From Aquila chrysaetos chrysaetos (taxonomy: Eukaryota > Chordata > Aves > Accipitriformes > Accipitridae): a DNA stretch of 64,000 nt. Location of the stretch: the NCBI RefSeq assembly GCF_900496995.4, contig NC_044006.1:22156214-22220213 (forward strand). Direction: 5' to 3'. The notes beneath the pieces were generated by a model. That model was given only the letters and a program-made list of their open reading frames with translations. It did not search any database and was not told the origin of the DNA. Of this stretch, positions 1-64,000 are shown in pieces (the first letter of the stretch is position 1; the number at the start of each line of letters is the position of its first letter). A program made the position numbers and the translations under genes.

Positions 1-1280
1 TTCAGGCCTTGAACTTTGAAGAGGTCTGTTTCTGTATGGCTGCTTTTACAGGAACAAATGAAAATATCAGGAAAAAACCACCATTGCCCCACAGTAGCTG
101 TACATTAGCACTCGGTGCATTACACCGACTTTCTGGGCTGTTTCAGTAATTTAGCAGGGTTTTCAACATTTAGTAGGTGGAAGTCAGAAGAATCTTGATC
201 TTTTTGTTTCTAAGGATTCAGGATTTAATACAGTCTAGAAATTATGTTGTGATCATTCCATATTGGGACATGAAGAAAAAGGCTACACATCTGTGTGAGC
301 ATGACCACACTGTGACTTAGAGCCCTATACTGAGTGGTGCTAATCCATGGAGGGGAGGTCCTCCTGTCCATGCTATTTCTGGCCTACAAGAATTCAGTTT
401 ACTTTTACCACACTTTAGAAAATTAAGAAACGCTTATCATTGCTGCATTTTTCCTCAAAGTATCCAGCAGGACAAAAGCACAGGGAATTTGGTTCCTTCC
501 TAAGGGGGGCAGAATCAATGGAATCCCAATCTGTGTTCACACTTGTTTGGTGAAGGCAGTGCAGAAATTGCACTTGGAAGAATCTCTGAGAAATATTTGC
601 TGCTTTAGATACCCTTTTGGACAGGCCTATGCATACTTTCTGTAGAAAAATGCTATAGCTATCTCCATCCTTTTACAACCTCCCTTTGGTAATATTTGCT
701 TTGAAAGGTACAATCTGGCCTTGCTTTGTTCGCATATGCGCATTATTTCTAGTTTTAAAAGTCTGCAGTGAATAAAAGCAGTCACAGGGTAGGATTCATC
801 TGCCTACAACTGAGTTTCCTTTACAGTCAGTGGAGATCAAATCAGGACAGTCAATAGATTCTGGAGTGTAATTCCTGCTATTCTAAAGCAGCACTTAAAT
901 AGGTCGGATAAACCATGCCTGAGAGGCTTATTTCTTTCCACTGATTTTTAGAGGGAGAGTAGGTGGCTGTGTTAGTCATCAACCCCGTAGACACTGAAGT
1001 TTTGGTGATGTGCATCCCTCCCGTCGCATCAACGGAGAGTAGTTCCTACAGCTCTGCCCTTCAAAGCTCTGGGTTCTTCTGCCAGCCCCGATGTCCAGGT
1101 TCATTGGTATGAGTGGGGAGTCCCCATGTGTTTTAGAACGCTGTACTTGTGCTAAAAGTGATGTGCTAAATTTGAAACATTTGAATTTACATAACGTATA
1201 GGAAAGGAGTGGAGGTGCTGCAGGTGTTTTTTGTCAAACGGGCCTTTTGCTGTAAACCTAGAGCAAGTTAGTGCTGTTTG

Positions 1281-1344
1281 GAGCAGGGGGTTGGATTGTG
1301 TGACCTCCGAAGGCCTCTTCCAGTCCAGTTTATTCTGTCATTCT
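1281..1344 (+). mobile_element. CR1 LINE 3'-end fragment
   Basis: The stretch reads GCAGGGGGTTGGATTGTGTG, then a GACCTCCGAAGG block and a CTTCCAGTCC block, and ends in TTATTCTGTCATTCT. This is the familiar order of the CR1 3' untranslated tail (GGTTGGACT..GATGACCT..GGTCCCTTCCAACC..ATTCTATGATTCT) with substitutions. The homology may begin a few tens of bases earlier. No CR1 reverse-transcriptase frame is present, so this is the usual 5'-truncated copy. CR1 is the dominant LINE of birds and supports an avian source. Confidence 0.8.
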
Positions 1345-4300
1345 TCTGCCAAAAAGTCTTTTTACTGCATGATGATTTAGTGCCGGATTTGGAATCAGTC
1401 TGTGTTTAGACAGCTATCTAGATCACAAAACAACTCGCAGTCTCAGGTGTGGACCCCATCACGTTTTCTGACCTACTGCTGAGGCTGGATGAGGTCTGAT
1501 TAGCTTTTCCTCCTGAGATGAGGCATCTACATCTTTGTAGATGCCCAGAGTATTGCTTTGTGGTACTAAATTAATTTTTTTTGCCTCCTCTATGAAGAAT
1601 AAATATATAAATTAGAGTGGAAGAAGATGTTCCTAGCAGAACAGAAAAACATCTTATAAGACTTGGCATGAGTGTCCTGGGAGTCTGAGCTAAAGATGGT
1701 GAACATATGGGAAAGCCCAGGAGGAAGCATACAGTTTTAGTTTTCAAACCTTGCTCTTGGATTGTTACACTAATGTAATGAAAGGACATTAAATGAGCTG
1801 AGGTTATTAAACCCTAAAGGTTACTGAGTCCTATTGGGGATCACATTAAAAATGTAATTAAACCAAGTCCAGATATTTTAATTTCTAGCTGGGGATTTAT
1901 GGAACATAAGCTGATTCTTTTTCCAGTTCTGAACTTTACTGAAAATGTGCTTGTTAATTTGCTTATTTCTTTTTAGTAGTAACTGAATAGACATTGTCTA
2001 GGCCCACTTGGCTCTAGTAAAACAGTAAGTACCAATATGAAAGTCATGGTTCAAATCAGATCAAGTATCTGGGAAGATAGATGCTTGTGCACTGTTATTA
2101 AAATCTTAGTCCCCCAAAACTATGTAAAGTCTGCAAACAGGTATCCTCTAAGGCTCTGGCTGTGTGTTGTTCCAGATGGTCCATTGCTGGTGTAATGTTC
2201 TCCATTATGGTGTGAGAGGGAACAATAGCCTAAACTGTTAATTCTGCTTATTAGGAATATGGGATTAGCCTTATTAATATGGGATTGTTTCCATCTAAAT
2301 TGTTCCAATTTCATTGTAACATGAGCTAAATGATTTTAACTCTCTAATTCTAAGAACACTGAATATTCTATAAAAAAAGAAGAAAATAACTGGTCATTCT
2401 GAAATCCCAAAATTTTGTGGATTGGACTTAACTTCTAGTGTCAGACTCAGTTGTTGGAATTGTCTCTCTTCTACTTTCATCTGACTAACTTAGCTGCTCT
2501 TCTCTGACAGTTTGGCTCTACAACATGTTTTCCTCAGGCATGGAGCTGGCCTAAGGGGTTCAACTCCCTGGTGCTGCTGTTTGCAGGTCCGTGCTGGAAA
2601 GTTAACTATTGAAATGACTTGGGTCAAAACAATGAACACCCTCCCAACTTACTTCTTGGACTATTCCAGTGACTTGTTTGACATCATGGCTCTGTACAAA
2701 ACAGCACATTTCTGTGTGAAGCATGATTTGAGTGTGTCCTGTGGCCGCTCTGGAGCAAGGGATTCTTCCCCCTGGCAATAACATCCTTATTCATGTAGAA
2801 TATGTGAAAATCAGTTGAGAGTGCAAGGGAATAGCTGTCTGTCTTGGTGACTTCTGCACCCGCTTACTGGGTTTGACTGAGCCAGGATGGTCAGGCACTG
2901 TGGCAGAGTGCAGCTGGGACTGCAGAAGACATGGGTTAAAATCTCCAAGGTCAGGAGAGAGGCTCAAACCGAAGTCTCCCACACCTTGCCCAGTTGCTTT
3001 GACTGTTGGAGAAAATGGAATGGTACTACAAAAACATTCAAATTTTGAATTTAGAAATAATTCTGGGATAACCGAAGCTGCCTTTTCAGGAAAACTTACT
3101 ACTGGCTTTTAATTTTTTGCCTGCTACACCTGTGAGAACATGAAAATGAGGAATCATAGGACAAGGAGGAGGATGAGGAATGTTCTTAGGGAAATGAGAG
3201 AGACTATTTCTTTCTTAATATCTAGCCATTGCATAAGCAAGGTTGCTGTGCCTGAGACAACCAGGGTAGAGGAAAACTTTTAAGAGATCTGCTTTCCTGC
3301 TAGAAAGTATTCCTGTTTAAAGGTACTAGTGATTCTTTACAGATTGTAGGCAGACTGGGGTAAAAGTTGATTCAAGGACTGAATTCAGGGAGAACAGTTT
3401 GTATGTGGAGGGAGGAGGATGTAATCCTTTATTTTTGCTACTCTGTGGTAAGAGTGCATCTTCTTGGGCTGTGTAGGGGTGGGCTACTTAGGCAAGTGAC
3501 TGTGTCAAATTAGGGAAGAGGCCAATTTAGGATACTTTTCTCCTCTGTCAGTGATCAGAAGAGAAACTAGACAAGTGGGAAGCATCTGGTAATGTGTAAC
3601 AGAAGCCTCGATATGCAGAATGGCATAGAGAAACTGGCTCAGCAGCAGATCTGTATGTGGGAGTCAGCCAATGCTCCCACATTAATTAATGAGGTGAGGA
3701 AAGAAATGGAAATGCTTGTTCTCCCAGTTCATTCTCTAAGGAAGATTTATCTGGAAAAGCTTCTAAGTAGATTTAATGGAGATCTATACACTCTGAAAAG
3801 AATTTGTACATACAGTTCTGGGCTATTTGAACAGAGGTCACAAAAATAGAGTGGGGCAAGTGATAACAGGTTTTTCCTAGTTGGTTATTTCAGGTTTTAT
3901 TTATTTCTTAGTGAGTGAAAGTCCCATGAAGTTGAGGGCGATATTTGAGCCAGTTATTTTCCTTTCCTCACTGGGGGCTGCTCCCTGCAGAAGTGTTTCC
4001 TGAGGAAGAACTGATAAAGACATGAGGATTAAGGAACCCGACCCCGCTTCCCCCCCCCCCCCCCGCACCCTCTCCCCCTCAGAAGAGCAGCTCTTGTAGT
4101 TTTGCTTTGAAAAGTTACATGTTAGCACAGGCCAATGTATGAATTTATTCCGTATCTAAAATGCTTCCTTAATGCTGGCAACATGCCAATGACTTAAAAG
4201 GGAGGGGGATGTGGGTGGTGATGGAAGATGAGACTAAGCAGCAGTATGTAAAATATATCCAGCTGGAAGGGGTAAAGTGAAAAATGAATGTGCTGTGGGC

Positions 4301-7300
4301 AAGGGGAACTATTTGGGATGAGGTCAAAACTGAGGGGGAAACAGGTCATGAATGTAACTTAGAGAAGGTCAGGTTTCAAAGGCGCTCGGATGGATTTTCT
4401 CTGCAGTGAGGAGAGGCAGCAGATAGTTGTGACTCTGCTGTTAAGGCTGAGTTTTGAACTACTGCTTGTTGCATATGAAAGATGCAACAGATCCTCCCCA
4501 AAATGCTGGCCAAGCATGGAACTGGGTTTCCAGGAAGTGCAGGAATAGATCAATCAATCAGTTCATGAGCTCAGATGAATGGAAAGTGGGTCACTATGGC
4601 AAGTCTGTGCCCCGTGGCACGTGATGGCTTTGCCTCAAGTGATCCCAGCAATTCTGTGCACTCTCTGGGGGCTCTCCTCTGCGTGGTGGGGGATGCTGGC
4701 AAAACACGTGTAATGCAAGCAAGGGATCCAAACTAATTTGTTTCTTTATTAATGCAAGCTTGATGTTGTCCTTACACACGCAAACACACAGTTTATGTGT
4801 AGTTGTTAGGGCAGGGGGGTGAGGAGTCACCTCTTGCAGTTTGCTGGGTTTGGGCGAGTTGGTTTGAGTGCTGCTGGAACTGTTCTCCGTTTGGCGTGCA
4901 GTTGTTGCTGGAGTTTGGCTAACTGTATGTTGCTGCCCTGGGCTGTGAGAAGCACAGCCCTTGTAAAGAAAGGTGTTATCTCATCCTCTTCTGGAGAGGG
5001 AGGGAAGACGCAGGCTGCTCTCATCTGTGATGAGGAAGAGAAATTGTATAAGAAAGCCTTATTTTTATAAAAGGAGTAAACCAGCAGCTAATGTTGGTGC
5101 TGAATGCCACTAACTGAGTTTAGGAGACTGTAACATCCAGAACCAAGCACTCGAAACACAGAAAGTCTAGAAGCAGTCAAATGCAAACCAGACCTAAATA
5201 GCCAAAAGCCTGGAAACCCACAGCTAGGAAATTTCTGAAGCTTTAGATTCAACTAGTGGTATAAGGAATAATAAAAAGAAAACAAAACATTTCTCATCTT
5301 GCCTAAAATCGTCCACAACAAACAACCTCTTCAGGTCTCAGCTGTTTTTGGAAATTAGTGGCACCATAAATATTCTTATACAGCACTCTGAATGGTATCA
5401 TTACACCTTTCAAAGAGGAAAAAATCATATCGTGTGACTTAATAATGTATTTCCATGCATCGCATTTTACTTGAATTTCTTTTCAATTTATACTTAAATT
5501 GGAATTTCTTTAGCTTTATGATTCTTGTTTGAGGGATTATTGCAATATTCCTATAATGTTTTTGCCTTTGGTATACTGCTGTGATTCCGGACTAATATAG
5601 GTTTGCTCTAAAATAGAGAATGGAAGAGAGCTAGTGCTGGAGTTTGAATGCACTTGAAATTGTGTGCATAAGTAAAGAAGCTGCTTCTTTGGTAAAATTG
5701 TTCGAATAATGGAGGGAAGGAAACTCAGTGTTTTCTGACAATTGGTGGGGAAAATGCTGGATAAACTGGAAATACTGTTCAGTCAGTCCTATTGCCTCCA
5801 ACTCTCCCGCATGGTGCTGAGCTCAAGTGAGAGCTCTAGGGACTGGAACAGATTTTATGGAGTAAACAGGTACCCTTTTATTAGAGCTTATTTTCTCAGC
5901 TTTGCAGAACTAAACTTAGTGCTCTGCTGTTGATGTTGTTTTAAAACATATCACTTAAGCATTTTTAAATCTTTGACAGACCAATTATAATTAACATGAT
6001 GGGCCTAAATGGCACAAGAATTCTCAGCTCTTCTCTTGAAGTATCTGGTATGTCAACATAAAAAAAATTTAAATAAATACAGTCTCTCTCTTCATAAATT
6101 TTTAGGCTACTTTAGTCTTCCACCTTGTAATAATTATATCTCCTGAGATATTCGTGCCCTTAGTTTTTCTGCTAGTTGTTTCTTTTGGGCTTGGTACCTG
6201 TGGGACCATCAGGCCTTAGTGGTTGCAAATAGTGTGTCAAATATTTGAATTGGTCATCTTTTCTCTCCTCTTTCTTTGTCTAAACTAGCATAGATTAGGT
6301 GGTTCAGGGTGTATGGCACATGGATACCATTTGGCTGAGAATTTCCAAGTGGGGCAAAGATCCTTGTGAGGAATGTCCATCCTTTTCAACAAGAGCTACC
6401 TCCAGACCACAGGAGCCTTGGAACAACAGCAGCTGTGCTTTGCAGTGATCTGGAAGACAGGAGAAAGATGAGGCTGATCAAGAAATAAACCTATAAACCG
6501 ATGAAGCGTTTGAAATGAGCAGCTTTCCTGCTGTCTCTGCATATATTCAAAGTCTGTGTTGTTTGGTGATACCTCTCCCACCCTCACCAAAGGTTTTGTT
6601 GTGTTGCTGTTTGCTTTGAAGTTCTCACAGAGCACTGCTGTGGTACCAGACTTAATCTGAGGGTCAACAGACCGGTCTCATTTGACAGCAAACTCCACGG
6701 TCACCTAAGTGTCACTGGTGCCATGCCCCAGATACATCCTGGTACGGTTTTCCTCAGGAGAAAAGATGACAGTTTTGACAAAGGCCATGAAGTGGGAATT
6801 ACCAAAGCAACATAAATAGGAGCATGTTCACTGAAGAAAGGAGAAGTTTCCTTCTGGGATTGGGGAAGGACAGAAATTGAATGAATCTTTCTCATACATG
6901 TTATGCACTGGGGAGAGGTGGAGAGAAACTCTTTGCAGGTTTGGCTGAATGATGAAGTTAGCATGAAGTAAGCTAGAGAATGAATTGTATAGACAATCAT
7001 ATAGGCAGACCCTGAATTTTTTCATAAAGGCAGTTTCCCATGTGACATTAATGCTGTTGATAAGACTCCCAATTTTCCCATACCTCTCCAGGGGTTTGCT
7101 GGATGGTTATTGCAAATTTTCCACAGACTGTGGGAGATCTAAGAGTTTAGTTTGAACTCTATTCTAGCAGAATTTTTTTACAGCCATGCACTGGCACCTA
7201 GACAGTGGGTTACTGTAGCAGTTCCCTTTTTTTCTTTACTATCTGTTTTCCTATCAGTATATCAATCAGTCTGTGATAATTTTTGATCCAGCATCATTTT

Positions 7301-10300
7301 TGAGGGAGTGTTTCTATGAGCAATCAGACCTTTGGAACAAGCATAAGTGGAAAAGAGTTTTCCTGTTGTCCGCTGGATACAAAACATGATGGCACCTACA
7401 AAAAGGGAACATATAAATCATGAGCAGAATGTGAATTTGCTGAAGAGGGTCATTTTAGGCTGCTTAGGTTGGAACAACCTGATAACTCCTTAGAGTGGAG
7501 ACCCTGGAAAGGCATTCAAAATGGAGAACTTGATATGCTTCATGTAAAAAGAGTGTGACTTGGTGGGAGCCATGCATAGCATTTTAATATTTACAGCTTT
7601 GCTAGGGGAGGGAAAAAATCCAGTGGTTATTTCTAAATAAGTTCTAGTGGTGACCCATGCAGTCCACTCTCTTCTTTTACGCACACATGGGATCTCTCAC
7701 TGTAAAGAGTGCTAAGTTTGCATGCTTTAATTTAAAATCCTGCTTAAATAGAGTTTAACTGAGAGCTTAACTCTCTTGACATTAGACATAATTATTAGGC
7801 AAAGCAAGTGCTGTCTTTTATTAAACTAACTGGTAAAGCTGGACAAAGTAGGCAAGCTCCTGGGCATACAAGGATTTGTCTGTTTTTTCCAACTCTCCTA
7901 ATCAGTCTAAGGAAAAAAAAAAAAAACCCAAAAAGGTATTTTCTCTTTCTGTTCAAACTTTGCCTTGCTTATGTCCTCAGATCACCACCACTCTATCAGT
8001 GCTGAAGTATACATTATTATTATTAACTATAGCTTGTACTGTAGTTATGCTATATAAATGTATCGAAAGAGATGGGTCCTGCTGGGAGAGGCTGCAGTCT
8101 AATTGGAAACCAGACTCCACTGTGAAGTGTAACAGGCATAGTAGGAGGGAGCACCAAGGAGAGATCACCAAAAAAGTGTGTTTGCATAGGTCAGCTCTCC
8201 ATACAGCTCATTTCAAGGAGCAGGCATGTGCTGGAGTACACTTTAGAAGTTGCCAGTAGTGTCTCCTCCTTGCTGGCAGTTATTTAAGGGCTTGATGGTA
8301 AAAGAAGCAGTTCTGAAGGATGAGTTGAGGGGTATGGCTGGAACTGATATAACTGAAGAGGTTATGTGTTAATGTCCAGTAGATGTGGGCTGCCAGTGCT
8401 AAGCTGTCCTGCCACAGACCTCTGGAAAATGAAAGGTTTGGGAAAGCATGGGGAGTTCAGACCTAGGACATGGGCTAGGCTCTGAAGGAGGCAGAGAACA
8501 CTTTAAAAAAAAAAAAAAATTAGTCTGAATTGGGGTTTTGAACAACTGGAAGATCTGAGAGGCTCAAGTTTGATGTTAATGTAAAACTTTAGCTGGTGAG
8601 ATGCTTGAGCCTCTCTCTCCTGCTCAGATGGTAAAATAGGACTGAAGTCTGCTTGCATTTTCCAGCCAGGATTTTCCACTTTAGCAGAATTTTAGCTGGT
8701 GCAACTCGTGTATGAGCAATACCTGCACCGTGCTCTGAATCCCTGATGCATTCTGGGTGCAAACAGCAGCTGTGGCTGCTGTGTCCTATTCTCCAGCCAT
8801 CCCTGGTGTTGTGGTGTGGTATCTGTTAGAGAATGATGCAGATATCCCTGGGCAGGTGGAAAGCCATAACAAGCAGACCTTGCTGTAAAAATTAGTCTGG
8901 TTTGCAAGAATAATTTATTCACCTGCATTGTTCTGAGACCACGTTTTCTAGAATAAAATGGAAACACAGCTAATGAATGTCAACGAATGTACATCAGATC
9001 TGCTAGAATGGGGGTCTAATATGTGCTATTTAGTACAAGACTCAGGAAAAGGGGATTAAGTCTCTCAAAAGCCAAAGTTATATCCTCTCTACTGCCCCAT
9101 ACTAGCCAACATCACCTCCTAACTAAGTTTGGTAGGGCTTTCTGCAAGGGTGGAGTGTGTAGTGCTTGGCACCAGAACTAGGTCTGGGTCTGAGTAGACA
9201 GTGATTTATATCAGGGTTCAAACCACGTGTAACCCATTTCTGTGAAATATTTATATTTCCAAGAAGAGTTTTATCATGGGAGGATTTTCCAGCAGGTTAG
9301 GCACATACCTATGCAGCCTTCATTTTTCATAGTCTGATTTAACTGGGTCTATTCAGGAAATGAATAATTGCTATGCCATCATGATTTTTGCTTTCTCTTA
9401 CAATCACAAGTTTAGCTGTTGCCTGCAAAGTTCTAACCTGAATCTGATAAAACAAGAACAAGGTGCTGCCTTGGACTATAGGTGAAGTTGAATCTTAGAT
9501 CACTTTGCATGATTCCTGGAATAATCTGCAATGTCTCCAACACCACAGCTGCTTAACTTCAAAAGGTAGTAGTAGGTGGTGACTTCTTCCAAGTCAGCAA
9601 AAAGTCCTCTAAACTCTGACAAATTCAGACCCCACGGCCCCAGTAATGCTATGCTGTTCTGGTAAACCATCCTTGAGGATGAAGCAGTACTGGCAAGTCC
9701 TGCTGCAAGGGATGTTCAGTCGCTGTCCCTGGGCTGTCGGCTTTCTGGAGCACGTGTTTACGAGGGGAACGCTCTCCAGACTCAAATGCTTCCAGGCTGT
9801 TGCAGTCCCAAAGTTTTCACTTAGGGCTGGAGGGCTGAGGAAAGCATTTTCAGTGCCTTCCACCTGCTAATTGTTATCATCTGTAGCCCTGTTTATCCTG
9901 ATGTTTCCTGATTAAATTCTGATGGTTTCAGAAGGCCCTGAGACTGACAGGTAGCTCAGGCTATACTGCCTGTGAACGATCTGGGGCCCATATCTGCTGG
10001 TTGCTTAACTTCACCCAGTTGCCCTTTAAGAAAAAAAAAACCCAAAAACAAAACAACAAAAAAACACCCCAAAAACCAGAGCAGTGGAAAAATATGTAGG
10101 TTTTGCAGTAATTGTGATTGTTACATTTGCTTGTAAAAATATTTCTAGTGGTATCCATAACAGCAACTGGGGACCTTTTCTTTACCTTCTCAACCTTATG
10201 CTCCAAACTGTACACTTTCATCTAAGATGTGTATTGATTTTTTGGGGTGAAGGCCATTTTGATCACGTGTTCATTTTTCTATCATTGTCTCTTTTTTGGG

Positions 10301-10689
10301 GGGGGAGCGGGGGGAACCTTTTCTGCCAACCATGATCATTCACATAGTCATTAAAAAGAAAAATAAGGAATGAAAACTGAGACATAGCCAAGATCCAAGA
10401 ACTCCATCTAGTACTATATTGCATCGCAATATGAATCCCGATTCTCACCAGCCACAAAAATGCTGTAGTTCAGTTTTGGCTTCCCAAGCTTACCTGTGTT
10501 ACTCAAGGAGCAAAAAAATACAAGGCTGAGCTAGGCAGAGCACAGTCCAGACAAATCTACTACATGCAGTTTTTTAAAATGCAAAGCCTATCTGACTTTG
10601 CAGCATAAGAACTCATTTTTCATCTTTGAAGGTGTTTTCAGACTGTTTGTTTTTAGTCCCAGAAAAAGAGGCATTATGGAAGTCATATC

Positions 10690-10736
10690 TGAGAAAGAGA
10701 GGTTGAGGGACTTGCTTGAGGCCACAGAGGGAGCTG
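10690..10736 (+). mobile_element. Probable MIR SINE remnant cut by the gap
   Basis: The bases ending at the N run read GAGAAAGAGAGGTTGAGGGA, then CTTGCTTGAGGCCACAGAGG, then GAGCTG. This follows the MIR core order 'cagagaggttaagtgacttgcccaaggtcacacagct'. Only about 45 bases are visible before the gap, so the assignment is moderate. Its right part is missing or lies in the gap. Confidence 0.5.
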
Positions 10737-10836
10737 NNNNNNNNNNNNNNNNNNNNNNNNNNNNNNNNNNNNNNNNNNNNNNNNNNNNNNNNNNNNNNNN
10801 NNNNNNNNNNNNNNNNNNNNNNNNNNNNNNNNNNNN
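10737..10836. other. Assembly gap (100 N)
   Basis: There are exactly 100 N, the conventional placeholder for a gap of unknown size. The left edge is ordinary single-copy-like DNA. The right edge enters the tandem repeat at about +600 bp of its unit. The true left boundary of the array and an unknown number of units are therefore hidden here. Confidence 0.99.
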
Positions 10837-12609
10837 GTTTTGTTGTTTTTCCTTTTCTTATTTGGGCCCCCCGGGCCTTGGGGGTTTTCCTGGTTGTCCC
10901 CCCCGGCCTGCAGGGCCTTGGGGGAGGATGTTTCGAGATTTTGGGGTCCCTTTTCGCACCACTGCTTGGGGGGCGGGGTTGGATAGGATTGTTGTGCGGA
11001 GGGGGGGGGCCTTTGTGCCCCCCCAGCCCCCCCACTGGGTTTTTGGCGGGGGGGGGGGCCGGGGGGGAGGGGGGGGGGGTTGGGGGGGAGGTGGGGGCTT
11101 TTCCTTCGTCCCCTTCGGGAAGGGAGGCTGGGGGCCCGGGCAGTTTGTCGGGGGGGGGGGCCGGGGGCCCGGGGACCCCGGGGGCTTTGGGGGGAGGCGT
11201 TTTTTTTTTTGTCTTGGTTTTTGTTGTTTTTTTGTGGTGTAAGGTCGTGGTAAATGTTTTTAAAAAAAAAAACCTTGGGTTGGGAAAAAGAAAAACGGGA
11301 TTAGGGCCCGCCAGGGGAAAGGGGGGGAGAGAGGGCCCCCACCCCGGGGCTGTGCTTCCTTTGCCCTCCCCCGGGGGGGGGGGTGGGTTTAACGGTATGC
11401 GTGTGGTTGGCCAATGTTTGGGCAAATTGCAAGTTGGTTGTTTTTGTTTGGCATTGCAAAGTTTTTGTGGCAAGGGGGGTGATTTTTGATTTGTTTCTTG
11501 GTTTTTTTTTGAGGGGGGGGCCTTCGGGGGGGGGGGGGCCAATTAGGCTTTTTTTCCACGGGGGGCCTTTTTTGCCTTTTTTTTCCCTTATTTTTTTCTT
11601 GGGGGGAACCTTTTTTTGCGGGCTTTAAATTTTTTGTTTTTTTTACTTTTGGTTTTTCCCACCCCTTTTTATTGTTTTTTTTTGAAAAAATGGGACCACG
11701 GGGATTTTGGCTTTTGCTTTTGGGTTTTGGTTCCCCTTTTTTGTTTTTTTTACTTAGATGAGAGGCCCGGGGAAATTGTTTTTCCACAAACCCGTTTTTT
11801 GCACCTTTCGCGTTTTTGTGTTTTCTTTCCATTTTTTTTTTCTTTTCATTGTTGTGTTTTTTCTCCCTTTCCTTTTCTTTTTTTCTTCGCCTTTTGGGCC
11901 CGCGAGTTTTTGGGCTGGGGGGGCCTGGAGTTTTTTTTTTTTGGGGGGGACCCCCCACCGTTTCCCCCTTTCTCTTAGGGGGGAAAAAAAAAAAGGGAAA
12001 AAAAAACACCCTCGGGGCATTTGCGGTTAGAGGCTAGGGGGGGGAGCCTTATTTTACAAACACTTTTTTTTTCGGATTTTGCTGGTTTTTTTTTTTTTTT
12101 TTTTTGCTTTAAAAAAACAAAGGGCCCTTCGGGGTGGGGGCCATTGGGACAGGGGGGGGGGGGGGGGCCTTTTAAAGCCCCCCACCCCGGGGGGCTTTTT
12201 TTTTCTTGTTTTCTTGGGGCACCACAAAAAAAAAAAAAAAAAAAAAACCCACGGGGGGTTTTTTTATTTTTTTTTTTTTTTTTTTTTTTTTGGTTTTGCC
12301 CACCCAGGCCCAGTTTTTTTTGACGGAAAAATGGAATTTTTTTTTTTTCCGTGGTGTTTTTCGGTTGTCGCCCACGTTTGCACGGTTTTTGTTTTTTCGC
12401 CGTGGGGAGGGGAGGGAGGAAGCGGGGGCCTTGCCCAGGCCACGTTTCTTTTTAAACCCCCCTTAAAACCACAGGGGGGGGGAGTTTTTTGGGGCTTTCG
12501 GGGAAAAAAAAAGGCATTTTGTTTCTTCGCCTTTTGGCTTTTAGTGGAAAATTGAAAAAACTAAAAAACTTCTTACTTGTCGGGGGAAGAAAAGGGGGGG
12601 GAACCGAGG

Positions 12610-12643
<34 letters not shown>

Positions 12644-14480
12644 AGGGGGGGCCCCAAGGGAGGAAAAAAAAGGGTTGTGTCTATTTCTTTTTTTTTTATT
12701 TTTTTATTTTTTTGGGAAGAAGGGAGGGAGGTTGCAGGATTTTCGCCCAGGGGGGGCCAAGGAGGGGGGGGGGACAAAACCGGGGGGGTGGGCGGGGGGG
12801 GGGAACCAAAAAAAAAACGAAGGGCCCAGGGGGCTTTTTTAAAAAAACCGGCTGAAGGGCCCTTTTTTTTTCCAAAAAGGGGGGTCCAAAAAGGGGTATA
12901 AACGGGGAAAAGAAAAAGGGAAAAAAAAAAAGGAAACGATTGGGCCCAATGGGGGGGGGGGAAAAAACCCGGGGTTTTTTCTTTCCGGGAACGGGGGGGA
13001 CAAAAAAAAATAACAACTTATTGGGGGGGGCTTTTTTTAACTTGGGACCGGGAAGGGGAAAAGGGGGGAGGGGGGGGGAAAGGAGGAAAGGGGGGGGGGG
13101 GGGGTTGGTTTTTTGTTCATTTTTTTTTTTTTTTATTTTGTTTAGTTGTTTGTTTACCTTTTCTCTTTCTAGGGGGAGGGAGCGGGAGGGGAGAGGGGGG
13201 GAGTGGTTATTTTTCTTACCTTTTCAACCCACCATTTTTGTATTTGTTTTTTTTTTTTTTGTCTTGGGACAACCACCCGTGGGGTTTGTTTTTTTTTTTT
13301 TTTAACCTTTTTTCCGGATGTTTTTGTTTAAAAAACGGTTTTCAGAAACTTTTTTTTTCTTTCTTTTTGGGATGATTTTTTTTTCCTTGGGGGGGGGACA
13401 GGCCCCCTCAGGTTTTTTTACATTTGGTTTTTTACGGTGGAATTTAAAAAAAAAAAAACCACCCCCCAACCAAAAAAAACCCCCCCCCCAAAAGCCATTA
13501 AAAAAAAAAAAAAAAAAAAACCCCCGTGAACACCCCCCCACTTTTCGAGCCGGTTTTTTTTTTTTTTTTTTCAGTGGATTTTCAAGTGGGGAAAAATTCC
13601 CATTCAAAACTCGTTCTTTGGGGGGGCCCCAGGGGGGGGGGGGGGGAACCGGAAGGGCCAGGGGGGCCAGCAACCACCAGGGGCCCAAAACAGGGGCATG
13701 GTTTCAACGGGCTTGGCCCCACAAAAAAAACTCGGGAGGGAAAAAAAAAAAAAAAACACCAAGGAACCCCTTTTGGGGGGGGAGGGGCAATCCCCCCCCA
13801 CCCCACCGGGAAATGGAAAAAAAAAAAAAAAAGAAAGAAAAAAAAAAAAAAAAAGGGAAAGTTTTTTTTTTTTAGTTTTTGCCACGGGCCTTATGGGGGG
13901 GGGGGGGACCCCCAACCCCACCTGTCCCTACGCTTCCGGGGCCCGCAAATTGGGGCAACCGGGGTTCAGAAGGTTCTTTTTTTTTTTGGAAAGGGGGGGG
14001 CACATTTGATTTCTCTCGGAGGCACCTTTTTTTCCCAAGGGCTTCTTTTTGCCGTTTGTTTTTTTTTCCCCCAGGGGGTTTTTTTTTTTTCCCTTTTTTC
14101 GTTTTTTTGGGGGCTTTTGAAAGGAATAAAAGCAAGGGGGGAGGAGGGGGCAAAGGGCGTGGCCGGACCCCGGGGGGCCGCCCGGGGGTTTTTGCCGGAG
14201 GTCGGCCGTTTTCCCCCCACCGGTTCGTTTTCCAAAAAACCGGGTTTTTTTGGGTGTTGTTTTTAGGGGCCACCCCCCCAGAGGGGGGTGGGGCGGGCCC
14301 CAAAAAAGAGGAGGGGGAAATAGGAGGAATTTTTTCCGGAATACAAAGCTGTTTTTTCGGGAAAGGTGAAAAAAACCCCCAGCCAAAAAGGGCGGGAACT
14401 TTTTGCCGGCTTTTTTGCGGGGCTGTGGTGGTGGAAAAGGGGTGGGCGTTTGGTTTGGGAAGGTCCCCCGGGCCCCGGAG

Positions 14481-14921
14481 TGTGAAAGTGAAGGGGGGGT
14501 TTCTTGTTGCGTGTGTTTTTAGCCCGGGGTTTAACTTTGCGGGCCAAAAAAGGCTGTGATTTTGCGATGAAGGAAAGGAAGCAGGTTTTTTTTTTGGCGG
14601 CCCAGCGCGGGGGGGCGGAGGGGTGGGGAAGGGCAGGGGGCGGGGATGGGGCGGGGGGAAAATTTTTGGGGGGATTTTTTGGGATTGGGGATGGAGGATT
14701 GGGGGGAAAATCGGGAAAAGCACCCCCAGTATTTTGCCCGGTGGGGCGGGGGGGAAAATGGCGGTTTTTCTTTCGCCGTCCCCACCGGGGCCCACCGGGG
14801 GGAGGGGGTGGTGCGGGGGGGCGGGGGCGGTGTGAAGGGAAAAGGCGGGTGCGGGTGGTTTGGGAAAAAGGCCGGGGGGGGGGGGGGGCGGGGGGGGAGT
14901 GGGGGGGGGCGGGTGGGGGGG

Positions 14922-14953
<32 letters not shown>

Positions 14954-16433
14954 AGGGGGGGGACCCAAGAAGGCGGGGCGGGGCGGAGGGGGGGGGCCCG
15001 GGTTGTTTTTTTTTTTTTTCCTTTGCTTTTGGGGGCATTTTTTTTTTTTCTTTTTGCTTTGTGGGGGGGGCCCGGCGGGGGGGCCGGTTGTTTGTGGCCC
15101 GGCCCCCCCCCACCAAAACCCCCCCCCCAAAAATACCCCCTGGGGGGGGGGTGTCCCAAAACCCCGGTCCAGGGAGCTGAAAAAGCAGGGGGGGCGGGGG
15201 CCCCCCGGTTTCACCCCCACACAACCAACCTCGGTTTTTTAGGCGGCTTTTGGGAAGGGAGGGGGGGGGGGGAGGGGGGGGAAAACGGGGGCCGGGGGGG
15301 CCCTCGGGGGGGGACCCCCACCAAACCCCTTTTTTTCATTTTTTTTGTTTTTCCCCCCTCTTTCTTTGCCCCCTACCGGGGGTGAGGGGTCGCCCACGAC
15401 GGGGCGGGGGGAGCTTTTTTTTTTTCCACCCCCCCCCCTTTTCCTCTTTTTTTTCTTTGCTCCCCACCGGGGATTTTGTATTTTTCTTTAAATTATTAGA
15501 ACTTTTTTGTCCTTTCGTCCGTTTCGTTGTGGGGCCCAGGGGGGCCCCCTTTTTTTTTTTTCCCTTTGGCGGCCAAAACCACCCCCAAACCGGGGGGGGG
15601 GGGACCGGGGGGGGGAAGGGGGGGGAAAAAAAAAAAAACGGGGGAAAAATGGGGGAAAGGGGGGAAAAAAAAAATGGGCCCGGGGGGCCCGCGGGGCTCT
15701 GGAAAATGGGGGGCGGAGGGGGGGGCACCTTTCCTCTGCCCCCCGACCCTTTTTTTTGGGGTTTTGGTCCCTGTCCCACGGCAGTTTTGGCCTCTGGCCA
15801 GCACGGGGGCCTTTTTGGGGAGAATGGGTTCTTTTTGCCACCGGCCTTTTTGGGGCGGGTTGGGGGGGGATGGTTTTTTTTTTTGGAGTGGAGGGTTTGT
15901 TGTTTTTTTGATTTTGGCACCCCGAGGGGGGGGACCTTTTTGTTGTTTTTGGGCCCCAGCACCAACGGTTGTTTGGCGGGGGGGGCACAAGGGGGGGGCT
16001 TGGGGGGGGGCCTTTCCCCCTTTTCGTCCCCCTCGGAGGGAGGGAGGGGGAGGGAAAGGCTTTGGGGGGCGGGAAGTCCGGGGGGGGCCGGGGGGCCAGG
16101 GCGGGGGGCCCGGGGCTAGGGAAAGGCGTGCGGTTTTGTTTAAAAAAATTTAAAAACCCCTTGGGGTTGGGGGAAAGTTTAGGGGCCCCAGACGGAAGGA
16201 AGGGGGGCACCGCTTTGCTTTCTTTTGGGGCCCTTTCCCCTGGGGGGGGGGTTTTGGTATTTTTTTTTAATGAGTTGGGTTTAACGGGCCCCGTGTTTTT
16301 TTGTTTTTTTTTTGGGGGCAAAAAAAAAAGGGGGATTTTTTGTTTTTTTTATTCTTTGTTTGTTTGAGGGCCTCCGGGGGCCCCTTAATTTCTGTTGGGA
16401 CCTTTTTTTTTGTGCCGTTTTAATTTTTTTTTT

Positions 16434-16467
<34 letters not shown>

Positions 16468-19400
16468 TTTTAAACTTGGGTTTTTGTTTTCCCCCCCCCC
16501 CATATTTGTTTCTGATCTTTTGGAAATTGGCACACCAACGGGATTTTTTTTTTTTTTTTTGCTTTCCCTTTTTTTGGTTTTTTTGGGTTTTTTTTTGTTT
16601 TCCCTGTTTTTTAACTTACGATTTTGTTAGAGGGGGGCCACGGACCCCACGGGAAATTGTTTGTTTTTTTTTTTGTCCACCGCGTGCCATCGTTTTATTC
16701 GGCTTTGTTGGGGGGCAGCGGAGGGGGAGTTGGGGGGGATGGGGGGGCCCCCCCCCCTGGGAGGGGTGTTTGAAGGGGTGTCTGAGTTTTTTTTGTTTTT
16801 TTTGGGGGGGACCCCCCCCCCCCCACCCCCCCCCCACCGTTTCCCTGTTTTTTTGCTTTGGGAAAAAAAAAAAAACTTTTTGTTCGGGCCCTTTTGGGGT
16901 GTTTAGGGGGAGCTAGGGTTTTCAGTTTTTTTTTTTTAGGGGTTCTTTAGGAGGAAAAAAAAAAAAGGCTTTTTTATACCCCAAAAACACCATTTTTTTT
17001 TTCCGGGGGATTGGGCTTCTTTCTTTAAAACCCCCGGAACAAAAGGGGGGCCCTGGGGGGCCGGGGGGGGGGGGGGCATGTTTTGGACCCAAGGGGCGGG
17101 GGCCTTTTTTTTAGCAAGCCCCACCCCTCCCCAACGGCTTTTTTTTTTCTTTTGGCCCAACAACCAAAAGACCCGTTTTTTCCTTTTTTTTGGTTGCCCC
17201 CCACCCCAACAGGCGTGTTTTAATGTTTTTAAATTTGTATTTGACGGGGGGAAAATGGAAAAGGTTTTTCTTTTTTTGTAAACGGGGGAAAAATGGGGAT
17301 CCGGTTATTTTTTTTTTGTCGTCCGGTTTCGGGGGCACCCACGTTTTTTTTGTTTTTCGGCGGTTGGTTTGGAAAAGAGGAAAGGAGGGAAAGGGAAGGG
17401 AAAAAGCCGGCATTTGGCCCCCCCCAGGCAGGTTTTTTCTTGTTTTGTTTTTATTTTTTTTTTTTTTTTTACCCCCCCTTAAACAAAACCCAGGGAGTTG
17501 TGGGGCTTCGGAAAAAGGGGGCATTGACCATTTTTTCCTTCAGCCTTTTTTGCCTTTTTGGGGCCCTTAAGGTTTGGAAAAAAAAAAAAAAAAAAAAAAA
17601 CTCTTTTTTTTTTTTTTTTTTTTTTTTACTGTTTTCGGGAAGGGGGGAAAAGGAAAAAAAAAAAGGGGAAAACGAGAGGAGGGAGGAAGGAAGAAAAAAA
17701 GAGGGGGGGGGGGGGAAAAAAAACAAAACCACGGCAAAGGGGGGGGGAAGGGAGGGGAAAAGGAGGAGAAAAAAGTTTTTTTTGGCGAAAAGCCACAAGG
17801 GCAAAAAGGGAAGAAAAAAACAAGGAAGGAAAGAAAAGCGTCTGGGGTTTTTTGTCTTTTTTTGTATTTTGTTTTTTTTTTTTTTTTGTTCTTATTTATT
17901 TTGAGGAGGGGGGGGAGGGAGGAGGAAAGGGCCAGATTCCCCGGGCCCCCAGGCAGGGGAGGGGAAGGGGGGGGAGGGGGGGACCGGGGGGGGGGGCAAG
18001 AGGGGAACCCCCCCACCCCAAAAAAAAAACAAGGGGGGGGCAAGGGGCTTTAAAAACCGCTAGAGCCCCCTTTTCCCAAAAAACCAAAGGGGTTGGGGTG
18101 CCAAAGGCGGGGGGATTTTTTTTTGTTTTGTTTTGTACGGAGGGAAGGGGGGGAAAAAAAAAAAAAAAAAAAACAGGGGAAAAAAAAAAAAAACGGATTT
18201 GGGGGGGGGCCCCAAGGGGGAACCCGGTTTTTGTTGTGTTTTCCGGGGGGGACGGGGGGAACCAAAAAACTTTATTGGGCTTGTTTTTACCCTTGGGGGG
18301 GACGGAGGGGGGAGTTGGTTTTTGGTTTTTTTTTTGTTAGTCTTTGTATCGGGTATTTTTGTTTTTGCTTACTCCCACCACACACCCATCACCCCCATGT
18401 ATTGGGTTTTTTTTTCCTTTTTCTTTGGGGGGACACCACCGGTTTTTTTTTTTTAACCTTTTTGTTTCCCGGATGTTTTAAAAAAGTTTTTTGTTTTTTT
18501 TTTAAAAACGTTTTTCACAGGGGAAACCTTTCCCCCCCCCCCCCCCCTTTTCTGATTTTTTTTTTTTTTTGTTGTTTTCCGTGGACCAGCCCCCTTTTTT
18601 CCGTTCTTTTTGGTTAGTTGGTTTTTGACGGGGGGGGGATTGGGGGAAAAAAAAGAAAAAAAAACCCCAAAACCAAAAAAAACCCCAAGCAGGGGGGAAA
18701 GGGTGAAAAAAAAAAACAAAAAAAAAAAAAAAAAAAAACCCCCCGTTAAAACCCCCCCACTTTTCGGAAAACGGCGGTTTTTGTTTTTTTTTTTTTTTTT
18801 TGGGGTTTTTTGTTTTTCCAGTTGGAATTTTTTTTTTTTCCACAATTTTTTTTTTTATTCAACCTCGTACTTGGGCCCCAAGGGGTGGGGGGAACACCGA
18901 AGCCCAGGGAGGGCCCCAGCCCACACCCCAAAAACCGGGGACACAGGGACCCCCCACACCCAAGCCCACAGGGTGGGCCACCAATTTTTCAAACCGCTGG
19001 CAAAAACTTTTTTTTTTTGGAGGGAAAACCAGGGGGGGACTTTTTGTGGGGGTGGGAAGGGGGCAAAAAATTTTTTTAAATCCCCACCACGGGGGAAGAA
19101 AAAAAAAAAAAAAAAAAAAAAAGGGAAAGAAAGTGTGCGGGGGGGGGGGCTTGTATTTGGGGGGGGGGGGGGGGGGGGGGGGAGGAAACCCCCCCCCCAC
19201 CCACCCAAAAAACCTGGGGGTTCCTGGTTTTTTTTCACCCGCTCGCCCCCCGGCAAAATTTTTTGCCAATGGTTTTTTTTTTTGTTTTTAGAAAGGTAAG
19301 GAAGGGGGGGGGTCTTTTGTTTTTCCTTTTTTTTTTCCTTTTGGAAAAAAATTTTGGGGAACAAAGGCTTGGCATTATTCTGTCTTTTTTTTTCCCCGGG

Positions 19401-19785
19401 GGGAAGGGTGGGCCTTTCCCAGGGGGGCTCTGGGCCCCGGTTCTTTTTCCCCCCAGTTGCCTTGCGTTTGGGGGGGGCTTTTTTTTTTTTTTTGGGAAGG
19501 GAAAAAAAGGACAAAAAGGCCAGGGAGAGGGGGGGCCCCCCAGCACGGGCCCGCGTTCCGGGCGAGGTTGGTGTGTTTGGGGGGCAGTTCCCCCAAGGTC
19601 GTCCCACCCGCAACTTTGTTGGTAGGGGGGGGGGGGCCGGCCCAAGGAGGGAGGCCGGGCCCAAAGGAGGAGGGGATTTGAAGCCCAAAAGGGAAGGGGC
19701 CCCAAAAAAGAGATTTTTCCGGGGGAACAGCTTGGTTTTTTTTTGGTTCGGGAAGGGGGGGGGAAAAAAAAACCAAGGGCCAGCC

Positions 19786-19816
<31 letters not shown>

Positions 19817-19855
19817 TTTGCGGCTGTTTTGGATAAAAGGGTGGCGTTTGTTTGG
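14481..19855 (+). repeat. Corrupted array unit b (inflated to about 5.4 kb)
   Basis: The start is set where 'tgtgaaagtgaagg' corresponds to 'gtgtgaagtccgctgg' of the clean unit, and 'gcgatgaaggaa' follows at 14561. The end is set at the next equivalent point. The clean-unit landmarks occur in the right order between these points. Boundaries are approximate to tens of bases. Confidence 0.7.
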
Positions 19856-22800
19856 TGAAGGGTCCCGCCTGGGGGGGAGTTTTAAGTTTTTGGAGGGTTT
19901 TTTTTCTGTTTGCGTTTCCGGGGTTTAAATTTGTGCTGGCCCCCCAGGCTTTGTTGTGATTTTGCGATTTTGGGGGCGGAAGGGGAGGGGAAAGGGGGAA
20001 AGGGGGAAGGGTTTTGGCCGGGGCCTCCGGGGGGGGGGGGCGCCCCGGGGGGGCCCGGGGGAAGGGGGAGCAGGTGGGGGGAGGGGGGTGGGAAGCCCAG
20101 ACGGGATGGGGCGATTTTTATTTGGGGGTGATTTGGGGATGGGGGGAGGATGGGGGGGGGACTTTTTTTTTGGGGGAGGGGATTGGGAGGGGGGGGATTT
20201 TTTTGGGGGATTTCGGGAGCAAAGGGTTTTTTTCTTTTTTCGGGGGGGGGGGGGGCGGGGGGGGGGGAAAGGGCGGGGGATGGGGGGGAAAGGGGGGGGG
20301 CCGGCGGCGGGGGTCCGGGTTTTTTTTTTTTTTCCCCCCCGTGGGCCCGGGGAGAGAAGGGGGGGCGGTTTGGTGCGGGGCAGGTCGGGTGAAAGAAGGG
20401 ATTCGGGCGTTTTCTTGAAAGGAAAGCCGGGTGTTTGGGTTTTGGTGGGGGGGAAAAAAAAGAAAAAAAAAAAAAAGCGGGGGGGCGGGGGCGGGGGGGG
20501 GCCGGGGGGGGGGGGGCGGGGGGCGCGGGGGGCGGGGGGGGGGGGGCGAGGGGGGGCCGGGGGGGGGGGAAACCACCACAAGACAAGCGGGGCCCGGGCC
20601 AGACGGCCCCGCCGAGGGGGGGGGGTCGGTTTTTTGTTTGGGGTTGGCACGGGGGGGGGGGGACCCCGGGGTTGTTTTTTGGCCCCCCGCCCCACCCCCC
20701 CCCCCATTTTTTTTTTTTTTTTACCCCCCCTGGGGGGCGTTTCCCCCCCCAAAAAACCGGTCCCAGGAAAAGGCTAAAAAGCAGGGGCGGGCCCCCCCCC
20801 CTGGTTTGCCGCGGGGAAAGGGGGAGGGGAAAGGGCCTTTTCGGACCCCCCCCCCCCCCCAACCCCCCTGTTTTTTGCTTTTTCCCATTTTTCATTGGGC
20901 CCCTTTCCCCACGGGGGGGAAAGGGGGTGTTTTATTTTGGTTTGAGGGGTTGGGGGGTGGGGGCGGGCTTTTCCCCCCCCTTTCCCTCCCTCTTGGGCCC
21001 CCCCCCGGGGGTATTTTTTTTTCCCTTTTTTTTTCCCCTTCGTTCGTTTTTTTTTTTTTTTTTTTTTTTCGTGTTTTTTTTTGCCCAAAGGGGGGCATTC
21101 CTGTTGGGCGTCCCCAACCCGGGTGGGGGGGGGGGAACGGGGTGTTTGCGGGGGAGGAAAAAAAAAAGGGGGGGGGGGAAAAAAAAAAACGGGGGGAAAA
21201 TTTGGCGGGGAGGAAAAGGCCGGGAAATGGGGGGCGCACACCCCGCCGGGCGCCCCGGTGGCCCGCGGGGCTTGAAAAATGGGGGGCCGGAGGGGGGGGG
21301 GGGCGGCGGGAGGAAGCCACCCCCCACATCCCTTTTCTTTTTTTTTTTTGCCCCCCCCCCGGGCACTTTTTGGGGGTTCTTAATGTTAGTGTTTTTCTCT
21401 TTTTATTGAACGGGACATTTTGCAAAAAGGACCTATGGGGAGGGACTGGGGTCCTTTTTTTTTTTTTTTTGCCCAAACCATGGGAATTTTTTGGGGGGGG
21501 GGGGGTTTTGGGGGAGGGGGGAGAGGTTTTGGGACGTGTGGGGGTTTTTTGTGGTCGAGGAGGGGGGGCGGCCAGGGGGGCCCCTTTTGGTTTGGGGGGC
21601 CCCCCAGGGCCCACGGTGGCGGGGGAGGGGGGCAGGGGGGGGCTTTTGGGGGGGGGGGGCTCCCTTTTCGTCCCACCCCTCGGAAGGGGGGGGAAGCTTT
21701 TTGGGGGCGAGTCCGGCCCGGGGGGACGGGGGCAGGACCGGGGGGCTGGTTTGGGGGGAGGGCCCTCGTGCCGGGGTTGTTATTGTTTGTTAAAAAGTTT
21801 TTGTTTAATTGTATGTTTTTTTAATTGTGTATTTTGTGTTGTTTTACAAGTTAAATTGTTTTGGTTTGTAAATTTTTGTATTGTTAATTTTGTAAAGTTT
21901 TTTTTAAAAAAATGTAATGGTAATGTTTTGTAAAAAAAAGTTGTTTTTTTTTTTTTTAATTTTAATTGTTATTTGGTAAATGTTTTGTTTTTAAAAAAAC
22001 CTTTGGGTTTTTTGGGGAAAAAGAAAAAGGGAATTTATTTTGAGGGCCAGGGGAGAGAGGGCCCCACCGCCTTTTTTATTGCTTTTTGTTTTTCTGGGCC
22101 TTGTCCCCGCGGGGTGGGGTTAACGGGCGTCGGGGGGCAATGCAAAAAAGGGGGGATTTTTTTTTCTTGTTTTTTTTGAGGGGCTTTTCCGGGGGGGGCC
22201 CCCCCTTATTTGCCTTTTTTGGACCTTTTTGTGTTTTTGGCCCCCCCCGGCTTAGGTTTTAAAAATTGTTTAACTGGTCCCTTTTTTATTGTTCTTGCTC
22301 TTGGACAAAATTTTGGCACGGGGGGATTTTTTTTTTGCCTTTCTTTGGTTTTTTTTTGTTGTTTTTTTTTTTTCTCTTTGTTTTTCCCTTTCACTTCGCT
22401 TTTTTAAGGAACAGGACCTCCGGGGAAATGTTTCCCCACCCGTTTTGGGGGGGGTGGGGGGCTTTTTTCGTTTCTTTCGCTTGGGGCGGCAGGAGTTTTG
22501 CCCTTGGGCCCCCTGGAGTTTTTTTTTAAGTTTTTTGGACCCACAACCGTTTTTTCCCCCTGTTCTAGGGAAAAAAAAAAACTCCGGGGCCTTGGTTTAG
22601 GGAAGGGGGGCCTTTTTTTTTTTTTTTTTGTTTTTTTGTTTTGGTTTTTTTTTTTTTACAACATTTTTTTTTTTTCCGATTTGCCTTTTTTTTGGGGCTT
22701 AACAGGGGGGGGGGGGCCCCCCACCTGTTTTTGGGCTGACAGCGTTGGGCCCCACCCCCCAACGGGGCTTTTTTGCCTTGGCCCCACACCCCCAAAAAAA

Positions 22801-23837
22801 AACAAAAACGGGTTTTTTTTTGCTTTTTTTTGGTGTGGCCAAACCCCAGGGTGGTACGGGAAAAAAACAAAAGGAAAAAAAATGGGAATCCCGTGTTTTT
22901 TTTTGTTTTCGTTCGCCAAACGGTTTTCGCCACCGTTGGAGACTCTGGGGAGCCGGGTTTTTGGGGGATGTGTGTGGAGGGGGGGGAAACAAGCCGGGGG
23001 GGCTTTTGGCCCAGCGTTTTTTCTTTTTTTGTTTTAACCCCCCTTTGAAACCAAGGGGGGGGAAGGGTTTTTGGCTTGCTCGGGAAGGAAAAAAAAGGGG
23101 GACAAGTGCCCCCCGGCGGGGGCAAATTTTTTTCCCCTCGGGGGGGCCTTATTGCTTTTTATGTTGAAAAAAAAAAAACCCTTCTTTTTTACTTTTTGGT
23201 TTCGGGAAAAAAGGGGGGACGGAGAAAAAAAAAAAACCAAGGGGGCAGGGAGGAAAAAAAAGTTGGTTTTGTCTTATTTTATGGAAGGGGGGGGGAGGGA
23301 CAACGGTTTTTTTTTTGGGCAGGGAATCCGCCCCCAGGCCCAAGGAGGAACCCCCCCCAAAAAAACGGAAGGGCAGGCTTTTTTTCAACCCGCATTGGGC
23401 TTTGGGCTTGGAAAAAAGTGGGGGGGGGGGGTGGGGCCTTTTCAAAGGTTGGGCCAAAAAAAGGGATTTTTTTTTGTAACGGAAACGGATTGGGGGGCCC
23501 CAAAGGGGGGGGGGGGACCCCGGGGTTATTTTTTTTTAGCGGGGAACCCACCCAAAACCTATGTGGGCTAAACCCTTTGTTTGGGGGGGGGACCCGGAGG
23601 AGGGTTTTGGGGGGGTTTTTTTTTTTTTTTTCTTTAAAACTCCCAACCACCATTTTGTATTTTGGTTTTTCTTTTTGTCTGGACCCCAAACCACGGTTTT
23701 TTGTGTTAAAACCCTTTTTTTTTCGATTTGTTTTTTTACGGTCTCCAGAAACAAAAAACTTTTTTTCTTTCTGGGATTTTTTTCTGAATTGGACCAAGCC
23801 CCCCCCTTCGTTGTATGGTTTTTTACGGGGATTATTT

Positions 23838-23871
<34 letters not shown>

Positions 23872-24850
23872 CCCAAACCCAAAAAAAAAAACCCCCAGCA
23901 TAAAAAAAAAAAAAACCCCCGTTTTAACCCCCCCAAAACTTCGAGCCCCGGTTTTTTTTTTTTCCAGGTTTTGTTGCATTCCATTCCCAATTTTTTCCAA
24001 ACTGCGTTCGTTGGGGGGGCCCAGGAAAACCGAGGGGGGCCCAGGGGGGCGGGCCCCAAAGTCACGGGGTGGGGCAATGTTCAACGGGGGGGGCTTTTTT
24101 TTTTCTTTTTTTTTGGCCCCAAAAAAATTGGTCACCAAACTTTCTTTGAGGCGAAAAAAAAAACAAAACAAGGGCAAAACTTTGGGAGGGGTGCAATCCA
24201 CCGGGAAAAAAAAGGGGGAAAAGGGAAAAAGGAAAATGAAGTTTTGGGGCGGGGGCCTTTGATTTTTTTTTGGGGGGACCCCCCCAACCCCCTGTCTTTT
24301 ACGGCTTTTCCGGGGGGCCCCCCGCCAATTTTGGGCCCAAGGTTAGAAGTTCCTTTTGGGGGGGAAAAAAAGCCTTTTTTGATTCTTCTCGGGGAGGGCC
24401 ACTTTTCCAGTTGGCTTGCCGGGGTTTTTTTTTTTCTCCCAGGTCCCCTCCGTTTGGGCTTTTTGAAGAAAAAAGGCCAGGGGGGAGGGCCACCGCCCGG
24501 GCGGTCACGTCGGAAGGTGGGGCCGTTTTTTTTTTTTCTTTTTTTTTCCCCCCAGTTTTTTTGTTTTCCCCGTTTTTCAACCCGTGGGTAGGGGGGGGGG
24601 GGGGCCGGCCCCCAGAAGGGGGGGGCCGGGGGCCCAAAAGAGATTGCAAAAAAAGGGAGGAACCAAAAGAGGATTTTTTTTTTTTTTTGCGGCCCAAAAG
24701 GAGATTTTCGGGGGGGACAACAGCTTTGTTTTTTGTTGTGTTCGGAAGAAGGGGGAAGGGGAAAAAAAAAAACCCAGCCAAGGGCCGGGGACTTGCGCGT
24801 GGGGACAATGTTTTTGGAAAAAAAAGTGGTTGCGTTAGTTTGTTGAAATG
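19856..24850 (+). repeat. Corrupted array unit c (inflated to about 5.0 kb)
   Basis: It begins at the degraded 'gtgaag' landmark and runs to the first clean 'tgaagtccgctggag' at 24851. Quality improves sharply over the last few tens of bases, around 24840. The CRTAP-like segment of this unit lies in about 24330-24660 but is too damaged to translate. Confidence 0.7.
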
Positions 24851-25165
24851 TGAAGTCCGCTGGAGTAAGTGAGGTCTGTGCGTTCGGGGTTACTGCGGCA
24901 GTGTGATGCGATGAAGGAAGGGCAGGTGTCGGCCAGCGCGGGGCGAGGGGAGCGGGGGGATGGGGATGGGGATGGGGATGGGGAGGGGATGGGGAGGGGA
25001 TCGGGAGCAGTCTCGGGGGCGGGGTGGGGGGCGGGGGAAGGCGGTCCGTCCCCGGGCCGGGGAGGGTGTGCGGCGGCGTGAAGGAAAGCGGGTGGTGGGG
25101 AAAGCGGGCGGGGGGGCGGGGCGGGGGGACCAAGAGCGGCGCCGAGGCCGGTGTGGCGGGGGCCG

Positions 25166-25179
25166 GTGTGGCGCCACAC
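25166..25179. repeat. 14-bp perfect palindrome in each array unit
   Basis: GTGTGGCGCCACAC is its own reverse complement. It is unchanged at 27165-27178, 29203-29216, 31220-31233 and 33214-33227. It could be a binding site for a dimeric factor, but it may be chance in GC-rich DNA copied with the unit. Confidence 0.85.
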
Positions 25180-26618
25180 TACCCGGGGGGTCCACGTCAG
25201 AGTAAAGCAGGGGCGGGCCCGGTTTAGCGCTGGGAAGGGAGACGGCCTCGGACACCCTTTTCTTTTCCCTCTGCCCCTCCCCGGGGAGGGGTGGGGGCGG
25301 CTTCCCCCTCCTCTCTTGCCCGGGATTTCCTCGTCCTCCTTCGCCAGCCTCCTGGCGCACGACGGGGGAAAGGAAGGGAACGGGAAATGGGAAATGGGCC
25401 GCGGGGCTGGAAATGGGCGGAAGAGCCACCTCCTCTGCCCCCGCCTTTGGGTCCTGTCCCGGCCTGCAGCCTGGGAGATGGGTCTTGCACCTGCTTGGGG
25501 CGGGTGGAGGTGTGCGAGGCCTTTGTGCCCAGCCACGGTGGCGGGGAGGCAGGGCTGGGGGGGGCTCCCTTCGTCCCCTCGGAGGAGCTGGGGCGAGTCG
25601 CCGGGCCGGGGCCGGCTGGAGCGTGGGTGTAAACCTTGGGTGGGAAGATAGGCAGAGAGAGGCACCGCTGCTCTGCCTCCCGGGGGTTACGGCGTGCAAA
25701 GGGGATTTTCTTGTTTTGAGGGCTCCGGGCCTTATCTTGACCTTTGCGCTAATACTGTCCCTATTGTTCTGAATGGCACGGGATGCTCTTTGGGTTTGTT
25801 CCCTACTAGCTAGAGCCCGGAATTCCACGGCGTGCCTCGTCTTCGCTTTGGCGCGAGTGCTGGCCTGAGTTTTTGACCACCGTTTCCCTTCTAGAAAACT
25901 CGCCTTGGTAGAGCTATACACATTCCGATGCTTAACAGCCCTGTGGGCCTGACAGCGTGGCCACCACGGCTTCTTGGCACCAAACCACGTCTTTTGGTGC
26001 ACAGGCGTACGAAAATGGATCCGTGTCGTCGCACGTGTTCGCGTGGAGAGGAAGCGGCTGCCAGCGTCTACCCTAACAGGAGTTGCTTCGGAAAGGCATC
26101 TCGCCTGCTAGTGAACTCTACTGTCGGAAAGACGAGAAACAGGCAAGAGAAAGTTGTCTTATTTATGAGAGAGGAGGTGCAGATCGCCAGGCAGAGACAA
26201 ACGAAGGCAGGCTAACCGCTGAGCCTCAAAGGTGGCCAAAGGGATACGGAAACGATGGCCAAGGGACCCGTCCGGACAACTATGGCTACCTGGACGGAGG
26301 AGTGGTTCTTACTCACACATGTATGTTCTTCTGACACACGGTTACCTTTCGATGTTAACGTCAGAACTCTCTGATTTTCTGACAGCCCTCGTTTATGGTA
26401 CGGGGATTAAAAAAAAACCCCAACCAAAACCCAGCATAAAAAAACCCCGTAACCCCCACTTCGAGCGGTTTTCAGTGCATCCAATCAACTCGTCTTGGCC
26501 CAGACCGAGCAGGGGGCAGCACGGGCATGTCACGCTGCAAACTGAGGAACAGGACTTTGGGAGGCAATCCCACGGAAAAAGGGAAGTGCGCTTATGGGAC
26601 ACCTGTCCTACGCTCGCC

Positions 26619-26789
26619 CGCAATGGCAAGGTAGAAGTCTTTGAAAGCTTTGATCTCTCGGGAGCCTTCCCAGGCTGCCGTCCAGTCCTCGTGGGCTTTG
26701 AAGAAAGCAGGGAGAGGCAGCCGCGCGTCCGAGGTGGCCGTTCCCCAGTCGTCACCGTTGTAGGCCGCCAGAGGCCGGCCAAAGAGATT
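26619..26789 (-). pseudogene. CRTAP-like exon fragment, copy 1
   Basis: Reading leftwards, 57 codons give AAYNGDDWG near the start and EGSREIKAFKDFYLAIA at the end. From memory of the family, this is collinear without gaps to the CRTAP segment with AYNGENW..LPDFFKA..EGSREIKDFKDFYLSIA. CRTAP (originally CASP) is the non-catalytic partner of prolyl 3-hydroxylase 1 and cyclophilin B in collagen 3-hydroxylation in the endoplasmic reticulum. The copy is broken: two Cys conserved in CRTAP are Trp here. Just upstream, ESL-F is recovered only in another frame, which implies a small indel. After LAIA the similarity fades and a stop follows at 26592. No other CRTAP exon is recognised in the unit. It is best read as a decayed exon copy. 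Confidence 0.75.
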
Positions 26790-26845
26790 CCGACAAGCTG
26801 TCGGGAAGGAAACCCAGCAGCGACTGCGCTGTGGAAAGGTGCGTG

Positions 26846-28872
26846 TGAAGTCCGCTGGAGTAAGTGAGGTCTGTGCGTTCGGGGTTACTGCGGCAGCTGT
26901 GATGCGATGAAGGAAGAGCAGGTGGCGGCCAGCGCGGGGCGAGGGGAGCGGCGGGATGGGGATGGGGATGGGGATGGGGATGGGGATGGGGATCGGGAGC
27001 AGTCTCGGGGGCGGGTGGGTGGGGGGGCGGGGGAAGGCGGTCCGTCCCCGGGCCGGGGAGGGTGTGCGGCGGCGTGAAGGAAAGCGGGTGGTGGGGAAAG
27101 CGGGGCGGGGGGCGGGGCGGGGGGGGACCAAGAGCGGCGCCGAGGCCGGTGCTGGCGGGGGCCGGTGTGGCGCCACACTACCCCTGGGGGGTCCACCGTC
27201 AGAGCTAAGCAGGGGCGGCCCCGGTTAGCGCTGGGAAGGGAGACGGCCTCGGACACCCCTTTTTCTTTTCCCTCTGCCCCTCCCCGGGGAGGGGTGGGGG
27301 CGGCTTCCCCCCTCCTCTCTGCCCGGGATTTCCTCGTCGTCGTGCCAGCCTCCTGGCGCACGACGGGGGAAACGGGAGGAAACGGGGAGGAGGAGGAAGG
27401 GGAAATGGGGAGGAGGAGGGAAATGGGCCGCGGGGCTGGAAATGGGCGGAGGGCCACCTCCTCTGCCCCCGCCTTTGGGTCCTGTCCCGGCCTGCAGCCT
27501 GGGAGATGGGTCTTGCACCTGCTTGGGGCGGGTGGAGGTGTGCGAGGCCTTTGTGCCCAGCCACGGTGGCGGGGGGCAGGGGCTGGGGGGGCTCCCTTCG
27601 TCCCCTCGGAGGAGCTGGGGCGAGTCGCCGGGCCGGGGCCGGCTGGAGCGTGCGGTGTAAACCTTGGGTGGGAAGATAGGCAGAGAGAGGCACCGCTGCT
27701 CTGCCTCCCGGGGTTACGGCGTGCAAAGGGGATTTTCTTGTTTTGAGGGCTCCGGGCCTTATCTTGACCTTTGCGCTAATACTGTCCCTATTGTTCTGAA
27801 TGGCACGGGATGCTCTTTGGGTTTGTTCCCTACTAGCTAGAGCCCGGAATTCCACGCGTGCCTCGTCTTCGCTTTGGCGCGAGTGCTGGCCTGAGTTTTT
27901 TGACCACCGTTTCCCTTCTAGAAAACTCGCCTTGGTAGAGCTATACACATTCCGATGCTTAACAGCCCTGTGGGCCTGACAGCGTGGCCACCACGGCTTC
28001 TTGGCACAAACCACGTCTTTTGGTGCACAGGCGTACGAAAATGGATCCGTGTCGTCGCACGTGTTCGCGTGGAGAGGAAGCGGCTGCCAGCGTCTACCCT
28101 AACAGGAGTTGCTTCGGAAAGGCATCTCGCCTGCTAGTGAAACTCTACTGTCGGAAAGACGAGAAACAGGCAAGAGAAAGTTGTCTTATTTATGAGAGAG
28201 GAGGTGCAGATCGCCAGGCAGAGACAAACGAAGGCAGGCTAACCGCTGAGCCTCAAAGGTGGCCAAAGGGATACGGAAACGATGGCCAAGGGACCCGTCC
28301 GGACAACTATGGCTACCTGGACGGAGGAGTGGTTCTTACTCACACATGTATGTTCTTCTGACACACGGTTACCTTTCGATGTTAACGTCAGAACTCTCTG
28401 ATTTTCTGACAGCCCTCGTTTATGGTACGGGGATTAAAAAAAAACCCCAACCAAAACCCAGCATAAAAAAACCCCGTAACCCCCACTTCGAGCGGTTTTC
28501 AGTGCATCCAATCAACTCGTCTTGGCCCAGACCGAGCAGGGGGCAGCACGGGCATGTCACGCTGCAAACTGAGGAACAGGACTTTGGGAGGCAATCCCAC
28601 GGAAAAAGGGAAGTGCGCTTATGGGACACCTTTCCTACGCTCGCCCGCAATGGCAAGGTAGAAGTCTTTGAAAGCTTTGATCTCTCGGGAGCCTTCCCAG
28701 GCTGCCGTCCAGTCCTCGTGGGCTTTGAAGAAAGCAGGGAGAGGCAGCCGCGCGTCCGAGGTGGCCGTTCCCCAGTCGTCACCGTTGTAGGCCGCCAGAG
28801 GCCGGCCAAAGAGATTCCGACAAGCTGTCGGGAAGGAAACCCAGCAGCGACTGCGCTGTGGAAAGGTGCGTG
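26846..28872 (+). repeat. Array unit 2 (2027 bp)
   Basis: This is a complete unit with six consecutive GATGGG steps near 26955. A distinctive purine-rich minisatellite (ggaggaggagg type) near 27370-27425 replaces the regular GGGGAAAY repeats of units 3-5. Confidence 0.95.
28646..28816 (-). pseudogene. CRTAP-like exon fragment, copy 2
   Basis: This is the same 57-codon segment as in unit 1, with the same frame and the same Trp-for-Cys changes. The following bases read 'acctttcc' (+ strand) in place of 'acctgtcc' in unit 1. It lies 2027 bp from copy 1. Confidence 0.75.
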
Positions 28873-28981
28873 TGAAGTCCGCTGGAGTAAGTGAGGTCTG
28901 TGCGTTCCGGGGTTACTGCGGCAGCTGTGATGCGATGAAGGAAGAGCAGGTGTCGGCCAGCGCGGGGCGAGGGGAGCGGCG

Positions 28982-29028
28982 GGATGGGGATGGGGATGGG
29001 GATGGGGATGGGGATGGGGATGGGGATC
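28982..29028 (+). repeat. (GGGGAT)n minisatellite inside units
   Basis: There are seven consecutive GATGGG steps here. The equivalent tracts have six steps (about 26955), seven (about 31001) and five (about 33013), and an interrupted version near 24958. Four or more G4 runs within a short distance make it a candidate G-quadruplex on the + strand. Confidence 0.9.
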
Positions 29029-29402
29029 GGGAGCAGTCTCGGGGGCGGGTGGGTGGGTGGGCGGGGGAAGGCGGTCCGTCCCCGGGCCGGGGAGGGTGTG
29101 CGGCGGCGTGAAGGAAAGCGGGTGGTGGGGGAAAGCGGGGCGGGGGGCGGGGCGGGGCGGGGCGACCAAGAGCGGCGCCGAGGCCGGTGCTGGCGGGGGC
29201 CGGTGTGGCGCCACACTACCCCTGGGGGGTCCACCGTCAGAGCTAAGCAGGGGCGGCCCCGGTTAGCGCTGGGAAGGGAGACGGCCTCGGACACCCCTTT
29301 TTCTTTTCCCTCTGCCCCTCCCCGGGGAGGGGTGGGGGCGGCTTCCCCCCTCCTCTCTTGCCCGGGATTTCCTCGTCGTCGTGCCAGCCTCCTGGCGCAC
29401 GA

Positions 29403-29450
29403 CGGGGAAACGGGGAAACGGGGAAACGGGGAAATGGGGAAATGGGCCGC
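29403..29450 (+). repeat. 8-bp (GGGGAAAY)n minisatellite inside units
   Basis: Five steps of GGGGAAAC or GGGGAAAT follow 'gcacgac' in unit 3. There are four in unit 4 (31423-31455) and seven in unit 5 (33417-33473), and irregular purine-rich versions in units 1 and 2. The tract accounts for much of the unit length variation and is also G-quadruplex prone. Confidence 0.9.
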
Positions 29451-30664
29451 GGGGCTGGAAATGGGCGGAGGGCCACCTCCTCTGCCCCCGCCTTTGGGTC
29501 CTGTCCCGGCCTGCAGCCTGGGAGATGGGTCTTGCACCTGCTTGGGGCGGGTGGAGGTGTGCGAGGCCTTTGTGCCCAGCCACGGTGGCGGGGGGCAGGG
29601 GCTGGGGGGGCTCCCTTCGTCCCCTCGGAGGAGCTGGGGCGAGTCGCCGGGCCGGGGCCGGCTGGAGCGTGCGGTGTAAACCTTGGGTGGGAAGATAGGC
29701 AGAGAGAGGCACCGCTGCTCTGCCTCCCGGGGTTACGGCGTGCAAAGGGGATTTTCTTGTTTTGAGGGCTCCGGGCCTTATCTTGACCTTTGCGCTAATA
29801 CTGTCCCTATTGTTCTGAATGGCACGGGATGCTCTTTGGGTTTGTTCCCTACTCGCTAGAGCCCGGAATTCCACCCGTGCCTCGTCTTCGCTTTGGCGCG
29901 AGTGCTGGCCTGAGTTTTTTGACCACCGTTTCCCTTCTAGAAAACTCGCCTTGGTAGAGCTATACACATTCCGATGCTTAACAGCCCTGTGGGCCTGACA
30001 GCGTGGCCACCACGGCTTCTTGGCACAAACCACGTCTTTTGGTGCACAGGCGTACGAAAATGGATCCGTGTCGTCGCACGTGTTCGCGTGGAGAGGAAGC
30101 GGCTGCCAGCGTCTACCCTAACAGGAGTTGCTTCGGAAAGGCATCTCGCCTGCTAGTGAAACTCTACTGTCGGAAAGACGAGAAACAGGCAAGAGAAAGT
30201 TGTCTTATTTATGAGAGAGGAGGTGCAGATCGCCAGGCAGAGACAAACGAAGGCAGGCTAACCGCTGAGCCTCAAAGGTGGCCAAAGGGATACGGAAACG
30301 ATGGCCAAGGGACCCGTCCGGACAACTATGGCTACCTGGACGGAGGAGTGGTTCTTACTCACACATGTATGTTCTTCTGACACACGGTTACCTTTCGATG
30401 TTAACGTCAGAACTCTCTGATTTTCTGACAGCCCTCGTTTATGGTACGGGGATTAAAAAAAAACCCCAACCAAAACCCAGCATAAAAAAACCCCGTAACC
30501 CCCACTTCGAGCGGTTTTCAGTGCATCCAATCAACTCGTCTTGGCCCAGACCGAGCAGGGGGCAGCACGGGCATGTCACGCTGCAAACTGAGGAACAGGA
30601 CTTTGGGAGGCAATCCCACGGAAAAAGGGAAGTGCGCTTATGGGACACCTTTCCTACACTCGCC

Positions 30665-30835
30665 CGCAATGGCAAGGTAGAAGTCTTTGAAAGCTTTGAT
30701 CTCTCGGGAGCCTTCCCAGGCTGCCGTCCAGTCCTCGTGGGCTTTGAAGAAAGCAGGGAGAGGCAGCCGCGCGTCCGAGGTGGCCGTTCCCCAGTCGTCA
30801 CCGTTGTAGGCCGCCAGAGGCCGGCCAAAGAGATT
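30665..30835 (-). pseudogene. CRTAP-like exon fragment, copy 3
   Basis: Same segment, 2019 bp from copy 2. A private 'ctacact' for 'ctacgct' lies just outside the homologous block (near 30655). Confidence 0.75.
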
Positions 30836-30891
30836 CCGACAAGCTGTCGGGAAGGAAACCCAGCAGCGACTGCGCTGTGGAAAGGTGCGTG

Positions 30892-32903
30892 TGAAGTCCG
30901 CTGGAGTAAGTGAGGTCTGTGCGTTCCGGGGTTACTGCGGCAGCTGTGATGCGATGAAGGAAGAGCAGGTGTCGGCCAGCGCGGGGCGAGGGGAGCGGCG
31001 GGATGGGGATGGGGATGGGGATGGGGATGGGGATGGGGATGGGGATCGGGAGCAGTCTCGGGGGCGGGTGGGTGGGTGGGCGGGGGAAGGCGGTCCGTCC
31101 CCGGGCCGGGGAGGGTGTGCGGCGGCGTGAAGGAAAGCGGGTGGTGGGGAAAGCGGGGCGGGGGCGGGGCGGGGCGGGGGGACCAAGAGCGGCGCCGAGG
31201 CCGGTGCTGGCGGGGGCCGGTGTGGCGCCACACTACCCCTGGGGGGTCCACTGTCAGAGCTAAGCAGGGGCGGCCCCGGTTAGCGCTGGGAAGGGAGACG
31301 GCCTCGGACACCCCTTTTTCTTTTCCCTCTGCCCCTCCCCGGGGAGGGGTGGGGGCGGCTTCCCCCCTCCTCTCTTGCCCGGGATTTCCTCGTCCTCCTT
31401 CGCCAGCCTCCTGGCGCACGACGGGGAAATGGGGAAACGGGGAAATGGGGAAATGGGCCGCGGGGCTGGAAATGGGCGGAGGGCCACCTCCTCTGCCCCC
31501 GCCTTTGGGTCCTGTCCCGGCCTGCAGCCTGGGAGATGGGTCTTGCACCTGCTTGGGGCGGGTGGAGGTGTGCGAGGCCTTTGTGCCCAGCCACGGTGGC
31601 GGGGGGCAGGGGCTGGGGGGGCTCCCTTCGTCCCCTCGGAGGAGCTGGGGCGAGTCGCCGGGCCGGGGCCGGCTGGAGCGTGCGGTGTAAACCTTGGGTG
31701 GGAAGATAGGCAGAGAGAGGCACCGCTGCTCTGCCTCCCGGGGTTACGGCGTGCAAAGGGGATTTTCTTGTTTTGAGGGCTCCGGGCCTTATCTTGACCT
31801 TTGCGCTAATACTGTCCCTATTGTTCTGAATGGCACGGGATGCTCTTTGGGTTTGTTCCCTACTAGCTAGAGCCCGGAATTCCACGCGTGCCTCGTCTTC
31901 GCTTTGGCGCGAGTGCTGGCCTGAGTTTTTTGACCACCGTTTCCCTTCTAGAAAACTCGCCTTGGTAGAGCTATACACATTCCGATGCTTAACAGCCCTG
32001 TGGGCCTGACAGCCTGGCCACCACGGCTTCTTGGCACAAACCACGTCTTTTGGTGCACAGGCGTACGAAAATGGATCCGTGTCGTCGCACGTGTTCGCGT
32101 GGAGAGGAAGCGGCTGCCAGCGTCTACCCTAACAGGAGTTGCTTCGGAAAGGCATCTCGCCTGCTAGTGAAACTCTACTGTCGGAAAGACGAGAAACAGG
32201 CAGGAGAAAGTTGTCTTATTTATGAGAGAGGAGGTGCAGATCGCCAGGCAGAGACAAACGAAGGCAGGCTAACCGCTGAGCCTCAAAGGTGGCCAAAGGG
32301 ATACGGAAGCGATGGCCAAGGGACCCGTCCGGACAACTATGGCTACCTGGACGGAGGAGTGGTTCTTACTCACACATGTATGTTCTTCTGACACACGGTT
32401 ACCTTTCGATGTTAACGTCAGAACTCTCTGATTTTCTGACAGCCCTCGTTTATGGTACGGGGATTAAAAAAAAACCCCAACCAAAACCCAGCATAAAAAA
32501 ACCCCGTAACCCCCCACTTCGAGCGGTTTTCAGTGCATCCAATCAACTCGTCTTGGCCCAGACCGAGCAGGGGGCAGCACGGGCATGTCACGCTGCAAAC
32601 TGAGGAACAGGACTTTGGGAGGCAATCCCACGGAAAAAGGGAAGTGCGCTTATGGGACACCTGTCCTACGCTCGCCCGCAATGGCAAGGTAGAAGTCTTT
32701 GAAAGCTTTGATCTCTCGGGAGCCTTCCCAGGCTGCCGTCCAGTCCTCGTGGGCTTTGAAGAAAGCAGGGAGAGGCAGCCGCGCGTCCGAGGTGGCCGTT
32801 CCCCAGTCGTCACCGTTGTAGGCCGCCAGAGGCCGGCCAAAGAGATTCCGACAAGCTGTCGGGAAGGAAACCCAGCAGCGACTGCGCTGTGGAAAGGTGC
32901 GTG
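30892..32903 (+). repeat. Array unit 4 (2012 bp)
   Basis: This is a complete unit with seven GATGGG steps near 31001 and four GGGGAAAY steps near 31423. Private substitutions include 'gacagcctggcc' (near 32010), 'caggcaggagaaag' (near 32200) and 'ggaagcgatgg' (near 32306). Confidence 0.95.
32677..32847 (-). pseudogene. CRTAP-like exon fragment, copy 4
   Basis: Same segment, 2012 bp from copy 3. It is the copy closest to GLB1, about 1.0 kb from the right end of the array. It points away from GLB1, as expected for the divergent neighbour CRTAP. Confidence 0.75.
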
Positions 32904-33700
32904 TGAAGTCCGCTGGAGTAAGTGAGGTCTGTGCGTTCCGGGGTTACTGCGGCAGCTGTGATGCGATGAAGGAAGAGCAGGTGGCGGCCAGCGCGGGGCG
33001 AGGGGAGCGGCGGGATGGGGATGGGGATGGGGATGGGGATGGGGATCGGGAGCAGTCTCGGGGGCGGGTGGGTGGGTGGGCGGGGGAAGGCGGTCCGTCC
33101 CCGGGCCGGGGAGGGTGTGCGGCGGCGTGAAGGAAAGCGGGTGGTGGGGAAAGCGGGGCGGGGCGGGGCGGGGGGACCAAGAGCGGCGCCGAGGCCGGTG
33201 CTGGCGGGGGCCGGTGTGGCGCCACACTACCCCTGGGGGGTCCACTGTCAGAGCTAAGCAGGGGCGGCCCCGGTTAGCGCTGGGAAGGGAGACGGCCTCG
33301 GACACCCCTTTTTCTTTTCCCTCTGCCCCTCCCCGGGGAGGGGTGGGGGCGGCTTCCCCCCTCCTCTCTTGCCCGGGATTTCCTCGTCCTCCTTCGCCAG
33401 CCTCCTGGCGCACGACGGGGAAATGGGGAAACGGGGAAATGGGGAAATGGGGAAACGGGGAAATGGGGAAATGGGCCGCGGGGCTGGAAATGGGCGGAGG
33501 GCCACCTCCTCTGCCCCCGCCTTTGGGTCCTGTCCCGGCCTGCAGCCTGGGAGATGGGTCTTGCACCTGCTTGGGGCGGGTGGAGGTGTGCGAGGCCTTT
33601 GTGCCCAGCCACGGTGGCGGGGGGCAGGGGCTGGGGCGGCTCCCTTCGTCCCCTCGGAGGAGCTGGGGCGAGTCGCCGGGCCGGGGCCGGCTGGAGCGTG
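32904..33700 (+). repeat. Array unit 5, truncated (~797 bp)
   Basis: It follows the other units from 'tgaagtccgc' through 'ggctggagcgtg' and departs at 33701, where the others continue 'cggtgtaaacc'. It has five GATGGG steps and seven GGGGAAAY steps. It contains only the GC-rich half, so it has no CRTAP-like segment. Its end is the right boundary of the array and abuts the GLB1 promoter. Confidence 0.93.
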
Positions 33701-34520
33701 GGATGTTCTGAGAGGCGAGGGTAGGAGGAGGCACGCAGGATCCTGACGGCAGACGCTGAATCCGTCGTTGTCGCTTGGACGGAAGGATGTCCGTGCTTCG
33801 CCCGGCCGTTTCCCGTGGAGGGTGTGGCTTAGCGGGGCAGGCCCGCCCCGCTCCCTCCCCCGGTCCAGCTGACGCCGCCCTGTCATGGGACGCTTGGCTG
33901 AGTCGCGTCGGTTGCCGTCAGTTATGCTGCGTCTCTTGTTCCCGCTGGCCGGCTTGGCGGCCGTTTTCCGGGCGGAGGTGAGTCCCGTCGCTTCTTCCTC
34001 CCCTCAGGTCCCCGTTTCGCTGCGTTACCGCCGGGAGGGGCTGTGGCGCCCGGCCCCGTGGCTGTTGGGGATGGCTCCGAGCTGTGAGGGATGCGGGGTC
34101 CGCCGGGTGCCAGCGGCTCCCGGCTGGCAGGGGGTGTCCTCCCGCCCCAGGAGGAAGACGATTAATTTCGTTCCTTTTATAATACGTTAGCGGTTTGTGG
34201 TTCATGGGGGGGAGGGGGGTGGCGTTTTAGTAGTCGCGGGGCCGCGCCTGGCGGGGTGGAGCTGCCGGGGTAGGTGCGGTGAGCGGGCGGGGGGGGGGGT
34301 GCGGCTCGTTCTCCCGAGCAGGCCTGCCCGCTCCCGGCCGCGGCGACCGCCTTGCTGCGCCCTAGGTGTTTCGTACTGGGGAAGGGTTGGCCGTGCCCGC
34401 CCTCGCCCCCCGTGGGGTGAGCGCTGCCGCCGGCTTGAGAGGGGTGATCGTCGGGGTCGCTGGCCGCTGAACCTGCCGGCCGAAGCGGTGGTGGCACCTG
34501 TCCGCCTTCCAGCCTTCAGA
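33701..34520 (+). promoter_or_regulatory. CpG-rich promoter region of GLB1 (and probably TMPPE)
   Basis: This unique GC- and CpG-rich DNA begins directly where the tandem array ends and surrounds GLB1 exon 1. It contains GC-box-like strings (GGGGCAGGCCCGCCCCGCTC near 33834, CCCTCCCCCGG near 33853) and no clear TATA box, typical of a housekeeping CpG-island promoter. In human, as I recall, TMPPE transcripts start with the shared GLB1 5' exon, so this may drive both genes. Transcription start sites cannot be set from sequence alone. Confidence 0.75.
33924..33977 (+). CDS. GLB1: GLB1 exon 1 (signal peptide)
   Basis: It encodes [18 protein letters not shown], a hydrophobic secretory signal, and ends in phase 0 at GCGGAG|gtgagt. 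An in-frame ATG at 33885 (G at -3, G at +4) would add 13 residues (MGRLAESRRLPSV) before the hydrophobic core. I prefer 33924 because it gives a conventional signal peptide, but 33885 has the stronger initiation context and is a real alternative. Confidence 0.85.
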
Positions 34521-37500
34521 CCGCGGTCTGAGAAAGAATAGATTACGAGGCCTCATTAAGGAACCCATGGCGGGGGGAACCCGAGCTGCGGTTACCTGAT
34601 ACCTACACACTATTAGCAGATCCCATGGGAAAACTTGCTCTTCCTGTAGTGAGGGAGAGTTTTTCCTGTTCTACCCATGTTCAGCATCGACTCTCTTGTT
34701 GCTGCTTTGTCCAGTGGGACGCTGTACCACTGCCTAACCATGTGCCTAGGCAAATCCTTCCTCTTTACGATTGCTGTGGGAGCCATGCCTTATCCCTTAT
34801 GCCTCGAGTTTGAAGTAGAGTGTCGGTATTATCTTGATAGATGTTGCTAATTGAATGATGCACAGGTGGTTAAAGCTGTGTGAAAAGTAGCATGGTCTCA
34901 TGGGAGACCTTTATCAATGGGAAGATTGGATGGCAGTAAGTATGGTCTGCGGGGGTGGGATTATGGCTGAGACTGAAAATTCTTAAGGTGGTGGGTAAGA
35001 GGAATGGAGAACCAGTACTCACCCAATTTAGTAGTACTAGAAGAGGGGCACTTGGTGGATTTTGTAGATTAGTTTAAAACAGATAAATTACTTGAAAAAT
35101 ACATAGTGAATTTCAGGAATTTGCTGCTACAGGAGGTTGTAGAGGCGGACATTGTATTTAACTGATTCCAAAAAAGGATTAGACCAATTAAAATACATCA
35201 GGTTCATAAACAACATCCAAAAATGACTAGGCATGGATTTGCTTTCTAACATCCCTGACGTAGCAGTTTTGTCAGGTGGAGGAGTATGAGGGGAGTAGAC
35301 CACAGACAGTGGCCAGGGTTATGTCATTTCTTTAAACAGCATTTCTTATTGCTGTTGTCTAAACAGAATATGACCTGGTATCTAGAGGAACTGTGGACTC
35401 AAACCAGGAGGACATTTCTTGTGCTTTTATCTTCCTAGCTTTGTTTATTTTCTGTAGAGGCATGTGTGTAAAATAGCACTGTTTTTTAAGAATAGTTTTG
35501 TATCAGCTGAGAGGGCTTGAGGAACTGAGGCCAGCAGGCACGATTTCTCTATCAAGTGACCGTTCCCTGACCAAGCAATGAGGGAAGGGGTCTTTTTATA
35601 ATTTGGTCTCGTCCTCAAAATATAGCAGGGTCCTATCATCGCTGAGGTGCTAATGTTCTTTTAAATTAGCTTGGGAAAGTGTATGCTGCAGATAAGCAAC
35701 CTGGCAGACTCGGGTTTGTAGACTTCTGGGCTCAAGCTCACTGCAGAGCAAGGCTGGTTTTGTGCCCTAGTTCTGAGATATTTTTGGCTGTAATGATTGC
35801 TTACTTTTTCTCCAGTTAAGTGTGGACTGAGAGACAGGAAGTGTTTTGAAAGTAAGTATATTCTGCTGCATGGCTTTAAATAAGGTAGTTTGTTATCTCA
35901 AACTTGGTCTCTATTGTATGTTACGAAAGACCATCCAAACTTTTTTTCATCTATGGTGAAAGTAAAACAGTAGGTTTATTTTAAATAGAAATGTGCAAAC
36001 TGGGCATTGGTAGAAACACTATGAACTCTGAGCAAAATACAGAGCAAAACAGGGAATTCTGGTATGATTCAAACATAACTGATGCTTGCTTATATATTTT
36101 CAATCTGGGAGCGGAGATGCATTAGGCTTAGTGTTCCCATTACTTCTAAAGGAGCACAGTGTATGAAGTTTTAATCCCTTTTCAACTTAATTGCATCCTG
36201 TTAGACCAGGATATGCTGAAATAGGGGTTGAGTCTCAGGAACTGTACATGTAGTGGAAGTGAGCAGGAAGCAAGTAGCAAAACACTGTGGGTTTTACTGA
36301 TCCTACTGATTTTGAGGGATTTGGGGAAGTCTTATTTGCAGCTGGAGGCAAGGATATCTGCCGATACATCATCTGCAGTTTCTGGGACCACAGTTGCATC
36401 TGGTAGCTATTCCAGTAGGGATTTTTCACTGCTGCTGTAGCATGTATTAGTAGAAGCTCTTGCATTTGGTAAGAATGATGTAGGGTGATACCTGCTTCTG
36501 AGATGGAGCCAGCTGCTTGTGAAGAAGAACAGAAAGCACAAGTGCTAAGTTAACGGCAGAAGCTGCTTAGTCCCAGAACATGTATGGGGTTTACAAATAC
36601 TATAATCATTGTTCACAAGTACTATAATGATTGTTTCTGGGACTCATTGCATCACTGTTGTGATCTATTGCCATCTACTATAAGGAACTCTTCATGAGGA
36701 AAGAGGATATTAAAAAAAAAAGGGGGGGGGGAATCATTGAGGGAGGCAGGCAGGGAGCTTGGAAGGGGACTGCCGGAATCCAGTTTTCAGTTGTCTGATT
36801 TATTACACGTCAGGAAATCTCCTCTCTGTCTTTATGATAGTGATTCTGCATGACCCAGTGTCTTGGGTAGTATGTGTGGAGTAACAGTCCTTTACTGCAG
36901 TCTGGGAAAAAGGGAATGTATGTAATATTTTAAAAAGGCTGATACTGGTTCCTGGTTGCAGGCTTTGTTGACCCAAGGCATCCCTTCATAACCACATTAT
37001 TGCCTACTGGAGACTTCTGCAGAACAGAAGGGAACGGTCAGGAAGCAAAGATGATCTCCTTCAAGCAACTGCCCCTTGAAGCAAAGGCTGCAGTGGCTGC
37101 AGGAGTGGTTTTCTTCTCCATGATGCTATCGCGGAGTTATCTGGCAGAAAAACTCGATCTCAGGACGTGGCGTTGGCTTCTAAGGCTGCAGATGGCTCTA
37201 TTTGCTAATGCACTCATGTTGATAGGATCTCTTCATGTCTGGAGAAGCACAGTCACCACATTCTCCAGGTCTTCAGCTGCCAGCTCCTTCTGTTTCATGC
37301 CGTGGAAAATAGCTGTGTTCATGTTTCTAGCTTTGGCTCATTCAAGCTTCTTTACATTGCTATTTCTCGTTGCGGAAGAGCCCTATTTCTTTTCTTTAGC
37401 TGCCTACACTTGCCTGGGGGCCTATATCATTCTTATCTTCTTCCTCTTCACTCTAGGCTCTGTAGAGCAGGCTTACAAGTTCTTGGCTGGGAGAGGTACT

Positions 37501-40500
37501 AAGGCAGGCACTGGCAACAAGAACAGAACAGCAATTAAACCAGTTTTGGCAGTCATGCTGACTGTTGCGCTGACTGTTGTCGGGCTGTTAAATGCTTCCC
37601 AGCCTCCCACTGTGAATTCAGTGGAGGTTCCAGTTCACAAGCTGCCCTCAACAATGAATAATCTGAAAGTGGTGTTGCTTTCAGATATCCATCTGGGGCC
37701 TACAGTTGGGAAGACCAAGCTTGCCATGATTGTGAGAATGGTTAAGGCTTTGAAACCAGATATCACTGTGATTGTTGGGGACCTGACTGACTCTGAGGCA
37801 GAGATCATACGACCTGCTGTTGAGCCTCTTGGAGAACTTAACTCCCCTTTGGGGACTTACTTTGTCACAGGAAACCATGAGTATTACACATCAGATGTTA
37901 GCAACTGGTTTGAGCTGTTAAAATCATTTAACATTCGGCCACTCCATAATGAGAATGTGAAGATTGTTTCACCGAAGAGCACTGATGACTGGTTCTGCCT
38001 GGCTGGTGTTGATGATATTGAAGCAGATGTATTACGCTACTCAGGACATGGCATGGATTTAAAAAAAGCTCTCAGAGATTGTAGCAATGAGCATGCAATA
38101 GTGCTGTTAGCTCATCAGCCAATTGCTGCAAAGTGGGCCCTTCAGGAGAGACCAGACATAAACTTAATTCTCTCTGGCCATACTCATGGAGGGCAGATGT
38201 TCCCACTAAATGCTGGAGCTTATTTTCTGAATCCATTCTTTGTTGGATTGTACGAAGTTGGGCAGAACACCTTTGTCTATGTCAGCCCAGGGACTATGTA
38301 CTTTGGAATACCTATGAGGCTGGGCAGCAGAGCTGAAATAACGGAGATAATTCTACGTTCTCCTTGAGGAGTTTTCCATTTGACGGATTTCTGTCATCCT
38401 TTTTGGTCAGTATATTGGCTCTTCTGCTCTGAAAGCAAATCCTTTTTCAGGGAAGCCAGAGAAGATGTGTTGGGGTGGACTTCAGCAGGCTGTGTTAAGT
38501 TTGAGCAGAAAACACTAACTGTATCTTGGGCCTGTGAAACAAATTGGGGGCATGTTAAAATACTGAAGATATTAATTCTTTGAGTTCATTATTATTGAGG
38601 TTCTGCATTTAAAGATAACACTGATGTCATGGAGATAATGTGTGTCCTGTGCATGTTTAGTAATATCTGTGTCCTGCAGCTACTTCATGTTCCACTGTTT
38701 ATTATCCATCAGGCAACTGCGTTATCAAATCTCAGACAGGTGAAGTTCTGATCTCTTGCAGTGAAATTGCTCATGCATGTTTTGTGGAAGGTACTACAGA
38801 GTGTCCACTGAGTATGTAAACTCTAGAAGCCTTATGCTAGAAATGTTACAGGAAGGGAGTAGTTTTGGTTTTTTTTATTGAGGCTGGGTATCTTTATTCT
38901 GCTAGCTGTCCGCAGCATGCACTAGGGCTTCCAGTCTGTGCTGCTTACCAGTACAGTAAGTTGCCAGGCATCAGTTCCTGAAATTAATTTTTTTCCAGTT
39001 AAGAAGCTGGAGAGGCTGATACCAAGGGGTAAAAGTAGCTGTCTTTCTGCAGGCATTTTCCCCAGAATAACTGGGCATCTAGTAGTTACTGAAAATAGTT
39101 CTAATAAAAGCAAATGAGAAAGAAAACTCCTAATGAACATAACTTCCGTTGCTGTCTGAGCATACAGTACCTCCTGATGTAAAGCACAAAATCCAAAGCT
39201 GAAATACTCAAGTCTCTTCATTCTGTATTTTTTTTGTTTATGCTTAATTTATCTTCTGTGATTTTTCTCTTACAAAAGTAAGGAGATGCTATTTGAAAAC
39301 AATGCATATAGGTTAATGCTTGAACTTTAAGGTTTTAATTTTTCAAGTAAATGGTGTCCTTTTTAAGAAGTCTAAACTCTGCAGCAGGTGTCTTTCCTTA
39401 ACAGCATTTGCGTATCAGTGTCCTGGTTGTCTGATAGGCACATGGCAGAATAACTGCTACAGGATAATGAGGGATGGAGAATTTCTCTCTCTTTCCTAGA
39501 AGGGCTTGACACAAATTAATACCATTCTGGGAAATTTGAGAGTTTAGAAAATAATAATGAAAACATTCTTGCTTCCATATCTTTGTGTTAATATAAGAAA
39601 GCCAGGATGTAAGTTAATGTGCGTATATTTTCCAGGCTGATGGAACAGTTTACTTCTGCTCATCGTCCTCTCTCCTTCCTCTTCCACCTCAGTGTTGCTG
39701 TATGAAACGCCACGAACAATACAAGTCTGGCAGTCCTGCCTCTGACTCTGCAGTCTGCAGCTGTAGCCACAGGGTTTCCCTTGCTCTGCCTTTCTGCCCA
39801 CCAGTAGCTGGGTTTCTCTCGGGCAGACCCATGTAGCATGGGGCAAAAGAGATTAGTGCTTATGCGGGAGACAGGATAGCAAGACCAGAACTGTGGTGTT
39901 CTGTCTTTTTCTGCCTTCCTGTGTGATCCTGAACCAGACACGCTTCTGTTTTATTCTTCAGCTTCTGTTCTTGTTTCGCAGGAGGCTTGTGGGGCTGTAT
40001 TTGAAGAGTACTATAGGCTTTGTAAAGTTGATTTTTTTTTTCTGTAAGTGAAATTTTGAAGTTTCTCTTCATCCACTCCCTTCAGCACCCCCCAGGCAGA
40101 GTTTCTAACTGCTAAACTGGTTTTGTATCCTGTTCCTCTGTACAAACATCTTGCATTTTTACTCAGAGGAATTTTGAGAAATACTGTAAATGTGTCATGT
40201 GCACTGGAAGGTTGGTGGAAGAGTTGGAGAAGTCAGTCCTTTTTTAGTCTGAAAACTGAACACCTGACCAGCCAGGCTTTCTACTTGCCCGACTAGATAA
40301 TTTCTGTTTCCCAGCACCTATAATTTTGTAAACTTTTTTATGCTTGTGCAATAATATCTGCTTAAGTATCCTAAAGTTTCCATGTATATTTAACACTGCC
40401 CGCATGGGGTCCTTCTGAGGTTCTTTCCCTGTCAGTAGCATAGTGTCAAATGGTCTTTTGTAGAGAGAATCTTGATAGCCTGTAACTCTCTGTTTACTTA

Positions 40501-43500
40501 TCAACATGCCTTCAGTTAAAAGCTGTGTTCTGGATTTGGTAGTGCAGAGTATTCCCTCTAGGACAGTGGTCCAGGAGGATAGCTTTTCATTTGTTAAGCT
40601 GAGGGTTATTACTGTGTTAAGACGACTAATTGTTGAGCAAGTTTCCTTACCAGGAGGCTTTTGTGGAACTGGTTTTAGGTGGTGTTAGTTTCCCAGTGAG
40701 TTGCTAGTATTATTATTTTCTTTTTTTCCCTACTGTTTTTCTTTCTCTCTTCATTCTGTCCAAATGTGTGCAAAAACCTAGCTGAAGTGGTCTGTCCGTC
40801 CCAGGGGTGCATAGATGACTTTATTACTTTGTATGTGACACTTTTGGAAGATCTTTGTGTATCCTTTCAGGGGCAGATAAACATCCTTTTAGGAGTGGTC
40901 ATATCATTTCATAAACTTAGTGAGTTCTCCCAATGTAATTTAGTTCTTGTTCACTTTTTCAAGTATCTCCCTCTGAAAGCCTGTTTCCTTGATGATTAGT
41001 TATCACTTAAAATGTTTTCTTTCTGTGCCAAAACACTTTAAAGCCTCTTCCTATTTTTTTTTTTTTTTTAAAGTATGAATGGAAATTATCCTACATCAAC
41101 TTTCTTTTTGATAGTAAGAGGAATTAACCTTTTTTAAAATCTCTCTAGGACAGCAATCCCTAATTGTCCTTCAAGGCTTTTTCTGTACTTTTTCCAATTT
41201 GACTTGAATGTGCATGGTGTAGACCTGTGTTCAGTATTCCAGATGAAAAAAAAGGCTGTGCTGCTTATTTTGTAATTATTTTTTTTTTTGTAAATTTGTG
41301 TGTGTGTGGGGGTGTGTGTGTAGAATGTATTTGATCTGGAGAACTTAAGTAAATGAATATATATTTCTTCCTATAAAAGGCCAGTTCATGGGGGGAGGGG
41401 GGGGGAGTTAATCACTATCAGAATAATACCAGAACAGAATAGTGTCATCACTTTGTGAAAGTTATATTTATTACATTATATAATCAGTATAGAGTGGATT
41501 TGAAAATATGTAAATTGTGGTATAACAAATGCTTTAAATGCTGGGATTTAATAAAAATTTATTCGCTTATCAAGAAAGATGCCTCTAATGACCTTTTATT
41601 TTGTACCAATAGTTATTGTAGCAGTTCATGCTGAACAGTTTTAACTTAACATATTAATTCTGTTTAACAACAAAAAGCTACTGACTACTTTTGGAAAAAT
41701 CTTACACCCACACTGTTAAGTGAGGCATGGTGGAAAGTGGGAAAGGTAAGGCCCCTATTAAATTTGCCTGATGTCTACTAGGGGGAAGAAGTGCAGGCTG
41801 AAGAGGTGAGGATGTGATGCAGAGAAAAGGACTGCTGCAAAGGCAGAGAAAGGGTATTACGAGGACTTTTTGGAAGGAGCAGAAGAAAATGAGTGGTTTG
41901 TGGTTCTCAATTTTCATACTTAAGCTTTGGGGTAGAGAAAGGGGTGTTCTGCATTTGAATGGTCTGTATAAGAGATGCTAGAAATCTTCACAGGTGGAGG
42001 GGTTCATTGAGGATTTGTATCCACATCTGTTTGCTTTCCAAATAAGAAAAAAAACCTGTTTTGTAAATTTGGAGAATGAGAGATTCTAGCCACTGTTAAA
42101 TAGTTTTGTGTGCTGAAGCTATGAATTTCTTTCCTTTGTTGAGAAACATGCACGTTATGAAACGTTCAAAGAGCATTAAGGTTGCAAAAATAAGTTCGTA
42201 CTTGATTTAAGAAAGGACAAATTCTTTAGTTCTTCCTGTTTCCATGTGAGTATGTTCTGAGCATGTAAGATGCAACATTATACCATTGCCTCTAAGGGTC
42301 TGAATTTTCAGCTGGGCATTGATAAGGTGTGGTATGAATGAACTGGCATCTTAAACCGCGTGCAGTTAGCTTGTGTCTGTTGAATCTACTTATCAAACTA
42401 GCAGACCCACTACCCCACCTTCTAGGGAGATGCAGGGAATTCATTCCTTCTGTGTATGCACAACCATGAGTATACAATATTGACAGAGCCAGACATAAAT
42501 TCATGACAAGAACTGTTTTGGTTTTGTTGCAAGCCCCCGTCTGCGAGCTGTGGGTCGAGTCATGCACTGACAATCAAAGAGTGTTGAGTAATTGATCACG
42601 AAGGGAAATCTGTTTACAATGGGCAATGAATGAGGTGAATCAGAGCAAAGTACCCTGGAAGCTTCCTTCCTCTCCTCACCCCCATAATAATACTGCATCA
42701 GGAAGTATATGTGTAAGGAAAGTGACTTACAGTTATGGTCACAGCTTTAAAAGCATGGCTTCTAAATGGTAAGTGGTTCAATGATGATCACTTTCATAAT
42801 TAATACCTTATTTTCATTGTTTTATTGTTTTAAGAAAGTCTTGTTTCTTTGCCAAAGATGTCTGTCGCCCGAGGGTGGAGCTATGTAAACAGTTGATTTG
42901 ACGCTCATCATCTCTCAACGGTTATCTGCTATAAATGGAGCAAGTGTCTTTTCCATAGGCCTATTAATGTGGTTAGTCTAAATGAGGGTGCTGAAATCCT
43001 TTTTGAGGGAAATGACAGCAATTTATTTTGACTCTCCTTTATTTCCAGGGATAATGGTCTTTTAATGTGCTTTTTTTCGTAATACTTCTCTCTCTCTATT
43101 TTTTTTTCTTTTTTTTAAATAGTATTGCAGAATTGTGTTGCTGCACCTGGGTTCTGAGTTTTGTTTAGTCATGATCGTTTTGAAGCACTCAGCTCCACAT
43201 TAATGCTGCGACTTGTCACAGTGCCCTCGAGTAAAAAAAATCTGAAGAATGTGAAATATCTGCTTGGTGTTCATAAGGGTGAATAGTTTCCTTCAGGGAT
43301 ACACAAAGTACAATTCCATCCTCGTGCAGCATGCCCAGGAATCAAGATGCAGGTTATAAATTTAAGATCAGCAAAAAGTCACAGGTATTTGAATTGAAAG
43401 GAAAGTAAGCAGACAGTACATACCTGTGCGTCCTCTGCAGTGGTAATATACTTGAGGTTTAACAGCCTGGAGTTACTACAACAGCATAATTTCCCAGGGA

Positions 43501-46500
43501 GAATCCCAACCTTTGAGTTACTTTTGTTACAGAGCAGTTGGTTTGTACTTCTCAGGTCTGCAAGGTCCTGATTTTGTGGAGACCTGTCATGTCCATACCT
43601 TTGTTGAGTCAAGATTTATTTCAACTTTAATGGAACTCTTTGTTAAGTAATGTTAGGAATGGGTCCGTGTTTGTGGGATCAGGGTTTAAAAGCTTCCCCT
43701 ATGCCATACTTGGCAGTCCCTTGCAGTTCTTGTTTCCCTGCCAGCTCAGGGCTGTTATCTTCTCACATCTGTTGTTGTATGTCCACCACACAGATAATTC
43801 CACTTGTTCACTGTTGGCAGAGTGTTTTGCATTGCTATGTGCATTTAAGACATTTTCCACAACTTTATTTTAGGTTTTCTGTGAAGAAATGCCCCTATCA
43901 CAGTTGCAACGCTCTGTAGTCTTCCTCCTCCTTGGAGTTTGTAGTCTTCAAATGTTTGTAAAGTGTTACCTCACTCAGTTGCTCTGTTTAATGACAGTCT
44001 AGGGATAGGCATGTTTACTCAGCAATTTTGTCCTCCAGTTTTCAGGAGGGTGTGTTTTTGCTTTGTACTCTCTTCAGTAGTTTGTACTCTTGTTCTTTTG
44101 GCCTGTGACACATTGCGCTGGCTCCTTTTTGCTATCTTATTGCACTACGAGTATGCTCTTGGTTGGCAGTTGTGTCCAGTTGTTGGCCAGGAGTCTCAGT
44201 ACTTACAGCTTTATGGTTATACATACCTGCGGTATTTCACTTTTTCCATTCCTTTCTCTTTATTCTTTCTGTAGTTGTACACAGTATTGCAACAAAATTG
44301 TTCACCAGTTAACCGAAAGAAGTGGTTTCATGGGAAGGTTCTTCAAAACTCTGTGGTCCGTTGGTCTCAACCTTTGGGCAGATTTCTTCCAATGGTGGAT
44401 GGCTCTCATGTAGTGGGGGTCACCTGGGGTTATATGGTGGTCTACATCTCTCTTGCCTTTCTAATTTCATCGCTTTTGTTTCATGTAATCAATTTCCTAA
44501 TTGCTAAGCCCTGTTCTCGATATGGGACAGGCCAAAGCCTGTCTTTTCAAGAACAAGGCCAGTGTCCTTTGACAACTTTTAATTTACACTGTTGAAAGGT
44601 GTGTTTCATTTGGACTAGTATAACGTCCAATGAATCATGAGGTTTGTTAGGTTGACTTCTGACTTATTTTCTGATGGGTATGGAGAACTAACTGATTACA
44701 TATGCTGACTTGTGATTTTACTTCATAAATCCCTACTGATCTTTAATTGAAGGAAATTTTTTTAACGTGCTCAGTAATGAATCTGATAAAACACAAATAT
44801 GAAGTCATAGAACATGAAGACAAACAACAAACTATTCAGTGGTGTGTGGAGGACAAAAGCAGTACTGGTGACAGGGGTGCCAAAGATACACGAGAAGTGT
44901 AAGATGCGAGATGTTTGCTTAAAAAAAATAAAAATTTAAAGGTTCTTAAAGACATAGGGCCAGGCACTTAACAAAAGGTCTTCTGTTTTTCCTTGTTTTT
45001 CACAAGCAAAAGAAGTACAGCTGTTGGTCATAGTAGTATAAATCTTAATAAGATCATAGGCTCACTTGAGGAGTAATCCGATGCTCTTGAAGTTAAGGTA
45101 TTTTTCTTATGGCTAGGAAGTGCAGATTCTTATTCTTAATTTACCTGCTTCTTTTTTAAGTTCACTGTTTTGGCTGTGCTTAGCTGGAAAAGTACTGAAA
45201 GTAGGACTTTCTCCAAAAATGACTAATTTTTAGTGACTTACATAAATGTATGCAGTTCACGAGACTGATCTATCAAACAGTTTTATACTTACTGGAAACT
45301 AAGCTTTCAAACATGTATGTATCAGTGTCCTGGAGCATTTAGAATGTGGTATTTGTTCTTCAAGAGCTCCCAGTTGGCTTTCGCTTCTAGACTTGAGCGT
45401 GACATTAAGTTGGAATTAGGGTTGTGTTTTCTAACAGTTTATTAGGTTGCAGCATTGAGTGCACAGTGTTGGCATTCACCAAATCTCCCTTAATTAATTC
45501 ATCATGATTTGCACTGGTGTGAGCAACTGCAAAATGTATCACTGTAGAAAGATGGTACTATATATATACCTACTCATTGAAAGTGGAGAATGCATGCGGC
45601 ATATTTTGGTGTAGTAGTGAATCCTGTCATTGCTGAGTGGTTGGCAGGTGTATTGTAGTCCTTTGGTGTGTTAGGCTCAGGTGGGCTGTGTGTAGCTAGG
45701 GGAGGGCCATTCACCGTCAGTTATTCTAACACCATTGTACCTTCTATTGTGGACAGTCCACAGACGTTGTATAGACTGTTCTCCGTGTCTTTCAAGGCAG
45801 AAAAATGTTATATTGTGGTTTTTTTGGTGTGTGTGGTTTTTTGTTTTTGTTTTTTTTTTCTATACAGACTATACCCCAGAGGAGTTTTGAGATTGATTAT
45901 AACTGTGACTGCTTTGTCAAGGATGGGAGACCTTTCCGTTACATCTCAGGTAGCATTCACTACTCACGCGTGCCCCGATATTACTGGAAAGACCGCTTGT
46001 TGAAGATGAAGATGGCAGGACTTGATGCCATTCAAACGTAAGTAGCTGTAGACTTTCAAAGTGATTTGTAGTCCTGGGAGATGTATGAGAAGTAGTTAAG
46101 TGGAATGCTACCATCGTTACTTGGTTTATTAATTTTTAAGTAGTAGGTGAGAAAGCTCTGGAGAAGTGAAGAGTGGTATGGGATGACCTCTAACAGCATA
46201 GACTGGGACAATTGGGCAGGTTATAGCTAACAGTCTACTTCCCTGCTGATAGGCAACACCTTTTGCTTCACAACCGAGGGTGCAAATGTGACCTGAAATA
46301 AATTATGAAACAGTTTTATGTGCTTTGTCTCTGCCAAGGGCATTGTAATCTCTGGTCAAAAGGCAGACTAAGCGAGAGGGGACAATAACCTTTTAATACA
46401 GCCTAGGCTGTATTGGCCTGAAGCCTTGAAAATATTGGCAAAGGCTGCAGTAACATGTAAAGCTATTTCACCAGGAGTGTTTAAATTTAGAAAAATGGTT

Positions 46501-49500
46501 GGGAACTGGGTGTACTTCTTTAAAAAAAAAAAAAAAAAAAAAAGACCATTTAAACAGGTTTCAGTTGCATGTACCAAACCTTTAGTCCATCTTTCTTGTC
46601 TTTCCTACCTGGTTGTGTACTTATTACAACAGGTGAGGCACTGATTTAAAAAAAGTGCAGCTTACTCTTATTTTTGCTAAATCTTCCTTGACAAGGGAAG
46701 AAGAGTGGTAGAAAACTGTAAGGCACAGTCTTCTCAAGCAATGGTTGTAATTCCCAAATGTGTTGGTTTTTTCTTTCCTAAATCATTACAAGGCTTAGAG
46801 CTTCTCTTTGAAACAGCCTGCTTGTGTGCTATGGACTGCCAGACAGTGTTGGTTCTGGCCATGCAGAGCCTGTAGGCCAGGGCACTTTGCTCAGTGGGTG
46901 TGTTGCACCATCTCTCCTTCCTCTCCTTTGAAATCTGTATTTTGTTTGACCTGCAAGTTGCAGGGCTGCCTTGTACACTTGGGGATGTGATTAGTACGGG
47001 TTAGTATGTGAAGAACACATGGCAGGGAAAGAAAAGAAGTTGCTTTTTTCCAAATTTAGGCTGCTCCATTTTTTTTTTTTGTAAGTCTTAAAACTCTTCC
47101 CTGTGTTGTGACGATGTAGTGACTTTTTGTTTGGTGGGTGGTTTTTGTTGTTTTCTAATAAAGCAATTAAGTTCTATCTTCCCTCACATCACATAAGAAC
47201 AACAGGATTAAGTAACACACTTGCTCAGGACAGAGTTACTTTTATTGCAGCAAAAAAAATAATTACATGGGTAATTCCAGTAATCTCAAATGGACCTGAA
47301 AGTTATACCTTTTGATGTCTGGCTTGAAGATCAGCCTAGGTCCTGACAGTGGCTCTGTGACTCCTACGAGCCATAGTGTCTCATACTTCCCTTAGGTCTC
47401 TTATTTTCCTCCTCCTCCCAACACCCATATATCTTCAGTGCCCTCTGAATTTCCAGCTTTTTCAACCAGTCCCTTCCTTTTCTCTTTGAAATTGCCTGTT
47501 CATGTCTCTGCTGCATCACTGGTCTTTTGAGATAGGAATCTTTTCTTTCCCATTTCCCCCCCCATCGCTGTTGTTTAATGGCAAAATTGCTGCAGGGCTG
47601 GGTTTTTTTGGTTTTTGTTTTTGTTTTTTTCTGTGGCTTCCTCCTTCCTTTGTAATCTCCTGCTAACAAGGGTTTTTTTCCTTCCTTCCTTCCTTCCTTT
47701 TTTTTTTAAACTTATTGAGATCTCTTAATCTGTGCTTTACTGTTTTGCATTAGTGTCCCTCTTCAATTGAAGTGGAAAGAAAAAGCCAAGAAAGAAAGAG
47801 AAGGAAGAAAGAAGGAAGAACGAAAGTAAAAGAAGAAACAGACAGAAACGAACAGCCATCAAGAAAGAACACAAGACAAAAGAACTCCCCTCCCCCTCCT
47901 CCCTCCTCCCCCTCCCTCCTTCCCTCCCTCCCTCCCTCCTTCCCTCCCTCCTTCCTTCCCTCCCTCCTTTCCTTCCCTCCTTTATTGAGATCTCTTAATC
48001 TGTGCTTTACTGTTTTGCATTAGTGTCCCTCTGCTGTGCAGGAAGGAGTGGAGATTGTCTTGTGTTGCTGGTGTCAACTATTCTCTGTCAGTCTTGGGAG
48101 ACCCAAGTTGTACATACAGTACAGGCAGCAAGTGTTGCCCTGTGGTTATGTGGCCTATGGCCTTAGGTGTTGTTGCTGGATCACAGATGGCAGATAACAG
48201 GTTTTTTACAACCTCGTTTTCTTTTTGTAGAGCAGACTGGGATTCTTTAACTTTCTCCCACATCATTGCTTACCTTTGGATTTTTTCCTGCTATGGTGAA
48301 AGATAGACATTTAGGAGCTATCTTATAAGCAGAAAGTCCCCCTGTGCCTTGCATTTTCTACAAGAATCAAGTCCATGTGTCGTTCCACTTGACACTGATT
48401 TCTCTCTTTCTTGATGCTAAAAAAACCCCCACCAAACCAAAAACATGTACCAACCCCCTTTTTTCTTTGAAGTTTGCAGATAATCAAGCCTTACTGCTCT
48501 TGATTACTTGAGATAAAGCAATAAATTTTCATGTTACCCCAAAACAATTCTGCTGTGATTTTGTGTGGCTTTGGTAAAAATGGAAATTGGTCTAGACAAT
48601 TATTTAGTTGTGGTTTTCTTTTCTCTTTTGCCTATTCCTTCCTGGATCAGTAAAACTGTTAGCAAGGGACTGAGATACCAGTTGTGTGAAGTCGTTCTGG
48701 AATGGGCAGCAGCACTGCCAGACCTTCTGGCAGGATGTTGTAGTTGGACTCCCAACCTCGGGACCACCTCTGAAGACTGTGATTTTGCTGCTTGGGGTTT
48801 TTCCCATGAGGCAGGGAAGGGTCTTGCTGTAATTTGAAATACAGGAGCCTTCCTTGTTCTTGTCAAGGTGCTCCCAGCGAGACTTACCACTTCAAGGGAA
48901 ACAGGATCCTTTTATTACAGGATTGTCCTTGTAAATATTTTATGGTCAAAGCAAGCCAGACCTGCTCTCCTTTCTGTTCTCTGCAGCCTCATTTCCAAAA
49001 GATTTGCTATGCCTTGATGCGCTGTTCAGCTAATGACTGAGTCAGCAGCTTGTCTGGAACTCTTGAATGGGTGAAGTCAGTATAGGTATATAACCATCTG
49101 TGCCTGGAAACATCTTAAGCAATAACAGAATATGAGAAAACAGGTGACAGGAAGCTTGATCTTCCATTAAAGCTTAAAATATCAAGGCCTAAACCTTCCA
49201 AATAGCAGGTTGAAATTTGATGTGATGGTTGGTGTGACATCCCAGCAGATGATGGAGGCGTACCTAGGAGCTCCACTCCCGACCACAGCAGGTAGCATGC
49301 AGACGCATCTGGTCACACAAGGGTAACTGTCCTTGTTTGCAGTTCCTCAGCTGTGCCTGCCAAGGAGAAACAAATGCTGTCAAAGACATCTGGAAAGGAC
49401 TGAAAGTTTGTGGTTTGTTTTGGGTTTTTTGGCATGGAGGAGATAAATAATTAACCACTAGATGGGGCTAAATATTTACAGATCAGTGGAGAGGCTTCCT

Positions 49501-52500
49501 GGAAGAACCCGCAGTTCCCTTACTGGCATTTTATTTGTTTTACTGTATTTGTTGACTAATGAGTAGACAACTGTAAACCTGTAGAAACTCCCTCTAAGAA
49601 AGAGCTGCTGTTTAGAATATCCATTAAATAAAAAATAAGCACAATTTACTTTTTCTAAAGATTCATAAATGTGTAATTTAACTAGCATGTATAAAATGCT
49701 GATGTATTTATTAAATTAATACAAGCTATTTAATTTTACACTATTAAAAAAAACCCCCAAACCCTGGTATTACAGAGACAATTATCCTGTACATTAAGGT
49801 AGTTAAAGTGGGGTTTTTTGCCTGTTGACATCTCTCTGAAATAGGAGAGGAAAACTGTGACTTTTAAAGAAAAGGAAGGTTATAGGATAAAGCTTAGAAA
49901 TTGTATCTAAATGGAGAGAAAATGCTATTACTCAAATACAGAAATACCACATTTCAAGTTTGAAAAAGGAATATGGCATTCCTTTATAAATCCATTATTC
50001 TGTAGCTAAAGCAGTACAGCATTAACAACTAACTATAAATTTGTACAATGGTATATAGGAATTACACTTGCTTATAATAACAATTTCAAAGTAAAATGAT
50101 TTAATTTGAGGCCATTGCTAGCTGTAGAAAATATACTGGGGGATTAAAGTGTATTAGTAATAATTTTTAGACCAGTGTTTAAAATACCTTTATATCATGA
50201 TTAATTCTGTAAGAAAGCATTTTGCATAAATTTTTTTTCTTAACTTTCTTCCCTTCTCCACTAAAATCTCCACTAAAAGTCCATTGTTGGGAAGCATGGG
50301 ACATAAATTAAAACTGTTTCTGGAAGAATTTTTCTGTCTTCTTCCATCTTGAGTGTAAGGGATCTGGAGAAACCCTTTTGTCCTTACCTAAGACACTATT
50401 AAGTATATTTAGACCTTCAGACTTGTTTCTAGAACAAGTTCATAAAACTCTCCCATGAGTATATTTTCATAACTAACAGGTTACAAGGTGTAGTTAAATT
50501 ACAGCTAGAATGTGTTTCTCATATTAACCTGTAGTTACAACTTGTTCAGTAGCGTAAAGAGAAAGGAGTATAAGCAGTTGCTGTCTTTCTGTAGTAGTAT
50601 TTTAGGCAGTGAGAAACTCTTATGAAGTTAGTATCTAGTCATCTTTATTTAGCTTAAACAGGTGCAGCTCTCTGCTGGAAGCATTTTTCAGTGAATGAGT
50701 TCCTACATCAATGTGCCTGTTAATTCCTCCCAGAAAGAGCTTTGCCTCTTACTGCAGTGTTGTGTTGGTGATTCATAGTCAGATGGTACTTTTTAGTGGA
50801 ACCTGCATACCCTTTTCCTATTAATACCACTTCCATGTGTTGTCCTTCTCATTTTGTATTGTTTTGCCTTTTCCTATGCAAGAGAGAATTAAAAAGTGGT
50901 AACTCTTAATTCCTTGTTGATATCAGACCACGTTGCTCATTAGTTAAGAGCATTTACATTCCTGACCATGTTCACTGATGGATTTGCAAAGCGTGCTGTG
51001 CATTACATCACCTAGATGTCAATAAAAGCTTTGGATATAGTTAGACCTGCCAAAGAGACTTGGGCGGCTGCTCAAAATATCCCTTTGCTTTCCCAGCAAA
51101 TTCTGGGTCGTTCTTCTGTGGTTAATTTTTATTCTATGTTAATGTTATACCAACTAGCCTCTATTTTTTTTTTTTTCCCCCCTTGTTTGCTTATAGGGAT
51201 GCCATACAGCAAAGTACCAAAAACCTTGCTAAGTCAAGAGACACTACCTTTTTTCCTTTCCTCTAATCCTTTAGGCAAACTTTCCTGTGAACAAATGGAG
51301 TTAGGTTTATCTGTCCTTGACAAATCCATAGTCATGTATATATAACTTAAAGTAATTCTGTATTTCTAAGCAACAGATTTGAAAATAACGTAGCTCTAAT
51401 GGCGTAGAGCAAACTAAAATTATTATGCAGTGATAACCTGGATAATGGTATATGGAAAAGGGAAAGTAAGCACAATTTGATACTATGGTATTGGCTTCTT
51501 TTGAGGTAGGTTGGTCATTTGTTTGTTTTAAATAATTTTCTACTTTATCCACTTTGATCTTGAATGTCAGCAATCAGCTTGCTCCTCTGCTTGAAATTTA
51601 GACAAAGCGCACAAAACTAAATTAACATTGAATGTATTTTCACGTGTTTCATATAGTCATTAAATGCACATTTAGCTTGTTCTACAAGTGGGTTAATCAT
51701 GTGCTTCGGAAACAATTAGATCAGGTTGACAAAGAAATAAAATACACTACCTAGAGGGGAAAATCTGCATTTTGATGCCTGAGTGTGTTGCTTTGACTCC
51801 ATCCTGGCATATAAATTTTAAGCTTTATCTTTTCAAACAGAGGCTTAAGATTTTGGCATTTGTGAGGCTATAATATTAACTAACATTGCTGAAAGATTGT
51901 AACTTTTGTATTTGATGTTCAAGTGCATGTATGTCTGAGTGTGGCCATTTCAGTAGTGTGCTCATGTGAGGGTTCCTGTTTTTCTTGCTTATTGAAAGCA
52001 GTGTTTTCTGCACTTTCTTTCCCACCCGGGTAGTTTTTACAAAATTAACTCTGGAACACATAAACAAACCCAGACGGTAAGAAAAGTATTGCCTGAGAGG
52101 ATCTTTGTTTGACTAACCACAATTCTGGTTTTACAGATTTTTCTCAAATTTGTTCTCTCTGGAACAGTGGCAACAGTTCTCTTCGAGAGATTGCAAACCT
52201 ATGGGCAAAAAAAGTAAATGCATGGAGAATGAGTTTTCCCCATTCTCTTGAATCCTTGCTCAGGCTGTACTCATCCCTAATTTTAATGTCTGTCCCTGCT
52301 ATGACTGCCACTTAGTACTATCCCAAGCCAAAACTCTCATGGTCCATAAGCTACAACTCTACGCATAGTAGTTGGTAGATAACATGCTGCTTTGTTGTCC
52401 TGCAACCAAGGCTATTTTTTTTTTCTTCTGTGATATGTTCTGTGATGAAGTTGTAGTTTCGTAAGTCCTGGAAGTAGGAGAGAGGTGTTCTCTCAAATGG

Positions 52501-55500
52501 TTGTCTTCTTGTTTGGCAGCTTTATTACTTTGTTGAAATGAAGTTTTGTCCAGGCTCTTGGGCACTTCAGTATCCTCTAACTTGACCATTTTTCCCACGC
52601 TAGTTTTCCAGAACGGGGGTTGCTCCTGGTCAATGAAAACTTTCAGGACCTAGATGCAATATCATTTGAGGCTTAGACATTTTTAAACTATTTGCAGTGG
52701 CAGCAGCATGGACCTGTCAGCCTAGCTGGTGTTCCCTGTGCGAGCTGGGTGATCCATTCACAAAGGGTCATGCACTGTTTTTGGGCAAGCTCGTTCTTGA
52801 CTACCTCCTTTTGCGAGTGGTTTACAGTATTCATCTCTTCACAAACCTCCTACCTCTATACAACTGGCAGCTGACTTGCTAACATTAAAACTGTTAACTA
52901 CTTAAATTTTGGAACAGACATCGTGGTTTCAAAATGGCACTACCAAAACCCGTTCTTGCATTGGTATGGACTCCTGCAGACATACTGCAAAGTACTAAGC
53001 CTTATTTCAGTATTAATTTTAACACCTTCTGCCATATGAAGTACCTCATAGAAAAAGGGCCCTAGAGTGATTCTTGTATTTTACTGATCTGAAGATCAGT
53101 TCAGCATTACAGATCTCTGGGGTGTGTAGTACAAGCAGTTGTTATTTGGAGATCTGGTTTAGTCTTGGTTTCCTAATGGAAGGTGATCTTCTCTCTTCAT
53201 AGGTACGTGCCGTGGAACTACCATGAACCCCAGGTGGACATGTATGATTTTTCTGGTGACAAAGATCTAGAGTATTTCCTGCAGCTTGCTAACGATACTG
53301 GTTTGCTGGTTATCCTGAGAGCTGGACCTTACATCTGTGCAGAATGGGACATGGTACAGCCTTTTGTAACAGTTACCTCATTTCTAGGGTAAATCTAATG
53401 CAAGTATTTCTGTCTTAAAGTAGACAAACGTACTTGGTGTATCCTTGGACAAGACTTTTGGTTTAGCATATTAAAGTCCATGCATCCTAAGTGACTTCTT
53501 ACAACGCAAACTTTGTATTTGTTTTTTCATTGGGAATTATTACTTGTAGAAAATCAGTCTTCAGGTCTCAGTATATGTTTTGATAAAAGGCTAAATTCTT
53601 CTTACATTTCCCAAGAGCGGTCACTGACTGACTCCCTTTCTTTTCCCAGGGAGGTCTTCCTGCATGGCTGTTGGAGAAGAAATCTATTGTTCTCAGGTCT
53701 TCTGATTCAGGTAGAGGCGTCAAAAAGTACTAGCAAAAATACACTTCAGCAGCAAGGCAACTTTGCTGTTTGAGACCATTACTAGTTAATTCATATTTCA
53801 GCTTAAGTTATCTTGTGAGTAGAATCTTCAGTACTGTTAATTAGAAATGTGCGTTCAAGAAGTATATAGAATGAACAAAGTAGGGTAGAAAGTTTTCAAG
53901 GTATTGACAAATTTCATGAAAATTGGTGCCAAGAGAGAAATCATTGTCACCATTGAGGAAAAGACAGGTAGCTCTCAGCTTTGAGTTTTTTGGTTTTGCA
54001 ACGGCTGACTGGCCACTCATTGTGGGAATCCTTCCCGGCTGGTCAGTGTGCATGTAATTTCAGAACTAGTTACAGCATTCTTGTGTGCTACCTAGTCACG
54101 GACCAGACACAGAGGAATGAGATGAGACAGGAGATTAATGTGGTTATTGGAGCGTGTATTAGGGGACAAAGATATATATATCATACCTGACTTCAGTTCT
54201 GCTAATTGTGGGATAAATTACCTATTTAAAAAAACAGTACACATAGCAACATTTGAATTTGTTTTCCTGTTGAAATGTATTAAGACAATCTGTGTGAGAC
54301 ATATTGAAGTCTGGTGATTTTTCAAAGTTCATCAGTATTTAAATGTTTTACTTTTTAGTAAGCTGTACTGGAAGCTGACATTAATGAACGAGTATAACAG
54401 CACATCAGTTCATTAAATTCTGTTCTGTTATACTTATTTAGAACACTAGGTAAAAACTACCCATATATAATTTAGAACAAAACCCAGAAAAAAAGCAGAA
54501 AAGTTGTGGAACATTTATACTTTGTGTATCACAGATTACCTGGCAGCAGTAGAGAAATGGATGGGTGTCCTTTTGCCAAAGATGAGGCCTCACCTCTATC
54601 AAAATGGAGGTCCAATCATCATGGTGCAGGTAACTTCCTGAAAAATCAAATGAACCCAAGCAGCATGGATGCTTACATTGCTCTTGCAGACACTCCATGG
54701 GTGTTGGGTGGTAATGTCACAGATGTTCCTTAACAGTTTCAGGTAGTTGAAAGATACTGATGAAATCCTTTATCCTAAAGAACCGAATGCACTGTTTCTA
54801 GAATTCAGAGAGCGCTTGTCTGCTCTATCAAAGTTGTTTCCCACAACGATAGAAGGTGATAGAGGAAGCTTGAGGAGCTTTTGAGATCTGAGTTTTATGT
54901 CAGTTCTCACATAAAGCCAAAATACATTAAAATTGCCTGAAACCCTCTGACAGGCAAAAGGAGAATAAGGATACCTTCAGATAGAAGCAAAAGCAGTATG
55001 GAGTAAGCCTAAAACTTGTGACAAAAATGGCCTCAATTTATTCTTTTTAGTTAGTCGCACCTAACTTAAGCTGTAAATGTTTCAGGACACAATGTTGTGT
55101 GTTCATGGTGAGTAGCTTCTCTCTTAAATTCCTTCCAGAGGTGCAGTGGTGATTGTTCGATATTCTTAGTATTTGACCATAACAGCTTTGTTTTAATTTT
55201 TTTTTAAACTTCCTGGTTGGCACAGGATGGGATAGGAGACCCTTCTTATAATATGCCCAAGATCATTGCTCTTGAACAATGTATTATATCTATTGAGGAA
55301 AAGCACCAGGCAAAATTATTCCTTGGCAGGAATAAGTTGCTTATAACAGGATTTTCAGAAATAACTTTCAGGTGTACATGGCATTGGATCTGGAGCTTGA
55401 AAGTCCATCCCCTTGGGAAAGGGTCAAGATGTGTACCTCTCAGTAGTAGCAGGGTTGTCCTTCTCCCCTCAGTCCTTTGAGTCCATTGCAGGGCTTTGCT

Positions 55501-58500
55501 GTTCATGTGAGCCGCTTGTAGGTGTCTCTGTTCTGCAGGTCCAGTTTTGCTGCAGTTTTGATCATGTCACAACCTGTTATATGGTTTTATTGTTCTGTTT
55601 GGGAGGTGGGTCATAGCGCTCTTTTTACTAGAGACTGTGTTTTGATCACTGTTGCTAAGTAGCTAGAGTAGAGATTTTTACATGGAGGGCAATTCTGTAG
55701 GAAAATTACTTGCCTCCACACAATGATTGCTCCACTGTAAGGTACAGGTGAGAGGAATGAGTGTCTAGAACTGTTGTCTTCTCTTACTTCTCAGGTCTGG
55801 AGTTAAAATGACATTTTCAGCATTGCCGTCAAAGGAAGAGGAAGGTTGGATTTGGGCTTTCCATTTTTGGTATCAGGTGCAGACTGAAATTGGCTACTGC
55901 TTTATTGACTTGCTTTTACTGTGCAGGTAGAGAATGAGTATGGAAGCTACTTCGCTTGTGACTATGACTATCTGCGTTCCCTTCTGAAGCTCTTTCGACA
56001 GTATCTTGGGGATGAGGTGGTGCTGTTCACAACTGATGGTGCAAGCCGGTTTCACTTGAAATGTGGAGCTCTTCAGGGTCTTTATGCAACAGTGGACTTT
56101 GCCCCAGGTTGGAGACTGCTGTTTGTTACCAAAAAATTCTGTTGTGTGTGTGTTTTGTGGCAGGACAAACTGAGTTGACTGCTTGACAAACCTGACTGCT
56201 TTGTTTAAATGGGGCAGTAGGCATTTATGGATATTTGATGTACTCTTAAACATACAAGCATCACCCACAAATACCCAGATAGAGAGTCATAATCACTTCC
56301 CTGCATCATGAAATCATGAATAAACAATTTACACTGCTCATAGTGCCTGTCTCCTAAAAATTAGCAGTAATAGTTGACATTGATTCCATTGATGGTTTTA
56401 ATATTTTTTTGATGTTGAGTTTTTTTTGTTGTTGGTTTGGTTTTGTTTTTTTTAATGTCCTCTGCCCCAGAATCCAGCCCTTGTAGTTAATTTCTTTTTA
56501 AGCCAGTGGTTACTGGAAAAAAATTACTGCTGGAGATTATCGTTAAAAATGTGCACACTGCCACAATTTGCTGTGATACAGGCCTGAAGAATGGCTAAGC
56601 AACCATAGTGTGTTCAGAAGGTGCCCTTTTGATAGAATAGGAGAGTTAATGATGTAAATGTTCATGTACTACACGGACTTGGCAAAATAGGCTTAAGGCA
56701 CAAGAAATAAACTCCAAGATGGATCTTTCCATATTTTTTACATGTGGTCTCTTTTGTACATTATTCTCTCTACAGTGCTTAGCAGGAATCTGTTTTCTTA
56801 CAAGTAGATTGAAATTGTGAACTCCTTCATGTGTATTATTTATGAGCTACTGATGGAAGTAGTTATTTCTAGTCCCTATGGCTTGGGCCACTAGGAGTGA
56901 TCAGAAGTGAAACTCCTCTTAAGAGATAGCCTGGCTTCTGTTCTTCCCCATAGTCTTGGTACCACAGCCCCAGACCTATATTTTCCAATAACCAAGTAGC
57001 AATTCTGACACATCTCAGACTTTTTTGGTGCCAGGATGTTATTCCTGAGAAAAGCTGGGTTTTCAGAAGATGTATCTCAAAAGCAAAGATGTGCATGCAT
57101 GTATGTATGTATTTTAAGTAAGTTCTGCAACTTAAACACTGGAATCGCAGGTACCGATTCCTGTGTTTTCTGAAGTAACTTTCTTGTCTGGATTTTTGCT
57201 AGGTGTTGGAAAGGAGATAAGACACCTTTCAGTAAAATGAAGGACCAAAAAGTCATGGATGTAGCAACTCAGTTTTATTTTTATCTTCTTATAGGTGGCA
57301 ATGTCACAGCAGCATTCTTAGCTCAAAGGGGCAGTGAACCTACAGGCCCTTTGGTATGTCTTCTCACTTAAATTTCTTTTATCATTCCTAATCTTGCAGT
57401 GGTTAAGAGAGGAGTTGACAACAGTGTGTTGGACAGTTTTACAAAGACATAATTTCCAAGTCAGTCAGAAAAACTGAATAGAGGAGCTTCTCTGTGTGTC
57501 AAATCCACATTAACTGCTGTTCTGCCAATACTACTCTAGTCTCAAAAGGTATTGATTTTGTTTCAGTATTTTTCCTTGCTGAGGCAAATGTTTACAAAGC
57601 AGCAGGAAACAGTAAGTATGATTAGATGAGTTAGTGAGGTACGTGTGTGGGTGGAAGTTAAAAGCAAAATTAAAAGGGCAGGTTAGAAGTTGCTTCCTGT
57701 TTTCAGCCACCCTAGAGGTTTTATACAAGCTATAATGGGATGTGAGATCACTGGAAGCCTTTTTGACAAAGGGAGAAGGCCCGTTGAGGGTACAAGATTA
57801 ACTCTGTGCTATGAAATTGTTTAGAACACAATTTGAGTATTCAAAAGATTAATTTTTTATTACCTCTAGTCTATGTATGCTATTCTGCAGAGAATGTTTT
57901 GGTTCTATCATTTATTTGAATGCCAAGCATCTGAAACATGTTCATGTTGGCAGGTTCTGAGGAAATCCATGCTCTTTGGTATTTAACCAATTATTTTCAA
58001 AGTGTCCTTATAAAATTATTGAAACAATCCTTTAATTTCTTTGACTAGTAATCTGCTGAAAACCACTGACTTAGTGTACACTTTGCTGTATTTATAGTAG
58101 TTTAAAAATGGCTCGAATGAGTCAAGGTGCTATGTTTCCTTCCCTCTTACAATTAGTAACCTTAAATCACATTGCATTCTGTTCTTGTTCCCTCTTCATG
58201 TTTTCCCTTCCTCTTTTGCCCTTCCTCCTTTCAGGTTAATTCTGAGTTTTATACTGGATGGTTGGATCACTGGGGGCACCGTCATTCTGTTGTGCCTGCA
58301 CAAACTATAGCTAAAACACTTAATGAAATCCTGGCACGTGGCGCTAATGTTAACCTGTAAGTGTGTGTTCAGTAGAGGTAAATTTGGGGGGGATTTTTTT
58401 CCTCCCAATTCAGCAAAACCTGATTTAAGTGGATGGCTTTTTTTCCTTTTTAGGTACATGTTTATAGGTGGGACTAACTTTGCCTATTGGAATGGTAAGA

Positions 58501-61500
58501 AATTGTTTAAATGATACTAATGATGTAGGGAAGCTGTTTATGAATTAGGTAGTAATGTATTCTGTGAAAGAATAAGCTATGTCTGCTTTCACATGACAAA
58601 AGATGACTGCACTAGCTGTTCTCTGTCTATTGCCAGCATGTTGTACTAAATCCACATGGTATTTATCTTTGCAAAGGCTAGTTCTGCTTCACCCAGTCCT
58701 GTGAAACGGTTGAAACATGGATAAATTTGTTTTGCTTCAGAATATTTTTGAAGACTGTATAACAGAGCAGTGTGAGCTCAGAAGGACGTTGTCCTCCATC
58801 AGGAATAGTTTCTCTATGCCAAATCCCAAATACAAAGGCCTTTGTTGAATCTAAAAATGTAGCAGAGTCTGGCTGTGATTGGAGAGAATTCTGAAAGTTG
58901 ATACCTTTGAAAAAACACAACTCTTCCACTGTTTCTAGTGCCCTTTTTTTTTTCTTCCCCCTCCCTTAGGTGCTAATATGCCCTATATGCCACAGCCCAC
59001 TAGTTATGACTATGATGCTCCACTGAGTGAAGCGGGAGATCTGACAGAAAAATATTTTGCCTTGAGGGAAGTCATTGGTATGGTGAGTGTCCCCAGGACA
59101 TATTTAGAATGGTTCTTTGAAACATCCCTGGTGTACGGCAAACTCTCACTCTTGTGTTGGTTTAAGTTACTCCTGAATTTACTGCTTTCTGCAGGTAAGG
59201 GAAGGGAAGTAGAACAAGGCAATTAGGCCAACCTAACTGCTTGTTGTTACAAAAGGGGAAAGATCTTGCACCTCTCTGACTATACTTTCTGTCCTGATGG
59301 CTCCTTCCTTCCTTTCAGAGGAGGGAGTACAGGTAGGTGCAGGTCTGACACCTAAATGATTCAGCTCTGCTTTTTTGCTGTGTTTGTTTTCTTTCAGCTG
59401 AAGGTCAGTAAGCTGAATCGACTCACTCAGTCGGATGAGAGCCAGTGCTGGCACAACAGTAGCAGAGGGAGGCAGGAAGGGTTTGGCTGGGAGTAGAGAT
59501 GGAGGAGGAGTGATCAGAGCTCTTTCCCTTGCAGCATCGATGAGCCATTCAGTCAGCTCAGGCTCATCACTCGATGTCAGCCTGATATGCACTGCAGCTT
59601 AGTGCTTTGTCTGTCTGTATCCCAAGCTTCATGTTGTGGTTTTGGGCCTCTGTGAGGAGTGTGCTTATCCAAATGAGCACATCTTGTTTTTGTGATGCCA
59701 CAAACTGTAGGTAGTGGGTGGGACCAGCTTTGCCTTGCTGTAAAAATGCACAGTATCTCTACAAACTGGAGACTGAAGTGAAACATGGAACCTGTATCTG
59801 GATTTTGAATAGCCTTGCTTTGAAGGCCATTCAGATGAGGCTTAAAAACAGATTCAATGGGAATCCCAAGGCTTAAGCTTGTACTTGCTGTCCTGTTGCA
59901 TGCCAGCAACATTCCTATTCACTAAAAGACAGCTTTTTGATGGGAGTAGATCTCCCAAAAGTGTATTACGTTTTCTCTAGGGTTGAGCATGCCTTTATCT
60001 CCATACCTGTGGAAGGCCTGCTGTGGATCATGTTCTTCAATTTCTCCATTGCCCCTAAGCTTTCTGTTGATGGGATAATTCTGATAGCCTTTCAAGGGGA
60101 ACCTCCTGTCTTGATGCAGCTTTTCTCACCAGAGAAATTCCCAAACTTCCTGTTTTTGAGTTGTTTTCTTCAAGGCAAGATCCCTATCTGAAATGTAAGT
60201 AGTGTTCTAGTGCAGTGAGAGTGCCTTGATAAGATCTGAAGTGTTCACTATAACCTAAGGTGTGTTGGGTCATGGTACAGCTTTTTTTGGTGTGGTTTGT
60301 TTATCTCTTACCCTCCATATCCATAGGATCTCAGTGAAGTTTTCCTGTCTCTGCGGTGGGTTTTAAACCCATAACAGTCTATCTACTCAGTTGCAGTTTG
60401 GGGTGCAGCTGATGAAAGAAAATTAAGTTGCCTGTAACTAATGACTGTGTTCAACATGTTAGCTGTGCTATAAGGCTAACATGTTATAATCTTCCTTTAC
60501 TGTTTCCTTCAGTTAATAAATGTAATAAAGAAGGGTTTCACTCTACAGCTTCTTTCAATTGCTGACAGCATTCTTTAATTTTTATTATTTGGGCTGAAAT
60601 TTCCTACTTTTGACTTCTTCTCTTGGGTGAATTTAGTTTTTCTTTTTTTAAGTCTTAATATCTTGATTATTTTCAAATACAGAGAGGAAGAAATGAACTT
60701 GTTGCCAGAAATATAAATCAGACTTTCATCAGTCCATAGTTGAGATTTGACAGGAGGGCATTGGGAATTATACTGCTGTGGCCTGTTTAAAAAAACAAAA
60801 AACCAAACAGACCAACTAAACAAAAAAACGCCCTTGTTTTGGTGCAGAGGTGAGCTTCTGAGCATGAGTTTTATGCTGGATATACCATGTGTGTATACCA
60901 TGTGTAAGCCCAGCAAGTCATGCCTTGTGCTAAAACTTTCAAGCCGAAATCGAAGTAAAATCTCTTAAGAAAAATACCCTTTTGGCCCCTCACCAAGTTT
61001 ATATAAAAACTCCCTAGGAGCTGCCAAAGTAAGCACTCAGAAGTCACTGAATGTTCAGACTAAGATAGCCTTCACAAGGGGGGTCATTTGTGCATGTATA
61101 TTAAAATGTAGGCTTAGATTGCTTGATCACATGGGTATCTTATCTGCAGAAGTTTTTTCTCTATAATGTGCAGGCAGGGCCATGTTCAGTAAATGAAAGA
61201 AGAGATGGGAAGAGTGGCCATTACAGGAGACAAGTAGGCTCAGAAGGGAGGAGGCTAGGGTATGGGGCAGAAAGTCACTGTCTAGACTTGCCACTCCTCA
61301 AAGGTGTCCAAGAAAGTGGTGGACATTCACCTCTGCTGATCTCAGGTGGTTATTCCTAGAGTTATAGGGCAAGAAGTAAAGAGAAATAGCCTGGCAGTCC
61401 GAGTGTTGCCTTGTCATGTTTCCCTATGATTGATTGGGCAGTGGTCTAGACCAGGACCACAGGGAAGCTAACGATGACACCTCAAAGGTTCATGGAACTG

Positions 61501-62178
61501 TGGAGGAGGCTGTGGTCTCAAGGCCTGCTTCTTAAAGAAGCCAGCCCAGACAGTAATGGATTAGCAGGTGGGGGTGGAGTATAGTAACACTGAAAGGAAA
61601 AGCACAAGAAGCTAATAATTCCCACACGGAAGTGCTGCTAGGGAAGGGTCAGGTGCCCTACAAACTTGGAACAGTTAACTCAAGCTCCCATGGACTGGGG
61701 AGATGACTGCAGGAGGGTTATAGAAGACAGTAATGCAAGCTCTAGCCACAGGAGGGCTCCAAGGGCACTGTGATTCTGTGGCAGCTCATTTGTTCGCTAT
61801 GCTTTTTACTGTTACCTCGAGTTGAATAGTTATTAAAAATTGTTTACCATATGTGATCAAGTCAGATGGTTTAGTTTTGTTTTTTGGTTTTTTTTTAAAA
61901 AACCCTTAATCTTAGACTAGATGCAGCTGTAATCCTTTAGCACATTGAGATTATCTAGTTTTAGCCAAAGTTCTACTTGTAGAACATGTAAAGTTACATG
62001 TAGTAAGTTATGAAGTGGAAAGTGAGAATCCAGTTAAAGCATGTTTTTATTTAAGTTTCATGTGTTTTGTTTTTTTTTTTTTTTTTTCTTTTTCCTTTTC
62101 TAGTATAAGCAGTTACCAGAAGGTCTTATCCCTCCGACAACACCCAAATTTGCATATGGGAAGGTTTGCTTGCAGAAG
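33924..62178 (+). CDS. GLB1: GLB1, lysosomal beta-galactosidase (exons 1-11, 3' part beyond window)
   Basis: GLB1 hydrolyses terminal beta-linked galactose from GM1 ganglioside, keratan sulfate and glycoproteins in lysosomes, in complex with cathepsin A and neuraminidase 1. It is a glycosyl hydrolase family 35 enzyme. Eleven coding exons join in phase: 33924-33977, 45868-46037, 53203-53353, 53650-53710, 54535-54629, 55927-56107, 57295-57353, 58235-58356, 58454-58494, 58970-59082 and 62104-62178. They total 1122 nt, or 374 codons without a stop. They encode a signal peptide and most of the TIM barrel. The acid/base Glu of NEYG is residue 181 and the nucleophile Glu of NSEFYTGW is residue 261. 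Both are offset by 7 from human Glu188 and Glu268, matching a shorter exon 1. About 300 C-terminal residues lie past 64000. Intron 1 (11.9 kb) hosts TMPPE. Confidence 0.96.
33978..36961 (+). other. GLB1 intron 1, 5' part / TMPPE upstream intron
   Basis: The first 500 bases are CpG-rich promoter DNA and the rest is AT-rich with no coding signal. There is an A10-G10 homopolymer pair near 36711-36731. A plausible 3' splice site, ttcctggttgcag, ends at 36961 and could join the shared 5' exon to the TMPPE coding exon. Confidence 0.6.
37051..38367 (+). CDS. TMPPE: TMPPE, transmembrane protein with metallophosphoesterase domain
   Basis: This intronless 438-codon frame is nested in GLB1 intron 1 on the same strand. 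There are five hydrophobic segments at about residues 13-31, 43-63, 86-107, 112-135 and 167-185, followed by a calcineurin-like metallophosphoesterase domain. Its metal-binding motifs are SDIHLGP (D212, H214), GDLTD (D244), GNHEYY (N275, H276), LLAHQP (H355) and GHTHGG (H377, H379). All are intact, so catalysis is plausible, though no physiological substrate is known to me. An upstream in-frame ATG at 37000 would add 17 residues. I choose 37051 because [13 protein letters not shown] resembles the start of mammalian TMPPE, about 453 residues long. It is probably transcribed from the GLB1 promoter by alternative splicing. It ends CGTTCTCCTTGA. Confidence 0.96.
38368..45867 (+). other. TMPPE 3' region and remainder of GLB1 intron 1
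   Basis: No further coding exon is evident. The TMPPE 3' untranslated region probably occupies the first part. AATAAA hexamers occur at about 39102 and 41550. A TG-rich microsatellite lies at about 41297-41322 and a G-rich tract at about 41390-41407. At 43640-44600 there are moderately long open frames with no family resemblance. They could be a decayed element, but I cannot name it. Confidence 0.6.
41550..41555 (+). terminator. Candidate TMPPE polyadenylation signal
   Basis: AATAAA lies in an AT-rich context 3.2 kb after the TMPPE stop and is followed by T-rich sequence. Another AATAAA at about 39102 would give a much shorter 3' end. Which is used cannot be told from sequence. Confidence 0.35.
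45868..46037 (+). CDS. GLB1: GLB1 exon 2
   Basis: A strong polypyrimidine acceptor (ttttttttctatacag) precedes ACTATACCC and the exon ends CAAAC|gtaagt, phase 2. It encodes the barrel start, [20 protein letters not shown], then [18 protein letters not shown], one of the most conserved parts of the family. Confidence 0.97.
46038..53202 (+). other. GLB1 intron 2 (7.2 kb)
   Basis: No coding exon is recognised. It contains an A22 tract (about 46522-46543), the polypurine/polypyrimidine block and 50-bp direct repeat at 47668-48031 (listed separately), and otherwise AT-rich DNA. Short open frames throughout show no family resemblance. Confidence 0.7.
47668..48031 (+). repeat. Direct 50-bp repeat bracketing a purine-to-pyrimidine switch
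   Basis: TTATTGAGATCTCTTAATCT and the next 30 bases, up to TTAGTGTCCCTCT, occur at 47712-47762 and again at 47982-48032, 270 bp apart. Before copy 1 is a (CCTT)n tract (about 47679-47700). Between the copies the + strand is almost all purine (47770-47870) and then almost all pyrimidine (47886-47982, CCTCCCTTCC type). This is either a tandem duplication triggered at the microsatellite or a local assembly error. Confidence 0.9.
53203..53353 (+). CDS. GLB1: GLB1 exon 3
   Basis: The acceptor is ctctcttcatag and the exon ends GACATG|gtacag, phase 0. It encodes [18 protein letters not shown] and [15 protein letters not shown], the substrate-pocket region of GH35. Confidence 0.97.
53650..53710 (+). 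CDS. GLB1: GLB1 exon 4
   Basis: This 61-nt exon runs from ttttcccag to TTCAG|gtagag, phase 1. It encodes [20 protein letters not shown]. Intron 3 before it is only 296 bp. Confidence 0.95.
53711..54534 (+). other. GLB1 intron 4
   Basis: Its 824 bp are AT-rich with no element recognised. Confidence 0.8.
54535..54629 (+). CDS. GLB1: GLB1 exon 5
   Basis: The acceptor is tttgtgtatcacag and the exon ends GTGCAG|gtaact, phase 0. It encodes [20 protein letters not shown] and [11 protein letters not shown], leading straight into the catalytic VENEYG of the next exon. Confidence 0.96.
54630..55926 (+). other. GLB1 intron 5
   Basis: Nothing recognisable is present in its 1297 bp apart from ordinary AT-rich sequence and the 3' splice signal ttttactgtgcag. 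Confidence 0.8.
55927..56107 (+). CDS. GLB1: GLB1 exon 6 (acid/base Glu)
   Basis: It encodes [20 protein letters not shown] and continues to [10 protein letters not shown], phase 1. The Glu in NEYG is the proton donor by family homology. The donor CCCCAG|gttgga is a weak match to the GTRAGT consensus, but the phase joins exactly to exon 7. Confidence 0.95.
56108..57294 (+). other. GLB1 intron 6
   Basis: It has 1187 bp, with a T/G-rich low-complexity patch at about 56408-56456 and a short GTAT-type run near 57099. No gene is seen. Confidence 0.8.
57295..57353 (+). CDS. GLB1: GLB1 exon 7
   Basis: This 59-nt exon follows ttatcttcttatag and ends CCTTTG|gtatgt, phase 0. It encodes [22 protein letters not shown] is a potential N-glycosylation sequon. 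Confidence 0.94.
57354..58234 (+). other. GLB1 intron 7
   Basis: Its 881 bp are AT-rich, with a pyrimidine-rich 3' end and no recognisable element. Confidence 0.8.
58235..58356 (+). CDS. GLB1: GLB1 exon 8 (nucleophile Glu)
   Basis: The acceptor is ttcctcctttcag and the exon ends AACCT|gtaagt, phase 2. It encodes [20 protein letters not shown] then [20 protein letters not shown]. The Glu of NSEFYTGW is the catalytic nucleophile by family homology. Confidence 0.97.
58454..58494 (+). CDS. GLB1: GLB1 exon 9
   Basis: This 41-nt exon follows a 97-bp intron (ttttcctttttag) and ends TGGAATG|gtaaga, phase 1. It encodes [13 protein letters not shown], the conserved GGTNF motif. Confidence 0.96.
58495..58969 (+). 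other. GLB1 intron 9
   Basis: It has 475 bp and nothing recognisable beyond the CT-rich acceptor tract. Confidence 0.8.
58970..59082 (+). CDS. GLB1: GLB1 exon 10
   Basis: The acceptor is tcttccccctcccttag and the exon ends GGTATG|gtgagt, phase 0. It encodes [20 protein letters not shown] then [18 protein letters not shown], the end of the TIM barrel. Confidence 0.97.
59083..62103 (+). other. GLB1 intron 10
   Basis: It has 3021 bp. Short A-rich and T-rich tracts lie at about 60787-60827, 61878-61900 and 62070-62100. No coding exon or named repeat is recognised. Confidence 0.75.
62104..62178 (+). CDS. GLB1: GLB1 exon 11 (last exon in window)
   Basis: A long polypyrimidine tract (about 62070-62103) precedes TATAAGCAG and the exon ends CAGAAG|gtaaat, phase 0. 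It encodes [20 protein letters not shown] then VCLQK. By comparison with the human gene, about five further exons should follow beyond the window. Confidence 0.95.
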
Positions 62179-64000
62179 GTAAATTAACATCCGTAATATG
62201 CTGTGTATCTTTCCGTAATGCTGTATGTTTGCTTTTTGCAAAAAATGTTTGTGAGGGTGTCATGGCAGTCTCTAGATATGATACAAAATAAAGAGGAAAA
62301 CCTTGAAAGCAAACTTTCAGGGAGGAGGGAGCAGAGCTTGGGAATTCAGAATTATGCCCATGGTGGAAAATGAGAAAATGTATGTTATCTGGATATAAAA
62401 AGAAAATTTTTACAATATGCAGTATGTGCCTGAAGTTTTACTAAACTTAAATTAATATATTATTAACACAACAGAATCTTCATTGTCTAAGATAACTCAT
62501 ATATGAGTAATGTAGCTGGGGGAATGCTAGCATGAGAGCTATGAGCAAAGAGTGTTTTTGTAACTGGTGATGCCTCTGAAGTAGAAACAGCAGGTAGGGT
62601 ATATACATATCTTTTAAATACTTCTAGGCATTTACATTTTGAATATGGAACATTGTCAATAAATTTGAAAGTCTTACTGATATTTTCTTACAAGATTTGT
62701 GAATATCTGTAGCTGATGAGAGAAATTAAATTAGTTTCCTGCCAAGGGAAAAGCATGCAGAACCCAGACTTGCTATATCCTGTCTGATAACAGTGGTGTA
62801 ACTGGTCAGCACATGAGTAACTGGGGTTTGTCCATAGCACCGTCACTTTAAGACCAGCAACAATTTTGTGTGAAATACGGTTGAGAACTCGGTTCCTGAA
62901 GTGAGTGTAGAGGATGGTTTAAGGGGGGATGGAAGAGACAACAGGTATGAACTTGGCTATATTCCTTCTGCTGGGCACAGACAAGTTGTTTTGAGGTGGA
63001 GGATTACCGCAGTTGGTGTACTGGATACTGTAATTCATAATGTTTTGATTTTATACTTTGTACTTTTAGTTTGACAGCCACGTTTCCAATCAGCAATGTA
63101 TCTGATCTGTTATGCGCTGCAGCTGAAGCATTGCAAAATTTGGTAGTGATAAGGCTTTGCAGGCGTTTTCAAGTCATCCCACTCAAGTGGTGGGCAGAAA
63201 TACTTTTTGTATAAAAGTGATTCACCAGTGAAGTTGAAACAGATCTATATCATTTTCAACAACCTTTGAGTATCTTCAGACCTTTTAGGGCAGGTTTCAC
63301 TGAACTGGCTTATATTAGGTAGTGACTAATTAAATACCATTATCAGTGCACCCATCACTTCTACTGATATCATAGGTTGCCAGCATTTGGGAGCCTAGCA
63401 ATCAGATTTTGACTCTCCCATCTTCTCATGGTTCATGGCTCTCAGGCTGTCCAATTTCACTAGAATGATGAACTTTATCTTTCATGCCTTCAAGAAATGA
63501 ATGCTGTGGGGTGCCTGGCCCAGACACCTGTCTTACAAAGGAGTCGGATGACTAAACTTGCTCAAATATCGCAGCTTTGACCTGGCCAACACACTGGGAG
63601 CTCTGTTCTTGCACCTTCTTACCTTCTACACATCCTGCTTTTTTGAGAGGAGTTGTTTTACACTCCACCCAGTGGTTTTAGGAACCCAGATGGCATGTCT
63701 AAACTGCCAGGTGTGAGATTCCTGTCATTGCCTGTACATATACTGTGATCTGCACTGAAAGCCTCTAGAATTCTTTTCTGGGAAGAAGGCTGCTTTTTGT
63801 TCTGTGAACCCACTGCTTAAGTTCAGCAGCAGTTTACTCCTCTGCTTCATTACCGTGCAACACAGGACGAGTCTCAAATCACAGAGGGTTTGTACTGTCC
63901 CAGCCAAAGCCATCCTCCCAACTCTGTGATGCGTTCTAGCCCCTGCTGGAACTAGGTCCAGTGCACCTTGTTGTATGGAGAAGCCTGAATGTATTTGGGT
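62179..64000 (+). other. GLB1 intron 11, 5' part
   Basis: The intron begins gtaaat and continues past the window end. I saw no GLB1 exon 12 signature, and nothing else recognisable, in these 1.8 kb. Confidence 0.7.

What the first reader, a model, noticed from the sequence alone, without database searches (positions are those of the whole stretch)
26619..32847. Each array unit carries a decayed CRTAP exon on the - strand
57 codons per unit read AAYNGDDWG .. LPAFFKA .. EGSREIKAFKDFYLAIA, collinear without gaps with the CRTAP segment AYNGENW .. LPDFFKA .. EGSREIKDFKDFYLSIA. CRTAP is the divergent neighbour of GLB1 in human, and the strand here matches that orientation. This suggests the macrosatellite arose by local amplification of part of CRTAP rather than by insertion of a foreign element.
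Basis: partly seen in the sequence, partly recalled or inferred. Interest (0 to 1): 0.88.

Follow-up and report, generated by a model that had tools for sequence, protein, structure and literature searches.

The report
Satellite array of shrunken CRTAP gene copies
A 2-kb tandem repeat beside the GLB1 gene is built from shrunken, dead copies of the gene CRTAP, promoter included, and its changes since have run almost entirely from A/T to G/C, which makes it a clean case of what looks like biased DNA repair reshaping a repeat.

Summary
The exon is real: four clean units carry the same 57 ungapped codons on the - strand; CRTAP is the only solved-structure match (E 3e-15). It is dead: against this genome's own CRTAP gene (same contig) the acceptor is AG>GG, the donor GT>GC, and both cysteines of a CxxxC motif are Trp. 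The array is longer than reported, 10837-33706, more than half of it error-inflated sequence beside an N gap, ending 178 bp before the inferred GLB1 start. The unit is far more than an exon: an ordered, same-strand, internally deleted copy of CRTAP (promoter, intron 2-exon 3-intron 3, intron 4, intron 6 pieces) plus 315 bp of unknown origin. Local origin is supported, amended: it began as a partial tandem duplication with the promoter, and CRTAP now lies about 0.5 Mb away, inverted, with a unit fragment up to 99.4% identical to the array upstream of it. Most striking: in gene-body segments 138 differences run A/T to G/C and 7 the other way (162:144 in a control pair), with 52 CpGs gained and 1 lost. 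GC-biased gene conversion in a promoter array is the best explanation.

The parts
10837..33706 (.). Whole array as assembled; its left end is lost in the 100-N gap 10737-10836 and its right end is 178 bp before the inferred GLB1 ATG
10837..24848 (.). Error-inflated continuation of the array (long false-looking homopolymers): roughly 2.7 units by the unit positions matched, three unit starts
   Evidence: homopolymer-compressed BLAST against the unit; one shuffled control gave no hit
24849..26618 (.). Clean unit u0, lacks unit positions 1-225
26619..28645 (.). Clean unit u1, 2027 bp
28646..30664 (.). Clean unit u2, 2019 bp
30665..32676 (.). Clean unit u3, 2012 bp
32677..33706 (.). Clean partial unit u4, 1030 bp, ends inside the promoter part
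26619..26789 (-). CRTAP exon 3 relic, 57 codons, copy 1
28646..28816 (-). CRTAP exon 3 relic, copy 2
30665..30835 (-). CRTAP exon 3 relic, copy 3
32677..32847 (-). CRTAP exon 3 relic, copy 4
26584..26889 (-). Block homologous to CRTAP intron 2 end, exon 3 and intron 3 start (C3:21682782-21683089), 79%; both splice sites lost
26092..26268 (-). CRTAP intron 3 piece (C3:21683091-21683283), 78% by BLAST
26269..26583 (.). 315-bp insert in the unit relative to CRTAP intron 3; origin unknown
   Evidence: no other genome match at E<=0.001; no clear match to CRTAP; no inverted end repeats seen
25904..26098 (-). CRTAP intron 4 piece (C3:21685948-21686140), 83%
25796..25905 (-). CRTAP piece from the exon 6 donor into the next intron (C3:21689669-21689772), 73%
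25668..25800 (-). CRTAP piece from the same intron (C3:21689832-21689963), 82%; ends at the duplication junction
26928..27714 (-). CRTAP promoter part of unit u1 (C3:21677439-21678174, ending about 40 bp before the CRTAP ATG); 92% by BLAST, 96% of aligned bases with 142 gap columns
27203..27253 (+). 5S rRNA-like stretch, 43 of 51 bases like one of this genome's own 5S genes; also at 25205, 29241, 31258, 33252; lies in the part shared with the CRTAP promoter
33885..33977 (+). Inferred GLB1 first coding exon: ATG, 31 codons resembling a signal peptide, GT donor. Placed by position, not by homology search; later GLB1 exons at 45880-62181 are by homology

Best explanation
The array is a gene-derived macrosatellite made in place. 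A head-to-tail partial duplication of CRTAP, from about 0.8 kb before the start codon to the intron after exon 6, put a truncated copy between GLB1 and the full gene. That copy lost most of its exons, shrank to about 2 kb and multiplied by unequal exchange. CRTAP itself was in effect the last unit of the array, so its promoter kept exchanging sequence with the units (shown: 96-99.4% identity of aligned bases there against 77-85% in the gene body). Because every unit carries a CpG-rich promoter, and in birds recombination is enriched at CpG islands, repeated meiotic conversion pushed the unit towards G and C. It makes no protein. Later an inversion (or a scaffold error) separated CRTAP from the array. 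Shown: composition, order, orientation, loss of splice sites, homogenised units, one-way difference. Inferred: the sequence of events, biased conversion as cause, the promoter as its driver, the inversion.
For: Ordered same-strand homology to promoter, intron 2-exon 3-intron 3, intron 4 and the intron after exon 6 of CRTAP; 12 of 15 genome matches are the array and the CRTAP locus, the rest one weak C37 hit and two 5S-like C10 hits. A unit fragment lies upstream of CRTAP, 327 of 329 bases like unit u1 (98.5% to u0), and once the LTR element is discounted it joins the promoter as in the array. Gene-body segments: 912 aligned sites (up to 14 unit bases counted twice where segments overlap), A/T>G/C 138 of 531, G/C>A/T 7 of 381, strand-symmetric, p 1e-32; CpG gained 52, lost 1, kept 8. 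49 of the 138 are transversions and 35 are CpG-type transitions, so this is not CpG loss in CRTAP read backwards. A control pair at 80% identity gives 162:144. Polarity in the exon: in 14 of 17 amino-acid differences the human residue (recalled) equals CRTAP, in 3 neither, in none the unit. Exon differences match the intronic rate, 32 seen and 30.2 expected. Recombination at CpG islands and GC-biased conversion in birds: PMC12047795, PMC4878770 (abstract and passages).
Against: No conversion or crossover was observed. Intron polarity rests on CRTAP looking like its surroundings (GC 0.43, CpG o/e 0.27), not on an outgroup. A/T>G/C change shows no significant decline with distance from the promoter (p 0.21). 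Plain dN/dS of the exon against CRTAP is 0.42, which taken alone would look like constraint; against simulation with the array's own spectrum the number of non-synonymous changes is ordinary (20 against 22.7), but synonymous ones are more (12 against 7.6) and the non-synonymous share is low at p 0.045, a weak hint of early constraint.
Confidence: 0.8

Rival explanations
1. The array is a mobile or foreign satellite that merely captured one CRTAP exon and landed beside GLB1.
For: One 315-bp stretch has no source found in this genome.
Against: Nearly all the rest of the unit aligns to the CRTAP locus in gene order on one strand, and full or long copies were found only in this array and at CRTAP.
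Confidence: 0.04
2. The unit is a processed pseudogene or retrocopy of CRTAP that was amplified.
For: Most exons and long stretches of gene are missing.
Against: The unit holds promoter and intron sequence, and exon 3 is flanked by intron on both sides.
Confidence: 0.01
3. The one-way base change is not conversion: the array simply lost methylation, or is under selection for GC or G-quadruplexes.
For: CpG o/e of the CRTAP-body-derived parts is 0.66-1.09 in the unit against 0.00-0.34 in CRTAP, as expected of unmethylated DNA; the units hold G-rich minisatellites.
Against: Loss of methylation would stop CpG decay but would not turn A/T into G/C, transversions included, at 0.26 per site against 0.018 for the reverse. 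Selection on a dead gene body is unlikely.
Confidence: 0.15
4. The separation of CRTAP from the array is a scaffold orientation error rather than an inversion.
For: The array meets a 100-N gap on its left; the fragment near CRTAP is up to 99.4% identical to the array, implying recent adjacency; CRTAP-SUSD5 order is as in human (human order recalled).
Against: No N lies within 48 kb left of the fragment at C3:21667969, so turning a simple contig would not put the two side by side again.
Confidence: 0.4
5. The exon is still used, for example spliced into a lineage-specific transcript.
For: The 57 codons are open in all four clean copies; plain dN/dS against CRTAP is 0.42.
Against: Both native splice sites are gone, both CxxxC cysteines are lost, and the exon differs at the intronic rate. 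An open frame is not surprising: 79% of simulated copies with the array's spectrum stay open, against 32% with unbiased change.
Confidence: 0.04

Closest known systems
Gene-derived macrosatellites such as D4Z4 (DUX4) (recalled)
   Same: Kilobase-scale tandem units holding a promoter and gene sequence, GC-rich, homogenised
   Different: Here the parent gene survives on the same contig, the coding part is dead, and the parent's own promoter is part of the homogenised sequence
GC-biased gene conversion in multicopy families (histone genes, rDNA; recalled)
   Same: Strand-symmetric A/T to G/C change tied to exchange among copies
   Different: Source sequence is ordinary intron and exon with an unamplified paralogue on the same contig as a reference; 138:7 is extreme
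Mouse mo-2 pseudoautosomal repeat (recalled; seen only as a reference title)
   Same: Tandem array linked to meiotic exchange
   Different: mo-2 is not, as far as I recall, a promoter array; meiotic breaks here are inferred only
LL2R tandem repeat of chicken lampbrush chromosome 2 (PMC7151628, passages)
   Same: A tandem repeat in a bird genome, transcribed in oocytes
   Different: No sequence or gene content for LL2R appeared in the passages and listings seen; identity with this array is an untested lead

Membership tests
CRTAP / leprecan exon | Protein homology with CRTAP as best hit | tested here: met
   Only PDB match at E<=1 is CRTAP, 3.1e-15; 40 of 57 residues like this genome's CRTAP
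CRTAP / leprecan exon | Intact splice sites | tested here: not met
   Acceptor AG>GG, donor GT>GC against this genome's CRTAP
CRTAP / leprecan exon | CxxxC cysteines (motif recalled) | tested here: not met
   CTAAC in CRTAP reads WTAAW in the unit
Macrosatellite | Kilobase-scale units in head-to-tail array, highly alike | tested here: met
   Three complete clean units of 2012-2027 bp; pairwise substitutions 0.4-3.1% among the five clean units, whole or partial
Macrosatellite | Copy-number polymorphism between individuals | not testable with these tools
   One assembly only; left end lost in a gap
Processed pseudogene | No introns | tested here: not met
   Introns 2, 3, 4 and the intron after exon 6 represented
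Transposable element | Dispersed copies | tested here: not met
   12 of 15 genome matches are the array and the CRTAP locus; the rest are 5S-like (2, C10) or weak (1, C37). The search skips simple repeats and very common words
Target of GC-biased gene conversion | Excess of A/T>G/C over G/C>A/T, strand-symmetric | tested here: met
   138 against 7; A>G 42, T>C 47, A>C 26, T>G 23; controls 162:144 and 29:17, direction arbitrary
Target of GC-biased gene conversion | Exchange among copies | tested here: inconclusive
   Units homogenised and promoter shared with CRTAP, but no event observed
5S rRNA gene | Full-length 5S match | tested here: not met
   5S is not among the Rfam matches of the window at gathering score, of one unit at E<=1 or of the 181-bp stretch at E<=10; 51 bases are similar

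The most novel reading that the evidence does not exclude
A self-amplifying recombination hotspot: in a genome whose meiotic exchange goes to CpG islands, duplicating a CpG-island promoter with a scrap of its gene made an array in which every unit invites exchange. Exchange expands the array, converts it towards G/C, raises CpG content and so makes it a better hotspot, and drags the living gene's promoter along in concerted evolution.
Probability: 0.3. Interest if true: 0.82.

Novelty: new variant of a known kind. Interest (0 to 1): 0.62.

Why it matters
Biased gene conversion is usually inferred from genome-wide averages. Here the same introns and exon exist twice on one contig, once as a single copy and once amplified, and they differ almost only by A/T in the single copy against G/C in the array. 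That gives a direct measure of the bias, shows how a dead exon can keep an open frame because stop codons are A/T-rich, and makes testable the idea that promoter arrays are meiotic hotspots in species without PRDM9. It also shows a gene whose promoter appears tied to a satellite.

Tried and rejected
Rfam: no family at gathering score in the window; the low-threshold matches look like GC-hairpin noise. Ten long open frames of the unit: no Pfam family at E<=0.1 except TPR_leprecan in the one frame that holds the exon. Exon-specific conservation among units: no substitution column in the first 298 unit positions, but substitutions elsewhere are few outside the minisatellites, so I draw nothing from it. 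Source of the 315-bp insert: not found. Gradient of base change from the promoter: not significant. FBXL2, UBP1, CLASP2 and PDCD6IP (recalled queries) gave no convincing hit in the pieces searched, C3:21640001-21720000 and 22116214-22166949; a genome-wide search for them did not complete, so the inversion rests on CRTAP, SUSD5, the array and GLB1 only. Literature: nine searches; among the rows listed (two lists were cut short) no title or abstract start describes a CRTAP-derived array; subscription papers are not held.
Full report
WHAT WAS CLAIMED AND WHETHER IT IS THERE. The - strand of each clean unit reads 57 codons of CRTAP without gap or stop. CRTAP (8k0e_B) is the only distinct PDB sequence matched at E<=1, with E 3.1e-15 (2.9e-14 with the longer frame). 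The four copies lie at the stated coordinates; the other three match the first at 100% over 228-230 bases. Chance is excluded.

THE ARRAY IS LARGER THAN REPORTED. Clean units run 24849-33706. To the left, 10837-24848 is full of long homopolymers; after collapsing runs, pieces of it align to the unit in order from about unit position 839 through three further unit starts, the middle one seen only in part (one shuffled control gave no hit). By these positions it holds roughly 2.7 units. A 100-N gap (10737-10836) cuts it off, so true length is unknown. On the right the array ends 178 bp before an ATG at 33885 that I take as GLB1 exon 1 from its position, signal-peptide-like reading and donor; no search tested that exon. 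GLB1 exons by homology (recalled query) run from 45880 to 62181 on the + strand.

CRTAP IS ON THE SAME CONTIG. The window lies at C3:22156214-22220213 of a 1.2337-Gb, 144-contig genome. A CRTAP gene lies at C3:21678213 (ATG) to about 21689670 (end of exon 6), + strand; the exon 1-6 matches are open and canonical junctions can be read at or within a few bases of their ends. Exon 7 was not located, so 'intact' is shown for exons 1-6 only. SUSD5 follows on the - strand, as in human (recalled). In human, GLB1 and CRTAP are divergent neighbours about 16 kb apart (recalled); here the two start codons are about 512 kb apart and both genes point the same way.

THE UNIT IS A MINIATURE CRTAP. BLAST of nearly two units (24849-28645) against the 80-kb CRTAP region gives, read in CRTAP's sense direction: promoter (C3:21677439-21678174), then intron 2 end, exon 3 and intron 3 start (21682782-21683089), intron 3 (21683091-21683283), intron 4 (21685948-21686140), the exon 6 donor and the next intron (21689669-21689772, 21689832-21689963), then the promoter of the next unit. 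Order and strand are those of the gene. Exons 1, 2, 4, 5 and 6 and much intron gave no match in the unit; added is one 315-bp stretch of unknown origin, and about 40 bp near the promoter joint are unassigned. The genome search with unit u1 outside the exon listed 15 matches: 5 the array, 7 the CRTAP locus, 1 a weak match on C37, 2 the 5S-like stretch on C10; the search with the exon listed 5: 4 in the array and CRTAP exon 3. These counts are lower bounds by the tool's own statement.

CRTAP AS THE LAST UNIT. Upstream of CRTAP's promoter sits a unit fragment (C3:21667969-21668297) with 2 differences in 329 from unit u1 (98.5% to u0), itself a diverged piece of CRTAP introns 4 and 6. Between fragment and promoter lies an LTR element of about 9.1 kb flanked by CCGG on both sides; without it the two flanks read as the uninterrupted unit. 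This is what a head-to-tail duplication leaves: the tail of a truncated copy directly before the promoter of the full gene. The array's orientation beside GLB1 is the one known from human (recalled), so CRTAP with its fragment was moved, by inversion or by an assembly error. The gap argues for the latter, the lack of N within 48 kb left of the fragment against a simple contig flip. I cannot decide.

THE EXON IS DEAD. Against this genome's own CRTAP: 40 of 57 residues kept, acceptor AG>GG, donor GT>GC, both cysteines of CTAAC changed to tryptophan. Of 17 amino-acid differences, the (recalled) human residue equals CRTAP in 14, the unit in 0, neither in 3. Exon differences (32 of 171) match the number expected from intronic rates (30.2). 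Against this reading: plain dN/dS is 0.42 (dN 0.169, dS 0.398). Simulation with the intronic spectrum explains most of it, since it gives 22.7 non-synonymous and 7.6 synonymous changes against 20 and 12 seen, but the non-synonymous share stays low at p 0.045; some constraint early in the copy's life is possible. The open frame is weak evidence for function: under the array's own spectrum 21% of simulated copies gain a stop, against 68% under unbiased change.

ONE-WAY BASE CHANGE. Over the five gene-body segments (912 aligned sites, of which up to 14 unit bases are counted twice where segments overlap) 138 of 531 A/T sites in CRTAP are G/C in the unit and 7 of 381 G/C sites are A/T (binomial p 1e-32), strand-symmetric, with 52 CpGs gained, 1 lost and 8 kept. 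CpG o/e is 0.00-0.34 in CRTAP and 0.66-1.09 in the unit. 49 of the 138 are transversions and 35 are CpG-type transitions, so CpG decay in CRTAP does not explain it. Two pairs of unidentified repeats nearby served as controls, direction arbitrary: 162 against 144 at 80% identity of aligned bases, 29 against 17 at 96%. The promoter part, already GC-rich, shows no such excess (3 against 13). Zebra finch data place recombination at CpG islands and put the conversion bias at 59% (PMC12047795, abstract and passages); flycatcher pedigrees show the same bias (PMC4878770, abstract and passages). Many rounds of such conversion in an array of CpG-rich promoters would give this spectrum. No distance effect from the promoter was found (p 0.21), which neither supports nor excludes it.

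THE 5S-LIKE STRETCH. Each clean unit holds a stretch resembling 5S rRNA positions 50-100, the internal control region (recalled); in unit u1, 43 of 51 bases are identical to one of this genome's own 5S genes (score 70, highest of 500 shuffles 34), on the strand opposite to CRTAP. It lies in the part that aligns to the CRTAP promoter, where it can also be read in the printed sequence. It did not appear among Rfam matches at the thresholds tried. The real 5S array is on C10 (44 of 47 scored matches), and the two C10 hits fall inside two of those genes. It is best read as an old 5S-derived insert in the promoter that was amplified with it (inference).

LIMITS. The shared protein database was off, the gene-order search did not complete, and no relatives are held for this genome.

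Noticed in passing
C3:21668298-21677441 (loci L008-L009): Young LTR element inside the unit fragment upstream of CRTAP: two LTRs with 3 substitutions in 606 aligned bases, CCGG on both flanks. Described only.
   Followed up: partly
window 10837-24848: Assembly block with grossly inflated homopolymers next to a 100-N gap; its content is roughly 2.7 array units.
   Followed up: yes
window 27203-27253 and the same place in other units; CRTAP promoter: 5S rRNA-like internal control region in the CRTAP promoter, facing GLB1, followed by a T-run.
   Followed up: partly
window 26269-26583: 315 bp between two CRTAP intron 3 pieces of the unit, absent from CRTAP intron 3 and, at the sensitivity used, from the rest of the genome; perhaps intron 3 sequence lost from CRTAP.
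   Followed up: partly
C3:21667969, left side (L008): Sequence left of the unit fragment looks by eye like the end of another LTR; no second copy in the pieces fetched.
   Followed up: partly
C10:27562329-27610438: The genome's 5S rRNA array, 44 of the 47 matches scored.
   Followed up: no
C3:21641492-21655345: Pairs of direct repeats of about 1.4 kb (94%) and 1.9 kb (78%) upstream of CRTAP, used as base-change controls; not identified.
   Followed up: partly
C37:19881638-19881795: Weak match (69%, E 4e-6) to unit positions in the G-rich promoter part; not examined.
   Followed up: no
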